Below, one piece after another: positions 1 through 64,000 of a stretch of 64,000 nucleotides of DNA; the stretch's first letter is position 1, and every line of letters begins with the position of its first letter. The position numbers were made by a program, and so were the translations under genes. The stretch lies in contig JAMZAV010001714.1 of NCBI GenBank assembly GCA_024449915.1, forward strand, positions 57,550 through 121,549, read 5' to 3'. The stretch is from Sweltsa coloradensis. Taxonomy: Eukaryota; Arthropoda; Insecta; Plecoptera; Chloroperlidae. The notes beneath the pieces were generated by a model. That model was given only the letters and a program-made list of their open reading frames with translations, was not told the DNA's origin and did not search any database.

Positions 1-3000
1 TTTTTCTTGGGATTTTGTAACGGTGATTTTGGGGGCCTCCTAAAACCAAAGGCACATAAAAAAATTTAAATTTTTTTCTGAATGGGCCCTTTTGATTCGG
101 GCTTTGATTCGCGGGTGTTCGCACTGTCCATACCCCTGTTTTGCTAAAATTTCCTATTGGGGGGTCTATAACCCCTAAAAATCGTGCAAAATCGTAAAGA
201 AAGCATAAAATTGGTGAATTTATTTAATATAAACCAAAAGGAACCCAAAAAATCGAGGGCCCCCCCAAGTCTTTTTCCTGTAACTTTCTTATTATTAAAA
301 TTAAAAAATTAAATTTGTTTAAATTTAACCAAACAAATTTTTTTTAAAGGGGGACAACCAGGTCACATTGGTACAAATGAACTTTTTTTAGGGAAAAAAA
401 TTAATAAATGAAATTAGTTTTTAAAAATTTAAAAAAAATTTAAATCATCAAATTTAAATTTTTTTAAATAAAAAATTTTACCTTTTCGATTTTGTAAATT
501 TTATTTACCCCAAAAATTTCTACCGATTGTCATACAATTTAAACCCCTTTACAAACATAAGGGCCAAAAAATCCAAATTTTGATGGCCCCAAAAAAAATT
601 TTCCTTTCCCACTCCCAGATTAATGGATTAATAAAATTAAATAATTAGTTTAATTTACAGTTTAAATGTTTGCATTCACAAACCACATTAAAACTGATGT
701 ATAAAATAATAACAAAAAGCATAATAAAAAGAAAAGTGAGGGCCCCCAAGGTGGGGTTTCTTATCACTTTCCCTTTTAAATTAATTTAATTAAATTAACG
801 GCAATTAATCACAAAAATTAAAAAATTAAATTTCCAAAAAAAAAACACAGCATGCCCGATTTGGGGAAAAAACAAAAAAAAAAATAAAAGCTTTTTTTCA
901 CGAGAAAATAATATTTTAAAAAAAATATTTTTCAAAAATTTAAATTTTACCCACCCAAATTTAAATTTACATTTTAGAAAAATTAATCCCACTTTTGACT
1001 TTTGTATTTTTATGTTTTCCCAAAAATTTTAACCAAAAAAATTGTCATAAAATTTCCCCAAATTTAACAACAAATCCCAAATTAACCCCCAAATTTTGAT
1101 GGCCCCAAACAAAAATTCCTGCAACTCCCGTTTTAAATGGATTAATGAAATTGAGAATGACTAGTTTCCCCTTAAATTGCCCTTAAAATTAAATTATGCG
1201 CAAAACGATTGACAATTGTGTTTTTAAAAACAATATAAACCCAAAATAAACCAAAAATAGGGAGGGGCCCAAAACTAAATTTTCCACTTAATTTTTATTA
1301 TTAAAATTAAATTTGGAAATTTAATTAATTTTTTCAATCAAATGTGAAAATGATCACAACTAGTCGATTTGGGGAACCAAATAAAAGCTTTTTTTATGAA
1401 AAAATTAAAATTAAAAAAATTATTTATTTAATTAATTTCATCAAATTAAATTACAATCTGGAAAAATTTTTACCTTTTTGGTTTATTTATGGGTATAAAA
1501 AACTCTAACGTTGTCAAAAAATTTTAAACCACTTTCTTACACAGGGTCAATAAAAAAAAAATAAAATAATTATAGAAACCCAAAACCAAATTCTTTTAAA
1601 CTTTCATTTTTTAAATAAAAAAAATTAAGAATTGCTATTTTCCTTGCCACGTCAACGGGTGTTTTAAATAAAACCAAATTGTATTAATTAAAAACTTGAC
1701 AGAATTTTTTAGGGCATATTTTTTTTAATATGCTATCCTTAAATTTTCCCGAAAATTTATAATTAATTAATTAATTAGATGTTTAAATTAATTAACTAAA
1801 AAAATTTTTTTTCCTTTTAAATTTTTCCCATAAAAAAAGCTTTCTTTTTGGTACCCAATTTCGACTATTTGTATCATTTACACATTTGATTGAAAAATAA
1901 AATTTAAAATTCCTTTAATTTTAAATTTAAATAAAATTTAAAGGTGGAATTAAAGTTTGGACCCATCATTATTTAGGTTTAATTGTGATCATTTTTTTTT
2001 TTTAAAATATTTAAAATTTGCCCAATCAGCGAAAAATTGAATTTTAAAGGGACTTTTTAAAAGGGAATCTAGTTTCATTCTCAATTTCATTAACCCATTA
2101 TCTGGGAAATTTTGCGGGAAAATTTTTCTTTTGGGGGGCCTCAAAATTTTAGTTTAATTGGCTTTTATTTTTTTAAAAGTGGTAAAATTTTTTATTAAAA
2201 TGGGAAAAGGGTTTTGGAAAAAAAACATAACTATAAAAAAGTCAAAAGTGGTAAAATTTTTACAAAAATGTAGAAAATTGGTGAAAATTAATTTTTTGAA
2301 AATTTTTTCACATATTTTTTTATTTCGGGGAAAAAAGCTTTCATTTGATACCCAACCCACTATGCTGTGTTTTTTTTGGGGACTTTTAATTTGGGGGTTT
2401 TTGTGTTTAAATTGCCGTTATTTAAATTAAATTGAATTAATGGGAAAGTGATAAAACCCGCCCTTTGGGTCCATCACTTTTTCCTCTTTTTTTAAAATGC
2501 TTGTTTTGTTATTATTTGATACATCGTTGACTGGGGTTTTTTGTGAATGTAAAACATTTAACGGGTATTAATCAAATTTTTTAATTTTCCTTAACCCCAT
2601 TAATCTGGGAGTTTGAAGAAATTTTTTTTTGGGGCCATCAAAATTTGGATTTTTTGGGGCAAAATTTTTAGTAAAGGGGTGAAATTGTATGACAATCGGT
2701 AGAATTTTAGGTTTTCCAAAATTTAAATACATAAATCAAAGTGGAAAAATTTTTTAAAATTAAATTTAAATTAGATGTTTAAATTTATTTTTTTTAAAAT
2801 ATTTTTTTTCATTTATTAATTCTCCGTAAAAAAAGGGCTTTCATTTAAATCCAATGTCGACTGTGTTGTCCCCTTTAAAAAAAAATTTTTGGGTTTAAAT
2901 TAATCAATTAATTTTTTTTAAATTTTAAATTAATAAGAAAGTTACGGGAAAATCGATTGGGGGCCATCGATTTTTGGATTCCTTGTGGTCATATTAGAAA

Positions 3001-3240
3001 AATTCACCAATTTTCTTGCTTTCTTCACGTTTTTGCACGATTTTTTAATATTTTTGGAGCTTATAGCCCCCACTATTTTAAAAAATATCGATTTTTGGTA
3101 GGTTATCGCTCACTCGTCAAATTGCGTCGGGGGCCGCGGGGTTTGGGCTTGGTCGTTTTGTTTTTAAAGTCCCCCCCCAATGGAAAAATCATTTTCTATA
3201 ACTGAGGGGGGTAGCCCTCTAAATAAAATTTATTATTTAT
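1..3240. repeat. Noisy AT-rich block with a large inverted repeat
   Basis: No gene is seen. Two direct blocks about 516 bp apart (marked by TTTTGATGGCCCC at 581 and 1097) recur in inverse complement at about 2137 and 2632, so roughly 530-1500 pairs with 1740-2700 around a centre near 1617. The stretch 640-790 matches the inverse of 2440-2560 well. Base runs look stretched, as in poor long-read consensus, so the exact arms cannot be fixed. The short open frames here are by-products of AT-rich repeat sequence. Confidence 0.55.
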
Positions 3241-4776
3241 TATTTTTTTTAATTCGAAAATTTTTTCTCACTAAAATCGCAATTTTAAAACGTTTTTTTT
3301 TTACGTTTTTTAAAAAAATTTTTTTCAGCTTTTAACCCCACAATGCTTTATTCGATTTTAATGATTTTTTTCCCAGAACCTTTTTTTTAAAACGAATTTA
3401 GTTACTCGTGGGGAAATTTTTGAGCGCAATAAAAATCAAAATTTTTAAACGTTTTTTTTTTCTTTTTTAAAACAATTTTTTGACTTGATCAACTACTGTT
3501 TTTAGGGTTTATTGAAATTTGATTTTCACAAAACCCTTTAAATTTTTTAAATTTTGATAAAATTTCTTTGTAAAATTTTGGGCGCAATCGAATAATTTTT
3601 TTTCTTAAAAAATTTCAATATTCCCTTTTTTTTTTCCTTTTTATAAAAATTACTTTTAAATTTAAAAAAATTTAAAATTTTTAAGTTAATTTTTCATTTT
3701 TTTTTAAATTTAAATTTTTAAAAAACTTCAATTTTATTAATTTTTCACAGAACAACAAAAAATCAGCTAACACTTGGGCAGCCCCAAATGCAACAATTAC
3801 CTCCCCAAAACAACGGGGCGGGATTTAAAGCTTTTTCCCTAGAAACACCTACTTTGCTTTTTTCCGTTTGTTAGGGTTTTTCACAAAACCCCTTTTAATG
3901 AACGGGAAAATCGCTTAAGTCCCCCCGCTTTTGTTAGATGGGGCGAAAATTTGGGGGCATTGAGTTTCCCCTGTGTCATGGGGAAATTTTCTGTTGTTCT
4001 TGAAAACATCATTAAAACGTTGAAGTTTTTTTTTTAAAATTTAATTTATTTTAAGAAAAAAAAAATTTAATTTTTTTAAAAATTATTAGAAATTTTTAAA
4101 AAAAAAAAAAAAAAATTGTAAAATTGCAATTTTTTATAAAAAATTTATTATACGATTGCGTTTAAAATTTAAAAACCGAAAAAAATTAAATTTTTTAAAA
4201 AATTTAAAGGTTCTGTGAAAAAATCATTACAATGGAAAAAGCAGGGGGGGTGTTAAAAGTCAAAGAATTTTTTTTTAAAACAAAAAAAACTGAAAATTTT
4301 CGTTTTTCATAAAAAAATAATTTTTTGATTCGCTCAAATTTTTTCCACACGAATTCTTTATTCAAAAAATTAAGGTTCTCTAAAAAAATCATTAAAACGG
4401 ATAAAGCATGTAGGTTTTAAATAAAAATAATTTTTTGATTGCGCTGAAAAACGGGGGCAGTTCAAACCCGAGATTTCGAAGGTTTTCCAAAAAATTTTTC
4501 ATCGCAATTGGATTATCGGTTTGGGCCGGAATCGTTTTTAAAAAAAACAAAAAAAATTAAAAAAAAAAAAAGAAAGAAAAAAAAACCAATTCCCGGGAAA
4601 TTTTTTTCTCCAGTGTTGTGAAAGGGGAATCTTCGCTTCGCCCCAAGCTCATCCCAAAAAATTAAAAATAAAGAAAAAGCTTAAGTCCCGCCCCCGTATT
4701 TGGTGAGCGTAATTTTGGTTTCATTGAGCTGCCAATTTTTTTTCGGATTTTCTGTTGTTTTTGTGAAAAAAAATTT
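3240..4776. repeat. Noisy left part of duplicated segment, copy A
   Basis: Aligns block by block with 39405-40840, including two Helentron-like ends: the hairpin end near 3801-3846 corresponds to 39880-39921, and the reversed end near 3898 corresponds to 39977. A third end starts near 4675. Differences from copy B are mostly bases replaced by their neighbour and stretched runs, which points to sequencing or consensus error more than to age. No gene is seen. Confidence 0.75.
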
Positions 4777-5109
4777 TGTGGAGGGGAGGTTTAAAAATGG
4801 AAAATGCAGGGTTTTTTTCACACAAAAAGGGAAATTTAAAAAATTGTTCAAGAAAAATCCCTTAGATTTAAATTTTTAGTAAGACAAGTTGTGATACAAT
4901 TACGTTTTCGTTTTTTTCAAAAGTTGTAGAAGAGAAGGGAAAGGAACTGTTTTCTAGGCGGCAAAAAAGCGGGGGTGCCTTTTCCCCTAGGGGGGTTAAC
5001 AGGGAAAAAAATGGGGTGAAGCGCCTATCCTAGTGTTCAGGTCGGCCCGGGAGAGTGGGGTCGCCCCTCCCCTTTATCGTAAACCGTGAGAGCGGCCCCA
5101 AATTTTAAC
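4777..5109 (-). repeat. 3-prime LTR of the copia-type element (noisy copy)
   Basis: Matches 9509-9807 along its length, for example the blocks TAGTAAGACAAGTTGTGATA and CGCCTATCCTAGTGTTCAGG. It is longer only because G, C and T runs are inflated. The two LTRs cannot be used to date the insertion until this copy is resequenced. Confidence 0.8.
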
Positions 5110-5124
5110 CTTCCCCTCAAAATG
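5110..5124 (-). other. Polypurine tract of the copia-type element
   Basis: On the minus strand ATTTTGAGGGGAAG lies immediately before the left LTR, where plus-strand DNA synthesis would be primed. This placement is standard for LTR retrotransposons. Confidence 0.6.
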
Positions 5125-8100
5125 AGAACGGGGTTTCTGCATCCCAGCTCCCCCAAGGCATTTCGCGTGTTCGGTTCCCCGGCAGGGCCCTTTGTTAGGG
5201 GAATTTAGCTGCCTTCCTTGGGGGGGGGCGGACCTTACTCGACCCTTTAAAGTTCCCCTTTTCCAACCCCTTCCTGATGAAGTGGTGGCGCACACTATGT
5301 GCTTTTGTTCTTCGTGGTAAAAGGGGGGTTTTTTTGATAAATTTTGTGCCCCTTGTTGGGCGCTGAATATTTTTTTCTTTTGGGTTTTTTTCTCAAAACC
5401 CCAGTTTAAAGAGGAATCGCTGAAGGTATATGGCCTCCTTGGCGGCTTTGGTGGGGAGCCATATACTCGCCTCAGTCGCCCATGGGCCACTGGGTTTTTT
5501 TCGCTTTCTTGATTCCCCAAAGGGAAAACGGACAAAAAACCCCTCAAAAAAGCATACCCTGTAAAAGGATCTCCTGTCGTTCCCAACAGTTTTCCCCCAA
5601 ACGCGTCCCCGAAAAACCCAAACCAAAATTCCAGGGTGTTTTTTCGAATCGTAGACCAATATCCGCCGTTTCCCCTTTAAGTACCCGAACCCCGTTTTGC
5701 CGGGGGGGAAACCTGGGGTTCTGTCGGGAGCGGGAAATTTATTGGCTTTTTGATAGCTGACCGCGTGGGCTATGTCCCGGGCTAAGCAAAAAAGCCAATA
5801 CCTTTATGCCCCTTTAGTTCTCTGTACGGGATTTTCTTTCCTTTTCCCCCGGTTCGGACTTTTTTCTTCATTCCTCTTCAGCTTCTGCCGGGTCCCAAAG
5901 GCGTAGATACGGGTTTTCCCACTCCCACATTCCGTAACGTTCTGGATTCCCTTTTTTCTACCCGGGTGGGTTTATGGGTATTCCTTTAAGGGCTCTGACG
6001 AATTCTATTCCAAGACAAATATTTTTTACCCCTCCAAGATTTTTGACTTCGAAACCCCCGATAGATGATAAAAATTCGGCAATGGCTTTCTCGTTTTTTG
6101 GGATGCGAAATAAAAGGGCATCCAATATACCATAACGATCAGGGTTTTTCTCCCTTTCCCCGGGGAAAAAAAGTGCAAAAGGGGCGGGAGCAGATTGCTT
6201 CAATCCTAATTTCCCTTAGTTTTTCGCTCAAAGGGTGGGAAAGCCAGCGACGTCTGGGGCCCGACCAAAACCGTAAAACGCCCTTTTTTAAGGGGACATA
6301 AACCCTTTATAAACCCTTTCCCTTTGTTCGTGGAGCATTTCCGGTTTCTTTTTTTTCCAGTTTCGCTGTTCTTCGATTCCCTGTGAGATATTTCCCCCCC
6401 TAGTAATTTTTTTTCAGTGAGCTTGGGGACCTTTCCGGGATATCTTTTTCTTCGACACCCATTCAGGGACGCCCGGGCGTGACGTCGGAAAAGGTTTAAA
6501 CCTTTATCCCAAAGGGTGTGGGAGCTAGAGCCATCACATACGTACGGAACTGAAAACGGCCACCGGGGCAAAAATCTCGTCGAAATCCCCCCTGGGGCGC
6601 TGTCGAAGCCCCTAGCGAAATATCCTAGCTTTTCTTCGGTCGATGTTCCCATCCTGATCGTATTTGTTTCTCAGGACTACTCGACTTTCCAATTACCTTG
6701 CGTCCGATGGACGTTCCACCAGTTCCACGTATCTTTTTTGATAATCGATCTCCTCGGATGCTAAAGGCTTTTACGGCCCAAACCCCGTCCCTGTTCGGGC
6801 CACTATCGCCTCTTTTGGGAAAGGAACTTCGGCCCACAACCGGGGAAAATTTTCCCAAAACTTCTTCCCCAAAAGGCCGGTTTGGTAGATCTTTTTGGGT
6901 CTTCCCCTGAGACCGGGCATGAGTCCCTTTCCGGGGCGGCCCGGCCCTTTTTTTCTTGGTTCATTCTCAGCCGCGTCTTCTTCCCCCCCGTTTTTTCATT
7001 CGACTCTTCTCTTTGATTTGGGAAAACCCCCCCAAAGACCTTTTCCCACTGGGGGGTTTGGGTTTTTTCCGGGATAAAATCCTCGTACCTTTGTCGGATG
7101 GGAAAGTTACTGACTTAGTAAATTCCACTCTCGCGTTTTTGTCGTTTTTTTTTATCTTCCGGTACCCTACTCTGTATGCTTTCGGGCTTCCCTTTGAAGA
7201 ACCGACAAAATCCCTTTTCTTTCGGGGGGGTGGGGCCCCCGGGGGGGGGGAACTTGGGTCCCCACTTGTTCCCGGGTCAAAGTGAAAAAATTGGGGGGGG
7301 GGGCAGCCGAATTTTACGTAATTTTCTCACGTCCGGTGCTTTTTCCAGTCCCCTTCTCGAAAGGAGTTTTGCCACTTATGCTTCTAAAGGACCCTGTTTC
7401 GGGTGTAATTTTTCCCCTGTTTTAAATTTCTTTCCCCCCCAAAAAGACGGTGGCAAAATCCCGGATTGGGACAGGGAGGGGACCTCGCCATTTCCACGAG
7501 CGTTTCGGTTTTTCCTTTGCGACTTCCCTTCTTTTCCCCGGGGTTGGGGTAACCCTTAACCACGTCCCCTGCCATTTGTCTTTTAAATAGTTTTTCAAAA
7601 ACGTCTTCGGTATTCTGTGCCATTGTTTCCCATTTAAGATACCCTTATTTTTTTACTAAAATTTTGTCTCGCGAAAGCTTTGAAAATTCCTTGAATGCAT
7701 CCCAAACCTCGCTTTTTCCCGCTTGAGCCTTTTTTTACTTCAACCAAACGGAGCGTCGTCGTGAAAGTGATAAAATATCTTTTCCTTTCCGTTCCCAAAT
7801 TTAAAAGCGCATCGGACCACAAAATTTCGGATAAATTATTTCCAGCAATTTCCCGTTTTTCTCTCCGAAATTTTTGGGGAAAAGGGGGGTCTTTTCATTT
7901 TTTTCCAAAGGATGGGGACGTTTCACAATCAAAAGTCCCCTCTCGGTTTGATTACATCGTAAACCCCCACGGTTCCGTTGCGTTCGCCTTCCCGGAGATC
8001 TTTTTACGTTAGGATTCCCCCTTCTGCGATGCCCAAAATCTCCACGGGAAACGCGTTTGATTCGGTAGTTTTGTTACAAATTTCTGCTCACTCTCTTTTC

Positions 8101-9490
8101 ATTTTCTTAGGGGCCCGTTCACCTTTAGCTGATAATCTGTCCCTAACCCGTTTTCCTTCGACGATCTTTGGGCCCATTCCTTTCCAAATGTTCTTTGAAA
8201 CCACGTCAGTTGATTTTACCGACTGACAGCAAGTTCATTTTGTAAGTCAGGAACGTGCAGCGTGTCTTTCAGACTTATATTTTTTCTGTTGTCCGTTGAC
8301 TTTAGCGTGATCGCCACGATTCCCCTTGGGCCCAGTCCTCTGGGCGATGTTTTTGGGTGGAATTTAATTTTCCGGGTCTACTTTTTGCAATTTTTTTTCG
8401 AACCTGTCCCCGGGCATTGCATAGGTGCGACGGCAGCCACTATCTAAGCACCATTTCTCACCACGATTCGGGGGTCGTTGATCTCAAAGCTTCCCCGCAT
8501 AAATTTTCCGAAGAAACGTACAAGCTTAAATTCTCTTTTTCTTTTTCTTTTTTGGCAAAATTTCTTCTCATTTACCCCATTCCTTGGGTTTTTTGACCTA
8601 CCCGATGAAGCGGGGACATTTAAAATTAAAAGGTTCGTTGGATTTCTGTTTCGTTTTTTTCCACCTTTATTTTTGTTGGAGGGACCTTTCCGTTTCCATT
8701 TCGTTTTAGGAACGAACCTCGCGTTAATTTTCCGAGATTTCGTGTGTCATTTTTCCGCGCACATTTTTTTCCACGTTTTTTCGCGCAATACTTCCGTTTT
8801 TGGTAACTCGTCCCGAGATTCTATCGCACAACCCAAAAATTCTCGAAACTAGGTGGCAAGCTATCAAAGGGGCATTATGGTCCCAATTTAAAACCGGGTT
8901 ATGTTTTTTTCCATCTCAATTTAGTTTGTCGATCGATCAAGAACTTCCGAAAATGTTCGCGCACGGGCTTCACCCCTTTATCCATTTCATTTCAAAGGTT
9001 TTAAATTGGTTTTTAAAAAGGGGGCCTTGCGAGCAGGGCCCCCTTTTTTGTTTAAAAACGCTGCAAATTTTTAAACCCCAAAATTTGTTCGATGTTTCAC
9101 ATCCTTTTATTTGTTTTAAACTCTGGGGGGCTAATTTTACAAAATAAGGTCCCACTTAGCCTTCCTATCTTTTTTTCCCAAATCCTTCAAAGCTATAACC
9201 ATGCCGCGGCGGCGTCCCCCAGTTTTTTGATTTTAGGGGTTTTTTTTTTCTTCCCCACTCACTAAAGCCCAAACAGGGTTTTTAACCAAAAAAAGCTTCC
9301 ATCTGTATTTTCCTGTTTGTAATTTTCCTTGTCTATATTCAAATTCCCGGCCGAGCTTTGATGACGCCATCATATTCCGTCGGGGCCCCGAACCTTCCCC
9401 CTCCCCGTAGGTAGGCCCAGGCCTAAATCGAAACTGATTCCCCCAAACACTTTCCTTTTGTTTATCATTAAACCCCGCTTTTATTCCTTT
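5125..9490 (-). pseudogene. Copia-type gag-pol polyprotein, unreadable as one frame
   Basis: Domains are recognised in several frames on the minus strand. Integrase: a catalytic-core segment near 7690-7800 (RYFITFT followed by a DD region) and the later TPFE...GK-P segment near 7290-7385. Reverse transcriptase: the FDEIFAPVA block near 6560-6625 and the downstream FLNG block near 6455. The FEVKNLGGVKN...LGIEF segment lies near 6000-6060. RNase H: TEA followed by KAAKEAIYLQRFL near 5400-5480. Order and spacing fit Ty1/copia pol. No frame stays open for more than about 170 codons. Because the same noise affects the flanking DNA, this may be an intact element that was badly sequenced. Gag, expected near 8700-9400, could not be recognised. 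Confidence 0.75.
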
Positions 9491-9495
9491 TCTCT

Positions 9496-9508
9496 GGGCC
9501 CCATAACC
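9496..9508 (-). other. Primer-binding site, initiator tRNA-Met half-molecule type
   Basis: Minus strand GGTTATGGGGCCCAG directly follows the LTR. It matches the complement of the initiator tRNA-Met anticodon arm, with one extra G in a run. Copia of Drosophila uses this internal tRNA segment as primer rather than the tRNA 3-prime end. Confidence 0.7.
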
Positions 9509-9807
9509 TGTGGAGCAGGTTGAGTGGATACGCAGGGTTATTTCACACATAAAGGAATTCAAGACTTGTTCAAGAACACTCGTTAGATTTAATTATTAGT
9601 AAGACAAGTTGTGATACAATTACGTTACGTTTTACAAACGTTGTAGAAGAGAGAATGGAACTGTTTCTAGGCGAGCAAAAAAAGCACTGCCTGCCCTCTA
9701 GCGGGTAACAAGGGAAAAATGCGAGAAGCGCCTATCCTAGTGTTCAGGTCGGCCGGCAGAGTGCGTCGCCGTCTCTTATCGTATCCGTGAGAGCGCCAAT
9801 TTCAACA
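9509..9807 (-). repeat. 5-prime LTR of the copia-type element (clean copy)
   Basis: A 299-bp repeat read on the minus strand from TGTTGAAATT to ...CCACA, with TG/CA ends. The sequence becomes clean at about 9540, so this copy is the better reference. It should hold the promoter, but I see no convincing TATA box. Confidence 0.8.
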
Positions 9808-11382
9808 AATTATTACTAAGTCGAAGATTTTTTTAAATGAAATGAAATGAAATTAAAAACTTACTATATTTTTTTTATTTTTTTTTATTAATCGTAATTT
9901 AATAAAAAGAAAAAATCGTAAAAATAGCGATTTTCATAAGAAATAAATATTTGATTGCGCTTAAATTTTACACGAATATATGATTTCATAAAATTAAAGT
10001 TCTGTGAAAAATCATAACAATAGGATAAAGCAAGTAGAGAAGAATTGAAGAATTGTTTTAAAAAAGAAAAAACTGTCAAATTTCGATTTTCATGATAAAT
10101 AATTTTTCGATTGCGCTCAAATTTCTCAAGAATATCTTAATTCATGAAATTAAGGTTCTGTGAAAAAATCATTAAAATCGGATTAAGCATGTAGGTGTTA
10201 TTTATAAGTCGAAGAAATTTTTTAAAAATAAAAAAAAATCGTAAAATTGCGATTTTCATGACAAATAATTTTCCGATTGCGCTCAAAAACGTGGCAGTTC
10301 TAAATTCAGAGATTTCGAAGGCCTCAATTAAATTTTATCGCAATTGACGACTAGAATTTTACCCGCCTCCTGACGTCACGAGGCAACATGGCGGAATGAG
10401 TTGGGATAAATCCTCATTTCCCAAGTTTACGTCTGTTAAACGGCGCAGCACTTATCACGCTCTAACTCTTATTCTATTCATTATTTGGACAAAACTTAAG
10501 AGTAATATTATTTAGCAAACATATCATTGCTTATAATAGCGAGTTTTGCGAATTTTTTATTTTTGTACGCATCATACATAAAAAATAACCAAAACGACTA
10601 TAAACTTTCTCAACTTCAATTGACAAAAAACTACTGACCGGATTTTGACAAGACCTCCTTCAAAAAATGCATCTGGCTATTTAGACAAGAAATAAATCAA
10701 CTTTCTAGATAGAAAGTGCACTGAACGAAATTTCATAGCATAGGTTCATATGCAGTGTATGTGTTTTTATGACAAATACGCACTTTTGACGTGCGGATGA
10801 GCCGTGAAAAACTGCACGCTGCATATTAACCCATGCTGTAAATTTTCGTTCAGTGCACTTTGTGTCTAGAAAGTTAATTTATTTCTTGTCTAAACTGTCT
10901 GATGAATTTTTTGAAAGAGGTCTTGTCGAAATCCGCTAAGTAGTTTTTTGTCAATTGAAATTTAGAAAGATTATAGTCGTTTTGATTATTTTTGATGTAT
11001 GATGCGTACATTGTAATAACAAGTAAACGGCTGTGTCAAAAAATTTGTAATAATCGCTATTATAAGCAATGATATGTTTGCTAAATAATATTACTCTTAA
11101 GTTTTGTCCAAATAATGAATAGAATAAGAGTTAGAGCGTGATTAGTGCTGCGCCGTTCAACAGACGTAAACTTGGGAAATGAGAATCTATCCCAACTCTC
11201 GGCACTTGCACTATCGATCGTTTTAAGCTCCGCCCATCACCAGTCGTCCATTGGAGTATCGGTTTAGCTGGAATCGTGTTAACAAACACACAATAATACA
11301 AACAGGAAAAAAAAAACATTCCGGATTTTTTTCTCCAGTGTAGTGAAATGGAATCTTCGCTTCGCTCGCTACGCTCATCCAA
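9808..11382 (-). mobile_element. Helentron-like element, class 1, split by copia and foldback
   Basis: This is the rest of the element whose hairpin end lies near 4675 in the noisy zone. It closes at 11363-11382 with CGCTCGCTACGCTCATCCAA. It equals 40745-41495 in copy B. The copia element sits at its hairpin-proximal side and the foldback element at 10347-11249. The interior repeats the AT-rich module described at 37499-38316. No coding capacity. Confidence 0.75.
10347..11249. mobile_element. Foldback element with about 430-bp arms
   Basis: Almost the whole 903 bp is one imperfect inverted repeat. ACGACTAG at the left pairs with CAGTCGT at the right, and about 10400-10750 pairs with 10830-11215 around a short centre. 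Flanks are CAATTG and CCATTG, so a 4- to 6-bp target duplication is likely. Copy B shows the empty site CAATTGGAG at 41362-41370. No reading frame. The superfamily cannot be named; it is a non-autonomous foldback or MITE. Confidence 0.8.
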
Positions 11383-11596
11383 GTAAATAAAAATTAATTT
11401 AAATTTAATTTTTTTTTAATTTATCGTAATTTAAAAAAAGTAAAATGTCGTAATATTGAAATTTTCATAAGAAATAATTATTCGATTGCGCACAAATTTT
11501 ACACGAATATATTAATTCATAAAATTAAGGTTCTGTGAAAAAATCATTACAATAGGATAAAGCATGTAGGTGTAATAAGTCAAAGAATTGTTTTAA
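11383..11596 (-). repeat. Helentron-like interior fragment
   Basis: AT-rich interior module without a terminus, matching 41496-41710 of copy B. The next element (11597) appears to have inserted into it. Confidence 0.6.
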
Positions 11597-12360
11597 ACTA
11601 GGAAGCTTCGCAAACGCTATTACAGGCGCGTTGTTGGATGAGCGTAATTTTTTAAAAATGAAAAAGCGTAAAATAGAGATTTTCACGAGAAATAATTTTT
11701 CGATTACGCTCAAATTTCACACGAATTTATAACTTCATAAAATAATTAAGGTTCTGAGAAAAAATCATGAAAATCGGAAAAAGATGTAGGTTTTATAAGT
11801 CGAAGAAATTTTTAAAAAATCGAAAAAAAATCGTAAAATTGCGATTACCACGAGAAAATTTTTTTCGATTGTGCTCAAATTTCACAAGAATATATAAATT
11901 CATAAAATTAAGGTTCTATTAAAAAATAATCACAATCGGAAAAAGCATGTAGGTGTTATAAGCCGAATTTTTTTAAAAAATCGAAAAAAATCGTAAAATT
12001 GCGATTTTTATGAGAAATAATTTTAGATTACGCTCAAATTTCACACGAATACATTAATTCATGAAATTAAGGTTCTGTAAAAAAATCAATATAATCGGAC
12101 AAAGCATGTAGGTGTTAAAAGTCGAAGACATTTTTTAAAAATCGAAAAAAATCGTAAAATTGCGATTTTCATGAGAAACGTTTTTTCTATTGAGCTCAAA
12201 AACGTGGCAGTTCTAAGTTCAGAGATTTCGAAGGCCTCCATAAAATTTTATCGCAATCGGAGTATCGGTTTAGCCGGAATCGTGTAAACAGACAGACAAA
12301 AATACAAAAACAAAAGAAAAAAAGAAAAAAAACATTCCGGATTTTTTTACGCTCATCCAA
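11597..12360 (-). mobile_element. Helentron-like element, class 2
   Basis: Starts ACTAGGAAGCTTCGCAAACG with the AACGC...GCGTT hairpin, has arm TTGGATGAGCG at 11636, and closes with GCTCATCCAA at 12351-12360. Copy B equivalent 41711-42504. The GAAGCTTC palindrome beside CTAG is diagnostic of class 2. Confidence 0.8.
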
Positions 12361-12771
12361 AAATAAAAAAAAAACTAAAAAGTTTTTCGATTGCGCTCAA
12401 ATTTCACACGAATACCTAGATTCATAAAATTAAGGTTATGTGAAAAAATTATTAAAATCAGATGAAGCATGTAGGTGTTATAAGCTAAAGAATTTTTTTT
12501 TAAATCGAAAAAAATCTTTAAGTTGCGATTTTAATGAGAAATAATTTTCTGATTGCGATAAAAAACGTGGCAGTTCTAAGTGCAAAGATTTCGAAGGCCT
12601 CCATAAAATTTCATCGCAATTGGAGTATCGGTTTAGCCGGAATCGTGTTAACAAACACACAATAATACAAACAGAAAAAAAAGAAAAGAAGGAAAGAAAG
12701 CAAAACATTCCGGACTTTCTTCTCCGGTGTAGTGAGATGGAATCTTCGCTTCGCTCGCTACGCTTATCCAA
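12361..12771 (-). repeat. Helentron-like fragment ending in CGCTTATCCAA
   Basis: Interior module followed by one closing arm (12761-12771, one base off the consensus). No hairpin end of its own is visible. Probably the remainder of an older element interrupted by 11597-12360. Confidence 0.6.
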
Positions 12772-12854
12772 TTAATATATTCGTGTGAAATTTGAGCGCA
12801 ATCGAAAAATTATTTCTCCTTAAAATTGCAATTTTACGCTCATTTTTTGTTTTT

Positions 12855-13297
12855 AGATGAGCGTAGCGAGTGAAGCGAAGATACCATTTACTACACTAGA
12901 GAAAAAAATGCGGAATGTTTTTTTTACTGTTTGTATTTTTGTTTCTTTGTTATCACGATTCCGGCTAAACCGATACTCCAAATGCGATGAAATTTTCTGG
13001 AGGCCTTGGAAATCTCTGAACTTAAAACTGCCACGATTTTAGCGCTATTGAAAATTTATTTCTCATTAAAATCGCAATTTTACGATTTCTTTTCGATTTT
13101 TTCTATTTCTTTGGCTTAAAACACATACATGCTTTATCCGACTCAATTGATTTTTTCACAGAACCTTAATTTGATGAATTAATGCATTTGTGTGTAATTT
13201 GAGACCAATCGGAATATGTTTTCCCGTGACAATCGCAATTTTCCAAATACGCTCATCCAACAATGCGCCTGAAAAAGCTTATGCAAAGCTTCCTAGT
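12855..13297 (+). mobile_element. Helentron-like element, class 2, short
   Basis: Begins AGATGAGCGTAGCGAGTG (first bases mutated) and ends in the class 2 hairpin and GAAGC-like palindrome before CCTAGT at 13297. Matches 42997-43439. The next element starts two bases later, so hairpin ends lie back to back. A 61-codon open frame across it is not a gene. Confidence 0.75.
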
Positions 13298-13298
13298 T

Positions 13299-13451
13299 AC
13301 TAGGCCGCTTCGCTAACGCTTGTTTTATTCGCGTTGATGGATGAGCTTTTTAGTTAGTTTTTGGTTTGCATAGGACTACTTTTCTTTTGACAGTGCTTTT
13401 TGAATGCAATGTAGTTGATTGTAGTCAAGATTCTATTGTTTCTTTGTTATT
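13299..13451 (-). mobile_element. Helentron-like element, class 3, outer hairpin end
   Basis: ACTAGGCCGCTTCGCTAACG plus hairpin and arm GATGGATGAGC. A second class 3 element begins at 13452 before this one closes. Two closing arms are found beyond the Kolobok insertion (29228 and 29654), so one class 3 element is nested in another. Confidence 0.7.
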
Positions 13452-14632
13452 ACTAGGCCGATTTGCGAACGCGTTTTTTAGTCGCCTTGATGAATGAGCT
13501 TTTTTTGGAATATTTCTGTCCAATGATTAATCCTTGGTTAACCACCTGTTTCTGAGAAGCATAACTAACCACCTGGGGCGCGTCAGGACCCCATCATTAA
13601 AGCCCTTGTGTTTGCCAGGTTTCAGATTTTGGAACCAATATTCGTCAGGAATTAATGTTTGAACCTTTCTGATGACCACTTAGTGTTTCAAGAGTTAAAA
13701 TTCGCGAAAATTTTAGTGTTTTTTTCCACTTGAATTTTTTTTGAAAAAAACTGAAAAAAACGCAATGTTGTCAATTTTGTCAAATTTGAGTCCATTTTTG
13801 AACTTTAAAAAAAAAAAAAAAAATTACCAATGATGTTTAATGTATGATTGATTCGATTTCACAAAAAGTTTTCCCTTTTTTGTTTACTTTGTTGAAATTT
13901 TGACCAATCCCCCCCCCCCCCTTCACTTGAATTGACCTTTTTCATTCATATTTATATGTATGATTTTTTTTATATTATATATATGTATAATTTACTTAGA
14001 TAAGTATATATAAGTTCATATCTATCAATTTACATGAAAAATATGGTTATTTGGTGAGGGTGAAATGCATTGATAAACATTTTGCCAATGTAAAAACACT
14101 TGAAAATGTTTTACGTAAGTAGCCACCTGGGGTCCTTTGAATCCCCGTGAGGTTCGTGGAGAGTAATACGTAACACATGGAGACCGGGCTCCAACTGAAT
14201 TTTCATTGGTTAGAATGTAACTTGAAGGTACTGAGACTCACAGTAAGCCACGCCCATAGATGCGCTCATGGCTAAGCAATAAATGTTGACTGGGGGCCGA
14301 ATGGACCCCAGGTGGTTAACCAAGGGTTAAGTGTTTATGTGGAATCTCCTTACTTTTTCTATAGTAACTTGATAATACTTGTTCATTATACACCTGTAAA
14401 AGGCTTATATTAAAACCTTTATTGCTATGAATTTTGACCAACTTTTTCTACTTTTTCTTTCAAGAGGCACTACATCACCATAATCTTTATGTCAATGCAA
14501 AATATGAACGTTGTAGCTCCACCCGTTTGGTCAAAATCGGCCCAAATATCACGAAAATATCGTATTGAAAACCAGAGAGAAAATCGTAAAAGAATGATTT
14601 CTATAAGAAATATTTTTTCATATGTCTCTTAA
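13452..14632 (-). mobile_element. Helentron-like element, class 3, left part
   Basis: Starts ACTAGGCCG with hairpin and GATGAATGAGC. The interior runs to 13530, is interrupted by the TTAA MITE, resumes at 14327, and is cut again at 14632 by the Kolobok element. The remainder is at 28855-29228. Copy B shows it whole at 43594-44349. Confidence 0.75.
13531..14326. mobile_element. piggyBac-like MITE with TTAA target duplication
   Basis: A 796-bp element flanked on both sides by TTAA (13527-13530 and 14327-14330). Terminal inverted repeats are TCCTTGGTTAACCACCTG and its near-exact inverse at the right (outermost base differs). Copy B has a single TTAA at 43674-43677 at the same place, confirming a clean insertion. 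TTAA plus ends close to CCCTTGG fits piggyBac, though other TTAA superfamilies are possible. It holds A and C runs, a T-rich interior and no coding sequence. Confidence 0.85.
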
Positions 14633-14651
14633 AGGCATATTGTCAGATAGC
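14633..14651 (+). repeat. Left terminal inverted repeat of the Kolobok-like element
   Basis: AGGCATATTGTCAGATAGC; the first 13 bases match the right end with one difference. Preceded by TTAA. Confidence 0.85.
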
Positions 14652-14757
14652 TTTGTTGGTATCATATGTTATACCTCTTGTTATTTGAAGAATGTAGAAA
14701 AAAAATGAAAGAAATCGGTCCCAATTTACTCGACTAGCGAGCAATTTTGTTAGTTGG

Positions 14758-14765
14758 TGACGTCA
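14758..14765. promoter_or_regulatory. CRE-type palindrome upstream of the P2X7-domain gene
   Basis: TGACGTCA, followed 8 bases later by a second TGACG half (GTGACGTAG). The perfect octamer is the known CREB/ATF site. It lies about 155 bp before the start codon, so it may drive the gene. Function is inferred from position only. Confidence 0.45.
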
Positions 14766-14919
14766 CGCGGCGTGACGTAGATGGTGGTCTTCCTCGCCTG
14801 GTTCCGAGAGAAGTCTAGCGACCGCGCGCGAGCGAGCGCTTCAATGAGTTCAATGGGCGCGCAACCCCAGTCAGGTAGTAGAGTTGAATAGTCAGTGTGA
14901 TTAGTGTTCTTTCCGGAAG

Positions 14920-15465
14920 ATGTTAGGCCTGTCTCCCTACAGTTTTGAACCTACTTACACAGACGATGAGCAAAAGGAAGAACGAAAAAAACAGGAAGAA
15001 AAAGAAGCTTGGCTTAAAAAATTCAGTGACCGGAAAGGTAATGTCAAGTGGTGTACGTGTGACGAGTGTTTTTCAATGAATACTGATGTGGAGTCGTTAT
15101 GTTGTCACGAATCAAACACGATAACACGCGTGCGCGCAAATTTCGACTGCATAACCATTCACGACGGCTTCGAACACATAATAAACATACATTCATTGAA
15201 CACTGCAAGGCAACAGTTCTTACTCCACTCCTCGTGCGAAGACGACCGGAAAATGTGGCGGGAAACGTCAAACAAAATGTGGCGTCATATAGCTTACAGA
15301 CAGTTTGTGTCATGGATTAACTCGTGGACTGCATTAGGAAAAAACCATCGAATTGTCATTCCAGCCTGTGTCGTAAACGCTGTACGGGGAGAATATCCGG
15401 ATGCTGACGGGGTTTATGTGGGGTTTAAAGTCGCGGAAGGAGGCACTGTGGATTATTTTCAATAG
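14920..15465 (+). CDS. P2X7 ballast (cytoplasmic) domain protein, transposon-borne
   Basis: An intact 181-residue frame in a region where almost every other frame is broken. Residues 1-30 are acidic and lysine-rich (PYSFEP, then a likely helix). Residues 44-64 give WCTCDEC...ESLCCHE, with Cys45, 47, 50, 61 and 62 at positions typical of the zinc-binding ballast domain of the P2X7 receptor. Residues about 119-170 contain RHIAYRQFVSWI, then IVIPACVV...EYP...G.YVGFK, the other conserved part. In vertebrate P2X7 this domain follows the channel; here there are no transmembrane segments or P2X ectodomain, so it is not a receptor. Stand-alone ballast-domain proteins are known in invertebrates. The gene converges on the transposase gene inside the same pair of Kolobok ends. 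AATAAA follows at 15646. The start codon is the first ATG after the upstream stop. Its role for the transposon is unknown. Confidence 0.85.
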   Translation: MLGLSPYSFEPTYTDDEQKEERKKQEEKEAWLKKFSDRKGNVKWCTCDECFSMNTDVESLCCHESNTITRVRANFDCITIHDGFEHIINIHSLNTARQQFLLHSSCEDDRKMWRETSNKMWRHIAYRQFVSWINSWTALGKNHRIVIPACVVNAVRGEYPDADGVYVGFKVAEGGTVDYFQ

Positions 15466-15645
15466 AATCGACTCACCACGTACGTGCATTCCATTACAAT
15501 GTAATATTTACATAAAATGTGTTTCATAAGGGATTATTTCCCGTTTTTCGATAACTATTAATATCTTTTTGTTCTGATTTTAACGAACATAATATTGTTA
15601 TTGATAATACTAATTATGTGTATATTATACATTATTATCCGTCAC

Positions 15646-15651
15646 AATAAA
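15646..15651 (+). terminator. Poly(A) signal of the P2X7-domain gene
   Basis: AATAAA 181 bp after the stop codon and before the convergent transposase gene ends at 15712. Position fits; no cleavage site can be verified. Confidence 0.55.
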
Positions 15652-15711
15652 ATTTGATTTACTTTTTTTACTCGCTCTAAAAAACACATTTTGATTGCTT
15701 ACCTTGGCGAG

Positions 15712-16076
15712 TTACATATTTTCAAATCTTGCATATCTTGGCCTCATCTTCACTTCCTCCATCGATGGCTTGATTTTTGGAGCAATGTTTTGTGGCACTT
15801 CTGTTTCGTATTCGGAGATGTCATAGCTGCCAAACTGCATTATTTTATAGATTAGCTCGTCGCGCCAGACAGTTGATTTACGCTCATATTTTTTTGTAAG
15901 CACCCATTCCTTTTGAGCCTTCGAAAATCTCATGGTTTCACCAACACAACTTCTCCCTGTATTTGTATTGTGACTGATAACAGCAAGAGCCGACCGCGCC
16001 ATCATACCATCATACGGGAAATGCAGCCTTTTTGGTGTGTACACGAGTCTTTCATTGTGGTAGCTCTCAAGAGCGC
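15712..16076 (-). CDS. Kolobok transposase, C-terminal exon
   Basis: Opens in phase after a CCTAG acceptor (16078-16077) and ends at TAA 15714-15712. Contains YTPKRLHFPYDGMMARSALA and a later KEWVLTKKYE...WRDELIYK segment, both typical of the C-terminal part of Kolobok-type transposases. The frame is intact. Together with the core exon it looks under-mutated for an old element, so the insertion that broke the gene may be fairly recent. Confidence 0.8.
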
Positions 16077-16596
16077 CTAGGATAAGGGATAAATATACAA
16101 ATATTTTGATTAGAAAAATTTATAAACGTATCTTATGCAACATCCTACGTAACGCAAAAAGTAATGTGGCGTACTAAAAATCAGCTTCTAAATGCTAGGC
16201 TATGAAATATGGATTTTAATTGTTTATTTATTTTATTTATTTATTTAAAAAATTTCAGCATTTTTACTGCCAAACTCGGTGAATCATTTTACCAGTCTCC
16301 TGTCAGTATGCGCATATAAAATAAAATATAAACGTAATAAAAGTCTACTTTAAAGTTGTTATGAATAGATATAGTAATTTCTAAAACGTAAACAGTATGG
16401 CATAGCACACTTGTCTAGTATATACTACCATAACATATTTTATCTAGGTATTGTAATTATACTGAACACAAAATTGCCCTTAGTATGATTGTGCAGAGAA
16501 CGAATACCGTGTGCACGATTAAACCGGAAAAAAATTAATAATATTTTACATATGATAGTATTTCAGATTATAGCAAAGAATAACATATGGGCATAC
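16077..16596 (-). other. Intron of the transposase gene
   Basis: Donor CAG|GTATGC at 16596 and acceptor CCTAG at 16077. Joining the two sides keeps phase through the conserved CHTG...SYH segment. AT-rich, with TTTA repeats near 16220-16250. No internal gene. Confidence 0.8.
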
Positions 16597-17464
16597 CTGT
16601 ATGGCAGTAGTTTTTCGCGTGTCTTACATCTTTCAAAAACGTTTTATCCAAGATAACTTTGCTGAGAGTTTGGTGTGTTGAAGAGCCTGGTTTTATCCAC
16701 TTTTTGCTTGATGTGTTGTCATCTGTATGACTGCATTCGTGGAAAACGGTGTTGCCCTCCCACGCATGCGTATTTCCAACGTGCATCATAATGCTGGTGA
16801 ACTTCTCTAGCAACTCATCTTCGTTTCCGTTACACGTTTTAGAGCACCACCATAAATGATTGATAATACTTTGTTTCCAATCACTGACGAGTGGATTTTT
16901 ATTTTCTATTGCCTTTAATTTTTTAGCCAAACCTTTTGAAAGGTGCCAGACGTCATATTCATGCGTAATAGTGGGATACACAGTTCTTATTAATGCACCT
17001 ATACCACGATGCTTATCAGATAAGAAAAGTTTAATTGTTATTTTGCTTGTCAAAGAATCTAAAATCTTAGCACACGCAGCCTTTTCCAACTCTCCGTCAA
17101 CTTGACCACGCTGTAAAATCAAAAAGTCGATGATTTTACCGGAATGAATGTCCATTATACTATATGTAACATACTTGGCTGTGAAGCCTGGCGAATCAAA
17201 CTGTCCGTCCCCAGAGACCCAAATATCGTCATTTGATTTGTTTAGTGTAGCAAGTTCATTTTCGCGCATTATAGTCCAAGTGTCAAGTATTGCGGGACGA
17301 ACATACTTTTTGACGTGCCTGCAGTATGTTGATGCCGAAACAAATGCTAATTGCAGTGCATTTGCGAAATTCTTGAAGTACGAGAAACTTATACCGCAGG
17401 TATAAATAGCAGCCGTGACATGTACGTTTCCAACTGGAATCTTCCCCCTCATTGGTTGTGAATA
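16597..17464 (-). CDS. Kolobok transposase, catalytic core exon
   Basis: Open for about 290 codons. Seen in order: RGKIPVGN, TYCRHVKKYVRPAI, SGDGQFDSPG (first likely catalytic Asp), YSIMDIHSGKIIDF, LFLSDKHRGIGALI (second likely Asp), HEYDVWHLSKGLAKKL, INHLWWCSKTC and CSHTDD. This arrangement is characteristic of THAP-linked Kolobok transposases with an RNase H-like fold. The apparent Met start in YSQPM is an artefact: coding continues upstream until the inserted element at 17465. Confidence 0.85.
17454..17464. repeat. 11-bp target-site duplication, left copy
   Basis: GGTTGTGAATA, identical to 26844-26854. It lies within transposase coding sequence; see the right-hand copy for the reading-frame test. 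Confidence 0.85.
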
Positions 17465-17469
17465 AATCA

Positions 17470-17980
17470 CGGACGATTTGCCAGGCGGACAATTTGCCAG
17501 GGTCTATTTTGAGGGGCTAGGACAATTTGCCAGGCAAGTGTATGAGGTCACGGTGGGGCTAGGACAACTTGCCAGGCTAGAGTGTGACGTCACGGAGGGG
17601 CTAGGACAACTTGCCAGGCTGGTGTTAACATTGATAGGAGCACATGGTAACACATATCTGAACTGCAGGAAGAGTAATGCCAAGCACCGAACGAGACATG
17701 AGACATACACATACAAAGCAGCGTCGAAACCCAGGGACAAGGTGGTAGTTCTTGTCAGAATCCTGAAATTCAGGAGATGGCCCAAGTATCACCCCCTCCC
17801 CCCCCCCCCCCCCCACCCATTAGAAAATTGAAGAATTTATAAAATAAGGTTTTGGTTGTTATAGTTATTCGATTGTATTCCAAATAATTGGGAATTTGCA
17901 TAAGTTCCAGATATCGGTAAAAGTATCTGCAATATATAGATATTCTTCTATAAATTATATAAACGTTAATTTGAGTTTTT
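17470..17980 (+). repeat. Left long terminal inverted repeat
   Basis: Matches the inverse of the right arm apart from two differences. It carries one fewer CTAGGACAA repeat, and a C run (about 17790-17815) stands where the right arm has a 21-bp minisatellite. The similarity continues to AACGTTAATTTGAG near 17975, where a Helentron-like element interrupts it. Confidence 0.8.
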
Positions 17981-19243
17981 TTGGATGAGCGTAGCGAGCG
18001 AAGCGAAGATTCCATTCTACTACACTGGAGAAAAAAATCCAAAATGTTTTTTTTTCATTTTTTCTTTTTGTATTTTTGTCTGTTTGTCCATAGCCCAGGA
18101 GTGGAAGACTTTTACCCGGACAAAATTCCGAACAAGCTGAAAATTTGCACACAGGCTCAGATTAGCCTACTAAGCAATAGTTGAAAAGTCCCCGAAGCTC
18201 CGCCGCGTGCGTCTTGAGATATAGTGACAAAAGGGCTTAAGTGCCAAAAATTTGTTATTTTCAATGTCAACAATTTTTGTGCACTTATATATACAAATTA
18301 TTAAATATTTCTACGAAAGTAAAGTTTAAATCAGTCATAAGCTTCAACCCATGCGTGGCAAAAGGGCGTAAATGCTAAAAATATGATATTCTCAATTATT
18401 TCAATACATTTTGACATAAGTATGTGCAACTGCAAATAATTATGTATTCATACGACGGAAACGTGAAATTGTTCCCTTTTCTTCGACCTGTGTGTCTTAA
18501 AACATGGTGGCATAAGGGCGTAAGTGACAAATATATGTTATTTTCAGTTTCAACAAACTTATTTACATTCATACATTGCAAATTATTTAGTATTCGTACG
18601 AGACAAAAGTAAACATCTTCCCCGAGCTTCGTTGCTGGCGTCTTGATAAAATGGTGGCAAAAGGGCGTAACTGACATCATAATTATGTTTTTAATAAAAA
18701 AATGGCTTTTGACATTCAACTACGCTTATTGTAACATTGTGTTTGTTAACACGATTCCGGCTAAACCGATACTCCGATTGCGATGAAATTTTATGGAGGC
18801 CTTCGAAATCTCTAAACTTAGAACTGCCACGTTTTTGAGCGCAATCGGAAAATTTTTTCTCATAAAAATCGCAATTTTACGATTTTTTTCGATTTTTAAA
18901 AAATTTCACGTCTTATAACACCTACATGCTTTATCCGATTGTAATGATTTTTTCACAGAACCTTAATTTAATGAATTAATATATTCGTATGAAATTTGAG
19001 CGCAATCGAATAATTATTTCTTATGAAATTCGCAATTTTACATTTTTTCTTTTTTTAAATTACGATTAATTAAAAAAATTAAAAATTAAAGTTTATTTTT
19101 TAATTAATTTAAATTAATTTAAAAAATTTTAACTCAGTCATGATTTTTTCACAGAAAAACAGAAAATCCGCATAACACATGGCAACTCAATGCACCAATT
19201 ACGCTCATTCAACAACGCGGCGGGACTTAAGCGTTTTCCTAGT
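17981..19243 (+). mobile_element. Helentron-like element, class 1, with internal insertion
   Basis: Opens TTGGATGAGCGTAGCGAGCG and closes with hairpin and CCTAGT at 19243. About 650 bp of unrelated sequence (18090-18740) interrupts it after TGTTTGT. Removing that leaves an element of normal size (about 610 bp). Confidence 0.8.
18090..18740. repeat. Degenerate 130-150-bp tandem repeat inside a Helentron-like element
   Basis: About four units, each marked by AAAGGGC(G/T)TAA at 18230, 18362, 18508 and 18660 and containing a GTCTTGA or GTCTTAA block. Not found elsewhere in the window. No coding sequence. Its origin is unknown; it may be a degraded separate element. Confidence 0.6.
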
Positions 19244-19271
19244 AACACCTACATGCTAAATCCGATTTTAA

Positions 19272-19920
19272 AGGGGGATTTAACCGCTACACTCAAAAAA
19301 AAAAATTTCATTCAGGCTATAACTAGTAATGAATTTAGCAATTAACAGAAAAATTACTGGGGCCACCATGACCTCCCAAAAAATTGTCAAACATGACATT
19401 TTTCGAGCTAGGTCCCATCGGCAAAAATCTCCCATAAGAAATAACATAGGGACGATCTATATGCCCCGTGACCTTGGAGGATTTCGATCCAAAAAATATT
19501 GGTCATTATTGACGTAATCTACAACCTTCTCTGCAAATTCTCTATATTATTTTGTTTTGTAATTTGGGCAAGCAGTTCGGTCAAAATATGCTGATTACCA
19601 AGATGGGGTGTGATTTTGGATTGCATATTTTTGAGTGTTTGAGGGTATATTTGGGCACAGTTTCAAGACACGATGGTATAAAGGGGCATTTTTGATTGGT
19701 ACTATGCTCTAGTATCTATGTGAATCAAAAAAGAAGCAGGTTAAAACCGGTTTAAGAAATTTTCCAAAAACACCAATCTTCGCAAATTTCTGGATAAAAA
19801 AAAATTAAAAAATTCGTGTTAAATCACAGTGACAAGATATAATTTTTAAACGGTCATTTAAGTGTAGTATTGTGCTATAGATGACGTGGTAAAAAATAAT
19901 TTTATGGGGTTTTAGCCCCT
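19272..19920. mobile_element. TTAA MITE, copy 1
   Basis: 649 bp between TTAA at 19268-19271 and TTAA at 19921-19924, with ends AGGGGGATTTAACCGC and ...TTTTAGCCCCT. Nearly the same as 24302-24944. The short AGGGG-type inverted ends and TTAA fit a Kolobok- or piggyBac-type MITE. The 62-codon open frame in it is not a gene. Confidence 0.8.
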
Positions 19921-19924
19921 TTAA

Positions 19925-21205
19925 TGATTTTTTTACACAACCATAATTTTGTGAATTTAGGCATTCGGGTGAAATTTGAGCGCAATCGAAAAACTATTTC
20001 TCATGAAAATCGAAATTTTACGTTTTTTTCTTTTTTAAAACAATTCTTTGACTTATAACACCTACATGCTTCATCCTATTGTAATGAATTTTTTACAGAA
20101 CCTTAATTTTATGAATTAATACATTCGTGTGAAATTTGTGCGCAATCGAATAATTATTTCTTATTAAAATTTTAATATTACGATTTTTTCCTTTTTTAAA
20201 ATTACGGTTAATTAAAAAAAAATTTAAGTTAATTTTTATTGGATGAGCGAAGCGAAGACTTCAATTTGACTTTGCGTTTTTTTGTTTGATTTTTACTTAC
20301 GTTACCCCAAGAAAAATAGGCGGGTGTTTTGTTTTTGTTAGTTTTTTGTCTGTTTGTTCGCTCTCTACCGGGCAAACGGCATATGCGATCTTGATGAAAA
20401 TTGGAGGGGACCTTCGCAATCTCTGAAATTAGAGCTGTATTGTCTTTGGGTACAATCGAAGAAATAGTTCTCATAAATATCGTACTTTTACGATTTTTTT
20501 CGATTTTTAGTGCGATATTTTCGTGATATTTGGCAAACGGCTACTCCGATATTGATGAAACTTTATAGGAACGTTTAAAATCACTGAAATCATATATGTT
20601 ATGATTTAAGAGACATTTGAAAAAATATTTCTTTTAGAAATCGTACTTTTACGATTTTTTCTCCGGTTTTTAATACGATATTTTCGTGATATTTGGGCCG
20701 ATTTTGACCAAACGGGTGGGGCTACAACTTTTATATTTTATATTAACATAAAGATTATGGTGATGTAGTGCCTCTTGAAAGAAAAAGTTGAAAAAGTTGG
20801 TCAAAATTCATAGAAATAAAGGTTTTAATATAAGCCTTTTACAGGTGTATAATGAACAAGTTATATCAAGTAACTCTCGAGAAAGTAAGGAGATTGCACA
20901 TAAAAACGTAATCATTGGACACAAATATTCCAAAAAAAAGCTCATCCATCAACGCGACTGGAAAAAGCGTTCGCGAAGCGGCCTAGTTTAAATTTCTTCG
21001 ACGAATAACACTTACATGCTTTATCTGATTGTAATGATTTTTTCACAGAATCTTAACTTTATGAATTAGTATATTCGTGTGAAATTTGAACGTAATCGAA
21101 AAATTATTTCTCATGAAAATCTCTATTTTACGCTTTTTTTCGTTTTTAAAAAATTACGCTCATCCAACAACGCGCCTGAAAAAGCGTTTGCGAAGCTTCC
21201 TTGAA
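19925..21205 (+). mobile_element. Helentron-like element, class 2, interrupted
   Basis: Interior modules 19925-20238 and 20987-21205 join across a nested class 3 element. The end at 21164-21205 has the class 2 hairpin and GAAGCTTCC but ends CCTTG instead of CCTAG. The start is missing. Confidence 0.6.
20239..20986 (+). mobile_element. Helentron-like element, class 3, complete
   Basis: TTGGATGAGCGAAGCGAAGA at the left; hairpin AACGC...GCGTT and GCGGCCTAGT at the right. 748 bp, close to the 751 bp of 35854-36604. It includes the conserved GGTGGGGCTACAAC block at 20716. Confidence 0.85.
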
Positions 21206-21468
21206 GAATTTAATGTTTTTTTATGTTGTTTTTTGGTAAATTTGATAGCCTAAAGGTTCAGTTTATTTAATTAACATGAATTCACTGGGCCTTTACAACC
21301 TGTTAATCTTGGCTTCTTTTTAAAATTGACTAAAATTGTTATAAATAACACTCTATACAGCCCTACATTAGGCCTAATATCAGTACCGGTAAGCCATTTT
21401 TTCACGCAAAAATAGCATTCAGAGCTCAAGAAAAAAATTATATATTTATTTATTTATTTATTTATTTA
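21206..21468. other. Unassigned 260-bp stretch ending in a TTTA repeat
   Basis: No gene and no match to other repeats in the window. (TTTA)n lies at 21446-21468, directly at the start of the next element. Confidence 0.4.
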
Positions 21469-22010
21469 TTGAACGAGTGAGCGTAGCGAACGTAGTGATT
21501 TCCATTCGACTTAAACGGCCCTTATTGTTTTTCTGCGTGCGTGCGTGCGTGTGTGTGTGTGTACGTTAAAAATCAGCCGAATCGCTGAACAGATTGCGCT
21601 GAAATTTTAAACGGACATCCGGTACGAGTTTATTGAGAACTGCTAACAAAATCAGCAAGATTCATTGCGATTTAAACATACAAGAAATAATAAACTGAAA
21701 AATAGACTTCCAATGTTATGAAATTATTTTAACGACAATGTTTTAGATTTTGAAAAGATATTTTTTGTTTTTTATTTACCTGGCAGTGAAATGCCGTGTC
21801 CATTCAAGGTCTGTCGAATGTTTTAAGTCAAAGTACCCCCAAATTCCGCTCGTAGATTGAGTAAACCTTGCAATGTTTTCACGTATTTCGTACTGGCTAT
21901 GTTTACCATAGTAGGCCCTATTGCCACAGATGATGGACTTCACTGCGTTATATGCATTTCAAAACATGTTTAATAATTTTTTAAATACAATCTCGAAATT
22001 ACAAAATCTT

Positions 22011-22083
22011 TCCCGACCAGGGGATTGAACCCACGTCTCCCATATTTCGGCTATAAGGGCGCTTTAGCCAACTAGACCAGGGA
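22011..22083 (-). repeat. tRNA-like segment, copy 1
   Basis: Read on the minus strand, 73 nt from TCCCTGG to CGGGA, with an A-box-like TGGTCTAGTTGG and a B-box-like GGTTCAATCCC at tRNA spacing. Only four acceptor-stem pairs hold and the anticodon arm is weak, so it is a tRNA-derived SINE head or relic and not a working tRNA gene. Confidence 0.5.
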
Positions 22084-22583
22084 AACGCCAAAGTCGTAGT
22101 TAGACGAGTGAGAGAGTCATGTGGTGAGTACCCGGGAACATATGCATTTAAGTTTGATAATTATATTCGTATAAATAATAGTTTTTTAAAGTTTAGTTGG
22201 CATACGGGGACGGGCGGTCAACTGTAAGGTCATAATGCGCCTCTCTAGCCTATGATAGGCTAGGTAGGCCTAAGGTAGGGGGAAGAAAAGTAATGTAATC
22301 GGGTACAATGTTTTAGATTTTGAAAATATATTTTTTGTTTATTATTCGCCTGGCCGTGAAATGCCGTGCCCATGCAAGGTCTGTCGAATGTTGCACGTCA
22401 AGGTACCCACAAAATTCGCTCGTAGATTGAGTAAACCTTGCAATATTTTCACGTATTTCGTACTGGCTATGTTTACCATAGTAGGCCCTATTGCCACAGA
22501 TGATGGACAACACTGCGTTATATTATGCATTTCAAATCATGTTCAATTATTTTTGAAATACAATCTAGAAATTACAAAATCTT

Positions 22584-22657
22584 TCCCGACCAGGGAATTG
22601 AACTCACTTCTTTCACATTTCGGCTACAAGGGCGCCTTAGCCAACTAGACTATAGGA
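22584..22657 (-). repeat. tRNA-like segment, copy 2
   Basis: Second copy about 573 bp from the first, with further changes (AGTTCAATTCC in the B-box position). It lies in the second half of the direct duplication. Confidence 0.45.
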
Positions 22658-22935
22658 AAACGCCAAAGTCGTAGTGAGACGAGTGGAGCGAGTCATGTGG
22701 TGAGTACCCGGGAACATTTGCATTTAAGTTTGATAATTATATTCGTATAAATAATAGTTTTTAAAGTTTAGTTGGTATACGGGGACGGGCGCGTCAACTG
22801 TAAGGTCATAATGCGCCTCTCTAGCCTATGATAGGCTAGGTAGGCCCAAGGTAGTGGGAAGAAAAGTAATGTAACCGGGTACTTAACACATGGCTCACTC
22901 ACTCGTTTAACAACGACTTTGGCGTTTTCCCTAGT

Positions 22936-23447
22936 TTATTTATTTATTGACGATTTAAATACAGCTTTACAGCCATTTTACATTAAATCTTATAACATAA
23001 AATCAACATTTTTTTTACATTTTTCTTTATCATAACCTTATAAACTATAGACCAAATCAAGATAACATAATATAATACATTTTATACAGCCTATACATTT
23101 ACATTTTACAAACCATTTACATACAATACACATTTCATACATTCAATTTATTTATACAATATTTATACGTCTCACGGTCTCAGTTTCTGATGATCGCCCA
23201 AACCACCTCTAAGGCTGCGTCTGGTTTATGTAGTGGCGAAGTGAAGTAAGAAATGACCGGAGGTTATTTGCAAATATGTCAAACGAAGAAGACTGAGGCA
23301 ATGAGTTAAAAGTAGTGGGAAGGCGGAAGAAAAGAGATCTTTTAGTGACGGAGAGTCGGGGGGTGGGGGTGTGGAACAGACTGCTGAGCCTTGTAGTTCG
23401 GGAAGGTATTCTAAGCGGAAAGAGGGACACAAGTATATCTGACCTAA
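22936..23447 (-). mobile_element. LINE 3-prime end fragment
   Basis: On the minus strand the frame at 23209-23440 encodes a typical LINE C-terminal tail (SRTTRLSSLFHTPTPR, KRSLFFRLPTTFNSLP). It is followed by an AT-rich untranslated region ending in a (TAAA)n tail at 22936-22950. Reverse transcriptase itself is absent, so this is a 5-prime truncated copy; the clade is uncertain (CR1/L2-like tail). Confidence 0.7.
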
Positions 23448-24227
23448 TTGGATGAGCGTAGCGAGCGAAGCGAAGATTCCATTTCACTACACTGGAGAAA
23501 AAAATCCGGAATGTTTTTTTTTCTTTTCTTTTTTTTTCTTTTCGTATTTTTGGCTGTTTGTTAACACGATTCCGGCTAAACCGATAATCCAATTACAATG
23601 AAATTTTATGGAGGCCTTCGAAATCTCTGAACTTAGAACTGCCACGTTTTTGAGCGCAATCGAAAAATTATTTCTCATGAAAATCGCAATTTTTCGATTT
23701 TTTTCGATTTTTTTAAAAAATATCTTTGACTAATAACACCTACATGCTTTATTCGATTTTAATGATTTTTCACAGAACCATAATTTTATGAATTAAGATA
23801 TTCTTGTGAAATTTGAGCGCAATCGAAAAATTATTTCTTATGAAAATCGAAATTTTACAGTTTTTTTATATTTCAAACAATTCTTTGACTTATAATAACA
23901 CCTACATGCTTTATCCGATTGTAATGATTTTTTCACAGAACCTTAATTTTATGAATTAATATATTCGTGTGAAATTTGAGCGCAATCAAATAATTATTTC
24001 TTATGGAAATCGCAATTTTACGATTTTTTTCTTTTTTAAAATTAATATTTATTTTAAAAATTAAAAATTAAGTTTATTTTTTATTTAAATTAAATTAAAT
24101 TTAAAAAAATCTTCAACTTAGCCATGATTTTTTCACAGAACAACAGAAAATCCGCATAACACATGGCAGCTCAATGCACCAATTACGCTCATCCAACAAC
24201 GCGGCGGGACTTAAGCGTTTTCCTAGT
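23448..24227 (+). mobile_element. Helentron-like element, class 1, complete
   Basis: TTGGATGAGCGTAGCGAGCG at the left and CCTAGT at 24227; 780 bp. It sits between two LINE fragments. Open frames reading through its T-rich linker are by-products. Confidence 0.85.
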
Positions 24228-25480
24228 ATTGCCATTCACAATGCGATGTAATAAAGCCATGTCCGACCTTGATCTACGAGAACTTAACGTATCAATATTA
24301 AAGGGGTATTTAACCGCTAAACTCAAAAAATATATTTCATTCAGGCTAACTAGTAATGAATTTAGCAATTAACAGAAAAATTATTGGGGCCACCATGACC
24401 TCCCAAAAAATTGTCAAACATGACATTTTTCGAGCTAGGTCCCATCGGCAAAAATCTCCCATAAGAAATAACATGGGGACGATCTTTATGCCCCGTGACC
24501 TTGGAGGATTTTGATCTAAAAAAATATTGGCCATTATTGACGTACTCGACAGCCTTTTCTGTAAATTCTCTATATTTTGTTTTGTAATTTGGGCAAGTAG
24601 TTTGGTCAAAATATGCTGATTACCAAGATGGGGTGTGATTTTGGAATGCATATTTTTGCGTGTTTGAGGGTATATTTGGGCACAGTTTCAAGACACGATT
24701 TTAAAAAGGGGTATTTTAGATTGGTACTATGCTCTAGTATCTATGTGGACAAAAAAAGAAGCAGGTTAAAGCCGATTTAGGAAATTTTCCAAAACACCAA
24801 TTTTCGCCAATTTCTGGATCAAAAAAATTCAACAATTCGTGTTAAATCACAGTTACAAGATATTATTTTTTAAACGGCCATTAAAGTGTAGTATTGTGCT
24901 ATAGATCACGTGGTAAAAAATAATTTTAGGGGTTTTTAGCCCCTTTAAGTGATTTCATTATTTCTTGCTTCTTGGTGCAACTTCTGAACGCAGGCACTCG
25001 ATTCTTAACAATCGCAAGAAAAAATGATACCACTCGGTCAAGCTGTTTTAGATTAGTGTCAGCAGCCATTGCCCATATTGGGGAACAATATTCAACAATT
25101 GGCAAAATGCAACCTGTATAATATGCTCTTAGTGCTGCCGGGTCATTTATGTCCGTGAATCTGTAGAGAATACCCAACATAGACATTGCTTTGGAAGTAG
25201 TTTTGTCAACATGGTTTTTAAACAATAATTTTGAGTAAAAAACAATGGTCCCAACACACTGCCTTGGATCACACCGGAAATAACAGGAAGCCAAGATGAC
25301 GAGGCTCCGTTTATTACAACACGCTGCGTACGATTGCTTAGAAAGTCTGTTAGTAGTGACAAGAATTCACCGTGAATACCAAAACGCTTAGATATCTTGT
25401 ACAACAGGTGGCGATGACTTACGGAGTCAAATGCATTAGCAAAGTCAACGTAGGCTACATCTAGTTCCGTTTAATTTAAT
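24228..25480 (-). pseudogene. LINE reverse transcriptase fragment split by a MITE
   Basis: On the minus strand from about 25475: VDFANAFDSVSH, then LSNRTQRVVING, then GVIQGSVLGPLFF (the conserved PQG-type block with Pro replaced by Ile-Gln context). A jump follows that loses the FADD region, then the C-terminal tail YYTGCILPIVEYCSPIW. The tail continues on the far side of the TTAA MITE (RSRSDMALLHRIVNG near 24230-24290). A non-LTR retrotransposon of the Jockey/CR1/I type, truncated at both ends and inactive. Confidence 0.75.
24302..24944. mobile_element. TTAA MITE, copy 2, inside the LINE
   Basis: 643 bp between TTAA at 24298-24301 and 24945-24948, with ends AGGGGTATTTAACC and ...TTTTTAGCCCCT. 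The LINE tail reads in frame across the site if the MITE is discounted, which confirms the boundaries. Confidence 0.85.
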
Positions 25481-25668
25481 GCTTTTAGCATTACATCGGC
25501 ATAAAATAAATTTATGAAGGCAATAAATAAAAAGTAAACTTAAAAAACAATTAAAACACTAATAATGCAAAATTGCTGGTTTTTCACACATTTTTAGTGA
25601 AGCAACCTCTTAAACAATTACGCTCATCCAACAACGCGCCAGAAAAAGCGTTTGCGAAGCTTCCTAGT
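25481..25668 (+). repeat. Helentron-like 3-prime end, class 2
   Basis: GCTCATCCAACAACGCGCC, hairpin, GAAGCTTCCTAGT at 25668. No opening arm is present nearby; the sequence before 25610 is unassigned. Confidence 0.65.
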
Positions 25669-26837
25669 AAGTAAAAACACAATGTTGATAAAGACTTTGG
25701 TAGAAGGTGGGAATTTCGTTGTTTATCTAGGCGACCGTGTTCGTATGAGGGCCAGTGACGTAGGCAACCGTTTCAAAATAAATGTGCGGGCAATTTTAAA
25801 GGTCAAACTTTGACCCTCAATAGATATTGAACGAATAACTTTAAAAACTTAAAATCAACGTTTATATAATTTATAGAAGAATATCTATTTATTGCAGATA
25901 CTTTTACCGATATCTGGAACTTATGCAATTTCCCAATTATTTGGAATACAATCGACTATAACTAACTAAAACATTATTATATAAATTCTTCAATTTTCTA
26001 TGGGTTAGGGGTGAGGGGGTGTGCTTAGATCTAGGGAGCAGATGCACAGTTACAGGGGTAGGATGCACAGTTACAGGGGTAGGATGCACAGTTACAGGGG
26101 TAGGATGCTGAGGACCAGGGAGAGGATGCTTAGATCTAGGGAGCAGATGCACAGTTACAGGGGTAGGATGCACAGTTACAGGGGTAAAAATGCTCAGTTA
26201 CAGGGGTAGGATGCTGAGGACCAGGGAGAAGATGCTTAGATCTAGGGAGCAGATGCACAGTTTCAGGGGTAGGATGCACAGTTACAGGAGTAGGATGCTG
26301 AGAACAAGGAAGAGGATGCTTAGATCTAGGGAGCAGATGCACAGTTACAAGGGTAGGATGCACAGTTACAGGGGTAGGATGCACAGGACCAGGGAGAGGA
26401 TGCTTAGATCTAGGGAGCAGATGCACAGTTACAGGGGTAGGATGCACAGTTCGCCATCTGCTGAATTTCAGGATTCTGACAAGAACTACAACCTTGTCCC
26501 TGGGTCTCGACGCTGCTTTGTATGTGTATGTCTCATGTCTCGTTCGGTGCTTGGCATTACTCTTCCTGCAGTTCAGATATGTGTTACCATGTGCTCCTAT
26601 CAATGTCAACACCAGCCTGGCAAGTTGTCCTAGCCTGTTAGTGACGTCACACTGTAGCCTGTCAAATTGTCCTAGCCCTTCATTTATGTCTGGCAAGTTG
26701 TCCTAGCCCCACCGTGACGTCACACTCTAGCCTGGCAAGTTGTCCTAGCCCCACCGTGACCTCATACACTTGCCTGGCAAATTGTCCTAGCCCCTCAAAA
26801 TAGACCCTGGCAAATTGTCCGCCTGGCAAATCGTCCG
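25669..26837 (-). repeat. Right long terminal inverted repeat with minisatellite
   Basis: Inverse of 17470-17980 for about 25860-26837, with an extra 21-bp minisatellite and one extra CTAGGACAA subterminal unit. The innermost 25669-25857 has no partner, because the left arm is cut by a Helentron-like element. Confidence 0.75.
26017..26453. repeat. 21-bp minisatellite
   Basis: About 20 units of 21 bp in three types: GGATGCACAGTTACAGGGG, GGATGCTGAGGACCAGGG and GGATGCTTAGATCTAGGG, in a mixed higher-order pattern. Because 21 is a multiple of three, both strands have long open frames of seven-residue repeats; these are not considered genes. Confidence 0.85.
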
Positions 26838-26843
26838 GTTACC

Positions 26844-26854
26844 GGTTGTGAATA
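26844..26854. repeat. 11-bp target-site duplication, right copy
   Basis: GGTTGTGAATA. The sequence beyond it continues the transposase frame (minus strand HNGHSETW), and the sequence beyond the left copy continues with RGKIP, so the duplicated 11 bp exactly bridges the gene. Confidence 0.85.
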
Positions 26855-27765
26855 CCACGTTTCGGAATGTCCATTATGACACATTGTGCGAACAATCAAC
26901 ATACATCCGGTTATATTTTTTTTAAACTTACAACAGGAGATCCACATGCTAAACAAAAGTTAAACAGCATTTCCAGGTATGCCCATAATACAAGAAAAAC
27001 TGAAGAATTTTGAGTCTCCTCGTTGTCTGTGATGTGATCTTCAGAGTTCTCAGAATCACAATCAGTGTCAGATTCATGTTCATCCGAGCTCTCCGTCCCA
27101 AAATATTCGTCGCGGTCATTGTTTTCATTTGCATCGGATTCGCTCGCAGAGCTTACACCCAAATTTACGCTCTCCGCCAGCTAATTGGCTCTAATCAGTG
27201 TTTCGAAACCAAGTTCACACTGTATTTCAATGGATTTGGTTTTCGCGTCACCCACAGAAGTTTCTTGATGTTTAGAGGCGTCACAGGGTGTAGTAACAGA
27301 GACACTATAGCGAGAAGTAGAAGGCGTGGACTTTGTTGACACAATATGACTTGCAATTTTCTGCTTTTTGTTTGGTGTAATTTTTTCAAGCGTTACGTTT
27401 TCAATTAAATCACGTTTGTTTCTAGCCATAGTATATGTAGACATTCTTTCCTTCTTTACAGGCACATCTAATTTACCTCGCAATTTGACAGATGGAACCG
27501 CACATTTCTTTAATTCACGTTTTGATTTCACATTTCCCATTAACTTTAATTTTATACTGTTAGCAATTTCATAATCGTCTTCAACGAAATGCTCGGAACA
27601 TACTCGGGTATGTTTGCTGGGAACAAATTTATCCCGTTTAATTTTTGCTAGCCAGGATTTGTATCTTACAGGAGATTTGTCCCTGTTCGGAAAACGGTGA
27701 AAAGATATCTTGTCCGTACTTGCAAATCTTTTACTGCATCCGTATACACAGCATGCATATACCAT
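26855..27765 (-). CDS. Kolobok transposase, THAP domain and acidic linker
   Basis: Residues 1-60 form a THAP zinc finger: Cys5-x4-Cys10, Pro26, Trp38, Cys56-x2-His59, then Phe60. AVPSVKL follows near residue 95. THAP domains bind DNA and in Kolobok probably recognise the element ends. A stop (27183-27181) interrupts a linker rich in Asp, Glu and Ser. The frame then continues to LFNFCLACGSPVV, a CxxC segment typical of this family, and is shifted by one base in an A run near 26922 before TMCHNGHSETW. The start ATG at 27765 gives the expected THAP N-terminus. Confidence 0.85.
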
Positions 27766-27784
27766 GTTTATTACGTCTTGTACA

Positions 27785-28490
27785 ACAAGAAACTGACACT
27801 ATAGCCTATTTACAACAATATTTATTTACACGTGATTTACACCGTTGAACACACTCTTGCTTCGGAAAAGTATCAAATGCCGCGCACTTACAGAGTTTAG
27901 ATTGCAGTCACTCGCATTATTCATATACTACAATGATGAATTTTACCACTAATATTATAATTATTCAACAAATTATGTATTATGAGTCACTGACACTATA
28001 GCCTATTTTTAACAATATTTACACACACGTGATTTACACAGTCGAACACACTCCGGCTTAGGAAAAGTATCAAACGCCGCGCACAGTTTAGATTGCAGTC
28101 ACTCGCATTATCCATATACCATAATGATGAATTTTACCACTAATATTATAATTATTCAACAAATTATGTATTATGAGTCACTGACACTATAGCCTATTTT
28201 TAACAATATTTACACACACGTGATTTACACAGTCGAACACACTCCGGCTTAGGAAAAGTATCAAACGCCGCGCACAGTTTAGATTGCAGTCACTCGCATT
28301 ATCCATATACCATAATGATGAATTTTACCACTAATATTATAATTATTCAACAAATTATGTATTATGAGTCACTGACACTATAGCCTATTTTTAACAATAT
28401 TTACACACACGTGATTTACACAGTCGAACACACTCCGGCTTAGGAAAAGTAGGTATCAAACGCCGCGCCCTTACATAGTTTGTAGCTTGC
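27785..28490. repeat. 190-bp tandem repeat upstream of the transposase
   Basis: About 3.7 units. GAGTCACTGACACTATAGCC recurs at 27985, 28175 and 28366 (periods 190 and 191), with a diverged first unit at about 27788. The middle units are nearly identical. Each has a CACGTGATTTACAC block with an E-box (CACGTG). It lies between transposase start and element end, where promoter and transposase-binding sites are expected. Confidence 0.8.
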
Positions 28491-28854
28491 AGTAAACTCG
28501 CATTATCCATATACTTCAATGCCTAATTTAACTGCTAATATTATATTCTACAAATTACACAGAAAAATAAAAGCAGTAAGCAAAACTAGTGACAAAGATG
28601 CAAAAACACTCCTTGCAGTCACACTGTCAACCCTTAACTGCAGGTACCGCGTGCTAGAGCAGTGACTAGTGAGCCTCGCCTCGCCGCTCGGTCCGTTGAC
28701 CACCACGAACGTCACATGCCCCCGGGCTCGCGTCAATACAACCCATTGTAGACGGAGCGGACATCACCCATAGATGCCAAATATGACGGAATTCTTATTT
28801 TTTGTGTGTCTTCTTGGGGATAATATCTACTTCATTTTATGTGACAATATACCT
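28491..28854 (-). other. Right end of the Kolobok-like element
   Basis: Contains a last diverged repeat piece, a GC-richer stretch (28640-28770, CCTCGCCTCGCCGCTCGGTC) that may be the transposase promoter region, and the terminal inverted repeat at 28836-28854 (TATGTGACAATATACCT). No other gene. Confidence 0.6.
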
Positions 28855-29228
28855 TTATATCATAAATTATATGATTTCAGTGATTTTAAACGTTCCTATA
28901 AAGTTTCATCAATATCGGAGTAGCCGTTTGCCAAATATCACGAAAATATCGCACTAAAAATCGGGGAAAAAATCGTAAAAGTACGATATTTATGAGAAAT
29001 ATTTCTTCGAATGTACCCAAAAAAAATACAGCTCTAAGTTCAGAAATTTCGAAGGTCCCCTCCAATTTTTATCAAGATCGCTAATGCCGTTTGCCCAGTA
29101 GAGTGCGAACAAACAGACAAAAAAACTAACAAAAACAAAACACCCGAGCTATTTTCTTGGGGTAACGTAAGTAAAAAACAAACAAAAAAACACAAAGTCA
29201 AATTGAAGTCTTCGCTTCGCTCATCCAA
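28855..29228 (-). mobile_element. Helentron-like element, class 3, right part after Kolobok
   Basis: Continues the element cut at 14632 and closes GCTTCGCTCATCCAA at 29228. TTAT at 28855-28858 is the altered second TTAA copy. Confidence 0.75.
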
Positions 29229-29654
29229 TAAACCTCAAAAAACTCTTATTAAAACCTTTGTTCTATGGATTCTGGCAAACTTTTTCAACTTTCTCTTTCA
29301 AAGTGCAATACATCACCATTACCTTAATGTCCATGCAAAATATGAACGTTGTAGCCCCACCCGTTTGGTCAGAATCGGCAAAATGTCACGAAAATATGGC
29401 ACTAAAAAAAAAAAAATCGTAAAAGTACGATATTTATGAGAAATAATTCTTTGATTGTTCCCAAAAACGTGGCAGGTCTAACTTTAAAGATTTCTAAGGT
29501 CCCCTCCAATTTTCATTACTATCGCATATGCCGTTTTCCAGGTAGAGTGCGATCAAACAGACAGAAAAACAAACAATTTAAAAAAACACACACACATTGG
29601 AGCTAAATTTTTTGAGGGGTCAATGAAATTGAAGTCTTCGCTTCGCTCATCCAA
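29229..29654 (-). mobile_element. Helentron-like outer element, class 3, right part
   Basis: Starts in mid-interior (AATAAACCTCAAAAAACTC) and closes CTTCGCTCATCCAA at 29654. It pairs with the outer hairpin end at 13299. Copy B equivalent 44350-44777. Confidence 0.65.
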
Positions 29655-29949
29655 TTAGAATATAAGTTTATACTATCAAATATAACTAGGAAGCTTCGCA
29701 AACGCTTTTTCAGGCGCTTTATTGGACGAGAGTATGTTTTTTTTAAACGAAAAAAGCGTAATATTGCGATTTTTATTACAAATTATTTTTCGATTGCGCT
29801 CAAATTTCACACAAATATAAAACAAATATAAAATAAAGGTCCTGTGAAAATATCATTACAATCGGATGAAGCATGTAGGTGATGAATTTTTTTTTTAAAC
29901 GAAAAAAAGCGTAAAATTACGATTTTTATGAGAAATTACTTTTCGATCG

Positions 29950-30290
29950 AGACATTTTATAATCTAGGCATTTACTTTTAGAGCCATGCTAGAAAAAAAA
30001 AATTGAAAGAGGCAGCTTTGATAACATTTAAATACACTTGTATAAGCCAGCCGAGCCTATTTTCCTCCTATGTGGATTCCTTTAGTAAACACAAAGAAAT
30101 AGCCTTTTGTTTGTATCACTTTGTTGTCTTTGTCTGTTGTCTTTGTTTGTTTTGATATACTTTTGATAATATGATTTTTTGTTTTTCACAAGAAACCCGA
30201 GGACGGAAATAGTTTCAATTATTTCCGAAACGTTGTTAATAACAAAATAAAGAGTTATTTCCACTTAAGTGTTTTAAATATTATAATGAA
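29950..30290 (+). mobile_element. Penelope-like 3-prime end remnant
   Basis: No protein remains. It is identified by a hammerhead-like hairpin followed by GAAACGTTGTTAATAAC and AATAAAGAG, the arrangement also present at the end of the Penelope-like element at 48709. Present in both A and B copies, so it is older than the duplication. Confidence 0.5.
30197..30232 (+). ncRNA. Hammerhead-like hairpin, degenerate
   Basis: CCGAGGA (core CUGANGA with one change), stem GGAAATA/TATTTCC, then GAAACG. Hammerhead ribozymes are established parts of Penelope-like elements. One core base is wrong and a proper cleavage site is not evident, so activity is doubtful. Copy at about 45320-45355. Confidence 0.4.
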
Positions 30291-30761
30291 CTCTACTAAC
30301 TTTCAAACTAATATTGTTAATTGTTATAATAAACCTCAAAAAACTCATATTAAATCCTTTATTCTATGGATTCTGGCTAGCTTTTTCAACTTTTTTTTTC
30401 ACAAAGCAATACATCACCATTACCTTAAAGTCCATGTGAAAATGAACGTTGTAGCCCCACCCGTTTGTTCAAAATCAACCCCAATATCACGAAAAGATCG
30501 CATAAAAATCGAAAAAATCGTAAAAGTACGATATTCATGAGAAATATTTCTTCGATTGTACCCAAAAACGTGGCAGGTCTAAGTTCAGAGATTTCGAAGG
30601 TCCCCTCCAATTTTCATCAAGATCGCATATGCCTTTTGCCCGGTAGAGCGCGAACAAACAGACAGAAAAACAAACAAAAAAAACAAAAAAATTGGAGCTA
30701 AATTTTTTGAGGGGTCAGTGAAATTGAAGTCTTTGCTTGGCTCATCCAACAATACGTTATA

Positions 30762-31575
30762 ACTAGGAAGCTTCGCAAACGCTTTTTTTAGTCGCGTTGA
30801 TGGATGAGCTTTTTAATTATAAAATGTAAATATTAATATAAAATAATAAAAACATATTAACACGGCCCATATTAAGCAATCATTAGGTCTATTGGATCTT
30901 TGATTGCTTGTAACAAGGCTGTGAGTAGGGTAAACAATCTCCTGTGAAGTTTTCATACAAGGCTGTGAGAAAGATCTAAAATCTATATTTTCGTGCAATT
31001 TGGGCGGATTCTGACCAAACGGGTGGGGCTACAACGTTCATATTTCACATGGAAATTAAGGTAAGGGTGATGTATTGACTTTTGAAAGAAAAAGTTGAAA
31101 AAGTTAGCCAGAATATATAGAAAAAAGGTTTTAATATTTAACACCTAAAAAAACTCAAATTAAAACCTTTATTTCTATAGATTCTGGCTAACTTTTTCAA
31201 CTTTTTCTTTCAAATGTCAATACATCACCGTTACCTTAATGTGCATGTGAAATATGAACGTTGTAGCCCCACCCGTTTGGCCAGAATCGGTCCAAATGTC
31301 ACTAAAATATCGCACTAAAAATCGAAAAAAATCTCAAAAGTACGATATTCATGAGAAATATTTCTTCGATTGTACCCAAAAACGTGGCAAGTCTAAGTTC
31401 AGAGAAAACGAAGGTCGTGTCAAATTTTCATCAAGATCGCATATGCCGTTTGCCTGGTAGAGAGTGAAAAAACAGACGGAAAAACAAAAAACAAAAAACA
31501 AAAAACAAAAAAAAACACCCGAGCTAAATTTTTTTGGGGGTCAGTGAAATTGAAGTCTTCGCTTCGCTTATCCAA
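30762..31575 (-). mobile_element. Helentron-like element, class 3, with internal palindrome
   Basis: ACTAGGAAGCTTCGCAAACG opening, closing CGCTTCGCTTATCCAA at 31575. The hairpin cap is a mix of class 2 (GAAGCTTC) and class 3 (AGTCGCGTTGATGG). The interior includes an inverted repeat, 30990-31290. Copy B equivalent 45886-46682. Confidence 0.75.
30990..31290. repeat. 300-bp palindrome of class 3 interior
   Basis: GGTGGGGCTACAACGTTC at 31020 pairs with GAACGTTGTAGCCCCACC near 31257, and the sequence between pairs around a centre near 31140 (AAAAGGTTTTAATAT...ATTAAAACCTTTAT). Not present in the standard class 3 elements. Confidence 0.8.
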
Positions 31576-31602
31576 AAAATATAATAATGGATCACTTTAT
31601 AA

Positions 31603-32251
31603 ACTAGGAAAACGCTAAAGTCCCGTCGCGTTGTTGAGCGAGCACCGGTACGTGCAACACGACCCGAGTACGACATTCCCATAATGTTACATACCAATAA
31701 GTCTTTAAGGTCTTGACCGATTTAGCTAAAAATTTGTAAAATAGGAGAGAATGGATCTGATCCACCGCCATCTAGAGGACCTTGACATCATTTCTTTGGG
31801 AAAACTATTTTAACTCTATGATAACAAATAATACACTGCTTCCTCGATAGCATTTTGATTACTTCTAGGTGGCAGTGCATAGTGACCAGATTCTCGTGCG
31901 ACTTTTCGTTGCCATGGTAACGTTACTTTTGTTAAAATGTAATTTCTATCTACACTACTAAAGGTCTTGACCGATTTAGCTGAAAATTTGTAAAATAGGA
32001 GAGAATGTTGTACTTATTGACCCTGCAAAATTTCATAACGATCGGAACATTTTTAATTTAATTTTTTTATTATATTTTTTATTTTTTATAACCAACGATC
32101 GGATTTTGTTCAAAAACTATACAGCAACCCGCATAGGTGGTATATAAATGTGTGCAAAATTTCAGGTCGATCGGAGAAACGGTGCGACCTGTACCGAACC
32201 AGTAACAGAAAAAAAACAGACATTCGAGTTACGCTCGCTACGCTCGCTCAA
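31603..32251 (-). mobile_element. Helentron-like element, class 4, complete
   Basis: ACTAGGAAAACGCTAAAGTC, hairpin, arm TTGAGCGAGC; closes GCTACGCTCGCTCAA. 649 bp. Its first 450 bp define the right end of duplicated copy A. Confidence 0.8.
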
Positions 32252-32253
32252 TA

Positions 32254-32410
32254 ACTAGACCGCTTCGCGAACGCTTTTTTAGTCTCGTTGATGGATGAGC
32301 TTTTTTAGTTTACGTGGGATCTCTTTACTTTTGCAAGTGCTTTTTGAACGCATTGTAGCTAAATTTTTTGGGGTGGAAGTGAAATTGAAGTCTTCGCTTC
32401 GCTCATCCAA
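32254..32410 (-). mobile_element. Helentron-like element, class 3, 157-bp deletion derivative
   Basis: Opens ACTAGACCGCTTCGCGAACG and closes CTTCGCTTCGCTCATCCAA with almost no interior. Shows that the two ends alone may suffice for mobility, or that it shrank in place. Confidence 0.7.
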
Positions 32411-32511
32411 AAATTACTTCTACTTCCTAGAATCCGCTTATTTGAAAATGGCGGCAAAAGCTGGTAAATAAATTAGCTTTTTAGGCGATAATAAGGCCTA
32501 TTTGAGCGAGC
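32411..32511. other. Short unassigned spacer
   Basis: About 100 bp without match or gene. Confidence 0.4.
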
Positions 32512-33156
32512 GCAGAGAGCGTCTCCACTTGACTCTTATGGCTCGAATGTCTGTTTTTTTTTTTTTTTTTTTTTTTTGTTACTGCTTCGATACAGGTCGC
32601 ACCGTTTCTCTGATCGACCTGAAATTTTTCACACATGTACATACTACCTAGGCGGGTTGCTGTATAGTTTTTTGAACAAAATCCGATCGTTGGTTATAAA
32701 AAAAAATAAAATAAAAAATAAATAAAAAAATAAAAATGTTCCGATCGTTATGAAATTTTGCAAGGTCATTAAGTACAACATTCTCTCCTATTTTACAAAT
32801 TTTCACCTAAATCGGTCAAGACCTTTAATAGTGTAGATAGAAATTACATTTTAATTACCATGAAACGAAAAGTCTCACTATGCACTGCCACCTAGAAGTA
32901 ATCAAAATACTATCGAGGAAGCAGTGTTTTAATTGTTATCAAAGACTTAAAATAGTTTTCCTAAAGAAATGATGTCAAGGTCCTCTAGATAGCGGTGGAT
33001 TTTATCCATTCTCTCCTATTTTACAAATTTTCAACTAAATCGGTCAAGACCTAACGACTTATTGGTATGTAACATTATGGGAATGTCGTACTCGGGTCGT
33101 GTTGCACGTACCGGTGCTCGCTCAACAACGCGACGGGACTTTAGCGTTTTCCTTGT
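32512..33156 (+). mobile_element. Helentron-like element, class 4
   Basis: TTGAGCGAGCGCAGAGAGCG opening; closes with hairpin and CCTTG (CTAG mutated). Contains a T run at 32557-32578 and an A-rich run at 32700. Confidence 0.75.
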
Positions 33157-33164
33157 ATCTTTTA

Positions 33165-33894
33165 TTGAGCGAGCGTAGCGAGCGTCTCCACTTGACTCTT
33201 ATGATGTCTGTTTTTTGTTGTTATTTTATTTTATTTTATTTTTTTTTTTCTGTTACTGCTTCGGTACAGGTCGCACCGTTTCTCTGATCAACCTGAAATT
33301 TTTCACACATGTACATACCACCTATGCGGGTTGCTGTATAGTTTTTGAACAAAATCCAATCGTTGGTTATAAAAAAAAATATATAATAATAATAAAAAAA
33401 AAAAAATGTTCCGATCGTTATGAAATTTTGCAGGGTCAATAAGTACAACATTCTCTCCTATTTTACAAATTTTCAGCTAAATCGGTCAAGACCTTAAGTA
33501 GTGTAGATAGAAATTACATTTTAACAAAAGTAACGTTACCATGGCAACGAAAAGTCGCACGAGAATCTGGTCACTATGCACTGCCACCTAGAAGTAATCA
33601 AAATGCTATCGAGGAAGCAGTGTATTATTTGTTACCAGAGAGTTAAAAAATAGTTTTCCAAAATAAATGATGTCAAAGTCCTCTAGATGGCGGTGGATTT
33701 TTGAAGATCCGGGAAAAGTTAATAAATAACCGTGATGATGTTCGTCCGGGAAAAAGTTAATAAATAACCGTGATATGGTCGCTCTCACGTGGGCCAGGAG
33801 TCTCATGGAAATGTCGTTCTCGGGTCGTGTTGCACGTACCGGTGCTCGCTCAACAACGCGACGGGACTTAAGCGTTTTCCTAGTCTACGCAAAA
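33165..33894 (+). mobile_element. Helentron-like element, class 4, complete
   Basis: TTGAGCGAGCGTAGCGAGCG opening, CCTAGT closing at 33894. A short internal direct repeat (AAGTTAATAAATAACCGTGA twice at 33716-33772) is private to this copy. Confidence 0.8.
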
Positions 33895-33905
33895 TTATTT
33901 AGATA

Positions 33906-34862
33906 ACTAGGAAAACGCTAAAGTCCCGTCGCGTTGTTGAGCGAGCACCGGTACGTGCAACACGACCCGAGTACGACATTCCCATAATGTTACATACCAA
34001 TAAGTCTTAAGGTCTTGACCGATTTAGCTGAAAATTTGTAAAATAGGAGAGAATGGATAAAATCCACCGCCATCTAGAGGATCTTGACATCATTTCTTTG
34101 GGAAAACGTTACAAATAATACACTGCTTCCTCGATAGTATTTTGATTACTTCTAGGTGGCAGTGCATAGTGCGAACCTCGTGCGAGTTTTCGTTGCCATG
34201 GCAACGTTACTTTTGTTATAATGTAATTTCCATCTACACCTCCTATCGGATCAAAATAAAATTAACATATTCGTGACCGGACGGACATTCTAAATGATTT
34301 GGCTACCTCAGATTTTGTCGCCGTTTAGTTAAAAAAAAATACTAGAGATTAACTTTAATGTAACTTTATAACTTTTTGAACGATTTTGCCACAAAACTAA
34401 TGGCATTCAATCGTGAACGAAGCTTGCGGGTGGTCAAAATTTCAACTCGATCCGAGCCTCCGTTCGACCGCTATCATGAGCCAAAAAAGCTGCGCGACTT
34501 TCCGTTGCCATGGTAACGGTACTTTGTTATAATGTAATTTCCATCTACACTACTTATCGGATCAAAATAAAATTAACATATTCGTGACCGGACGGACATT
34601 CTAAATGATTTGGCCACCTCAGATATTGTCGCCGTTTAGTTTGAAAAAATTATTTCGATTAACTTTAATGTAACTTTTTAACTTTTTGAACGATTTTGCC
34701 ACAAAACTATACAGCAACCCGCATAGGTGGTATGTACATGTGTGAAAAATTTCAGGTCGATTAGAGAAACGGTGCGACCTGTACCGAAGCAGTAACAGAG
34801 AAAAAAAAAACAGACATTCGAGCCATAAGAGTCAAGTGGAGACGCTCGCTACGCTCGCTCAA
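33906..34862 (-). mobile_element. Helentron-like element, class 4, with class 5 interior block
   Basis: Opens ACTAGGAAAACGCTAAAGTC, closes GCTACGCTCGCTCAA at 34862. Two direct blocks of about 300 bp (from ATCGGATCAAAATAAAATTA at 34245 and 34557) match the interior of the class 5 element at 35395, so interiors have been exchanged between classes. Confidence 0.75.
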
Positions 34863-35015
34863 TTATTTTTAACTATTATCTTTTATCTAGATAATTTTTT
34901 TACAACTTATCTTTTATTATATCTTGATACATTTTTGGAGGATTATCTTTATCTTGATTTAGATACAAAATTAATTATCTAGTCACAACACTGAATACCA
35001 TAGACATAAATTATA
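34863..35015. other. Short unassigned spacer
   Basis: About 150 bp with repeated TTATCTTTTAT-like blocks; no gene. Confidence 0.4.
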
Positions 35016-35753
35016 ACTAGGAAACGCTCAGTTGGACGCGTTAGTAAGCGAGCACGTGCTATAGCTAGACCCAATTTGCAATTGTTTTAAATTTGAAAAT
35101 TTGCGACGTTCGCTGTCCACGGGGTCATGTTTCCAATATTATTTATTATTGGCAAGGTAAGCCTATTTGGGTAAACCTTTACTTTGTGGATAAAATCCAC
35201 GGCCATCTAGAGGACCTCTTGACATCATTTCCTTGTGAAAACTATTTTAACTCTTTGGTTACAAATAATACACTGCTTCCTCGAGAGTATTTTGATTACT
35301 ACTAGATGGCAGTGCATAGTGCACCTCATGCGACTTTGCGTTGATATGGTAACGTTACTTTTGTTATAATATAATTTCCATAAACACTACTTATCGGATC
35401 AAAATAAAATTAACATATTCGTGACCGGACGGACATTCTAAATGATTTGGCTACCTCAGAATTTGTCGCTGTTTAGTTTGAAAAAAAAACTTTTGATTAA
35501 CTTTATGTAACTTTTTAACTTTTTGAACGATTTTGCCACAAAACTAATGACATTCAATCGAGAACGAAGCTTGCGAATGGTCAAAATTTCAACTCGATCC
35601 GAGCCTCCGTTCGAACGTTATGGCGAGACATAAAAAAACAAAAAAACGAAACAAAACAAAACAAAAACAAATGAACAAAAAACAAAACGAGTGACAATTT
35701 TTTCCGGCAGAGTCAAATGGAATCAAATGGAATCGCTCACTTCGCTCGCTTAA
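35016..35753 (-). mobile_element. Helentron-like element, class 5, complete
   Basis: ACTAGGAAACGCTCAGTTGG, hairpin AACGC...GCGTT, arm TTAGTAAGCGAGC; closes CTTCGCTCGCTTAA. AAGCGAGC and GCTCGCTT are complementary, the class-specific pair. 738 bp. Confidence 0.75.
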
Positions 35754-35853
35754 TTATTGTCTGACTTGTAAAACACGATTTAATATAAGTAGCCTAAGTG
35801 TCGGTGACGGGTCTAAAACTCTAAAAAAACAACAATAATAATAGTATTAATTA
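35754..35853. other. Short unassigned spacer
   Basis: 100 bp, A-rich, no gene or repeat recognised. Confidence 0.4.
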
Positions 35854-36604
35854 TTGGATGAGCGAAGCGAAGACTTCAATTTGACTTTGTGTTTTTTTGT
35901 TTGTTTTTTACTTACGTTACCCCAAGAAAAATAGCTCGGGTGTTTTGTTTTTGTTAGTTTTTTGTCTGTTTGTTCGCTCTCTACCGGGCAAACGGCATAT
36001 GCGATCTTGATGAAAATTGGAGGGGACCTTCGAAATCTCTGAACTTAGAGCTGTATTGTTTTTGGGTACAATCGAAGAAAAATTTCTCATAAATATCGTA
36101 CTTTTTACGAATTTTTTCGATTTTTAGTGCGATATTTTCGTGATATTTGGCAAACGGCTACTCCGATATTTGTGAAACTTTGTAGGAACGTTTAAAATCA
36201 CTGAAATCATATATGTTATGATTTTAGAGACATTTGAAAAAATATTTCTTATAGAAATCGTACTATTACGATTTTTTCTCCGGTTTTTAATGCGATATTT
36301 TGGTGATATTTGGGCCGATTTTGACCAAACGGGTGGGGCTACAACGTTCATATTTTACATTGACATATAGATTATGGTGATGTAGTGCCTCTTGAAAGAA
36401 AAAGTTGAAAAAGTTGGTCAAAATTCATAGAAATAAAGGTTTTAATATAAGCCTTTTACAGGTGTATATTGAACAAGTAATATCAAGTCACTATAGAAAA
36501 AAGTAAGGAGATTCCACATAAAAACGTAATCATTGGGCAGAAATATTCCAATAAAAGCTCATCCATCAACGCGACTGGAAAAAGCGTTCGCTAAGCGGCC
36601 TAGT
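35854..36604 (+). mobile_element. Helentron-like element, class 3, complete
   Basis: TTGGATGAGCGAAGCGAAGA opening, GCGGCCTAGT closing at 36604. 751 bp and very similar to 20239-20986; a good reference for the class. Confidence 0.85.
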
Positions 36605-36623
36605 TTTAAAATCATGAACATAA

Positions 36624-37441
36624 ACTAGGAAAACGCTTAAGTCCCGCCGCGTTGTTGGATGAGCGTATATGGTGCATTGAGATGCCATGTGTTACGCGGA
36701 TTTTCTGTTGTTCTGTGAAAAAATCATTACTTAATCGAAGATTTTTCTAAATTAAATAAAATAAAATAAAAAATTAACTTATTTTTTATAATTAAATAAA
36801 ATAAAATAAAAAATTAACTTAATTTTTTTAATTAATCGTAATTTTTTTTAAAGAAAAAAATCGTAAAATTGCAATTTGTATAAGAAATAATTATTCGATT
36901 GCGCTCAAATTTAACACGAATATATTAATTCACAAAATTAAGGTTCTGTGAAAAAATCATTACAATAAGATAAAGCATGTAGGTGTTATAAGCCAAAGAA
37001 TTGTTTTAGAAAAGAAAAAACCCGTAAAATTTTGATTTTCATGAGAAATAATTTTTCAATTACGCTCAAATTTCACACAAATATCTAAATTCATAAAATT
37101 AAGGTTCTGTAAAAAAATCATTACAATCGGATAAAGCATGTAGGTGTTATAAGTCGAAGAAATTTTTTAAAAATCGAAAAAAATCGTAAAATTGCGTTTT
37201 TTATGAGAAAAAATTTCCCGATTGCGCTCAAAAACGTGGCAGTTCTAAGTTCAGAGATTTCGAAGGTCTCTATAAAATTTCATCGCAATCGGAGTATCGG
37301 TTTAGCCGGAATCGTGTTAACAAACACACAAAAATACAGAAAGAAAAAAAAAAAAAAAAAAAAAAACATTCCGGATTTTTTTCTCCAGTGTAGTGAAATG
37401 GAATCTTCGCTTCGCTCGCTACGCTCGCTACGCTCATCCAA
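36624..37441 (-). mobile_element. Helentron-like element, class 1, left arm of palindrome
   Basis: ACTAGGAAAACGCTTAAGTC opening, closing CGCTACGCTCGCTACGCTCA...CCAA. 818 bp, the same length as the inverted copy at 37499. Both share an extra CGCTACG unit beside the closing arm that other class 1 copies lack. Confidence 0.85.
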
Positions 37442-37498
37442 TAATAATAAATCTATCAAACACAACGGGAAAACTTAGTGGGTGACACTGACAATTGA
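37442..37498. other. 57-bp spacer of the palindrome
   Basis: Single-copy sequence between the two inverted elements; no gene. Confidence 0.6.
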
Positions 37499-38316
37499 TT
37501 GGATGAGCGTAGCGAGCGTAGCGAGCGAAGCGAAGATTCCATTTCACTACACTGGAGAAAAAAATCCGGAATGTTTTTTTTTTTTTTTTTTTTTTTTTCT
37601 TTCTGTTTTTTGTGTGTTTGTTAACACGATTCCGGCTAAACCGATACACCGATTGCGATGAAATTTTATAGAGACCTTCGAAATCTCTGAACTTAGAACT
37701 GCCACGTTTTTGAGCGCAATCGGGAAATTTTTTCTCATAAAAAACGCAATTTTACGATTTTTTTCGATTTTTAAAAAATTTCTTCGACTTATAACACCTA
37801 CATGCTTTATTCGATTGTAATGATTTTTTTACAGAACCTTAATTTTATGAATTTAGATATATGTGTGAAATTTGAGCGTAATCGAAAAATTATTTCTCAT
37901 GAAAATCAAAATTTTACGGGTTTTTTCTTTTCTAAAACAATTCTTTGACTTATAACACCTACATGCTTTATCTTATTGTAATGATTTTTTCACAGAACCT
38001 TAATTTCGTGAATTAATATATTCGTGTTAAATTTGAGCGCAATCGAATAATTATTTCTTATACAAATTGCAATTTTACGATTTTTTTCTTTAAAAAAATT
38101 ACGATTAATTAAAAAAATTAAGTTAATTTTTTATTTTATTTTATTTAATTATAAAAATTAAGTTAATTTTTTATTTTATTTAATTTAATTTTAAAAAATC
38201 TTCGATTAAGTAATGATTTTTTCACAGAACAACAGAAAATCCGCGTAACACATGGCATCTCAATGCACCATATACGCTCATCCAACAACGCGGCGGGACT
38301 TAAGCGTTTTCCTAGT
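37499..38316 (+). mobile_element. Helentron-like element, class 1, right arm of palindrome
   Basis: TTGGATGAGCGTAGCGAGCG opening, CCTAGT closing. The interior shows the 161-bp module three times (GAGCG(C/T)AATCG at about 37712, 37873 and 38034), each with CTTATAACACCTACATGCTT and CACAGAACCTTAATTT. A short T run follows the conserved ATCCGGAATG near the opening end. No coding capacity. Confidence 0.85.
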
Positions 38317-38448
38317 AAGATGTTTTCGGACTTAAACCCCTAACTGTAGGCCTACCTAATGTCAATGCTAGAGCAAAGTTTCTACAGAGATCGAGTAGAC
38401 AACACTTCAGTCAAATTCAGGTTGATACACAATGCCATTTATTTATCA
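38317..38448. other. Unassigned spacer
   Basis: 130 bp without gene. A short open frame here runs on into the next repeat and is not supported. Confidence 0.4.
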
Positions 38449-39032
38449 ACTAGGAAAACGCTAAGTCCCGCCGCGTTGTTGGATGAGCGTAATTGGTGCA
38501 TTGAGCTGCAATGTGTTATGCAGATTTTCTGTTGTTTTGTGAAAAATTATTACAAAGTCGAAGATTTTTTTAAAATTAAATTAAATAAAAAATTAACTTT
38601 AAATTTTTTGATTTAAAAAAATCAAAAAAATCGTAAAATTCCGATTTTCATAAGAAATATTTTTTTGGTTGCGCTCAAATTTCACACGAATATCTTAATA
38701 CATAAAATTAAGGTTCTGTAAAAAATTCAATAAAATCGGGTTAAGCATGTAGGTGTTATAAGTCGATTTTTTTTTTAAATCGTTTTTTTTTAAATTGCGA
38801 TTTTCATGAGAAATAATTTTCCGATTGCGCTAAAAAACGTGGCAGTTTTAAGTTTAGAGATATAGAAGGCCTCCAGAAAATTTCATCGCAATTGGAGTAT
38901 CGGTTTAGCCGGAATCGTGTCAACAAACACACAAAAATACAAACAGAAAAAAAGAAGAAAAAAAAACATTCCGGATTTTTTTCTCCAGTGTAGTGAAATG
39001 GAATCTTCGCTTCGCTTGCTACGCTCATCCAA
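38449..39032 (-). mobile_element. Helentron-like element, class 1, 584 bp
   Basis: ACTAGGAAAACGCTAAGTCC opening, GCTACGCTCATCCAA closing. One interior module fewer than the 818-bp copies. Confidence 0.8.
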
Positions 39033-39203
39033 TAAATCCACATCTTTTACATAGGCCTAGATAATACAGGCTCTGGTTCTTTGTCATTATGTGATTATAA
39101 ATTTAAATGCAAACCGTAAAATATACAAGTCTCTATAGCAGTTGATTATGTGCAGAAGATGAGGTGAATTCGAAACTTATTTATTAGTTCATTATCATTG
39201 TTA
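39033..39203. other. Unassigned spacer
   Basis: 170 bp of single-copy sequence; nothing recognised. Confidence 0.4.
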
Positions 39204-39921
39204 TTGGATGAGCGTAGCGAGCGAAGCGAAGATTCCATTTCACTGCACAGGAGAAAAAAATCCGGAATGTTTATCTTTTTTTTTCTTTTTTTTCTGTATG
39301 TATTTTTGTGTGTTTGTTAACACGATTCCGGCTAAACCGATACTCCAATTACAATGAAATTTTATGGAGGCCTTCGAAATCTCTGAATTTAGAACTGCCA
39401 CGTTTTTGAGCGCAATAAAAAAATTTGCGATTTTTTACGATTTTTAAAAAATTTCTTCAGCTTATAACACCTACCATGCTTTATCCGATTTTAATGATTG
39501 TTTTCACAGAACCTTTATTTTACGAATTTAATTACTCGTTTGAAATTTGAGCGCAATCAAAAAACTATTTCTCATAAAAATCGAAATTTTACGTTTTTAT
39601 TTCTTTTTTAAAACAATTCTTTGACTTTTATCACCTACATGCTTTATGCTATTGTAATGAGTTTTTTACAGAACATTAATTTTTTGAATTTATATATTCG
39701 TGTGAAATTTGTGCGCAATCGAATAATTATTTCTTAAGAAAACTTCAATATTACGATTTTTTCCTTTTATAAAATTACGATTAATTTAAAAAATTTTAAA
39801 AAAATCTTCAATTTAGTATTAATTTTTCACAGAACAACAGAAAATCAGCATAACACATGGCAGCTCAATGCAACAATTACGCTCATCCAACAACGCGGCG
39901 GGACTTAAGCGTTTTCCTAGT
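39204..39921 (+). mobile_element. Helentron-like element, class 1, start of duplicated copy B
   Basis: TTGGATGAGCGTAGCGAGCG opening, CCTAGT closing at 39921. From about 39405 on it matches copy A (3240 onward). Confidence 0.8.
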
Positions 39922-39976
39922 AACACCTACATGCTTTATCCGATTGTTATGATTTTCACAGAACCCTATTGAATGA

Positions 39977-40736
39977 ACTAGGAAATCGCTTAAGTCCCGC
40001 CGCGTTGTTAGATGAGCGTATTTGGTGCATTGAGCTGCCATGTGTCATGTGGATTTTCTGTTGTTCTGTGAAAAAATCATTACAACGTTAAAGATTTTTT
40101 TAAAATTAATTTGTATTAAGAAAAAAATTAACTTTAATTTTTTAATTATTCGTAATTTAAAAAAAGAAAAAAATGTAAAATTGCGATTTTTATAAGAAAT
40201 AAATATTCGATTGCGCTCAAATTTAACACGAAAATATTAATTTATGAAATTAAGGTTCTGTGAAAAAATCATTACAATAGGATAAAGCATGAAGGTGTTA
40301 TAAGTCAAAGAATTGTTTTAAAAAAGAAAAAAACTGTAAATTTTCGATTTTCATAAAAAATAATTTTTTGATAACGCTCAAATTTCACACGAATTTATTA
40401 TTCATTAAATTAAGGTTCTCTGAAAAAATCATAAAAATCGGATAAAGCATGTAGGTGTTAATAAGTCGAAGAAAGTTTTTAAAAATCGAAAAAAAATCGT
40501 AAAATTGCGTTTTTTATGAGAAATAATTTTTTGATTGCGCTGAAAAACGTGGTAGTTCTCAATTTAGAGATTTCGAAGATCTCCAGAAAATTTCATCCCA
40601 ATTGTAGTATCGGTTTAGCCGGAATCGTGTTATCAATCACACAAAAATACAAAAAGAAGAAAGAAAAAAACATTCCGGATTTTTTTCTCCAGTGTAGTGG
40701 AATGGAATCTTCGCTTCGCTCGCTACGTTCATCCAA
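39977..40736 (-). mobile_element. Helentron-like element, class 1
   Basis: ACTAGGAAATCGCTTAAGTC opening, CGCTACGTTCATCCAA closing. It sits inside interior sequence of another element (AACACCTACATGC...ACAGAACC just before it). Confidence 0.8.
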
Positions 40737-40744
40737 TAACTTAA

Positions 40745-41495
40745 ACTACGAAAACGCTTAAGTCCCGCCGCGTTGTTGGATGAGCGTAATTTGTCATTGA
40801 GCTGCCATGTGTTATGCGGATTTTCTGTTGTTCTGTGAAAAAATTATTACTAAGTCGAAGATTTTTTTAAATGAAATGAAATTAAATTAAAAACTTACTA
40901 TATTTTTTTTTATCAATCGTAAATTTATTAAAAAGAAAAAATCGTAAAATAGCGATTTTCATAAGAAATAAATATTTGATTGCGCTTAAATTTTAAACGT
41001 TTATATGATTTCATAAAATTAAAGTTCTGTGAAAAATCATAACAATAGGATAAAGCAAGTAGAGAAGAATTGAAAAATTGTTTTAAAAAAGAAAAAACTG
41101 TCAAATTTCGATTTTCATGATAAATAATTTTTCGATTGCGCTCAAATTTCTCAAGAATATCTTAATTCATGAAATTAAGGTTCTGTGAAAAAAACATTAA
41201 AATCGTATTAAGCATGTAGGTGTTATAAGTCGAAGAAATTTTTAAAAAATAAAAAAAAATCGTAAAATTGCGATTTTCATGACAAATAATTTTCCGATTG
41301 CGCTCAAAAACGTGGCAGTTCTAAATTCAGAGATTTCGAAGGCCTCAATTAAATTTTATCGCAATTGGAGTATCGGTTTAGCTGGAATCGTGTTAACAAA
41401 CACACAATAATACAAACAGGAAAAAAAAACATTCCGGATTTTTTTCTCCAGTGTAGTGAAATGGAATCTTCGCTTCGCTCGCTACGCTCATCCAA
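40745..41495 (-). mobile_element. Helentron-like element, class 1 (site of two insertions in copy A)
   Basis: ACTACGAAAACGCTTAAGTC opening (CTAG mutated to CTAC), GCTACGCTCATCCAA closing. Holds the empty sites for the copia and foldback elements. Confidence 0.8.
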
Positions 41496-41710
41496 TTAAA
41501 TAAAAATTAATTTAAATTTTTTTTTTTTTTTAATTTATCGTAATTTAAAAAAAGTAAAATGTCGTAATATTGAAATTTTCATAAGAAGTAAGTATTCGAT
41601 TGCGCACAAATTTTACACGAATATATTAATTAAAAAAATTAAGGTTCTGTGAAAAAAACATTACAATAGGATAAAGCATGTAGGTGTAATAAGTCAAAGA
41701 ATTGTTTTAA
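41496..41710 (-). repeat. Helentron-like interior fragment, copy B
   Basis: One interior module, no terminus; equals 11383-11596. Confidence 0.6.
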
Positions 41711-42504
41711 TCTAGGAAGCTTCGCAAACGCTATTTCAGGCGCGTTGTTGGATGAGCGTAATTTTTTAAAAACGAAAAAAGAGTAAAATAGAGATTTTCA
41801 CGAGAAATAATTTTTCGATTACGCTCAAATTTCACACGAATTTATAACTTCATAAAATAATTAGGGTTCTGAGAAAAAATCATGAAAATCGGAAAAGGAT
41901 GTAGGTGTTATAAGTCGAAGAAATTTTAAAAAATCGAAAAAAATTCGTAAAATTGCGATTACCACAAGAAAGAATTTTTCGATTGTGCTTAAATTTCACA
42001 AGAATATATAAATTCATAAAATTAAGGTTCTGTGAAAAAATCATCACAATCGGAAAAAGCATGTAGGTGTTATAAGCCGATTTTTTTTTTAAAAATCGAA
42101 AAAAATCGTAAAATTGCGATTTTTATGAGAAATAATTTTAGATTACGCTCAAATTTCACACGAATACATTAATTCATGAAATTAACTTTCTGTAAAAAAA
42201 TCATTATAATCGGACAAAGCTTGTAGGTGTTAAAAGTCGAAGACATTTTTTAAAAATCGAAAAAAATCGTAAAATTGCGATTTTCATGAGAAATGTTTTT
42301 TCTATTGAGCTAAAAAACGTGGCAGTTCTAAGTTCAGAGATTTCGAAGGCCTCCATAAAATTTCATCGCAATCGGAGTATCGGTTTAGCCGGAATCGTGT
42401 AAACAGACAGACAAAAATACAGAAACAAAAGAAAAAATGAAAAAAAACATTCCGGATTTTTTTCTCCAGTATAGTGAAATGGTATCTTCGCTACGCTCAT
42501 CCAA
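41711..42504 (-). mobile_element. Helentron-like element, class 2
   Basis: TCTAGGAAGCTTCGCAAACG opening, CTACGCTCATCCAA closing. It has kept the CTTCGCTACG bases missing from the A copy at 12340. Confidence 0.75.
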
Positions 42505-42914
42505 AAATAAAAAAACGTAAAAAGTTTTTCGATTGCGCTCAAATTTCACACGAATACCTAGATTCATAAAATTAAGGTTATGTGAAAAAATTATTAAAAT
42601 CTGATGAAGCATGTAGGTGTTATAAGCTAAAGAATTTTTTTTTAAATCGAAAAAAATCGTTAAGTTGCGATTTTAATGAGAAATAATTTTCTGATTGCGA
42701 TAAAAAACGTGGCAGTTCTAAGTTCAAAGATTTCGAAGGCCTCCATAAAATTTCATCGCAATTGGATTATCGGTTTAGCCGGAATCGTGTTAACAAACAC
42801 ACAATAATACAAACAGAAAAAAAAGAAAAGAAGGAAAGAAAGCAAAACATTCCGGACTTTTTTCTCCAGTGTAGTGAAAAGGAATCTTCGCTTCGCTCGC
42901 TACGCTTATCCAAT
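42505..42914 (-). repeat. Helentron-like fragment, copy B
   Basis: Interior plus closing GCTACGCTTATCCAA; equals 12361-12771. Confidence 0.6.
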
Positions 42915-42996
42915 TAATATATTCGTGTGAAATTTGAGCGCAATCGAAAAATTATTTCTCCTTAAAATTGCAATTTTACGCTCATTTTTTGTTTTT

Positions 42997-43439
42997 AGAT
43001 GAGCGTAGCGAGTGAAGCGAAGATACCATTTACTACACTAGAGAAAAAAATGCGGAATGTTTTTTTTACTGTTTGTATTTTTGTTTCTTTGTTATCACGA
43101 TTCCGGCTAAACCGATACTCCAAATGCGATGAAATTTTCTGGAGGCCTTGGAAATCTCTGAACGTAAAACTGACACGATTTTAGCGCAATTGAAAATTTA
43201 TTTCTCATTAAAATTGCAATTTTACGATTTCTTTTCGATTTTTTCTATTTCTTTGGCTTAAAACACCTACATGCATTATCCGACTCTATTGATTTTTTCA
43301 CAGAACCTTAATTAGATGAATTAATGTATTTGTGTGTAATTTGAGACCAATCGGAATATGTTTTCCCGTGACAATCGCAATTTTCCAATTACGCTTATCC
43401 AAAGATGCGCCTGAAAAAGCTTATGCAAAGCTTCCTAGT
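42997..43439 (+). mobile_element. Helentron-like element, class 2, short
   Basis: AGATGAGCGTAGCGAGTG opening, GCAAAGCTTCCTAGT closing. Equals 12855-13297. Confidence 0.75.
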
Positions 43440-43440
43440 G

Positions 43441-44777
43441 ACTAGGCTGCTTCGCTAACGCTTTTTTTATTCGCGTTGATGGATGAGCTTTTTTGTAAGT
43501 TTTTGGTTTGCATAGGACTACTTTTCTTTTGACAGTGCTTTTTGAATGCAATGTAGGTGATTGTAGTCAAGATTCTATTGTTTCTTTGTTATTACTAGGC
43601 CGCTTCGCGAACGCGTTTTTTAGTCGCGGCGCGTTGATGAATGAGCTTTTTTTGGAATATTTCAGTCCAATGATTAAGTTTTTATGTGGAATCTCCTTAC
43701 TTTTTCTATAGTTACTTAATAATACTTGTTCATTATAAACCTGTAAAGGGCTTATATTAAAACCTTTATTTCTATGAATTTTGACCAACTTTTTCTACTT
43801 TGTCTTTCAAGAGGCACTACATCACCATAATCTTTATGTCAATGTAAAATATGAACGTTGTAGCTCCACCTGTTTGGTCAAAATCGGCCCAAATATCACG
43901 AAAATATCGTATTGAAAACCAGAGAGAAAATCGTAAAAGAATGATTTCTATAAGAAATATTTTTTCAAATGTCTCTTAAATCATAACATATAGTATTTCA
44001 GTGATTTTAAACGTTCCTATAAAGTTTCATCAATATCGGAGTAGCCGTTTGCCAAATATCACGAAAATATCGCACTTAAAATCCGAAAAAAAATCGTAAA
44101 AGTATGATATTTATGAGAAATATTTCTTCGATTGTACCCAAAAACAATACAGCTCTAAGTTCAGAAATTTCGAAGGTCCCCTCCAATTTTTATCAAGATC
44201 GCTAATGCCGTTTGCCCGGTAGAGTGCGAACAAACAGACAAAAAAACTAACAAAAACAAAACACCCGAGCTATTTTCTTGGGGTAACGTAAGTAAAAAAC
44301 AAACAAAAAAACACAAAGTCAAATTGAAGTCTTCGCTTCGCTCATCCAATAAACCTCAAAAAACTCTTAGTAAAACCTTTTTTCTATGGATTCTGGCTAA
44401 CGTTTTGAACTTTCTCTTTCAAAGTGCAATACATCACCATTACCTTAATGTCCATGTTAAATATGAACGTTGTAGCCCCACCCGTTTGGTCAGAATCGGC
44501 CCAATGTCACGAAAATATCGCACTAAAAATAAAAATAAATCGTAAAAGTACGATATTTATGTGAAATAATTCTTTGATTGTTCCCAAAAACGTGGCAGGT
44601 CTAAGTTCAAAGATTTCTAAGGTCCCCTCCAATTTTCATCAATATCGCATATGCCGTTTTCCCGGTAGAGTGCGAACAAACAGACAGAAAAACAAACAAT
44701 TTAAAAAAACACACACACATTGGAGCTAAATTTTTTGAGGGGTCAATGAAATTGAAGTCTTCGCTTCGCTCATCCAA
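43441..44777 (-). mobile_element. Two nested Helentron-like elements, class 3
   Basis: Hairpin ends at 43441 (ACTAGGCTGCTTCGC) and 43594 (ACTAGGCCGCTTCGCGAAC); closing arms at 44349 and 44777. Best read as an inner element 43594-44349 within an outer one. It carries both TTAA empty sites that are filled in copy A. Confidence 0.7.
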
Positions 44778-44807
44778 TTAGAATATAAGTTTATACTATC
44801 AAATATA

Positions 44808-45873
44808 ACTAGGAAGCTTCGCAAACGCTTTTTCAGGCGCTTTATTGGACGAGAGTATGTTTTTTTTAAACGAAAAAAGCGTAATATTGCGATTTTTATT
44901 ACAAATTATTTTTCGATTGCGCTCAAATTTCACACAAATATAAAACAAATATAAAATAAAGGTCCTGTGAAAATATCATTACAATCGGATGAAGCATGTA
45001 GGTGATGAATTTTTTTTTAAACGAAAAAAAGCGTAAAATTACGATTTTTATGAGAAATTACTTTTCGATCGAGACATTTTATAATCTAGGCATTTACTTT
45101 TAGAGCCATGCTAGAAAAAAAAAAATTGAAAGAGGCAGCTTTGATAACATTAAAATACACTTGTATAAGCCAGCCGAGCCTATTTTCCTCCTATGTGGAT
45201 TCCTTTAGTAAACACAAAGAAATAGCCTTTTGTTTGTATCACTTTGTTGTCTTTGTCTGTTGTCTTTGTTTGTTTTGATATACTTTTGATAATATGATTT
45301 TTTGTTTTTCACAAGAAACCCGAGGACGGAAATAGTTTCAATTATTTCCGAAACGTTGTTAATAACAAAATAAAGAGTTATTTCCACTTAAGTGTTTTAA
45401 ATATTATAATGAACTCTACTAACTTTCAAACTAATATTGTTAATTGTTATAATAAACCTCAAAAAAACTCATATTAAATCCTTTATTCTATGGATTCTGG
45501 CTAGCTTTTTCAACTTTTTTTTTCACAAAGCAATACATCACCATTACCTTAAAGTCCATGTGAAAATGAACGTTGTAGCCCCACCCGTTTGGTCAAAATC
45601 AACCCCAATATCACGAAAAGATCGCATAAAAATCGAAAAAATCGTAAAAGTACGATATTCATGAGAAATATTTCTTCGATTGTACCCAAAAACGTGGCAG
45701 GTCTAAGTTCAGAGATTTCGAAGATCGCCTCAAATTTTCATCAAGATCGCATATGCCTTTTGCCCGGTAGAGCGCGAACAAACAGACAGAAAAACAAACA
45801 AAAATAACAAAAAAATTGGGGCTAAATTTTTTGAGGGGTCAGTGAAATTGAAGTCTTTGCTAAGCTCATCCAA
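44808..45873 (-). mobile_element. Helentron-like mosaic with Penelope-like insert, copy B
   Basis: Equals 29685-30749, including the hammerhead-like hairpin near 45320-45355. Confidence 0.6.
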
Positions 45874-45885
45874 CAATACGTTATA

Positions 45886-46682
45886 ACTAGGAAGCTTCGC
45901 AAACGCTTTTTTTAGTCGCGTTGATGGATGAGCTTTTTAATTATAAAATGGAAATATTAATATAAAATAATAAAAACATATTAACACGGCCCATATTAAG
46001 CAATCATTAGGTCTATTGGATCTTTGATTGCTTGTAACAAGGCTGTGAGTAAGGTAAACAATCTCCTGTGAAGTTTTCATACAAGGCTGTGAGAAAGATC
46101 TAAAATCTATATTTTCGTGCAATTTGGGCGGATTCTGACCAAACGGGTGGGGCTACAACGTTAATATTTCACATGGAAATTAAGGTAAGGGTGATGTATT
46201 GACTTTTGAAAGAAAAAGTTGAAAAAGTTAGCCAGAATATATAGAAAAAAGGTTTTAATATTTAACACCTAAAAAAACTCAAATTAAAACCTTTATTTCT
46301 ATAGATTCTGGCTAACTTTTTCAACTTTTTCTTTCAAATGTCAATACATCACCGTTACCTTAATGTGCATGTGAAATATGAACGTTGTAGCCCCACCCGT
46401 TTGGCCAGAATCGGTCCAAATGTCACTAAAATATCGCACTAAAAATCGAAAAAAATCGTAAAAGTACGATATTCATGAGAAATATTGCTTCGATTGTACC
46501 CAAAAACGTGGCAAGTCTAAGTTCAGAGAAAACGATGGTCGTGTCAAATTTTCATCAAGATCGCATATGCCGTTTGCCCGGTAGAGAGCGAACAAACAGA
46601 CGAAAAAAAAAAAAAAAAAAAACATCCGAGCTAAATTTTTTGGGGGGTCGGTGAAATTGAAGTCTTCGCTTCGCTCATCCAA
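45886..46682 (-). mobile_element. Helentron-like element, class 3, with palindrome, copy B
   Basis: Equals 30762-31575; palindrome at about 46113-46413. Closing arm CGCTTCGCTCATCCAA is unmutated here. Confidence 0.75.
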
Positions 46683-46709
46683 AAAATATAATAATGGATC
46701 ACTTTATAA

Positions 46710-47160
46710 ACTAGGAAAACACTAAAGTCCCGTCGCGTTGTTGAGCGAGCACCGGTACGTGCAACACGACCCGAGTACGACATTCCCATAATGTTACATA
46801 CCAATAAGTCTTTAAGGTCTTGACCGATTTAGCTAAAAATTTGTAAAATAGGAGAGAATGGATCTGATCCACCGCCATCTAGAGGACCTTGACATCATTT
46901 CTTTGGGAAAACTATTTTAACTCTATGATAACAAATAATACACTGCTTCCTCGATAGCATTTTGATTACTTCTAGGTGGCAGTGCATAGTGACCAGATTC
47001 TCGTGCGACTTTTCGTTGCCATGGTAACGTTACTTTGGTTAAAATGTAATTTCTATCTACACTACTTAAGGTCTTGAACGATTTAGCTGAAAATTTGTAA
47101 AATAGGAGAGAATGTTCTACTTATTAACCCTGCAAAATTTCATAACGATCGGAACATTTT
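46710..47160 (-). mobile_element. Helentron-like element, class 4, truncated
   Basis: ACTAGGAAAACACTAAAGTC opening. It breaks off at the TA repeat at 47165; the rest is not found on the far side of the Penelope-like elements within the window. Confidence 0.75.
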
Positions 47161-47270
47161 TTTAATATAATATATATATATATATATGTTTTTGGATATT
47201 TTCGTGGCCGATATGAATTAATGAACTAGGTTTTTCGGTTATAATGCCACGTTTATTCACATTAGGCCAA

Positions 47271-47302
47271 CGTTTCGATGAAATTTCACTCATCTTCTTC
47301 AG
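47271..47302 (-). ncRNA. Hammerhead-like hairpin, left arm
   Basis: Inverse copy of 48709-48740: CTGAAGA, stem GATG/CATC, GAAACG. The core CUGANGA and GAAA match, but one base intervenes before stem II and the expected cleavage base after ...AACGT is G, which a hammerhead does not cut. Called hammerhead-like only. Confidence 0.4.
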
Positions 47303-47699
47303 GGCCAATACAAATTAATATATAAAAAACGAAAACTACATTACATTGATAAATTCAGAACAAAACTGGGAAAACAAAATACAACAAAATATAAACAATA
47401 GAAATCACTGCACATATGGCAAATTAAAACAACTCAAAGAATCACTGCAAAGCTTGACGTTGCAAAGAAAGAAGAAAGTCACTACATGTCATTCATATTG
47501 CTTTTCGTCATGGATCTTGTCACTCTGACTGTCGATGTATTTACTTGCAACATATCATCTGCAGGAACTAACTGGGGCGTTGGTTGTTGGTCCATTGGTT
47601 TCACAGCCAGCCTATGTGGCTGTACATGTATCCCTGAAATTGCAGGTTTCCACGTTACAGATTACGTTACAGACCGACTCACACTAACAGATATTTAAA

Positions 47700-48330
47700 T
47701 TCTAATTCACATCATCATCCAGCTCAGATTCGTTCAGTAGCATACACATTAGCTATACGTTCTCGTAGAATAGCTGATGCCGATCATGCTGAAGAAGAGT
47801 TTCGTATACTTGGAGATGGACTCAAGCAGAATGGTTTTTTCAAACAGAATCATTCAAAAGGCCCTAAGACGACAAACTAACTCTGAAAAAGATGTAATAC
47901 AGAAAAAGAAGAACCATTTGCAACTGCATATTTGCCATATGTCAAAGGAGTAACAGACCGCATAGGAAAAATTCTTGCTAAACAAAACATCAAAACAGTC
48001 TTTAACACTGACAGAAAGATAGGAGAGTTGTTAAGAAGCAGTAAGACCACATTCACCTAGAAGGTAGTGGCGTGTATGAAATTCCATGTGGGAATTGTGA
48101 CAAATGCTATGTGGGTCAAACAGGAAGAAACATGTTTCACGAAAACAGAAACACAGGCTAGCTGTTGAGCACATGGATAAAACATCAGTCCTTGCTCAAC
48201 ATTCTAAAGAAAGTGGTCATGTTATCGACTTTGCTGGCATGAAACCCATTGCCCCGTTAAGAAGTTTCTTCCTAGAATGTTACGGGAAGCCATTGAGATT
48301 AATAAACGATCTCACAGTCTAAATAAACAG
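47700..48330 (+). pseudogene. Penelope-like C-terminal region with GIY-YIG remnant
   Basis: Pieces in order: AIRSRRIADADHAEEEF, LPYVKGVTDRIGKILAKQNI, then VYEIPCGNCDKCYVGQTGR, the GIY-YIG endonuclease start with its CxxC, then EHMDKTSVLAQHSKESGHVI. Frames change at least twice and there are stops. In an intact element this endonuclease nicks the target. Reverse transcriptase is absent. Confidence 0.75.
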
Positions 48331-48708
48331 CAAGATAGCCAACGTTTATCTGTAACGTGGAAACCTGCAATTTCAGGGATACATGTACAGCCACATAGGC
48401 TGGCTGTGAAACCAATGGACCAACAACCAACGCCCCAGTTAGTTCCTGCAGATGATATGTTTGCAAGTAAATACATCGACAGTCAGAGTGACAAGATCCA
48501 TGACGAAAAGCAATATGAATGACATGTAGTGACTTTCTTCTTTCTTTGCAACGTCAAGCTTTGCAGTGATTCTTTGAGTTGTTTTAATTTGCCATATGTG
48601 CAGTGATTTCTATTGTTTATATTTTGTTGTATTTTGTTTTCCCAGTTTTGTTCTGAATTTATCAATGTAATGTAGTTTTCGTTTTTTATATATTAATTTG
48701 TATTGGCC

Positions 48709-48740
48709 CTGAAGAAGATGAGTGAAATTTCATCGAAACG
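48709..48740 (+). ncRNA. Hammerhead-like hairpin, right arm
   Basis: CTGAAGAAGATG...CATCGAAACG; flanks and doubts as for the left arm. Confidence 0.4.
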
Positions 48741-48952
48741 TTGGCCTAATGTGAATAAACGTGGCATTATAACCGAAAAACCTAGTTCATTAATATATAT
48801 ATATATATATAGATAGATATAGATAGATAGATAGATATATATAATCAATGTGGATATAGATAGGAGTCAACAGCTTACCTGAGATGTAGAGTTGGCTGCC
48901 ATAGTAGAACACAGATAAAAATATACACAAACTAATCACTAAATAGTCACGA

Positions 48953-48980
48953 GACGTTTCGGCCTTGCCTTCTTCGGTCG
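48953..48980 (-). ncRNA. Hammerhead-like hairpin of the second Penelope-like element
   Basis: Minus strand CCGAAGAAGGCAAGGCC followed by GAAACGTC. A core-like shape with one changed core base (U4 to C). Its position downstream of the coding region matches known Penelope-like elements. Confidence 0.4.
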
Positions 48981-49019
48981 TTCTGGTCTACGAAGCTGTT
49001 GACCAGGAGAGGTATGAGT

Positions 49020-49108
49020 GGAGGGGGGGGGGGGGAGAAGAAGAGAAGTGGGGGTGGAGGGTGGCTAGAGAGTCTCCAATACGTGCACATAAGTGTGTGC
49101 GTGAGTGT

Positions 49109-49189
<81 letters not shown>

Positions 49190-49330
49190 CGAGTGAGTGA
49201 GTGAGACAGTGAGTGAGCGAGTGAGTGAGTGAGTGAGTGAGTGAGTGAGTGAGTGAGTGAGTGAGTGAGTGAGTGAGTGAGTGAGTGAGTGAGTGAGTGA
49301 GTGAGTGAGTGTGTGAGTGTATGTGAGTGT
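49020..49330 (-). repeat. GT and GTGA microsatellites
   Basis: (GT)n at about 49110-49187, then (GAGT)n at 49190-49310, plus a G run at 49021. The inverted copy has AC and ACTC repeats at the matching place, so the repeats belong to the element. Valine-cysteine open frames here are not genes. Confidence 0.85.
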
Positions 49331-49354
49331 GTATGAATGTGTGATTGTGTGAGT

Positions 49355-51795
49355 TTAGCGTAAGTTTAAGTTAGGTTTGTTGCGAGATTTAATTATCCAT
49401 TGATGAGCGAGCTCCATGGACCTTAACTCTCTGTCGGTTGCGCCCGGGAGCGATCGAACTACTCGTGTAGTGTAGCAATCGTCGAACCGGAGGTCATGGG
49501 TTCCTGCGTGAGTGGGTACAGGTTTCGGCTTTTTGTGGGTGTCTGTGTCACACCTATGGCCAGCCATTCTATTGCTAAGAAGGTTACTCGTTAGGCCAAT
49601 GTATTCAGCTGGACACAGGTTACACTTGAGCTGGTAGATGACGTCAGTGGAGGCACAGTTGTGATGGCCTCTAATGGGGTAGGTCTTGTTTGTGGCTCCA
49701 GCTGTGATTGACGTCTGGGTGGATAGGGCAAGTTTTGCATCGAGGTCTTTTACATGGAAAGGACCCGTCAGGTTCCCTATCGTCGCCACTTGTGCCAATC
49801 ATAGGATTAGGGTCTCGTTGAACAAGAAGGTCCTTTAGATTGGGGGGGCGTCTGAAAGCTACGCGGGGCACTGTTGGCATTAGATCCTGTGTCTTAGTTG
49901 AGCCAGACAAGATGTGGTGTCCACTCTTAAGGATGCCATTGAGAACGTGAAGTCCTGGGTGCCATTGCGTAACGAGGGGTAGAGTGTTGTCTGGCACCAG
50001 ACTGCTTCCTTTCGACGTGGGGTTCTCAACTCGTCGTCTGACGTCTTTTTCAGGGTATCCTCTGTCGATGAAGGCCCGCGTAATCCGGTCGCAGTACTTG
50101 GTTCGATCCTCCTCGGTGCTGCATATGCGTTTTCCCCGCGTCGCGAGGGAGTTGGGTAAAGCGCGTTTGGTGTAGAGCGGGTGACAGCTCTCGTAGTGTA
50201 GGTACTGAAGGTGATTTGTGGGCTTAAAATGTACGTCCGTGCGGAATGAACCATTTTCTACGTACACGTCGACGTCGAGAAATGTGACGTGATGGCGAGA
50301 GATTTGCCACGTGAACTTGACGGCATAGGTGTTGTTGAGGCCGTTTAGAAAAGTGTTAAAAGACTTCTCTCCATGGGTCCAAACTACGTAGATGTCATCG
50401 ATGAACCTGAGCCAACAGATGGGTTTGTGTTCTTGAGTTGACAGATAGTCTTCCTCTAGTTTGCCCATGTACAGGTTGGCATAAGATGGCGCCATTCTTG
50501 TACCCATAGCTGTTCCTTTTACTTGAAGTTAGTGGCGGTCCTGGAAACGGAAGTTGTTGTTGTTAAGTACCATTTCGGCCAAAGAGATGAGGAAGTCTGT
50601 CTCTGGTACGGAATCCGCTGGACGAGTGTTAAGAAAGTGCTCCATCGCAGCCAAGCCATGTTCTGTGGGAATATTTGTGTAGAGTGATGTTACATCTATA
50701 GTCGCAATAATAACGTCTTTGGGTAGGGTGTTGTTAAACTCTTGAATACGCTCAAGAAAGTGGTTGGTGTCTTTGATATGAGATGGTAACTTCTTGACGT
50801 GATCTTGAAGGTGGAAGTCAACAAATGCTGATATTCGTTCTGTCGGAGAGTTGAAACTTGATACGATTGGTCGTCCGGGATTATTTGGTTTGTGAATTTT
50901 CGGTAAAGTGTAGAATACAGGGGACTCCTCGGGGGTGAGAAGTTTAATCGAGTTGTTACTCAAGTTTTGAGAGGGACCGTGCTTCTCCAAAAATTTTACA
51001 ATCCGTTTCTTGTGATTCACTGTAGGATCTCTTGTCAAACGTTTGTAGGTGGTTCCATCTGACAGTTGGCGGTTCGCCTCCTCAATGTATGCGTCTTTGT
51101 CCATTACTACAGTCGTGGAGCCTTTATCTGCTGGTACAATTACGATGTTATTATTATTTCGCAGACTAGAGATGGCTTTCCGTTCTTGAATAGATAGATA
51201 AGACGTTTTTGACAACTTCTCTGTGAAGTCTGGAGATGCTACTTGTGTCATTATGTGGTTTATATAAATTTCTAATGGGTGGTCAGAGGGAAGTTCGGGG
51301 TCCCAATCAGAAGCAGGTTTAAATTTATTGATTGCTGGGTGCGTATTATTGTTGTATTCATGCTTGTTTTCGTTGAAGTACAGTTTTAAACGGAGATTCC
51401 GCGCAAATGATAAAACATCACTTACCAATCTAAAGTGATCAAATGAGGGAGTGGGGGCGAATGTTAGGCCTTTGTTAAGCACTTCTAACTCTGAGTCCGA
51501 CAGCTCGTGGCTAGACAGGTTCAAGATTGCGTTGCTGTATTTTTTTGTCATTTGGTACAGCCCTGGGTGGGAGGGGTTGTAAGACAGGAAGACGCGGGAC
51601 ACGAGCAGGTGGTTTCTCGAGTGTGCACAAGTCAGCGGGTGTGGGATACTGGCCAATTAGGGGTGCGTGTGGCGCCTGGTCGAGGAATGTCGTCGGCAGC
51701 GCGAAGTTGTTCCTCATGTAGAAGCAAGCCAGCTTCGATAATTTGAATAAATACCTCGACGAATTATCTGACAGTTTTGAGACCGCACTCCTCAA
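49355..51795 (-). pseudogene. Penelope-like polyprotein: reverse transcriptase plus GIY-YIG endonuclease
   Basis: 51656-50529 holds the N-terminal part and early RT motifs: KGSTTVVMDKDAY, YTLPKIHKP, GRPIVSS and TIDVTSLYTNIP (motif A Asp). A single TAA (about 50531) then interrupts before GTAMGTRMAPSYANLYM (motif B) and RFIDDIYVVW (motif C with the Asp pair), which run in the same frame to about 49690. A one-base shift there moves the C-terminal GIY-YIG part into another frame: TYPIRGHHNC...DVIYQLKCNLCPAEYIGLTS. The N-terminus before 51600 is also shifted. Few defects, so fairly young. RT and GIY-YIG in this order are diagnostic of Penelope-like elements. Confidence 0.85.
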
Positions 51796-52035
51796 TATAT
51801 CCTCAATTTGAGTGTCTTAATGAGGGGATGACATTCGCACAACTTTCACGAATGATACGAGCTTGCAATGATGTTCATCAGCTGATTTAGTATACAATTT
51901 TACTACTTCGTTCGTGAGTTGAACACATTGTTTAAGGTGCAACAACGCAATCTGTGGCCTCATGTCGGGCGGGAGTCCTGTGATCGCTAGTTTTGGTGTA
52001 AGGCCCTTAGAGGGGATGTAGGGGGGATGAAGACG

Positions 52036-53345
52036 TTATTATTGCGACTATAGATGTAACATCACTCTATACAAATATTCCCACAGAACATGGCTTGGCT
52101 GCGATGGAGCACTTTCTTAACACTCGTCCAGCGGATTCAGTACCAGAGACAGACTTCCTCATCTCTTTGGCCGAAATGGTACTTAACAACAACAACTTCC
52201 GTTTCCAGTACCGCCACTACATTCAAGTAAAAGGAACAGCTATGGGTACAAGAATGGCACCATCTTATGCCAACCTGTACATGGGCAAACTAGAGGAAGA
52301 CTATCTGTCAACTCAAGAACACAGACCCATCTGTTGGCTCAGGTTCATCGATGACATCTACGTAGTTTGGACCCATGGAGAGAAGTCTTTTAACACTTTT
52401 CTAAACGGCCTCAACAACACCTATGCCGTCAAGTTCACGTGGCTAATCTCTCGCCATCACGTCACATTTCTCGACGTCGACGTGTACGTAGAAAATGGTT
52501 CATTCCGCACGGACGTACATTTTAAGCCCACAAATCACCTTCAGTACCTACACTACGAGAGCTGTCACCCGCTCTACACCAAACGCGCTTTACCCAACTC
52601 CCTCGCGACGCGGGGAAAACGCATATGCAGCACCGAGGAGGATCGAACCAAGTACTGCGACCGGATTACGCAGGCCTTCATCGACAGAGGATACCCTGAA
52701 AAAGACGTCAGAAGACGAGTTGAGAACCCCACGTCGAAAGGAAGCAGTCTGGTGCCAGACAACACTCTACCCCTCGTTACGCAATGGCACCCAGGACTTC
52801 ACGTTCTCAATGGCATCCTTAAGAGTGGACACCACATCTTGTCTGGCTCAACTAAGACACAGGATCTAATGCCAACAGTGCCCCGCGTAGCTTTCAGACG
52901 CCCCCCCAATCTAAAGGACCTTCTTGTTCAACGAGACCCTATGATTGGCACAAGTGGCGACGATAGGGAAAACCTGAGGGGTTTCCTTTCCATGTAAAAG
53001 ACCTCAATGCAAAATTGCCCTATGCACCCAGCCACTACGTCATTCCAGCGGGAGCCACAAACAAGACCTACCCCATTAGAGGCCATCACAACTGTGCCTC
53101 CACTGACGCCCAATCTACCAGCTCAAGTGTAACCTGATCCAGCTGAATACATTGGCCTAACTAGTAACCTTCTTAGCAATAGAATGGCTGGTCATAGGTG
53201 AGACAGCCACCCACAGAAGGCGAAACCTGTGCCCACTCACGCAGGACCCCAGGGACTCCGGTTCGACGATTGCTACACTACACGAGTAGTTCGATCGCTC
53301 CCGGCGCAACCGACAGAGAGTTAGGTCCTGGAGCTCGCTCATCAA
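52036..53345 (+). pseudogene. Penelope-like polyprotein, inverted 5-prime-truncated copy 2
   Basis: Starts abruptly at the codons for motif A (TIDVTSLYTNIP) and runs intact through motif B, RFIDDIYVVW and the thumb region to about 52950. It has TAC where copy 1 has the stop. The GIY-YIG part (53040-53330) is shifted and shortened by small deletions. Apart from these it is almost identical to copy 1. Confidence 0.85.
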
Positions 53346-53711
53346 GGGATAACAAAATCCCGCAGCAAACTACTTAAACTTACGCTAAACCCACACCCAC
53401 ACATTAAAATAACACACTCACATACACTCCACACTAAACTCACCCGCTCATTCACTCACACAATCATTCACCTCACTCGTACTCACTCACTCATACTCAC
53501 TCACTCACTCTTTACTCACTCGTCACTCACTCATTTACTCACTCACTCACTCACTCACTCACTCGCTCACTCGTTCACTCACTCACTCATTCACTCACTC
53601 ACTCCTTCACTCGCTCCCCTTGCTCGCTTACTCACAAACAAACACACACACACACCACACACACACACACACACACCCCACACAACACACACACACCCCA
53701 CCCCACACACC

Positions 53712-53744
<33 letters not shown>

Positions 53745-53780
53745 ACACACACACACACACACACACAACCACACACAGAA
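53346..53780 (+). repeat. ACTC and AC microsatellites ending copy 2
   Basis: (ACTC)n-like 53400-53630, then (AC)n 53640-53775: the mirror image of 49020-49330, with more interruptions. His/Thr open frames are by-products. Confidence 0.8.
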
Positions 53781-53940
53781 CACAAGCGTCTGCGTTGCCA
53801 TGGATACGAGACGACAAACAGCGCTCCCTCAAGATAACCTAGAGCCTTGCCGGCGCACTCTTAATGTGTTTCTGGGAGAAAGAATCGGAGAAGAGTTTAC
53901 ACAGAATAATCCAAGTTTAAAACGGTTAAATTTAAATTAA
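53781..53940. other. Unassigned 160-bp stretch
   Basis: GC-moderate sequence with an open frame that enters from the AC repeat; no match recognised. Confidence 0.4.
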
Positions 53941-55226
53941 AAAATTTTTTGCGAGGGAAAACTATTTTTGGTGCAAAGTATGCCCTCTTCAGGTTTGGTT
54001 TAAAAGGTGTTTGCGGAAAAGGACATTTGAAGGGTGGCTAAGGGAAAACCCATTAAAGGTGCAATGTATGCCCCTCTTCTGGTGGGTGTAACAAGGTGTG
54101 TTGTGGATAGGACATTGTGAAGGGATGTCTAAGGGAAACCTATTACAAGGTGCAATGTATGTGCCCCTCTCCAGGAGGGTGTTACAAGGTGTGTTGAGGA
54201 TAGGAAACTGGGAAGGGATGTCTGAGGGAAACCTATTACAAGGTGCAATGTATGCCCCTCTCCAGGTAGGTGTTACAAGGTGTGTTGCGGATAGGACATT
54301 GTGAAGGGATGTCTCGAGGGAAACCTATTACAAGGTGCAATGTATGCTCCTCTTCAGGAGGGTGTTACGAGGTGTGTTGCGGATAGGACATTGTGAAGGG
54401 ATGTCTGAGGGAAACCTATTCCAAGGTGCAATGTATGCCCCTCTCCAGGAGGGTGTTACAAGGTGTGTTGCGGATAGGACATTGTGAAGGGATGTCTGAG
54501 GGATACCTATTCCAAGGTGCAATGTATGCCCCTCTTCAGGAGGGTTTTACAAGGTGTGTTGCGGATAGGACATTGTGAAGGGATTTCTGAGGGAAACCTA
54601 TTCCAAGGTGCAATGTATGCCCCTCTTCAGGTAGGTGTTACAAGGTGTGTTGCGGATAGAACATTGTGAAGGGATGTCTGAGGGAAACCGTTTACAAGGT
54701 GCAATGTATGCCCCTCTTCAGGAGGGTGTTACAAGGTGGGTTGTGGATAGGACATTGTGAAGGGATGTCTGAGGGAAACCTATTACAAGGTGCAATGTAT
54801 GTTCCTCTCCAGGAGGGTGTTACAAGGTGTGTTGCGGATAGGACATTGTGAAGGGATGTCCGAGGGAAACCTTTTACAAGGTGCAATGTATGCCCCTCTC
54901 CAGGAGGGTGTTACAAGGTGTGTTGCGGATAGGACATTGTGAAGGGATGTCTGAGGGAAACCTATTACAAGGTGCAATGTATGTCCCTCTCCAGGAGGGT
55001 GTTACAAGGTGTGTTGCGGATAGGACATTGTAAAGGGATGTCTGAGGGAAACCTATTACAAGGTGCAATGTATGCCCCTCTCCAGGAGGGTGTTACGAAG
55101 TGTGTTGCGGATAGGACATTGTGAAGGGATGTCTGAGGGAAACCTATTACAAGGTGCAATGTATGCTTCTCTTCAGGTAGGTGTTACAAGGTGTGTTGCG
55201 GATAGGACATTGTGAAGGGATGTCTG
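53941..55226 (+). repeat. 91-bp satellite, block 1
   Basis: About 13-14 head-to-tail units of 91 bp (GGACATTGTGAAGGGATGTC ... TGTGTTGCGGATA). Units are regular after 54090; the first 120 bp are noisy. Period 91 gives the repeated 61- and 64-codon open frames on both strands, which are not genes. Confidence 0.9.
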
Positions 55227-55636
55227 CAGTGTTGTAAAGTAACTGAGTAAAAGTAATTGAGTAAAAGTAATTAGTTATTTTTGAGTAATTGAATTACTAT
55301 TTCAATTACTTTATTTTAAGGTAACTATAACTGTAACTGAATTACTTTTAAAAGTAATTATACTCAGTTTTCAGTTACTTTTTAACAGTTACTTTTGCCA
55401 ACCATTCTTGTTTACAGTTCAGTAATATAAAAATAAAAATTATATCACAACGTCTGAAACTAAAACAATATTTTTAATATTTTTTTTTGTACCTCTAGTA
55501 TGGAACGAGATTTTTCTACTAACTCAACTTGCATTCCTATTGCTGAATTTATCTTTGTCAACATGACAACAATAAATCAAAGCAACTGCTAGTTGCAACG
55601 AAAAATTGCAATAGATAGACAATTCCTTTAAATTCT

Positions 55637-56265
55637 ACTAGGCCACTTCGCGAACGCTTTTTCCAGTCGCGTTATGGATGAGCTTTTTTAATATTTCTGT
55701 CCAATGATTACGTTTTTAAGTGGGATCTCATTACTATTTCTATAGTTACTTGATATTACTTGTTAATTATACACGTGTAAAAGGCTTATATTAAAACCTT
55801 TATTTCTATGAATTTTGACCAACATTTTCAACTTTTTCTTTCAAAAGGCACTACATCACCATAATCTTAATGTCAATGTAAAATATGAACGTTGTAGCCC
55901 CACCCGTTCGGTCAGAATCGTCCCAAATGTCACGAAAATATTGTATTATGAACCGGGAAAAAATCGTAAAAGTACGATTTCTATGAGAAATATTTCTTTA
56001 AATGTCTCTAAAATCATAAAATATATCATTTCAGTGATTTTAAACGTTCCCATAAAGTTTCATTACGATCGAAGTAGCCGTTTGCCAAATATAAAAATAA
56101 AACTTAAAAGTACTATAATCATAAGAAATATTTGATCAATTGTACTCAAAATCGTGGAAAGTTTAAGTTCAGAGATTTTGAAGGTCCCCTCAAATTTTTA
56201 TCAATATCGCATATGCCGTTTTTTGGGGGATCAGTGAAATTGAAGTCTTCGCTTCGCTCATCCAA
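55637..56265 (-). mobile_element. Helentron-like element, class 3, in the hAT-like element
   Basis: ACTAGGCCACTTCGCGAACG opening, CTTCGCTTCGCTCATCCAA closing. 629 bp, the same as 63029-63657. The 106-codon open frame in it is shared interior sequence. Confidence 0.8.
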
Positions 56266-56769
56266 TTAAATAAGTGTCTGCAGAATCAAAGATAGTGAAA
56301 TAAAAACCCATCAGAAGATTAAACAGTAGATTGTATTGAATTAAGTTTCATTCCTTCAGGAGTAAATATTTGTTGCACTTTTTTATGTTGGCATTTTGGC
56401 AAAAACCAAGCTGACAGCTGACACAACACAGTGCTTCTTAGTTTTTCCTATTATTCTTACAGCTTTTTTTTTGCATGACAAAGATCCGATGAAAATGGTT
56501 TTAAATGTATTAAAATAAATAAATAAATTGGATTTAGAGTCTACCCACACTTACCCCACACTATTAATCCATAGCTCAAATGTGACTCAATCAGGGCATA
56601 GTATACTATCAATAGCAAATTCCTATCTGAATGTTTTCATTTTACGTAGTATACATATAATAATATTAGAGCTTATTTAATTTGCTACATAATCAGAATG
56701 GATGTCCCACGATAAGCAGTTGTCAATGTAGAGTCCTCAGAACTAGGCATAATAATAATAATAATAATA

Positions 56770-56815
<46 letters not shown>

Positions 56816-56945
56816 TTAAAAAATCATAAAATATATCATTTCAGTGATTACATGAAAGCATTAAACAACTAGATCTTCCACCCAATGTTTACATCGAGAC
56901 TCAAAAGGCAGTAATACTCAACACGTGTAGAATAGTTCGTAAATT
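56266..56945. other. hAT-like interior and ATA microsatellite
   Basis: No gene. (TAA/ATA)n at 56748-56815. A 30-bp piece after it (AAAATATATCATTTCAGTGATT) repeats Helentron-like interior. Confidence 0.5.
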
Positions 56946-58391
56946 TCTAAACTAAGAATGAATCTGCGTAAATCATGATCTACTCCTAGAAAAACTTAAC
57001 CATTATGGAGTTCGAGGAATAGCAGGACAATGGCTAAAATCTTACCTGACGGACAGAAAGCAACTTGTGGTTATCAATAACAACACCCAAACCAAATCAA
57101 CCTGGCAGACAAACAAGGTTGGAGTTCCCCAGGGCTCTGTCCTAGGGCCCTTGCTTTTTCTGATATACATCAATGACCTTGCAGCATACTGCAACAAAAT
57201 CGCTGAACAAGAAAATCTTCCACCTCTCACACTCTTGTTCCTAACTCTATTTGCTGACGACACAAGTATAATCATATCATGTCCAGATTCTAAAAATACA
57301 AAAGTATGTGCAGAAATAATAATAAATGCAATTGTCACATGGTTTTCAGCTAATCAATTGCACCTGAATGATAAAAAAACACAACTACTTAATTTCAGAC
57401 TAAATCAAATATAGCACTGTTAATTCCACACCTAACTGTTCAAAAGGGCACAATAACAACTGTAAGTGAATGTAACTTCTTGGGATTATGCACGGATAAC
57501 ACTTTAACGTGGCAACCACATATTGATAAGCTTTGTAGGCGACTAAACTCTAGCACATATGCTATCCGTATGTTATCCACTCTTGCAAGCTCAGAGATAA
57601 CTAGAGTAGCTTACTTTGCTAATTTCCACTCAATTCTATCCTATGGAATACTTTCTTGGGGAACAACGTATAAAAACTTGATTAATCGAGTGCTAATTTT
57701 GCAGAAACGTGCCATTAGAATATTAGGCAAGCTTGGGCACCGCGCTAGCTGTCGCGATATGTTTAAAGAGCTCAAAATACTAACAGTTACAAATGTCTAC
57801 ATACACAACGCAGCTTGCTTTGTGATTGACAACCCGGAACACTTCAAAAACTTAATTCAACATGACCATAATACAAGACACAAAACCTCACTTCAGTATC
57901 CCTCCCATAAAACCACTCATCTCGAAAAACATATATACTATATGGGACGAAGAATTTATAATGCTCTTGCGACTAAAATAATAAACCTTGATATATTAAG
58001 ACCTAACCTTCGAAAGAAACGAATAAAGCAGTTTCTCATAGAAACCCCTTATTATAATCTAGATGAGTTTTTCATGTATCCGTTATATACCATTTTTTTG
58101 GTAAAAACCATTTCCTTTTAATAACTGCACAAACCCACAGTCATTTCAATGTATCAAGTACACATCTACTTAACTAAATAGGTATCTATTGTGTTTCCTT
58201 TAATTAATCTTCCATTTCTATGTTTAAATTTTAGAATATTATTTGTATTGTGTATTATATTATTGTTTGTATTTATAATATGTAAAATGGTTAGGTGGAA
58301 GAACAATCCATATCGATTGAACCTCGCCATTTTTGTTGTAACCATAATATAGTAACAACAGAATAAAGAACTACTACTACTACTACTACTA
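56946..58391 (+). pseudogene. LINE reverse transcriptase, 5-prime truncated
   Basis: Begins within RT (LLEKLNHYGVRGIAGQWLKSYLTDRKQ), then GVPQGSVLGPLLFLIYINDL, LFADDTSIIIS (catalytic Asp pair) and LHLNDKKTQLLNF. A stop at 57412 and a frameshift lead to the tail frame 57480-58121 (LTWQPHIDKL, HSILSYGILSWG, QKRAIRILG). An untranslated end follows, then a (TAC)n tail at 58366-58391. A non-LTR element of the Jockey group type; clade not certain. Different from the LINE at 24228-25480. Confidence 0.8.
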
Positions 58392-59030
58392 TACTTCGAG
58401 ATTCCGAGACTGCTTCCATCCTGACATGGTTTTCGTGGTTTCCCATAATCCGAAGAGCAAATGCTAGGATGGCGACGAGAAATCGGCCACGACCGTACAC
58501 AGCAGAAAGAAAACATCATCTACAAACTATATAATAAATGACTTATTTTAGTTAGAGTTAAGACAAAGTAATAATGTAGGTATGTAATATAGATACACAT
58601 GGAAGTACTTGACGTAAGTCCGTACAACATGTTAGCTCCGGTTTTGACCGAGTTTGTATGAAATACATCCAATAAAATAAAAATAATAATAATAATATTA
58701 ATAATAATAATAATAATAATAATATGATAATTAATGTAATGTCTTCACCACATAACCTGATACAAATATTTTGCTCTTCCATATTTTTCTAATCATTATC
58801 AGATTAGTTGGTTTCACCCACTATGCTACACCGTTAAAACTAATAAAAACGATATTTTCTAATGTTGCAATTTATTTTAATCAGCAAGGGTTGGTGGTTG
58901 CATCATCTGTACTATTATTATTATAATTACAATTATTATTAATATAACTAAAAACAATTAATTGTTTTGTTCCATAATGAGTAGTAGTAATGAAGGATAA
59001 AAACAGTGAGTAATAATTTTTTGTAAAAAA
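58392..59030. other. hAT-like interior, right part
   Basis: No gene supported. AAT microsatellite at 58676-58725. Poly-isoleucine/leucine and poly-valine frames come from microsatellites. Confidence 0.5.
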
Positions 59031-59230
59031 AATCTGTTCGTCACGCTGTTAGTAATGCATTTTTAGAAAGTAACTTAAAAAGTAACTCAGTTACTTCATA
59101 AAGGAACTGTAACTGTAACTCAATTACTTTGGCAAAAAAAGTAACTGTAACTGTAACTAAATTACTTTCGCAAGCAAGTAACTGTAACTGTAACTGAATT
59201 ACTTTACAAAAGTAACTTTAACAACACTGG

Positions 59231-62200
59231 TTGCGGAAAGGACATTGTGAAGGGATGTCTGAGGAAATCTATAACAAGGTGCAATGTATGCCCCTCTTCA
59301 GGAGGGTGTTACAACGTGTGTTGCGGATTGGACATTGTGAAGGGATGTCTGAGGGAAACCCTTTTCCCAAGGGGCAAAAGTATGCCCCTCTTCAGGTAGG
59401 TGTTACAAGGGGTGTTGTTTATAGAACATCGTTTAAGGGATGTTGAGGGAAAACCTTTTACAAGGTGCAATGTTTTGCGGGCCCCTTCCCCGGAGGGTGT
59501 AACAAGTTGGGGGTTTCGGATAGGACATTGTGAAGGGATGTCTGAGGAAAAAACCCATTACAAGATGCATGTATGCCCCCCCCCGGAGGTGTTACAAGGG
59601 TTTGGGATAGGACATGTAATTTGGGTTTTTTATGGGAAAAACCCCATTTTCAAGGTGCAAAGTATGCCCCTTCAGGTAGGTGTTTAAAAAGGTTTTGTTT
59701 CGGATAGGGCATGTGAAGGGATGTCTTAGGGAAACCATTACAAGGTTTCAATGGTTTCCCCCCTTTAGGTGGGTTTACAAGGTTTTGTTTCGGTAGGGGC
59801 ATTGGAAGGGAGTTTTGAGGGGAAAAACCCTTTTTCAAGGTGCAATGTATGTCCCTCTCCAGGGGGTGTTACAAGGTGTGTTTCGGATAGGACATTTTAA
59901 AGGGATGTCTGAAAGGGGAAAACCCTTTTAAGGTGCAATGTATGCCCTTTTTAGGAGGGTTTTTTACAAGTTGTGTTGCGGGTAGGACATCGTGAAAAGG
60001 GTGTCTTTAAAAGGAAAAATTTTTCAAGGTGCAATGTTGTCCCTCTTAAAAAGAATTTTTTCAAGGTGTGTTGCGGATAGGGCTTTGGGAAGGGATTTTC
60101 TAAAGGGAAAAACCCATTCCCAAAGGGGCAAGTATGCCCCTCTTCAAAGGAAAGGGGGTTACAAGGGTTTTTTGCGGATAGGACATTTTGGGGAAAAAAT
60201 GTTGAGGAAACCTATTACAAAGGGCAATGTATGCCCCTTTCAGGAGGGGGTTACCCAAAGGTTTTGTTGCGGGAAATTTACATGTGAAGGGATATTTTGA
60301 GGGAAACCTATTACAAGGGGCAAGGAAAGCCCCTCTTCAGGTAGGTGTTAGAATTAGTGTTGCGGATAGGACATTTTTAAGGGAGGGCGAAAAGGAAAAA
60401 CCTTTTTAAAAGGTGCAAGTATGCCCCTCTTCAGGGAGGTGTTTCAAGGGGTGTTGCGGATAGGACCTTTTGTAGGAATGTCTGAGGGAAAAACCCATTT
60501 AAAAGGGGCAATGTATGCCCCCCTAAAGGGAAAGGGGTTTTCAAGGTGTTCGAAAAAAGGGCATTTTGGGAAAGGGGTGTCCCGAGGGAAACCTTTTTCA
60601 AGGGCAATGTATGCCCCCCTCTAGGGGGGGGGTTACAAGGTGTGTGCAGGTAGGACATTGTGAATTGATGTCTGAGAGAACCTATTAAAAGTTTCAAAAG
60701 TATTCCCCTTTCAGGTAGGGTTACAAGGTGTGTTGCGGATAGGACAGTGAAAAAACGTCTTTAGGGAAAAACCATAACAAGATGCAATGTATTTTCCCCC
60801 TCCAGGAGGGGTTAAAAAGGGGGTGTTTCGGAAGGATATTGTGAAGAGATGGTTTTTGGGGAAAAAATTTTCAAGGTGCAATGTTGCCCCTTTTTTAAGG
60901 GGGGTGTTAAACGTGTGTTGCGGATAGGACATTTTGGGAAGGGGGTCTGAGGGGGAAACCCATACAAGGTGCAATGTAATTTCCCGTTTTTAGTAGAAAG
61001 GGAAAAAGGTGTGTTGCGGATTGCACATTTTTAAAGGGGTGTCTGAGGAAACCCCATTACAAGGTGCCCAAAGTATTCCTCTCTTCAGGGAGGTGTTACA
61101 AGGTTTTGGGGCGGATAGGAAATTTTTAAGGGATGTCTGAGGGGAAAATATTACAAGAGCAAAAATTTTGCCCTCTTCAGGTGGGTGTTCCCAAAGGTTT
61201 GTTGCGGATAGGACATTGTGAAAAGGGGTTGGGCTAAGGGAAAAATATTAACAAGGTGCAATGTATGCCCTTCTTCAGGAGGGTGTTAAAAGGTGTGTTG
61301 CGGATAGGACATTGTGAAGAGATGTCTGAGGGAAACCTATTACAATGTACAATGTATGTCCAATCTTCAGGTGGGTGTTACAAGGTGTGTTGCGGATAGG
61401 ACATTGTGAAGGGATGTCTGAGGGAAACCTATTACAAGGTGCAATGTATGCCCCTCTCCAGGAGGGTGTTACAAGGTGTGTTGCGGATAGGACACTGTAA
61501 AAGGAATGTCCGAGGGTCGAGGGAAACCTATTACAAGATGCAATGTATGCTCCTCTTCAGGAGGGTGTAACAAGGAGTGTTGCGGATGAGACATTGTAAA
61601 AGGGAAGTCTTAGAGGGAAACCTATAACAAGGTGCAATGTATGCCCCTCTTCTAGGAGGGTGTTACAAGGTGTGTTGCGGATGAGACATTGTAAAGGGAT
61701 GTCTTAGAGGGAAACCTATTACAAGGTGCAATGTATGCCCCTATTCAGGAGGGTGTTACAAGGTGTGTTGCGGATAGGACATTGTAAGGGATGTCTGAGG
61801 GAAACCTATTACAAGGTGCAATGTATGCCCCTCTCCAGGAGGGTGTTACAAGGTGTGTTGCGGAACGGACATTGTAAAGGGATGTCTGAGGGAAACCTAT
61901 AACAAGGTGCATAGTATGCCCATCTTCAGGAGGGTGTTACAAGATGTGTTGCGGATAGGACATTGTGAAGGGATGTCTAAGGGAAACCGTTTACAAGGTG
62001 CAATGTATGCCCCTCTCTAGGAGGGTGTTACAAGGTGTGTTGCGGATGAGACATTGTAAAGGGATGTCTTAGGGGAAACCTATAACAAGGTGCATAGTAT
62101 GCCCATCTTCAGGAGGGTGTTACAAGATGTGTTGCGGATAGGACATTGTGAAGGGATGTCTGAGGGAAACCTATTACAAGGTGCAATGTATGCCCCTCTT

Positions 62201-62616
62201 CAGGTAGGTGTTACAAGGTGTGTTGCGGATAGGACATTGTGAAGAGATGTCTGAGGGAAACCTATACAAGGTGCAATGTATGCCCTCTCCAGGAGGGTGT
62301 TACAAGGTGTGTTGCGGATAGGACATTGTGAAAGGGATGTCTGAGGGAAACCTATTACAAGGTGCAATGTATACCCCTCTCCAGGAGGGTGTTACAAGGT
62401 GTGTTGCGGATAGGACATTGTGAAGGGATGTCTGAGGGAAACCTATTACAAGGTGCAATGTATGCCCCTCTTCAGGTAGGTGTAACGAGGTGTGTTGCGG
62501 ATAGGACATTGTGAAGGGATGTCTGAGGGAAACCTATTACAAGGTGCAATGTATGCCCCTCTTCAGGTAGTTGTTACAAGGTGTGTTGCGGATAGGACAT
62601 TGTGAAGGGATGTCTG
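59231..62616 (+). repeat. 91-bp satellite, block 2
   Basis: About 37 units of the same 91-bp repeat. 59340-61250 is very noisy (stretched G, T, A runs); 61250-62616 is clean. Starts in mid-unit (GTTGCGGA) after the hAT-like element. Confidence 0.9.
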
Positions 62617-64000
62617 CAGTGTTGTAAAGTAACTGAGTAAAAGTAATTGAGTAAAAGTAATTAGTTACTTTTTGAGTAATTGAATTACTATTTCAATTAC
62701 TTTTATTTTAAGGTAACTGTAACTGTAACTGAATTACTTTTAAAAGTAATTATACTCAGTTTTCAGTTACTTTTTAACAGTTACTTTTGCCAACCATTCT
62801 TGTTTACAGTTCAGTAATATAAAAATAAAAATTATATCACAACGTCTGAAACTAAAACAATATTTTTAATATTTTTTTTTGTACCTCTAGTATGGAACGA
62901 GATTTTTCTACTAACTCAACTTGCATTCCTATTGCTGAATTTATCTTTGTCAACATGACAACAATAAATCAAAGCAACTGCTAGTTGCAACGAAAAATTG
63001 CAATAGATAGACAATTCCTTTAAATTCTACTAGGCCACTTCGCGAACGCTTTTTCCAGTCGCGTTATGGATGAGCTTTTTTAATATTTCTGTCCAATGAT
63101 TACGTTTTTAAGTGGGATCTCATTACTATTTCTATAGTTACTTGATATTACTTGTTAATTATACACGTGTAAAAGGCTTATATTAAAACCTTTATTTCTA
63201 TGAATTTTGACCAACATTTTCAACTTTTTCTTTCAAAAGGCACTACATCACCATAATCTTAATGTCAATGTAAAATATGAACGTTGTAGCCCCACCCGTT
63301 CGGTCAGAATCGTCCCAAATGTCACGAAAATATTGTATTATGAACCGGGAAAAAATCGTAAAAGTACGATTTCTATGAGAAATATTTCTTTAAATGTCTC
63401 TAAAATCATAAAATATATCATTTCAGTGATTTTAAACGTTCCCATAAAGTTTCATTACGATCGAAGTAGCCGTTTGCCAAATATAAAAATAAAACTTAAA
63501 AGTACTATAATCATAAGAAATATTTGATCAATTGTACTCAAAATCGTGGAAAGTTTAAGTTCAGAGATTTTGAAGGTCCCCTCAAATTTTTATCAATATC
63601 GCATATGCCGTTTTTTGGGGGATCAGTGAAATTGAAGTCTTCGCTTCGCTCATCCAATTAAATAAGTGTCTGCAGAATCAAAGATAGTGAAATAAAAACC
63701 CATCAGAAGATTAAACAGTAGATTGTATTGAATTAAGTTTCATTCCTTCAGGAGTAAATATTTGTTGCACTTTTTTATGTTGGCATTTTGGCAAAAACCA
63801 AGCTGACAGCTGACACAACACAGTGCTTCTTAGTTTTTCCTATTATTCTTACAGCTTTTTTTTTGCATGACAAAGATCCGATGAAAATGGTTAGTATTAA
63901 AAAAATAATAAATGATTGAGTCTACCCACACTACCACACTATTAATCCATAGTCAAATGTGATCAATCAGGGAGTATTACTAAGTAGTTACAATTATCTA
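62617..64000. mobile_element. hAT-like element, second copy, cut by window end
   Basis: CAGTGTTGTAAAGTAACTG after the same GATGTCTG as the first copy. 62617-63880 is almost identical to 55227-56500. The last 120 bases lack scattered bases relative to the first copy, suggesting poor sequence. The LINE would lie beyond the window. Confidence 0.75.
63029..63657 (-). mobile_element. Helentron-like element, class 3, second hAT copy
   Basis: Same ends and length as 55637-56265. Confidence 0.8.

Follow-up and report, generated by a model that had tools for sequence, protein, structure and literature searches.

A decayed Kolobok transposon carrying a P2X7 ballast-domain gene in Sweltsa coloradensis

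Kolobok DNA transposons of the Kol0 type encode a second protein, KolX, which has the fold of the P2X7 ballast domain (Kojima and Bao 2022, PMC9587614; this source, PMC7016195 and PMC6004289 are cited for the passages drawn on here). Human P2X7 residues 476–595 resemble KolX, with a cytoplasmic ballast fold and seven conserved cysteines, and Kojima and Bao conclude that a fusion between a P2X4-like gene and KolX gave rise to vertebrate P2X7, with Nanor as a probable domesticated form of KolX (PMC9587614). According to the same passages, the survey of stand-alone ballast proteins by Rump et al. 2020 (PMC7016195) made no link to Kolobok. In full-text searches of the open-licence literature, KolX appeared by name only in Kojima and Bao 2022, which was also the only paper from 2022 on to bring P2X7 and ballast together with transposon or domestication terms; Kolobok, transposon and P2X occurred together there and in a review, PMC9319628. 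The pairing of a Kolobok element with a P2X7 ballast-type gene is already published (PMC9587614) and is not itself new. The locus described here adds no new principle; it is a further example, precisely bounded and with uninterrupted sites, in keeping with what has been published.

The locus lies at 14633–28854 of a 64,000-nucleotide stretch of DNA (the window), which is AT-rich (36% GC) and dense in repeats. We read it as a decayed Kolobok DNA transposon (probability about 0.97), and with nearly the same confidence as one that belongs most likely to the Kol0 lineage. Its second gene, which encodes a small protein with a ballast domain and seven cysteines as in that lineage, is KolX. The earlier note on this DNA had placed a stand-alone ballast gene inside a transposon, and this is what we find; carriage by Kolobok is also the account given of such proteins in the passages cited from PMC9587614.

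Element ends and uninterrupted sites

The ends and target site were as follows.

14629–14632: left target-site duplication, TTAA, read directly
14633–14649, plus strand: left terminal inverted repeat, AGGCATATTGTCAGATA, matching the inverted right end at 15 of 17 bases
28838–28854, minus strand: right terminal inverted repeat, AGGTATATTGTCACATA as read on the minus strand, matching the left end at 15 of 17 bases
28855–28858: right copy of the target site, read directly as TTAT instead of TTAA
43976–43979: TTAA of an unoccupied target site, in a further copy of the repeat that surrounds the element

The TTAA flanks claimed in the earlier note therefore hold on the left, while the right copy departs by one base from the TTAA target that is expected of Kolobok. 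Both ends start with 5′-AG (AG..CT), in agreement with the 5′-RR..YY-3′ termini that distinguish Kolobok from piggyBac (PMC9587614, in the passages used). A piggyBac element was considered and rejected, as the ends are AG..CT and the Pfam families above cut-off are THAP and Mutator-like.

The sequence around the element is itself a repeat, and the two flanks, when joined (614 bases), match five uninterrupted places in the window:

43667–44279: 96% identical
36536–35928: 93% identical
20918–20313: 92% identical, inside the nested insertion described below
55701–56221: 82% identical
63093–63613: 82% identical

The junction reads TTAA in two of the five copies and TAAA in the other three. The site at 43976–43979, which the earlier note had offered as confirmation of the boundaries, is one of the two TTAA cases and does confirm them. 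Five further alignments, shorter and weaker (71–74%), also cross the joined position; since they are sub-repeats of the flanking repeat with no TTAA at the junction, they were left uncounted, and the empty-site count refers to the five long matches only. Because the window is dense in nested repeats, two unrelated repeats could in principle have ended up by chance on either side of an ordinary gene and a piece of transposase. We give this virtually no credence and reject it, as the two ends agree at 15 of 17 bases and the explanation is contradicted by the five places in which the flanks continue without interruption at the exact boundaries.

The KolX gene and its conserved residues

14920–15465, plus strand: KolX/P2X7 ballast-domain gene, 181 amino acids, intact from ATG to TAG (stop included; coding 14920–15462)

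The earlier note had described an intact 181-residue ballast gene convergent to the transposase gene, which was borne out: the protein matches the Pfam family P2RX7_C (PF20478) with an E-value of 3.9e-21 (76.3 bits, cut-off 23.5), and an AATAAA lies downstream at 15646. Against the PDB, KolX retrieved four P2X7 sequences (best E-value 8.1e-6) and three other matches with E-values of 0.34–0.81. The confident structure matches, by Foldseek and VIA-align, are P2X7 chains; 9 of the 22 Foldseek matches are not P2X7, each with a probability of at most 0.08. The predicted fold is that of the P2X7 ballast domain, with other folds possible on these results. No P2X channel domain is joined to the ballast domain, as P2RX7_C is the one Pfam family that its 186-codon open frame matches above cut-off.

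A single-sequence search of the protein collection found two relatives, and a profile of three sequences found 61; those from named organisms come from insects, a sea anemone, an acorn worm, a sea cucumber, molluscs and fish. Thirty-five of the 61 were aligned with the window protein (36 rows), and the 26 left out were mostly short or partial, with three longer and two of normal length. P2RX7_C is the sole Pfam family matched in all 36 aligned proteins (E-value up to 0.001). Relatives were also sought in a viral contig collection (27 pattern matches, none confirmed) and in a bacterial and archaeal contig collection (31 pattern matches, none confirmed); the second silence says little because of the organisms that the collection holds. 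Within the 64-kb window, each of five protein pieces had one tblastn match (E-value up to 0.01), at its own place, and no second copy of the transposase or KolX gene was found.

That the ballast gene occurs once in the window, together with the presence of stand-alone ballast genes in many animals (PMC7016195), would suit a host gene of Nanor or P2X7 type that had recently become the passenger of one transposon copy. Against such a capture, the gene begins 287 bases in from the left end of the element, is convergent to the transposase gene and has no P2X channel part attached, and Kol0 elements are already reported to carry a second gene of ballast type (PMC9587614). The earlier note had named insertion boundaries of the gene's own as a sign against carriage by the element, and none was seen in the stretches examined. 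We therefore regard recent capture of a host gene as highly improbable and reject it in favour of KolX as a lineage feature of the element.

Six cysteines are present in all 36 aligned KolX proteins and a seventh in 35 of them. The window protein keeps all seven zinc-site cysteines, each of which pairs with a cysteine of rat P2X7 in the alignment, and this pairing fits the two-zinc-ion site given for both P2X7 and KolX (PMC9587614). The near-invariance of the cysteines suggests that the zinc site matters in KolX. The contacts of GDP in rat P2X7 are R546, H547, R574, R578, and K583 (PMC7016195), and their counterparts were located by counting along the alignment of KolX with rat P2X7. Arginine stands at the R546 counterpart in 36/36 rows and at the R578 counterpart in 33/36, and histidine at the H547 counterpart in 17/36; the R574 counterpart is arginine in none of the 36, and the K583 counterpart is lysine in one. 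In the window protein the counterparts of R546, H547, and R578 are present and those of R574 and K583 are missing. Judged from these residues, guanine-nucleotide binding by KolX is possible, with a site that is only partly kept. The H547 of the P2X7 GDP site is said to be missing in invertebrates (PMC7016195); a histidine occupies this site in the window protein (KolX residue 123) and also in the alignment rows of a sea cucumber (P0037) and an oyster (P0047).

The broken transposase gene and its nested insertion

From the right end inwards, the transposase gene and its surroundings consist of the following parts.

27792–28451: 191-bp tandem repeat (3.4 copies, 95% match), lying in the stretch that separates the start of the transposase gene at 27765 from the right end
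27184–27765, minus strand: THAP-domain exon with ATG at 27765, PF05485
27181–27183, minus strand: in-frame stop, with the frame open on both sides
26923–27180, minus strand: acidic linker and LACGSP part, an open frame whose layout by eye resembles P0065
26844–26922, minus strand: continuation, ...CMLIVRTMCHNGHSETWYSQP, in a frame different from the upstream part and resembling SCMSGHTVTWESQP of P0065
About 17465–26843: nested element of 9.4 kb in the transposase gene, with inverted ends of about 300 bases and repeats inside
16597–17464, minus strand: DDE part with GDGQFDSPG, SDKHRG, DVWH, and HVGNTHAW...CSH, PF20700
16077–16596, minus strand: probable GT-AG intron, predicted from sequence
15712–16076, minus strand: last exon with ALESYH (presumed catalytic E) and stop, aligned with P0062

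The THAP match (PF05485, 27798–27181, minus strand) has an E-value of 3.8e-16 and 60.1 bits against a cut-off of 23.9; a THAP domain is usual in Kolobok transposases (PMC6004289, in the passages used), and the word THAP is absent from the main text of PMC9587614. The Mutator-like DDE domain (PF20700) was matched at 17503–16568 on the minus strand (E-value 7.2e-9). We read the THAP and DDE pieces as one transposase gene split by the nested insertion. The earlier note had claimed a THAP-transposase gene, and the domain is indeed there; what the note did not mention is that the gene is interrupted by the nest and broken. It is broken in three ways, by the stop at 27181–27183, by a shift of reading frame in or close to the A-run 26916–26923 and by the nested insertion.

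Over 98% of its length, the DDE piece shares 47% identity with P0062, and two of the five transposase matches are proteins of the stick insect Dryococelus (49–50% identity). Splicing out 16077–16596 would give YCHTG-ALESYH, which matches the uninterrupted YCHTGLLECYH of P0062. P0062 and other proteins have counterparts of GDGQFDSPG, SDKHRG, DVWH, and ALESYH in the alignment; the assignment of the catalytic acidic residues is presumptive. The conserved blocks line up in an alignment whose rows are partial and in which no column is invariant over all seven. The stretch HVGNTHAWEGNTVFHECSH has its residues in the order H-H-C-H and aligns with P0062; it may correspond to the H2CH motif, a putative zinc finger of Kolobok transposases (PMC6004289).

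An 11-bp direct repeat, GGTTGTGAATA, borders the nest at 17454–17464 and 26844–26854, and the inverted arms of the nest agree over 148 nt at 99% and 226 nt at 95%. As the arms start 5–6 bases inside the direct repeats, the exact ends of the nest are uncertain by a few bases. With the nest the element is 14.2 kb long, and without it about 4.8 kb. In the length of its target site and in its ends, the nest resembles a Mutator-type element; no transposase was found among the five open frames scanned in it. Its long inverted ends contain 42-bp sub-repeats. A reverse-transcriptase fragment also lies in the nest at 24926–25470 (minus strand), with a match to RVT_1 over 25147–25470 (E-value 2.8e-6, 27.6 bits) that falls below the cut-off of 29.6. 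Elsewhere in the window, long open stretches at 49671–51656 (minus strand) and 52011–52997 (plus strand) encode what is by eye nearly the same reverse-transcriptase-like protein and resemble Penelope-like elements, and the translation of a 242-codon open frame at 57393–58121 (plus strand) looks like the last part of a reverse transcriptase.

Given an intact KolX frame beside a transposase gene with two small lesions and a nested insertion, one might suppose that the host has domesticated the KolX of this copy and that selection preserves it amid the decay of the other parts; for Nanor, a likely domestication of KolX has been published (PMC9587614). The two small lesions are, however, spread over about 2.1 kb of transposase exons, a rate at which about 0.5 would be expected in the 543 KolX bases. 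If age and rate are taken as equal, a calculation by hand gives the frame a chance of about 0.6 of staying intact without selection. Intactness in a dead element thus does not show selection or domestication, and KolX still lies inside recognisable transposon ends. We consider domestication of this copy very unlikely, and the gene is read here as the KolX of a decayed Kolobok element.

Possible roles and comparison with known systems

In an intact element, binding of the transposase to the ends would be the task of its THAP domain, and transposition would proceed by cut and paste. KolX would be a zinc-stabilised small accessory to transposition, made by the element from its own left-end promoter, perhaps able to hold a guanine nucleotide in a pocket of the P2X7 kind, and may help or restrain the reaction. 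Because of the stop, the frame break and the 9.4-kb nest in its transposase, the present copy should not move itself; KolX could still be produced from it and serve other copies. We put the chance that KolX has a positive accessory role in transposition at about even. It is a bolder and unlikely proposal that KolX is a working zinc and guanine-nucleotide cofactor of Kolobok transposition, that the ballast domain of P2X7 is a transposition regulator put to a new use, and that the intact KolX here may work in trans or be in the service of the host by now. The zinc and GDP sites of P2X7 are described as being of unknown function (PMC9859053), and the function of KolX, if worked out, could explain why P2X7 carries them.

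Among the known systems, Nanor and the stand-alone ballast (ZCD) proteins surveyed by Rump et al. 2020 resemble the window KolX in being small proteins made of the domain and a short N-terminal part (PMC7016195, in the passages used); the string 'transpos' does not occur in that paper. The P2X7 ballast domain shares with KolX the Pfam family, the predicted fold, the seven-cysteine pattern and the counterparts of R546, H547, and R578, whereas the window KolX is without the channel part and the R574 and K583 counterparts, and is about 26% identical in the structural alignment. The Kolobok elements of Xenopus (XKol, T2-MITE) have the same AG termini, TTAA sites and transposase with THAP and DDE domains, although their end sequences differ from those of the window element (PMC6004289, in the passages used); neither P2X nor KolX occurs in the main text of that paper. 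Finally, compared with the published Kol0/KolX elements, the window copy is dead, contains a 9.4-kb nest and has one altered target copy, but it shares with them the TTAA target, the AG..CT ends (rule RR..YY), the DDE transposase and the separate small seven-cysteine ballast protein.
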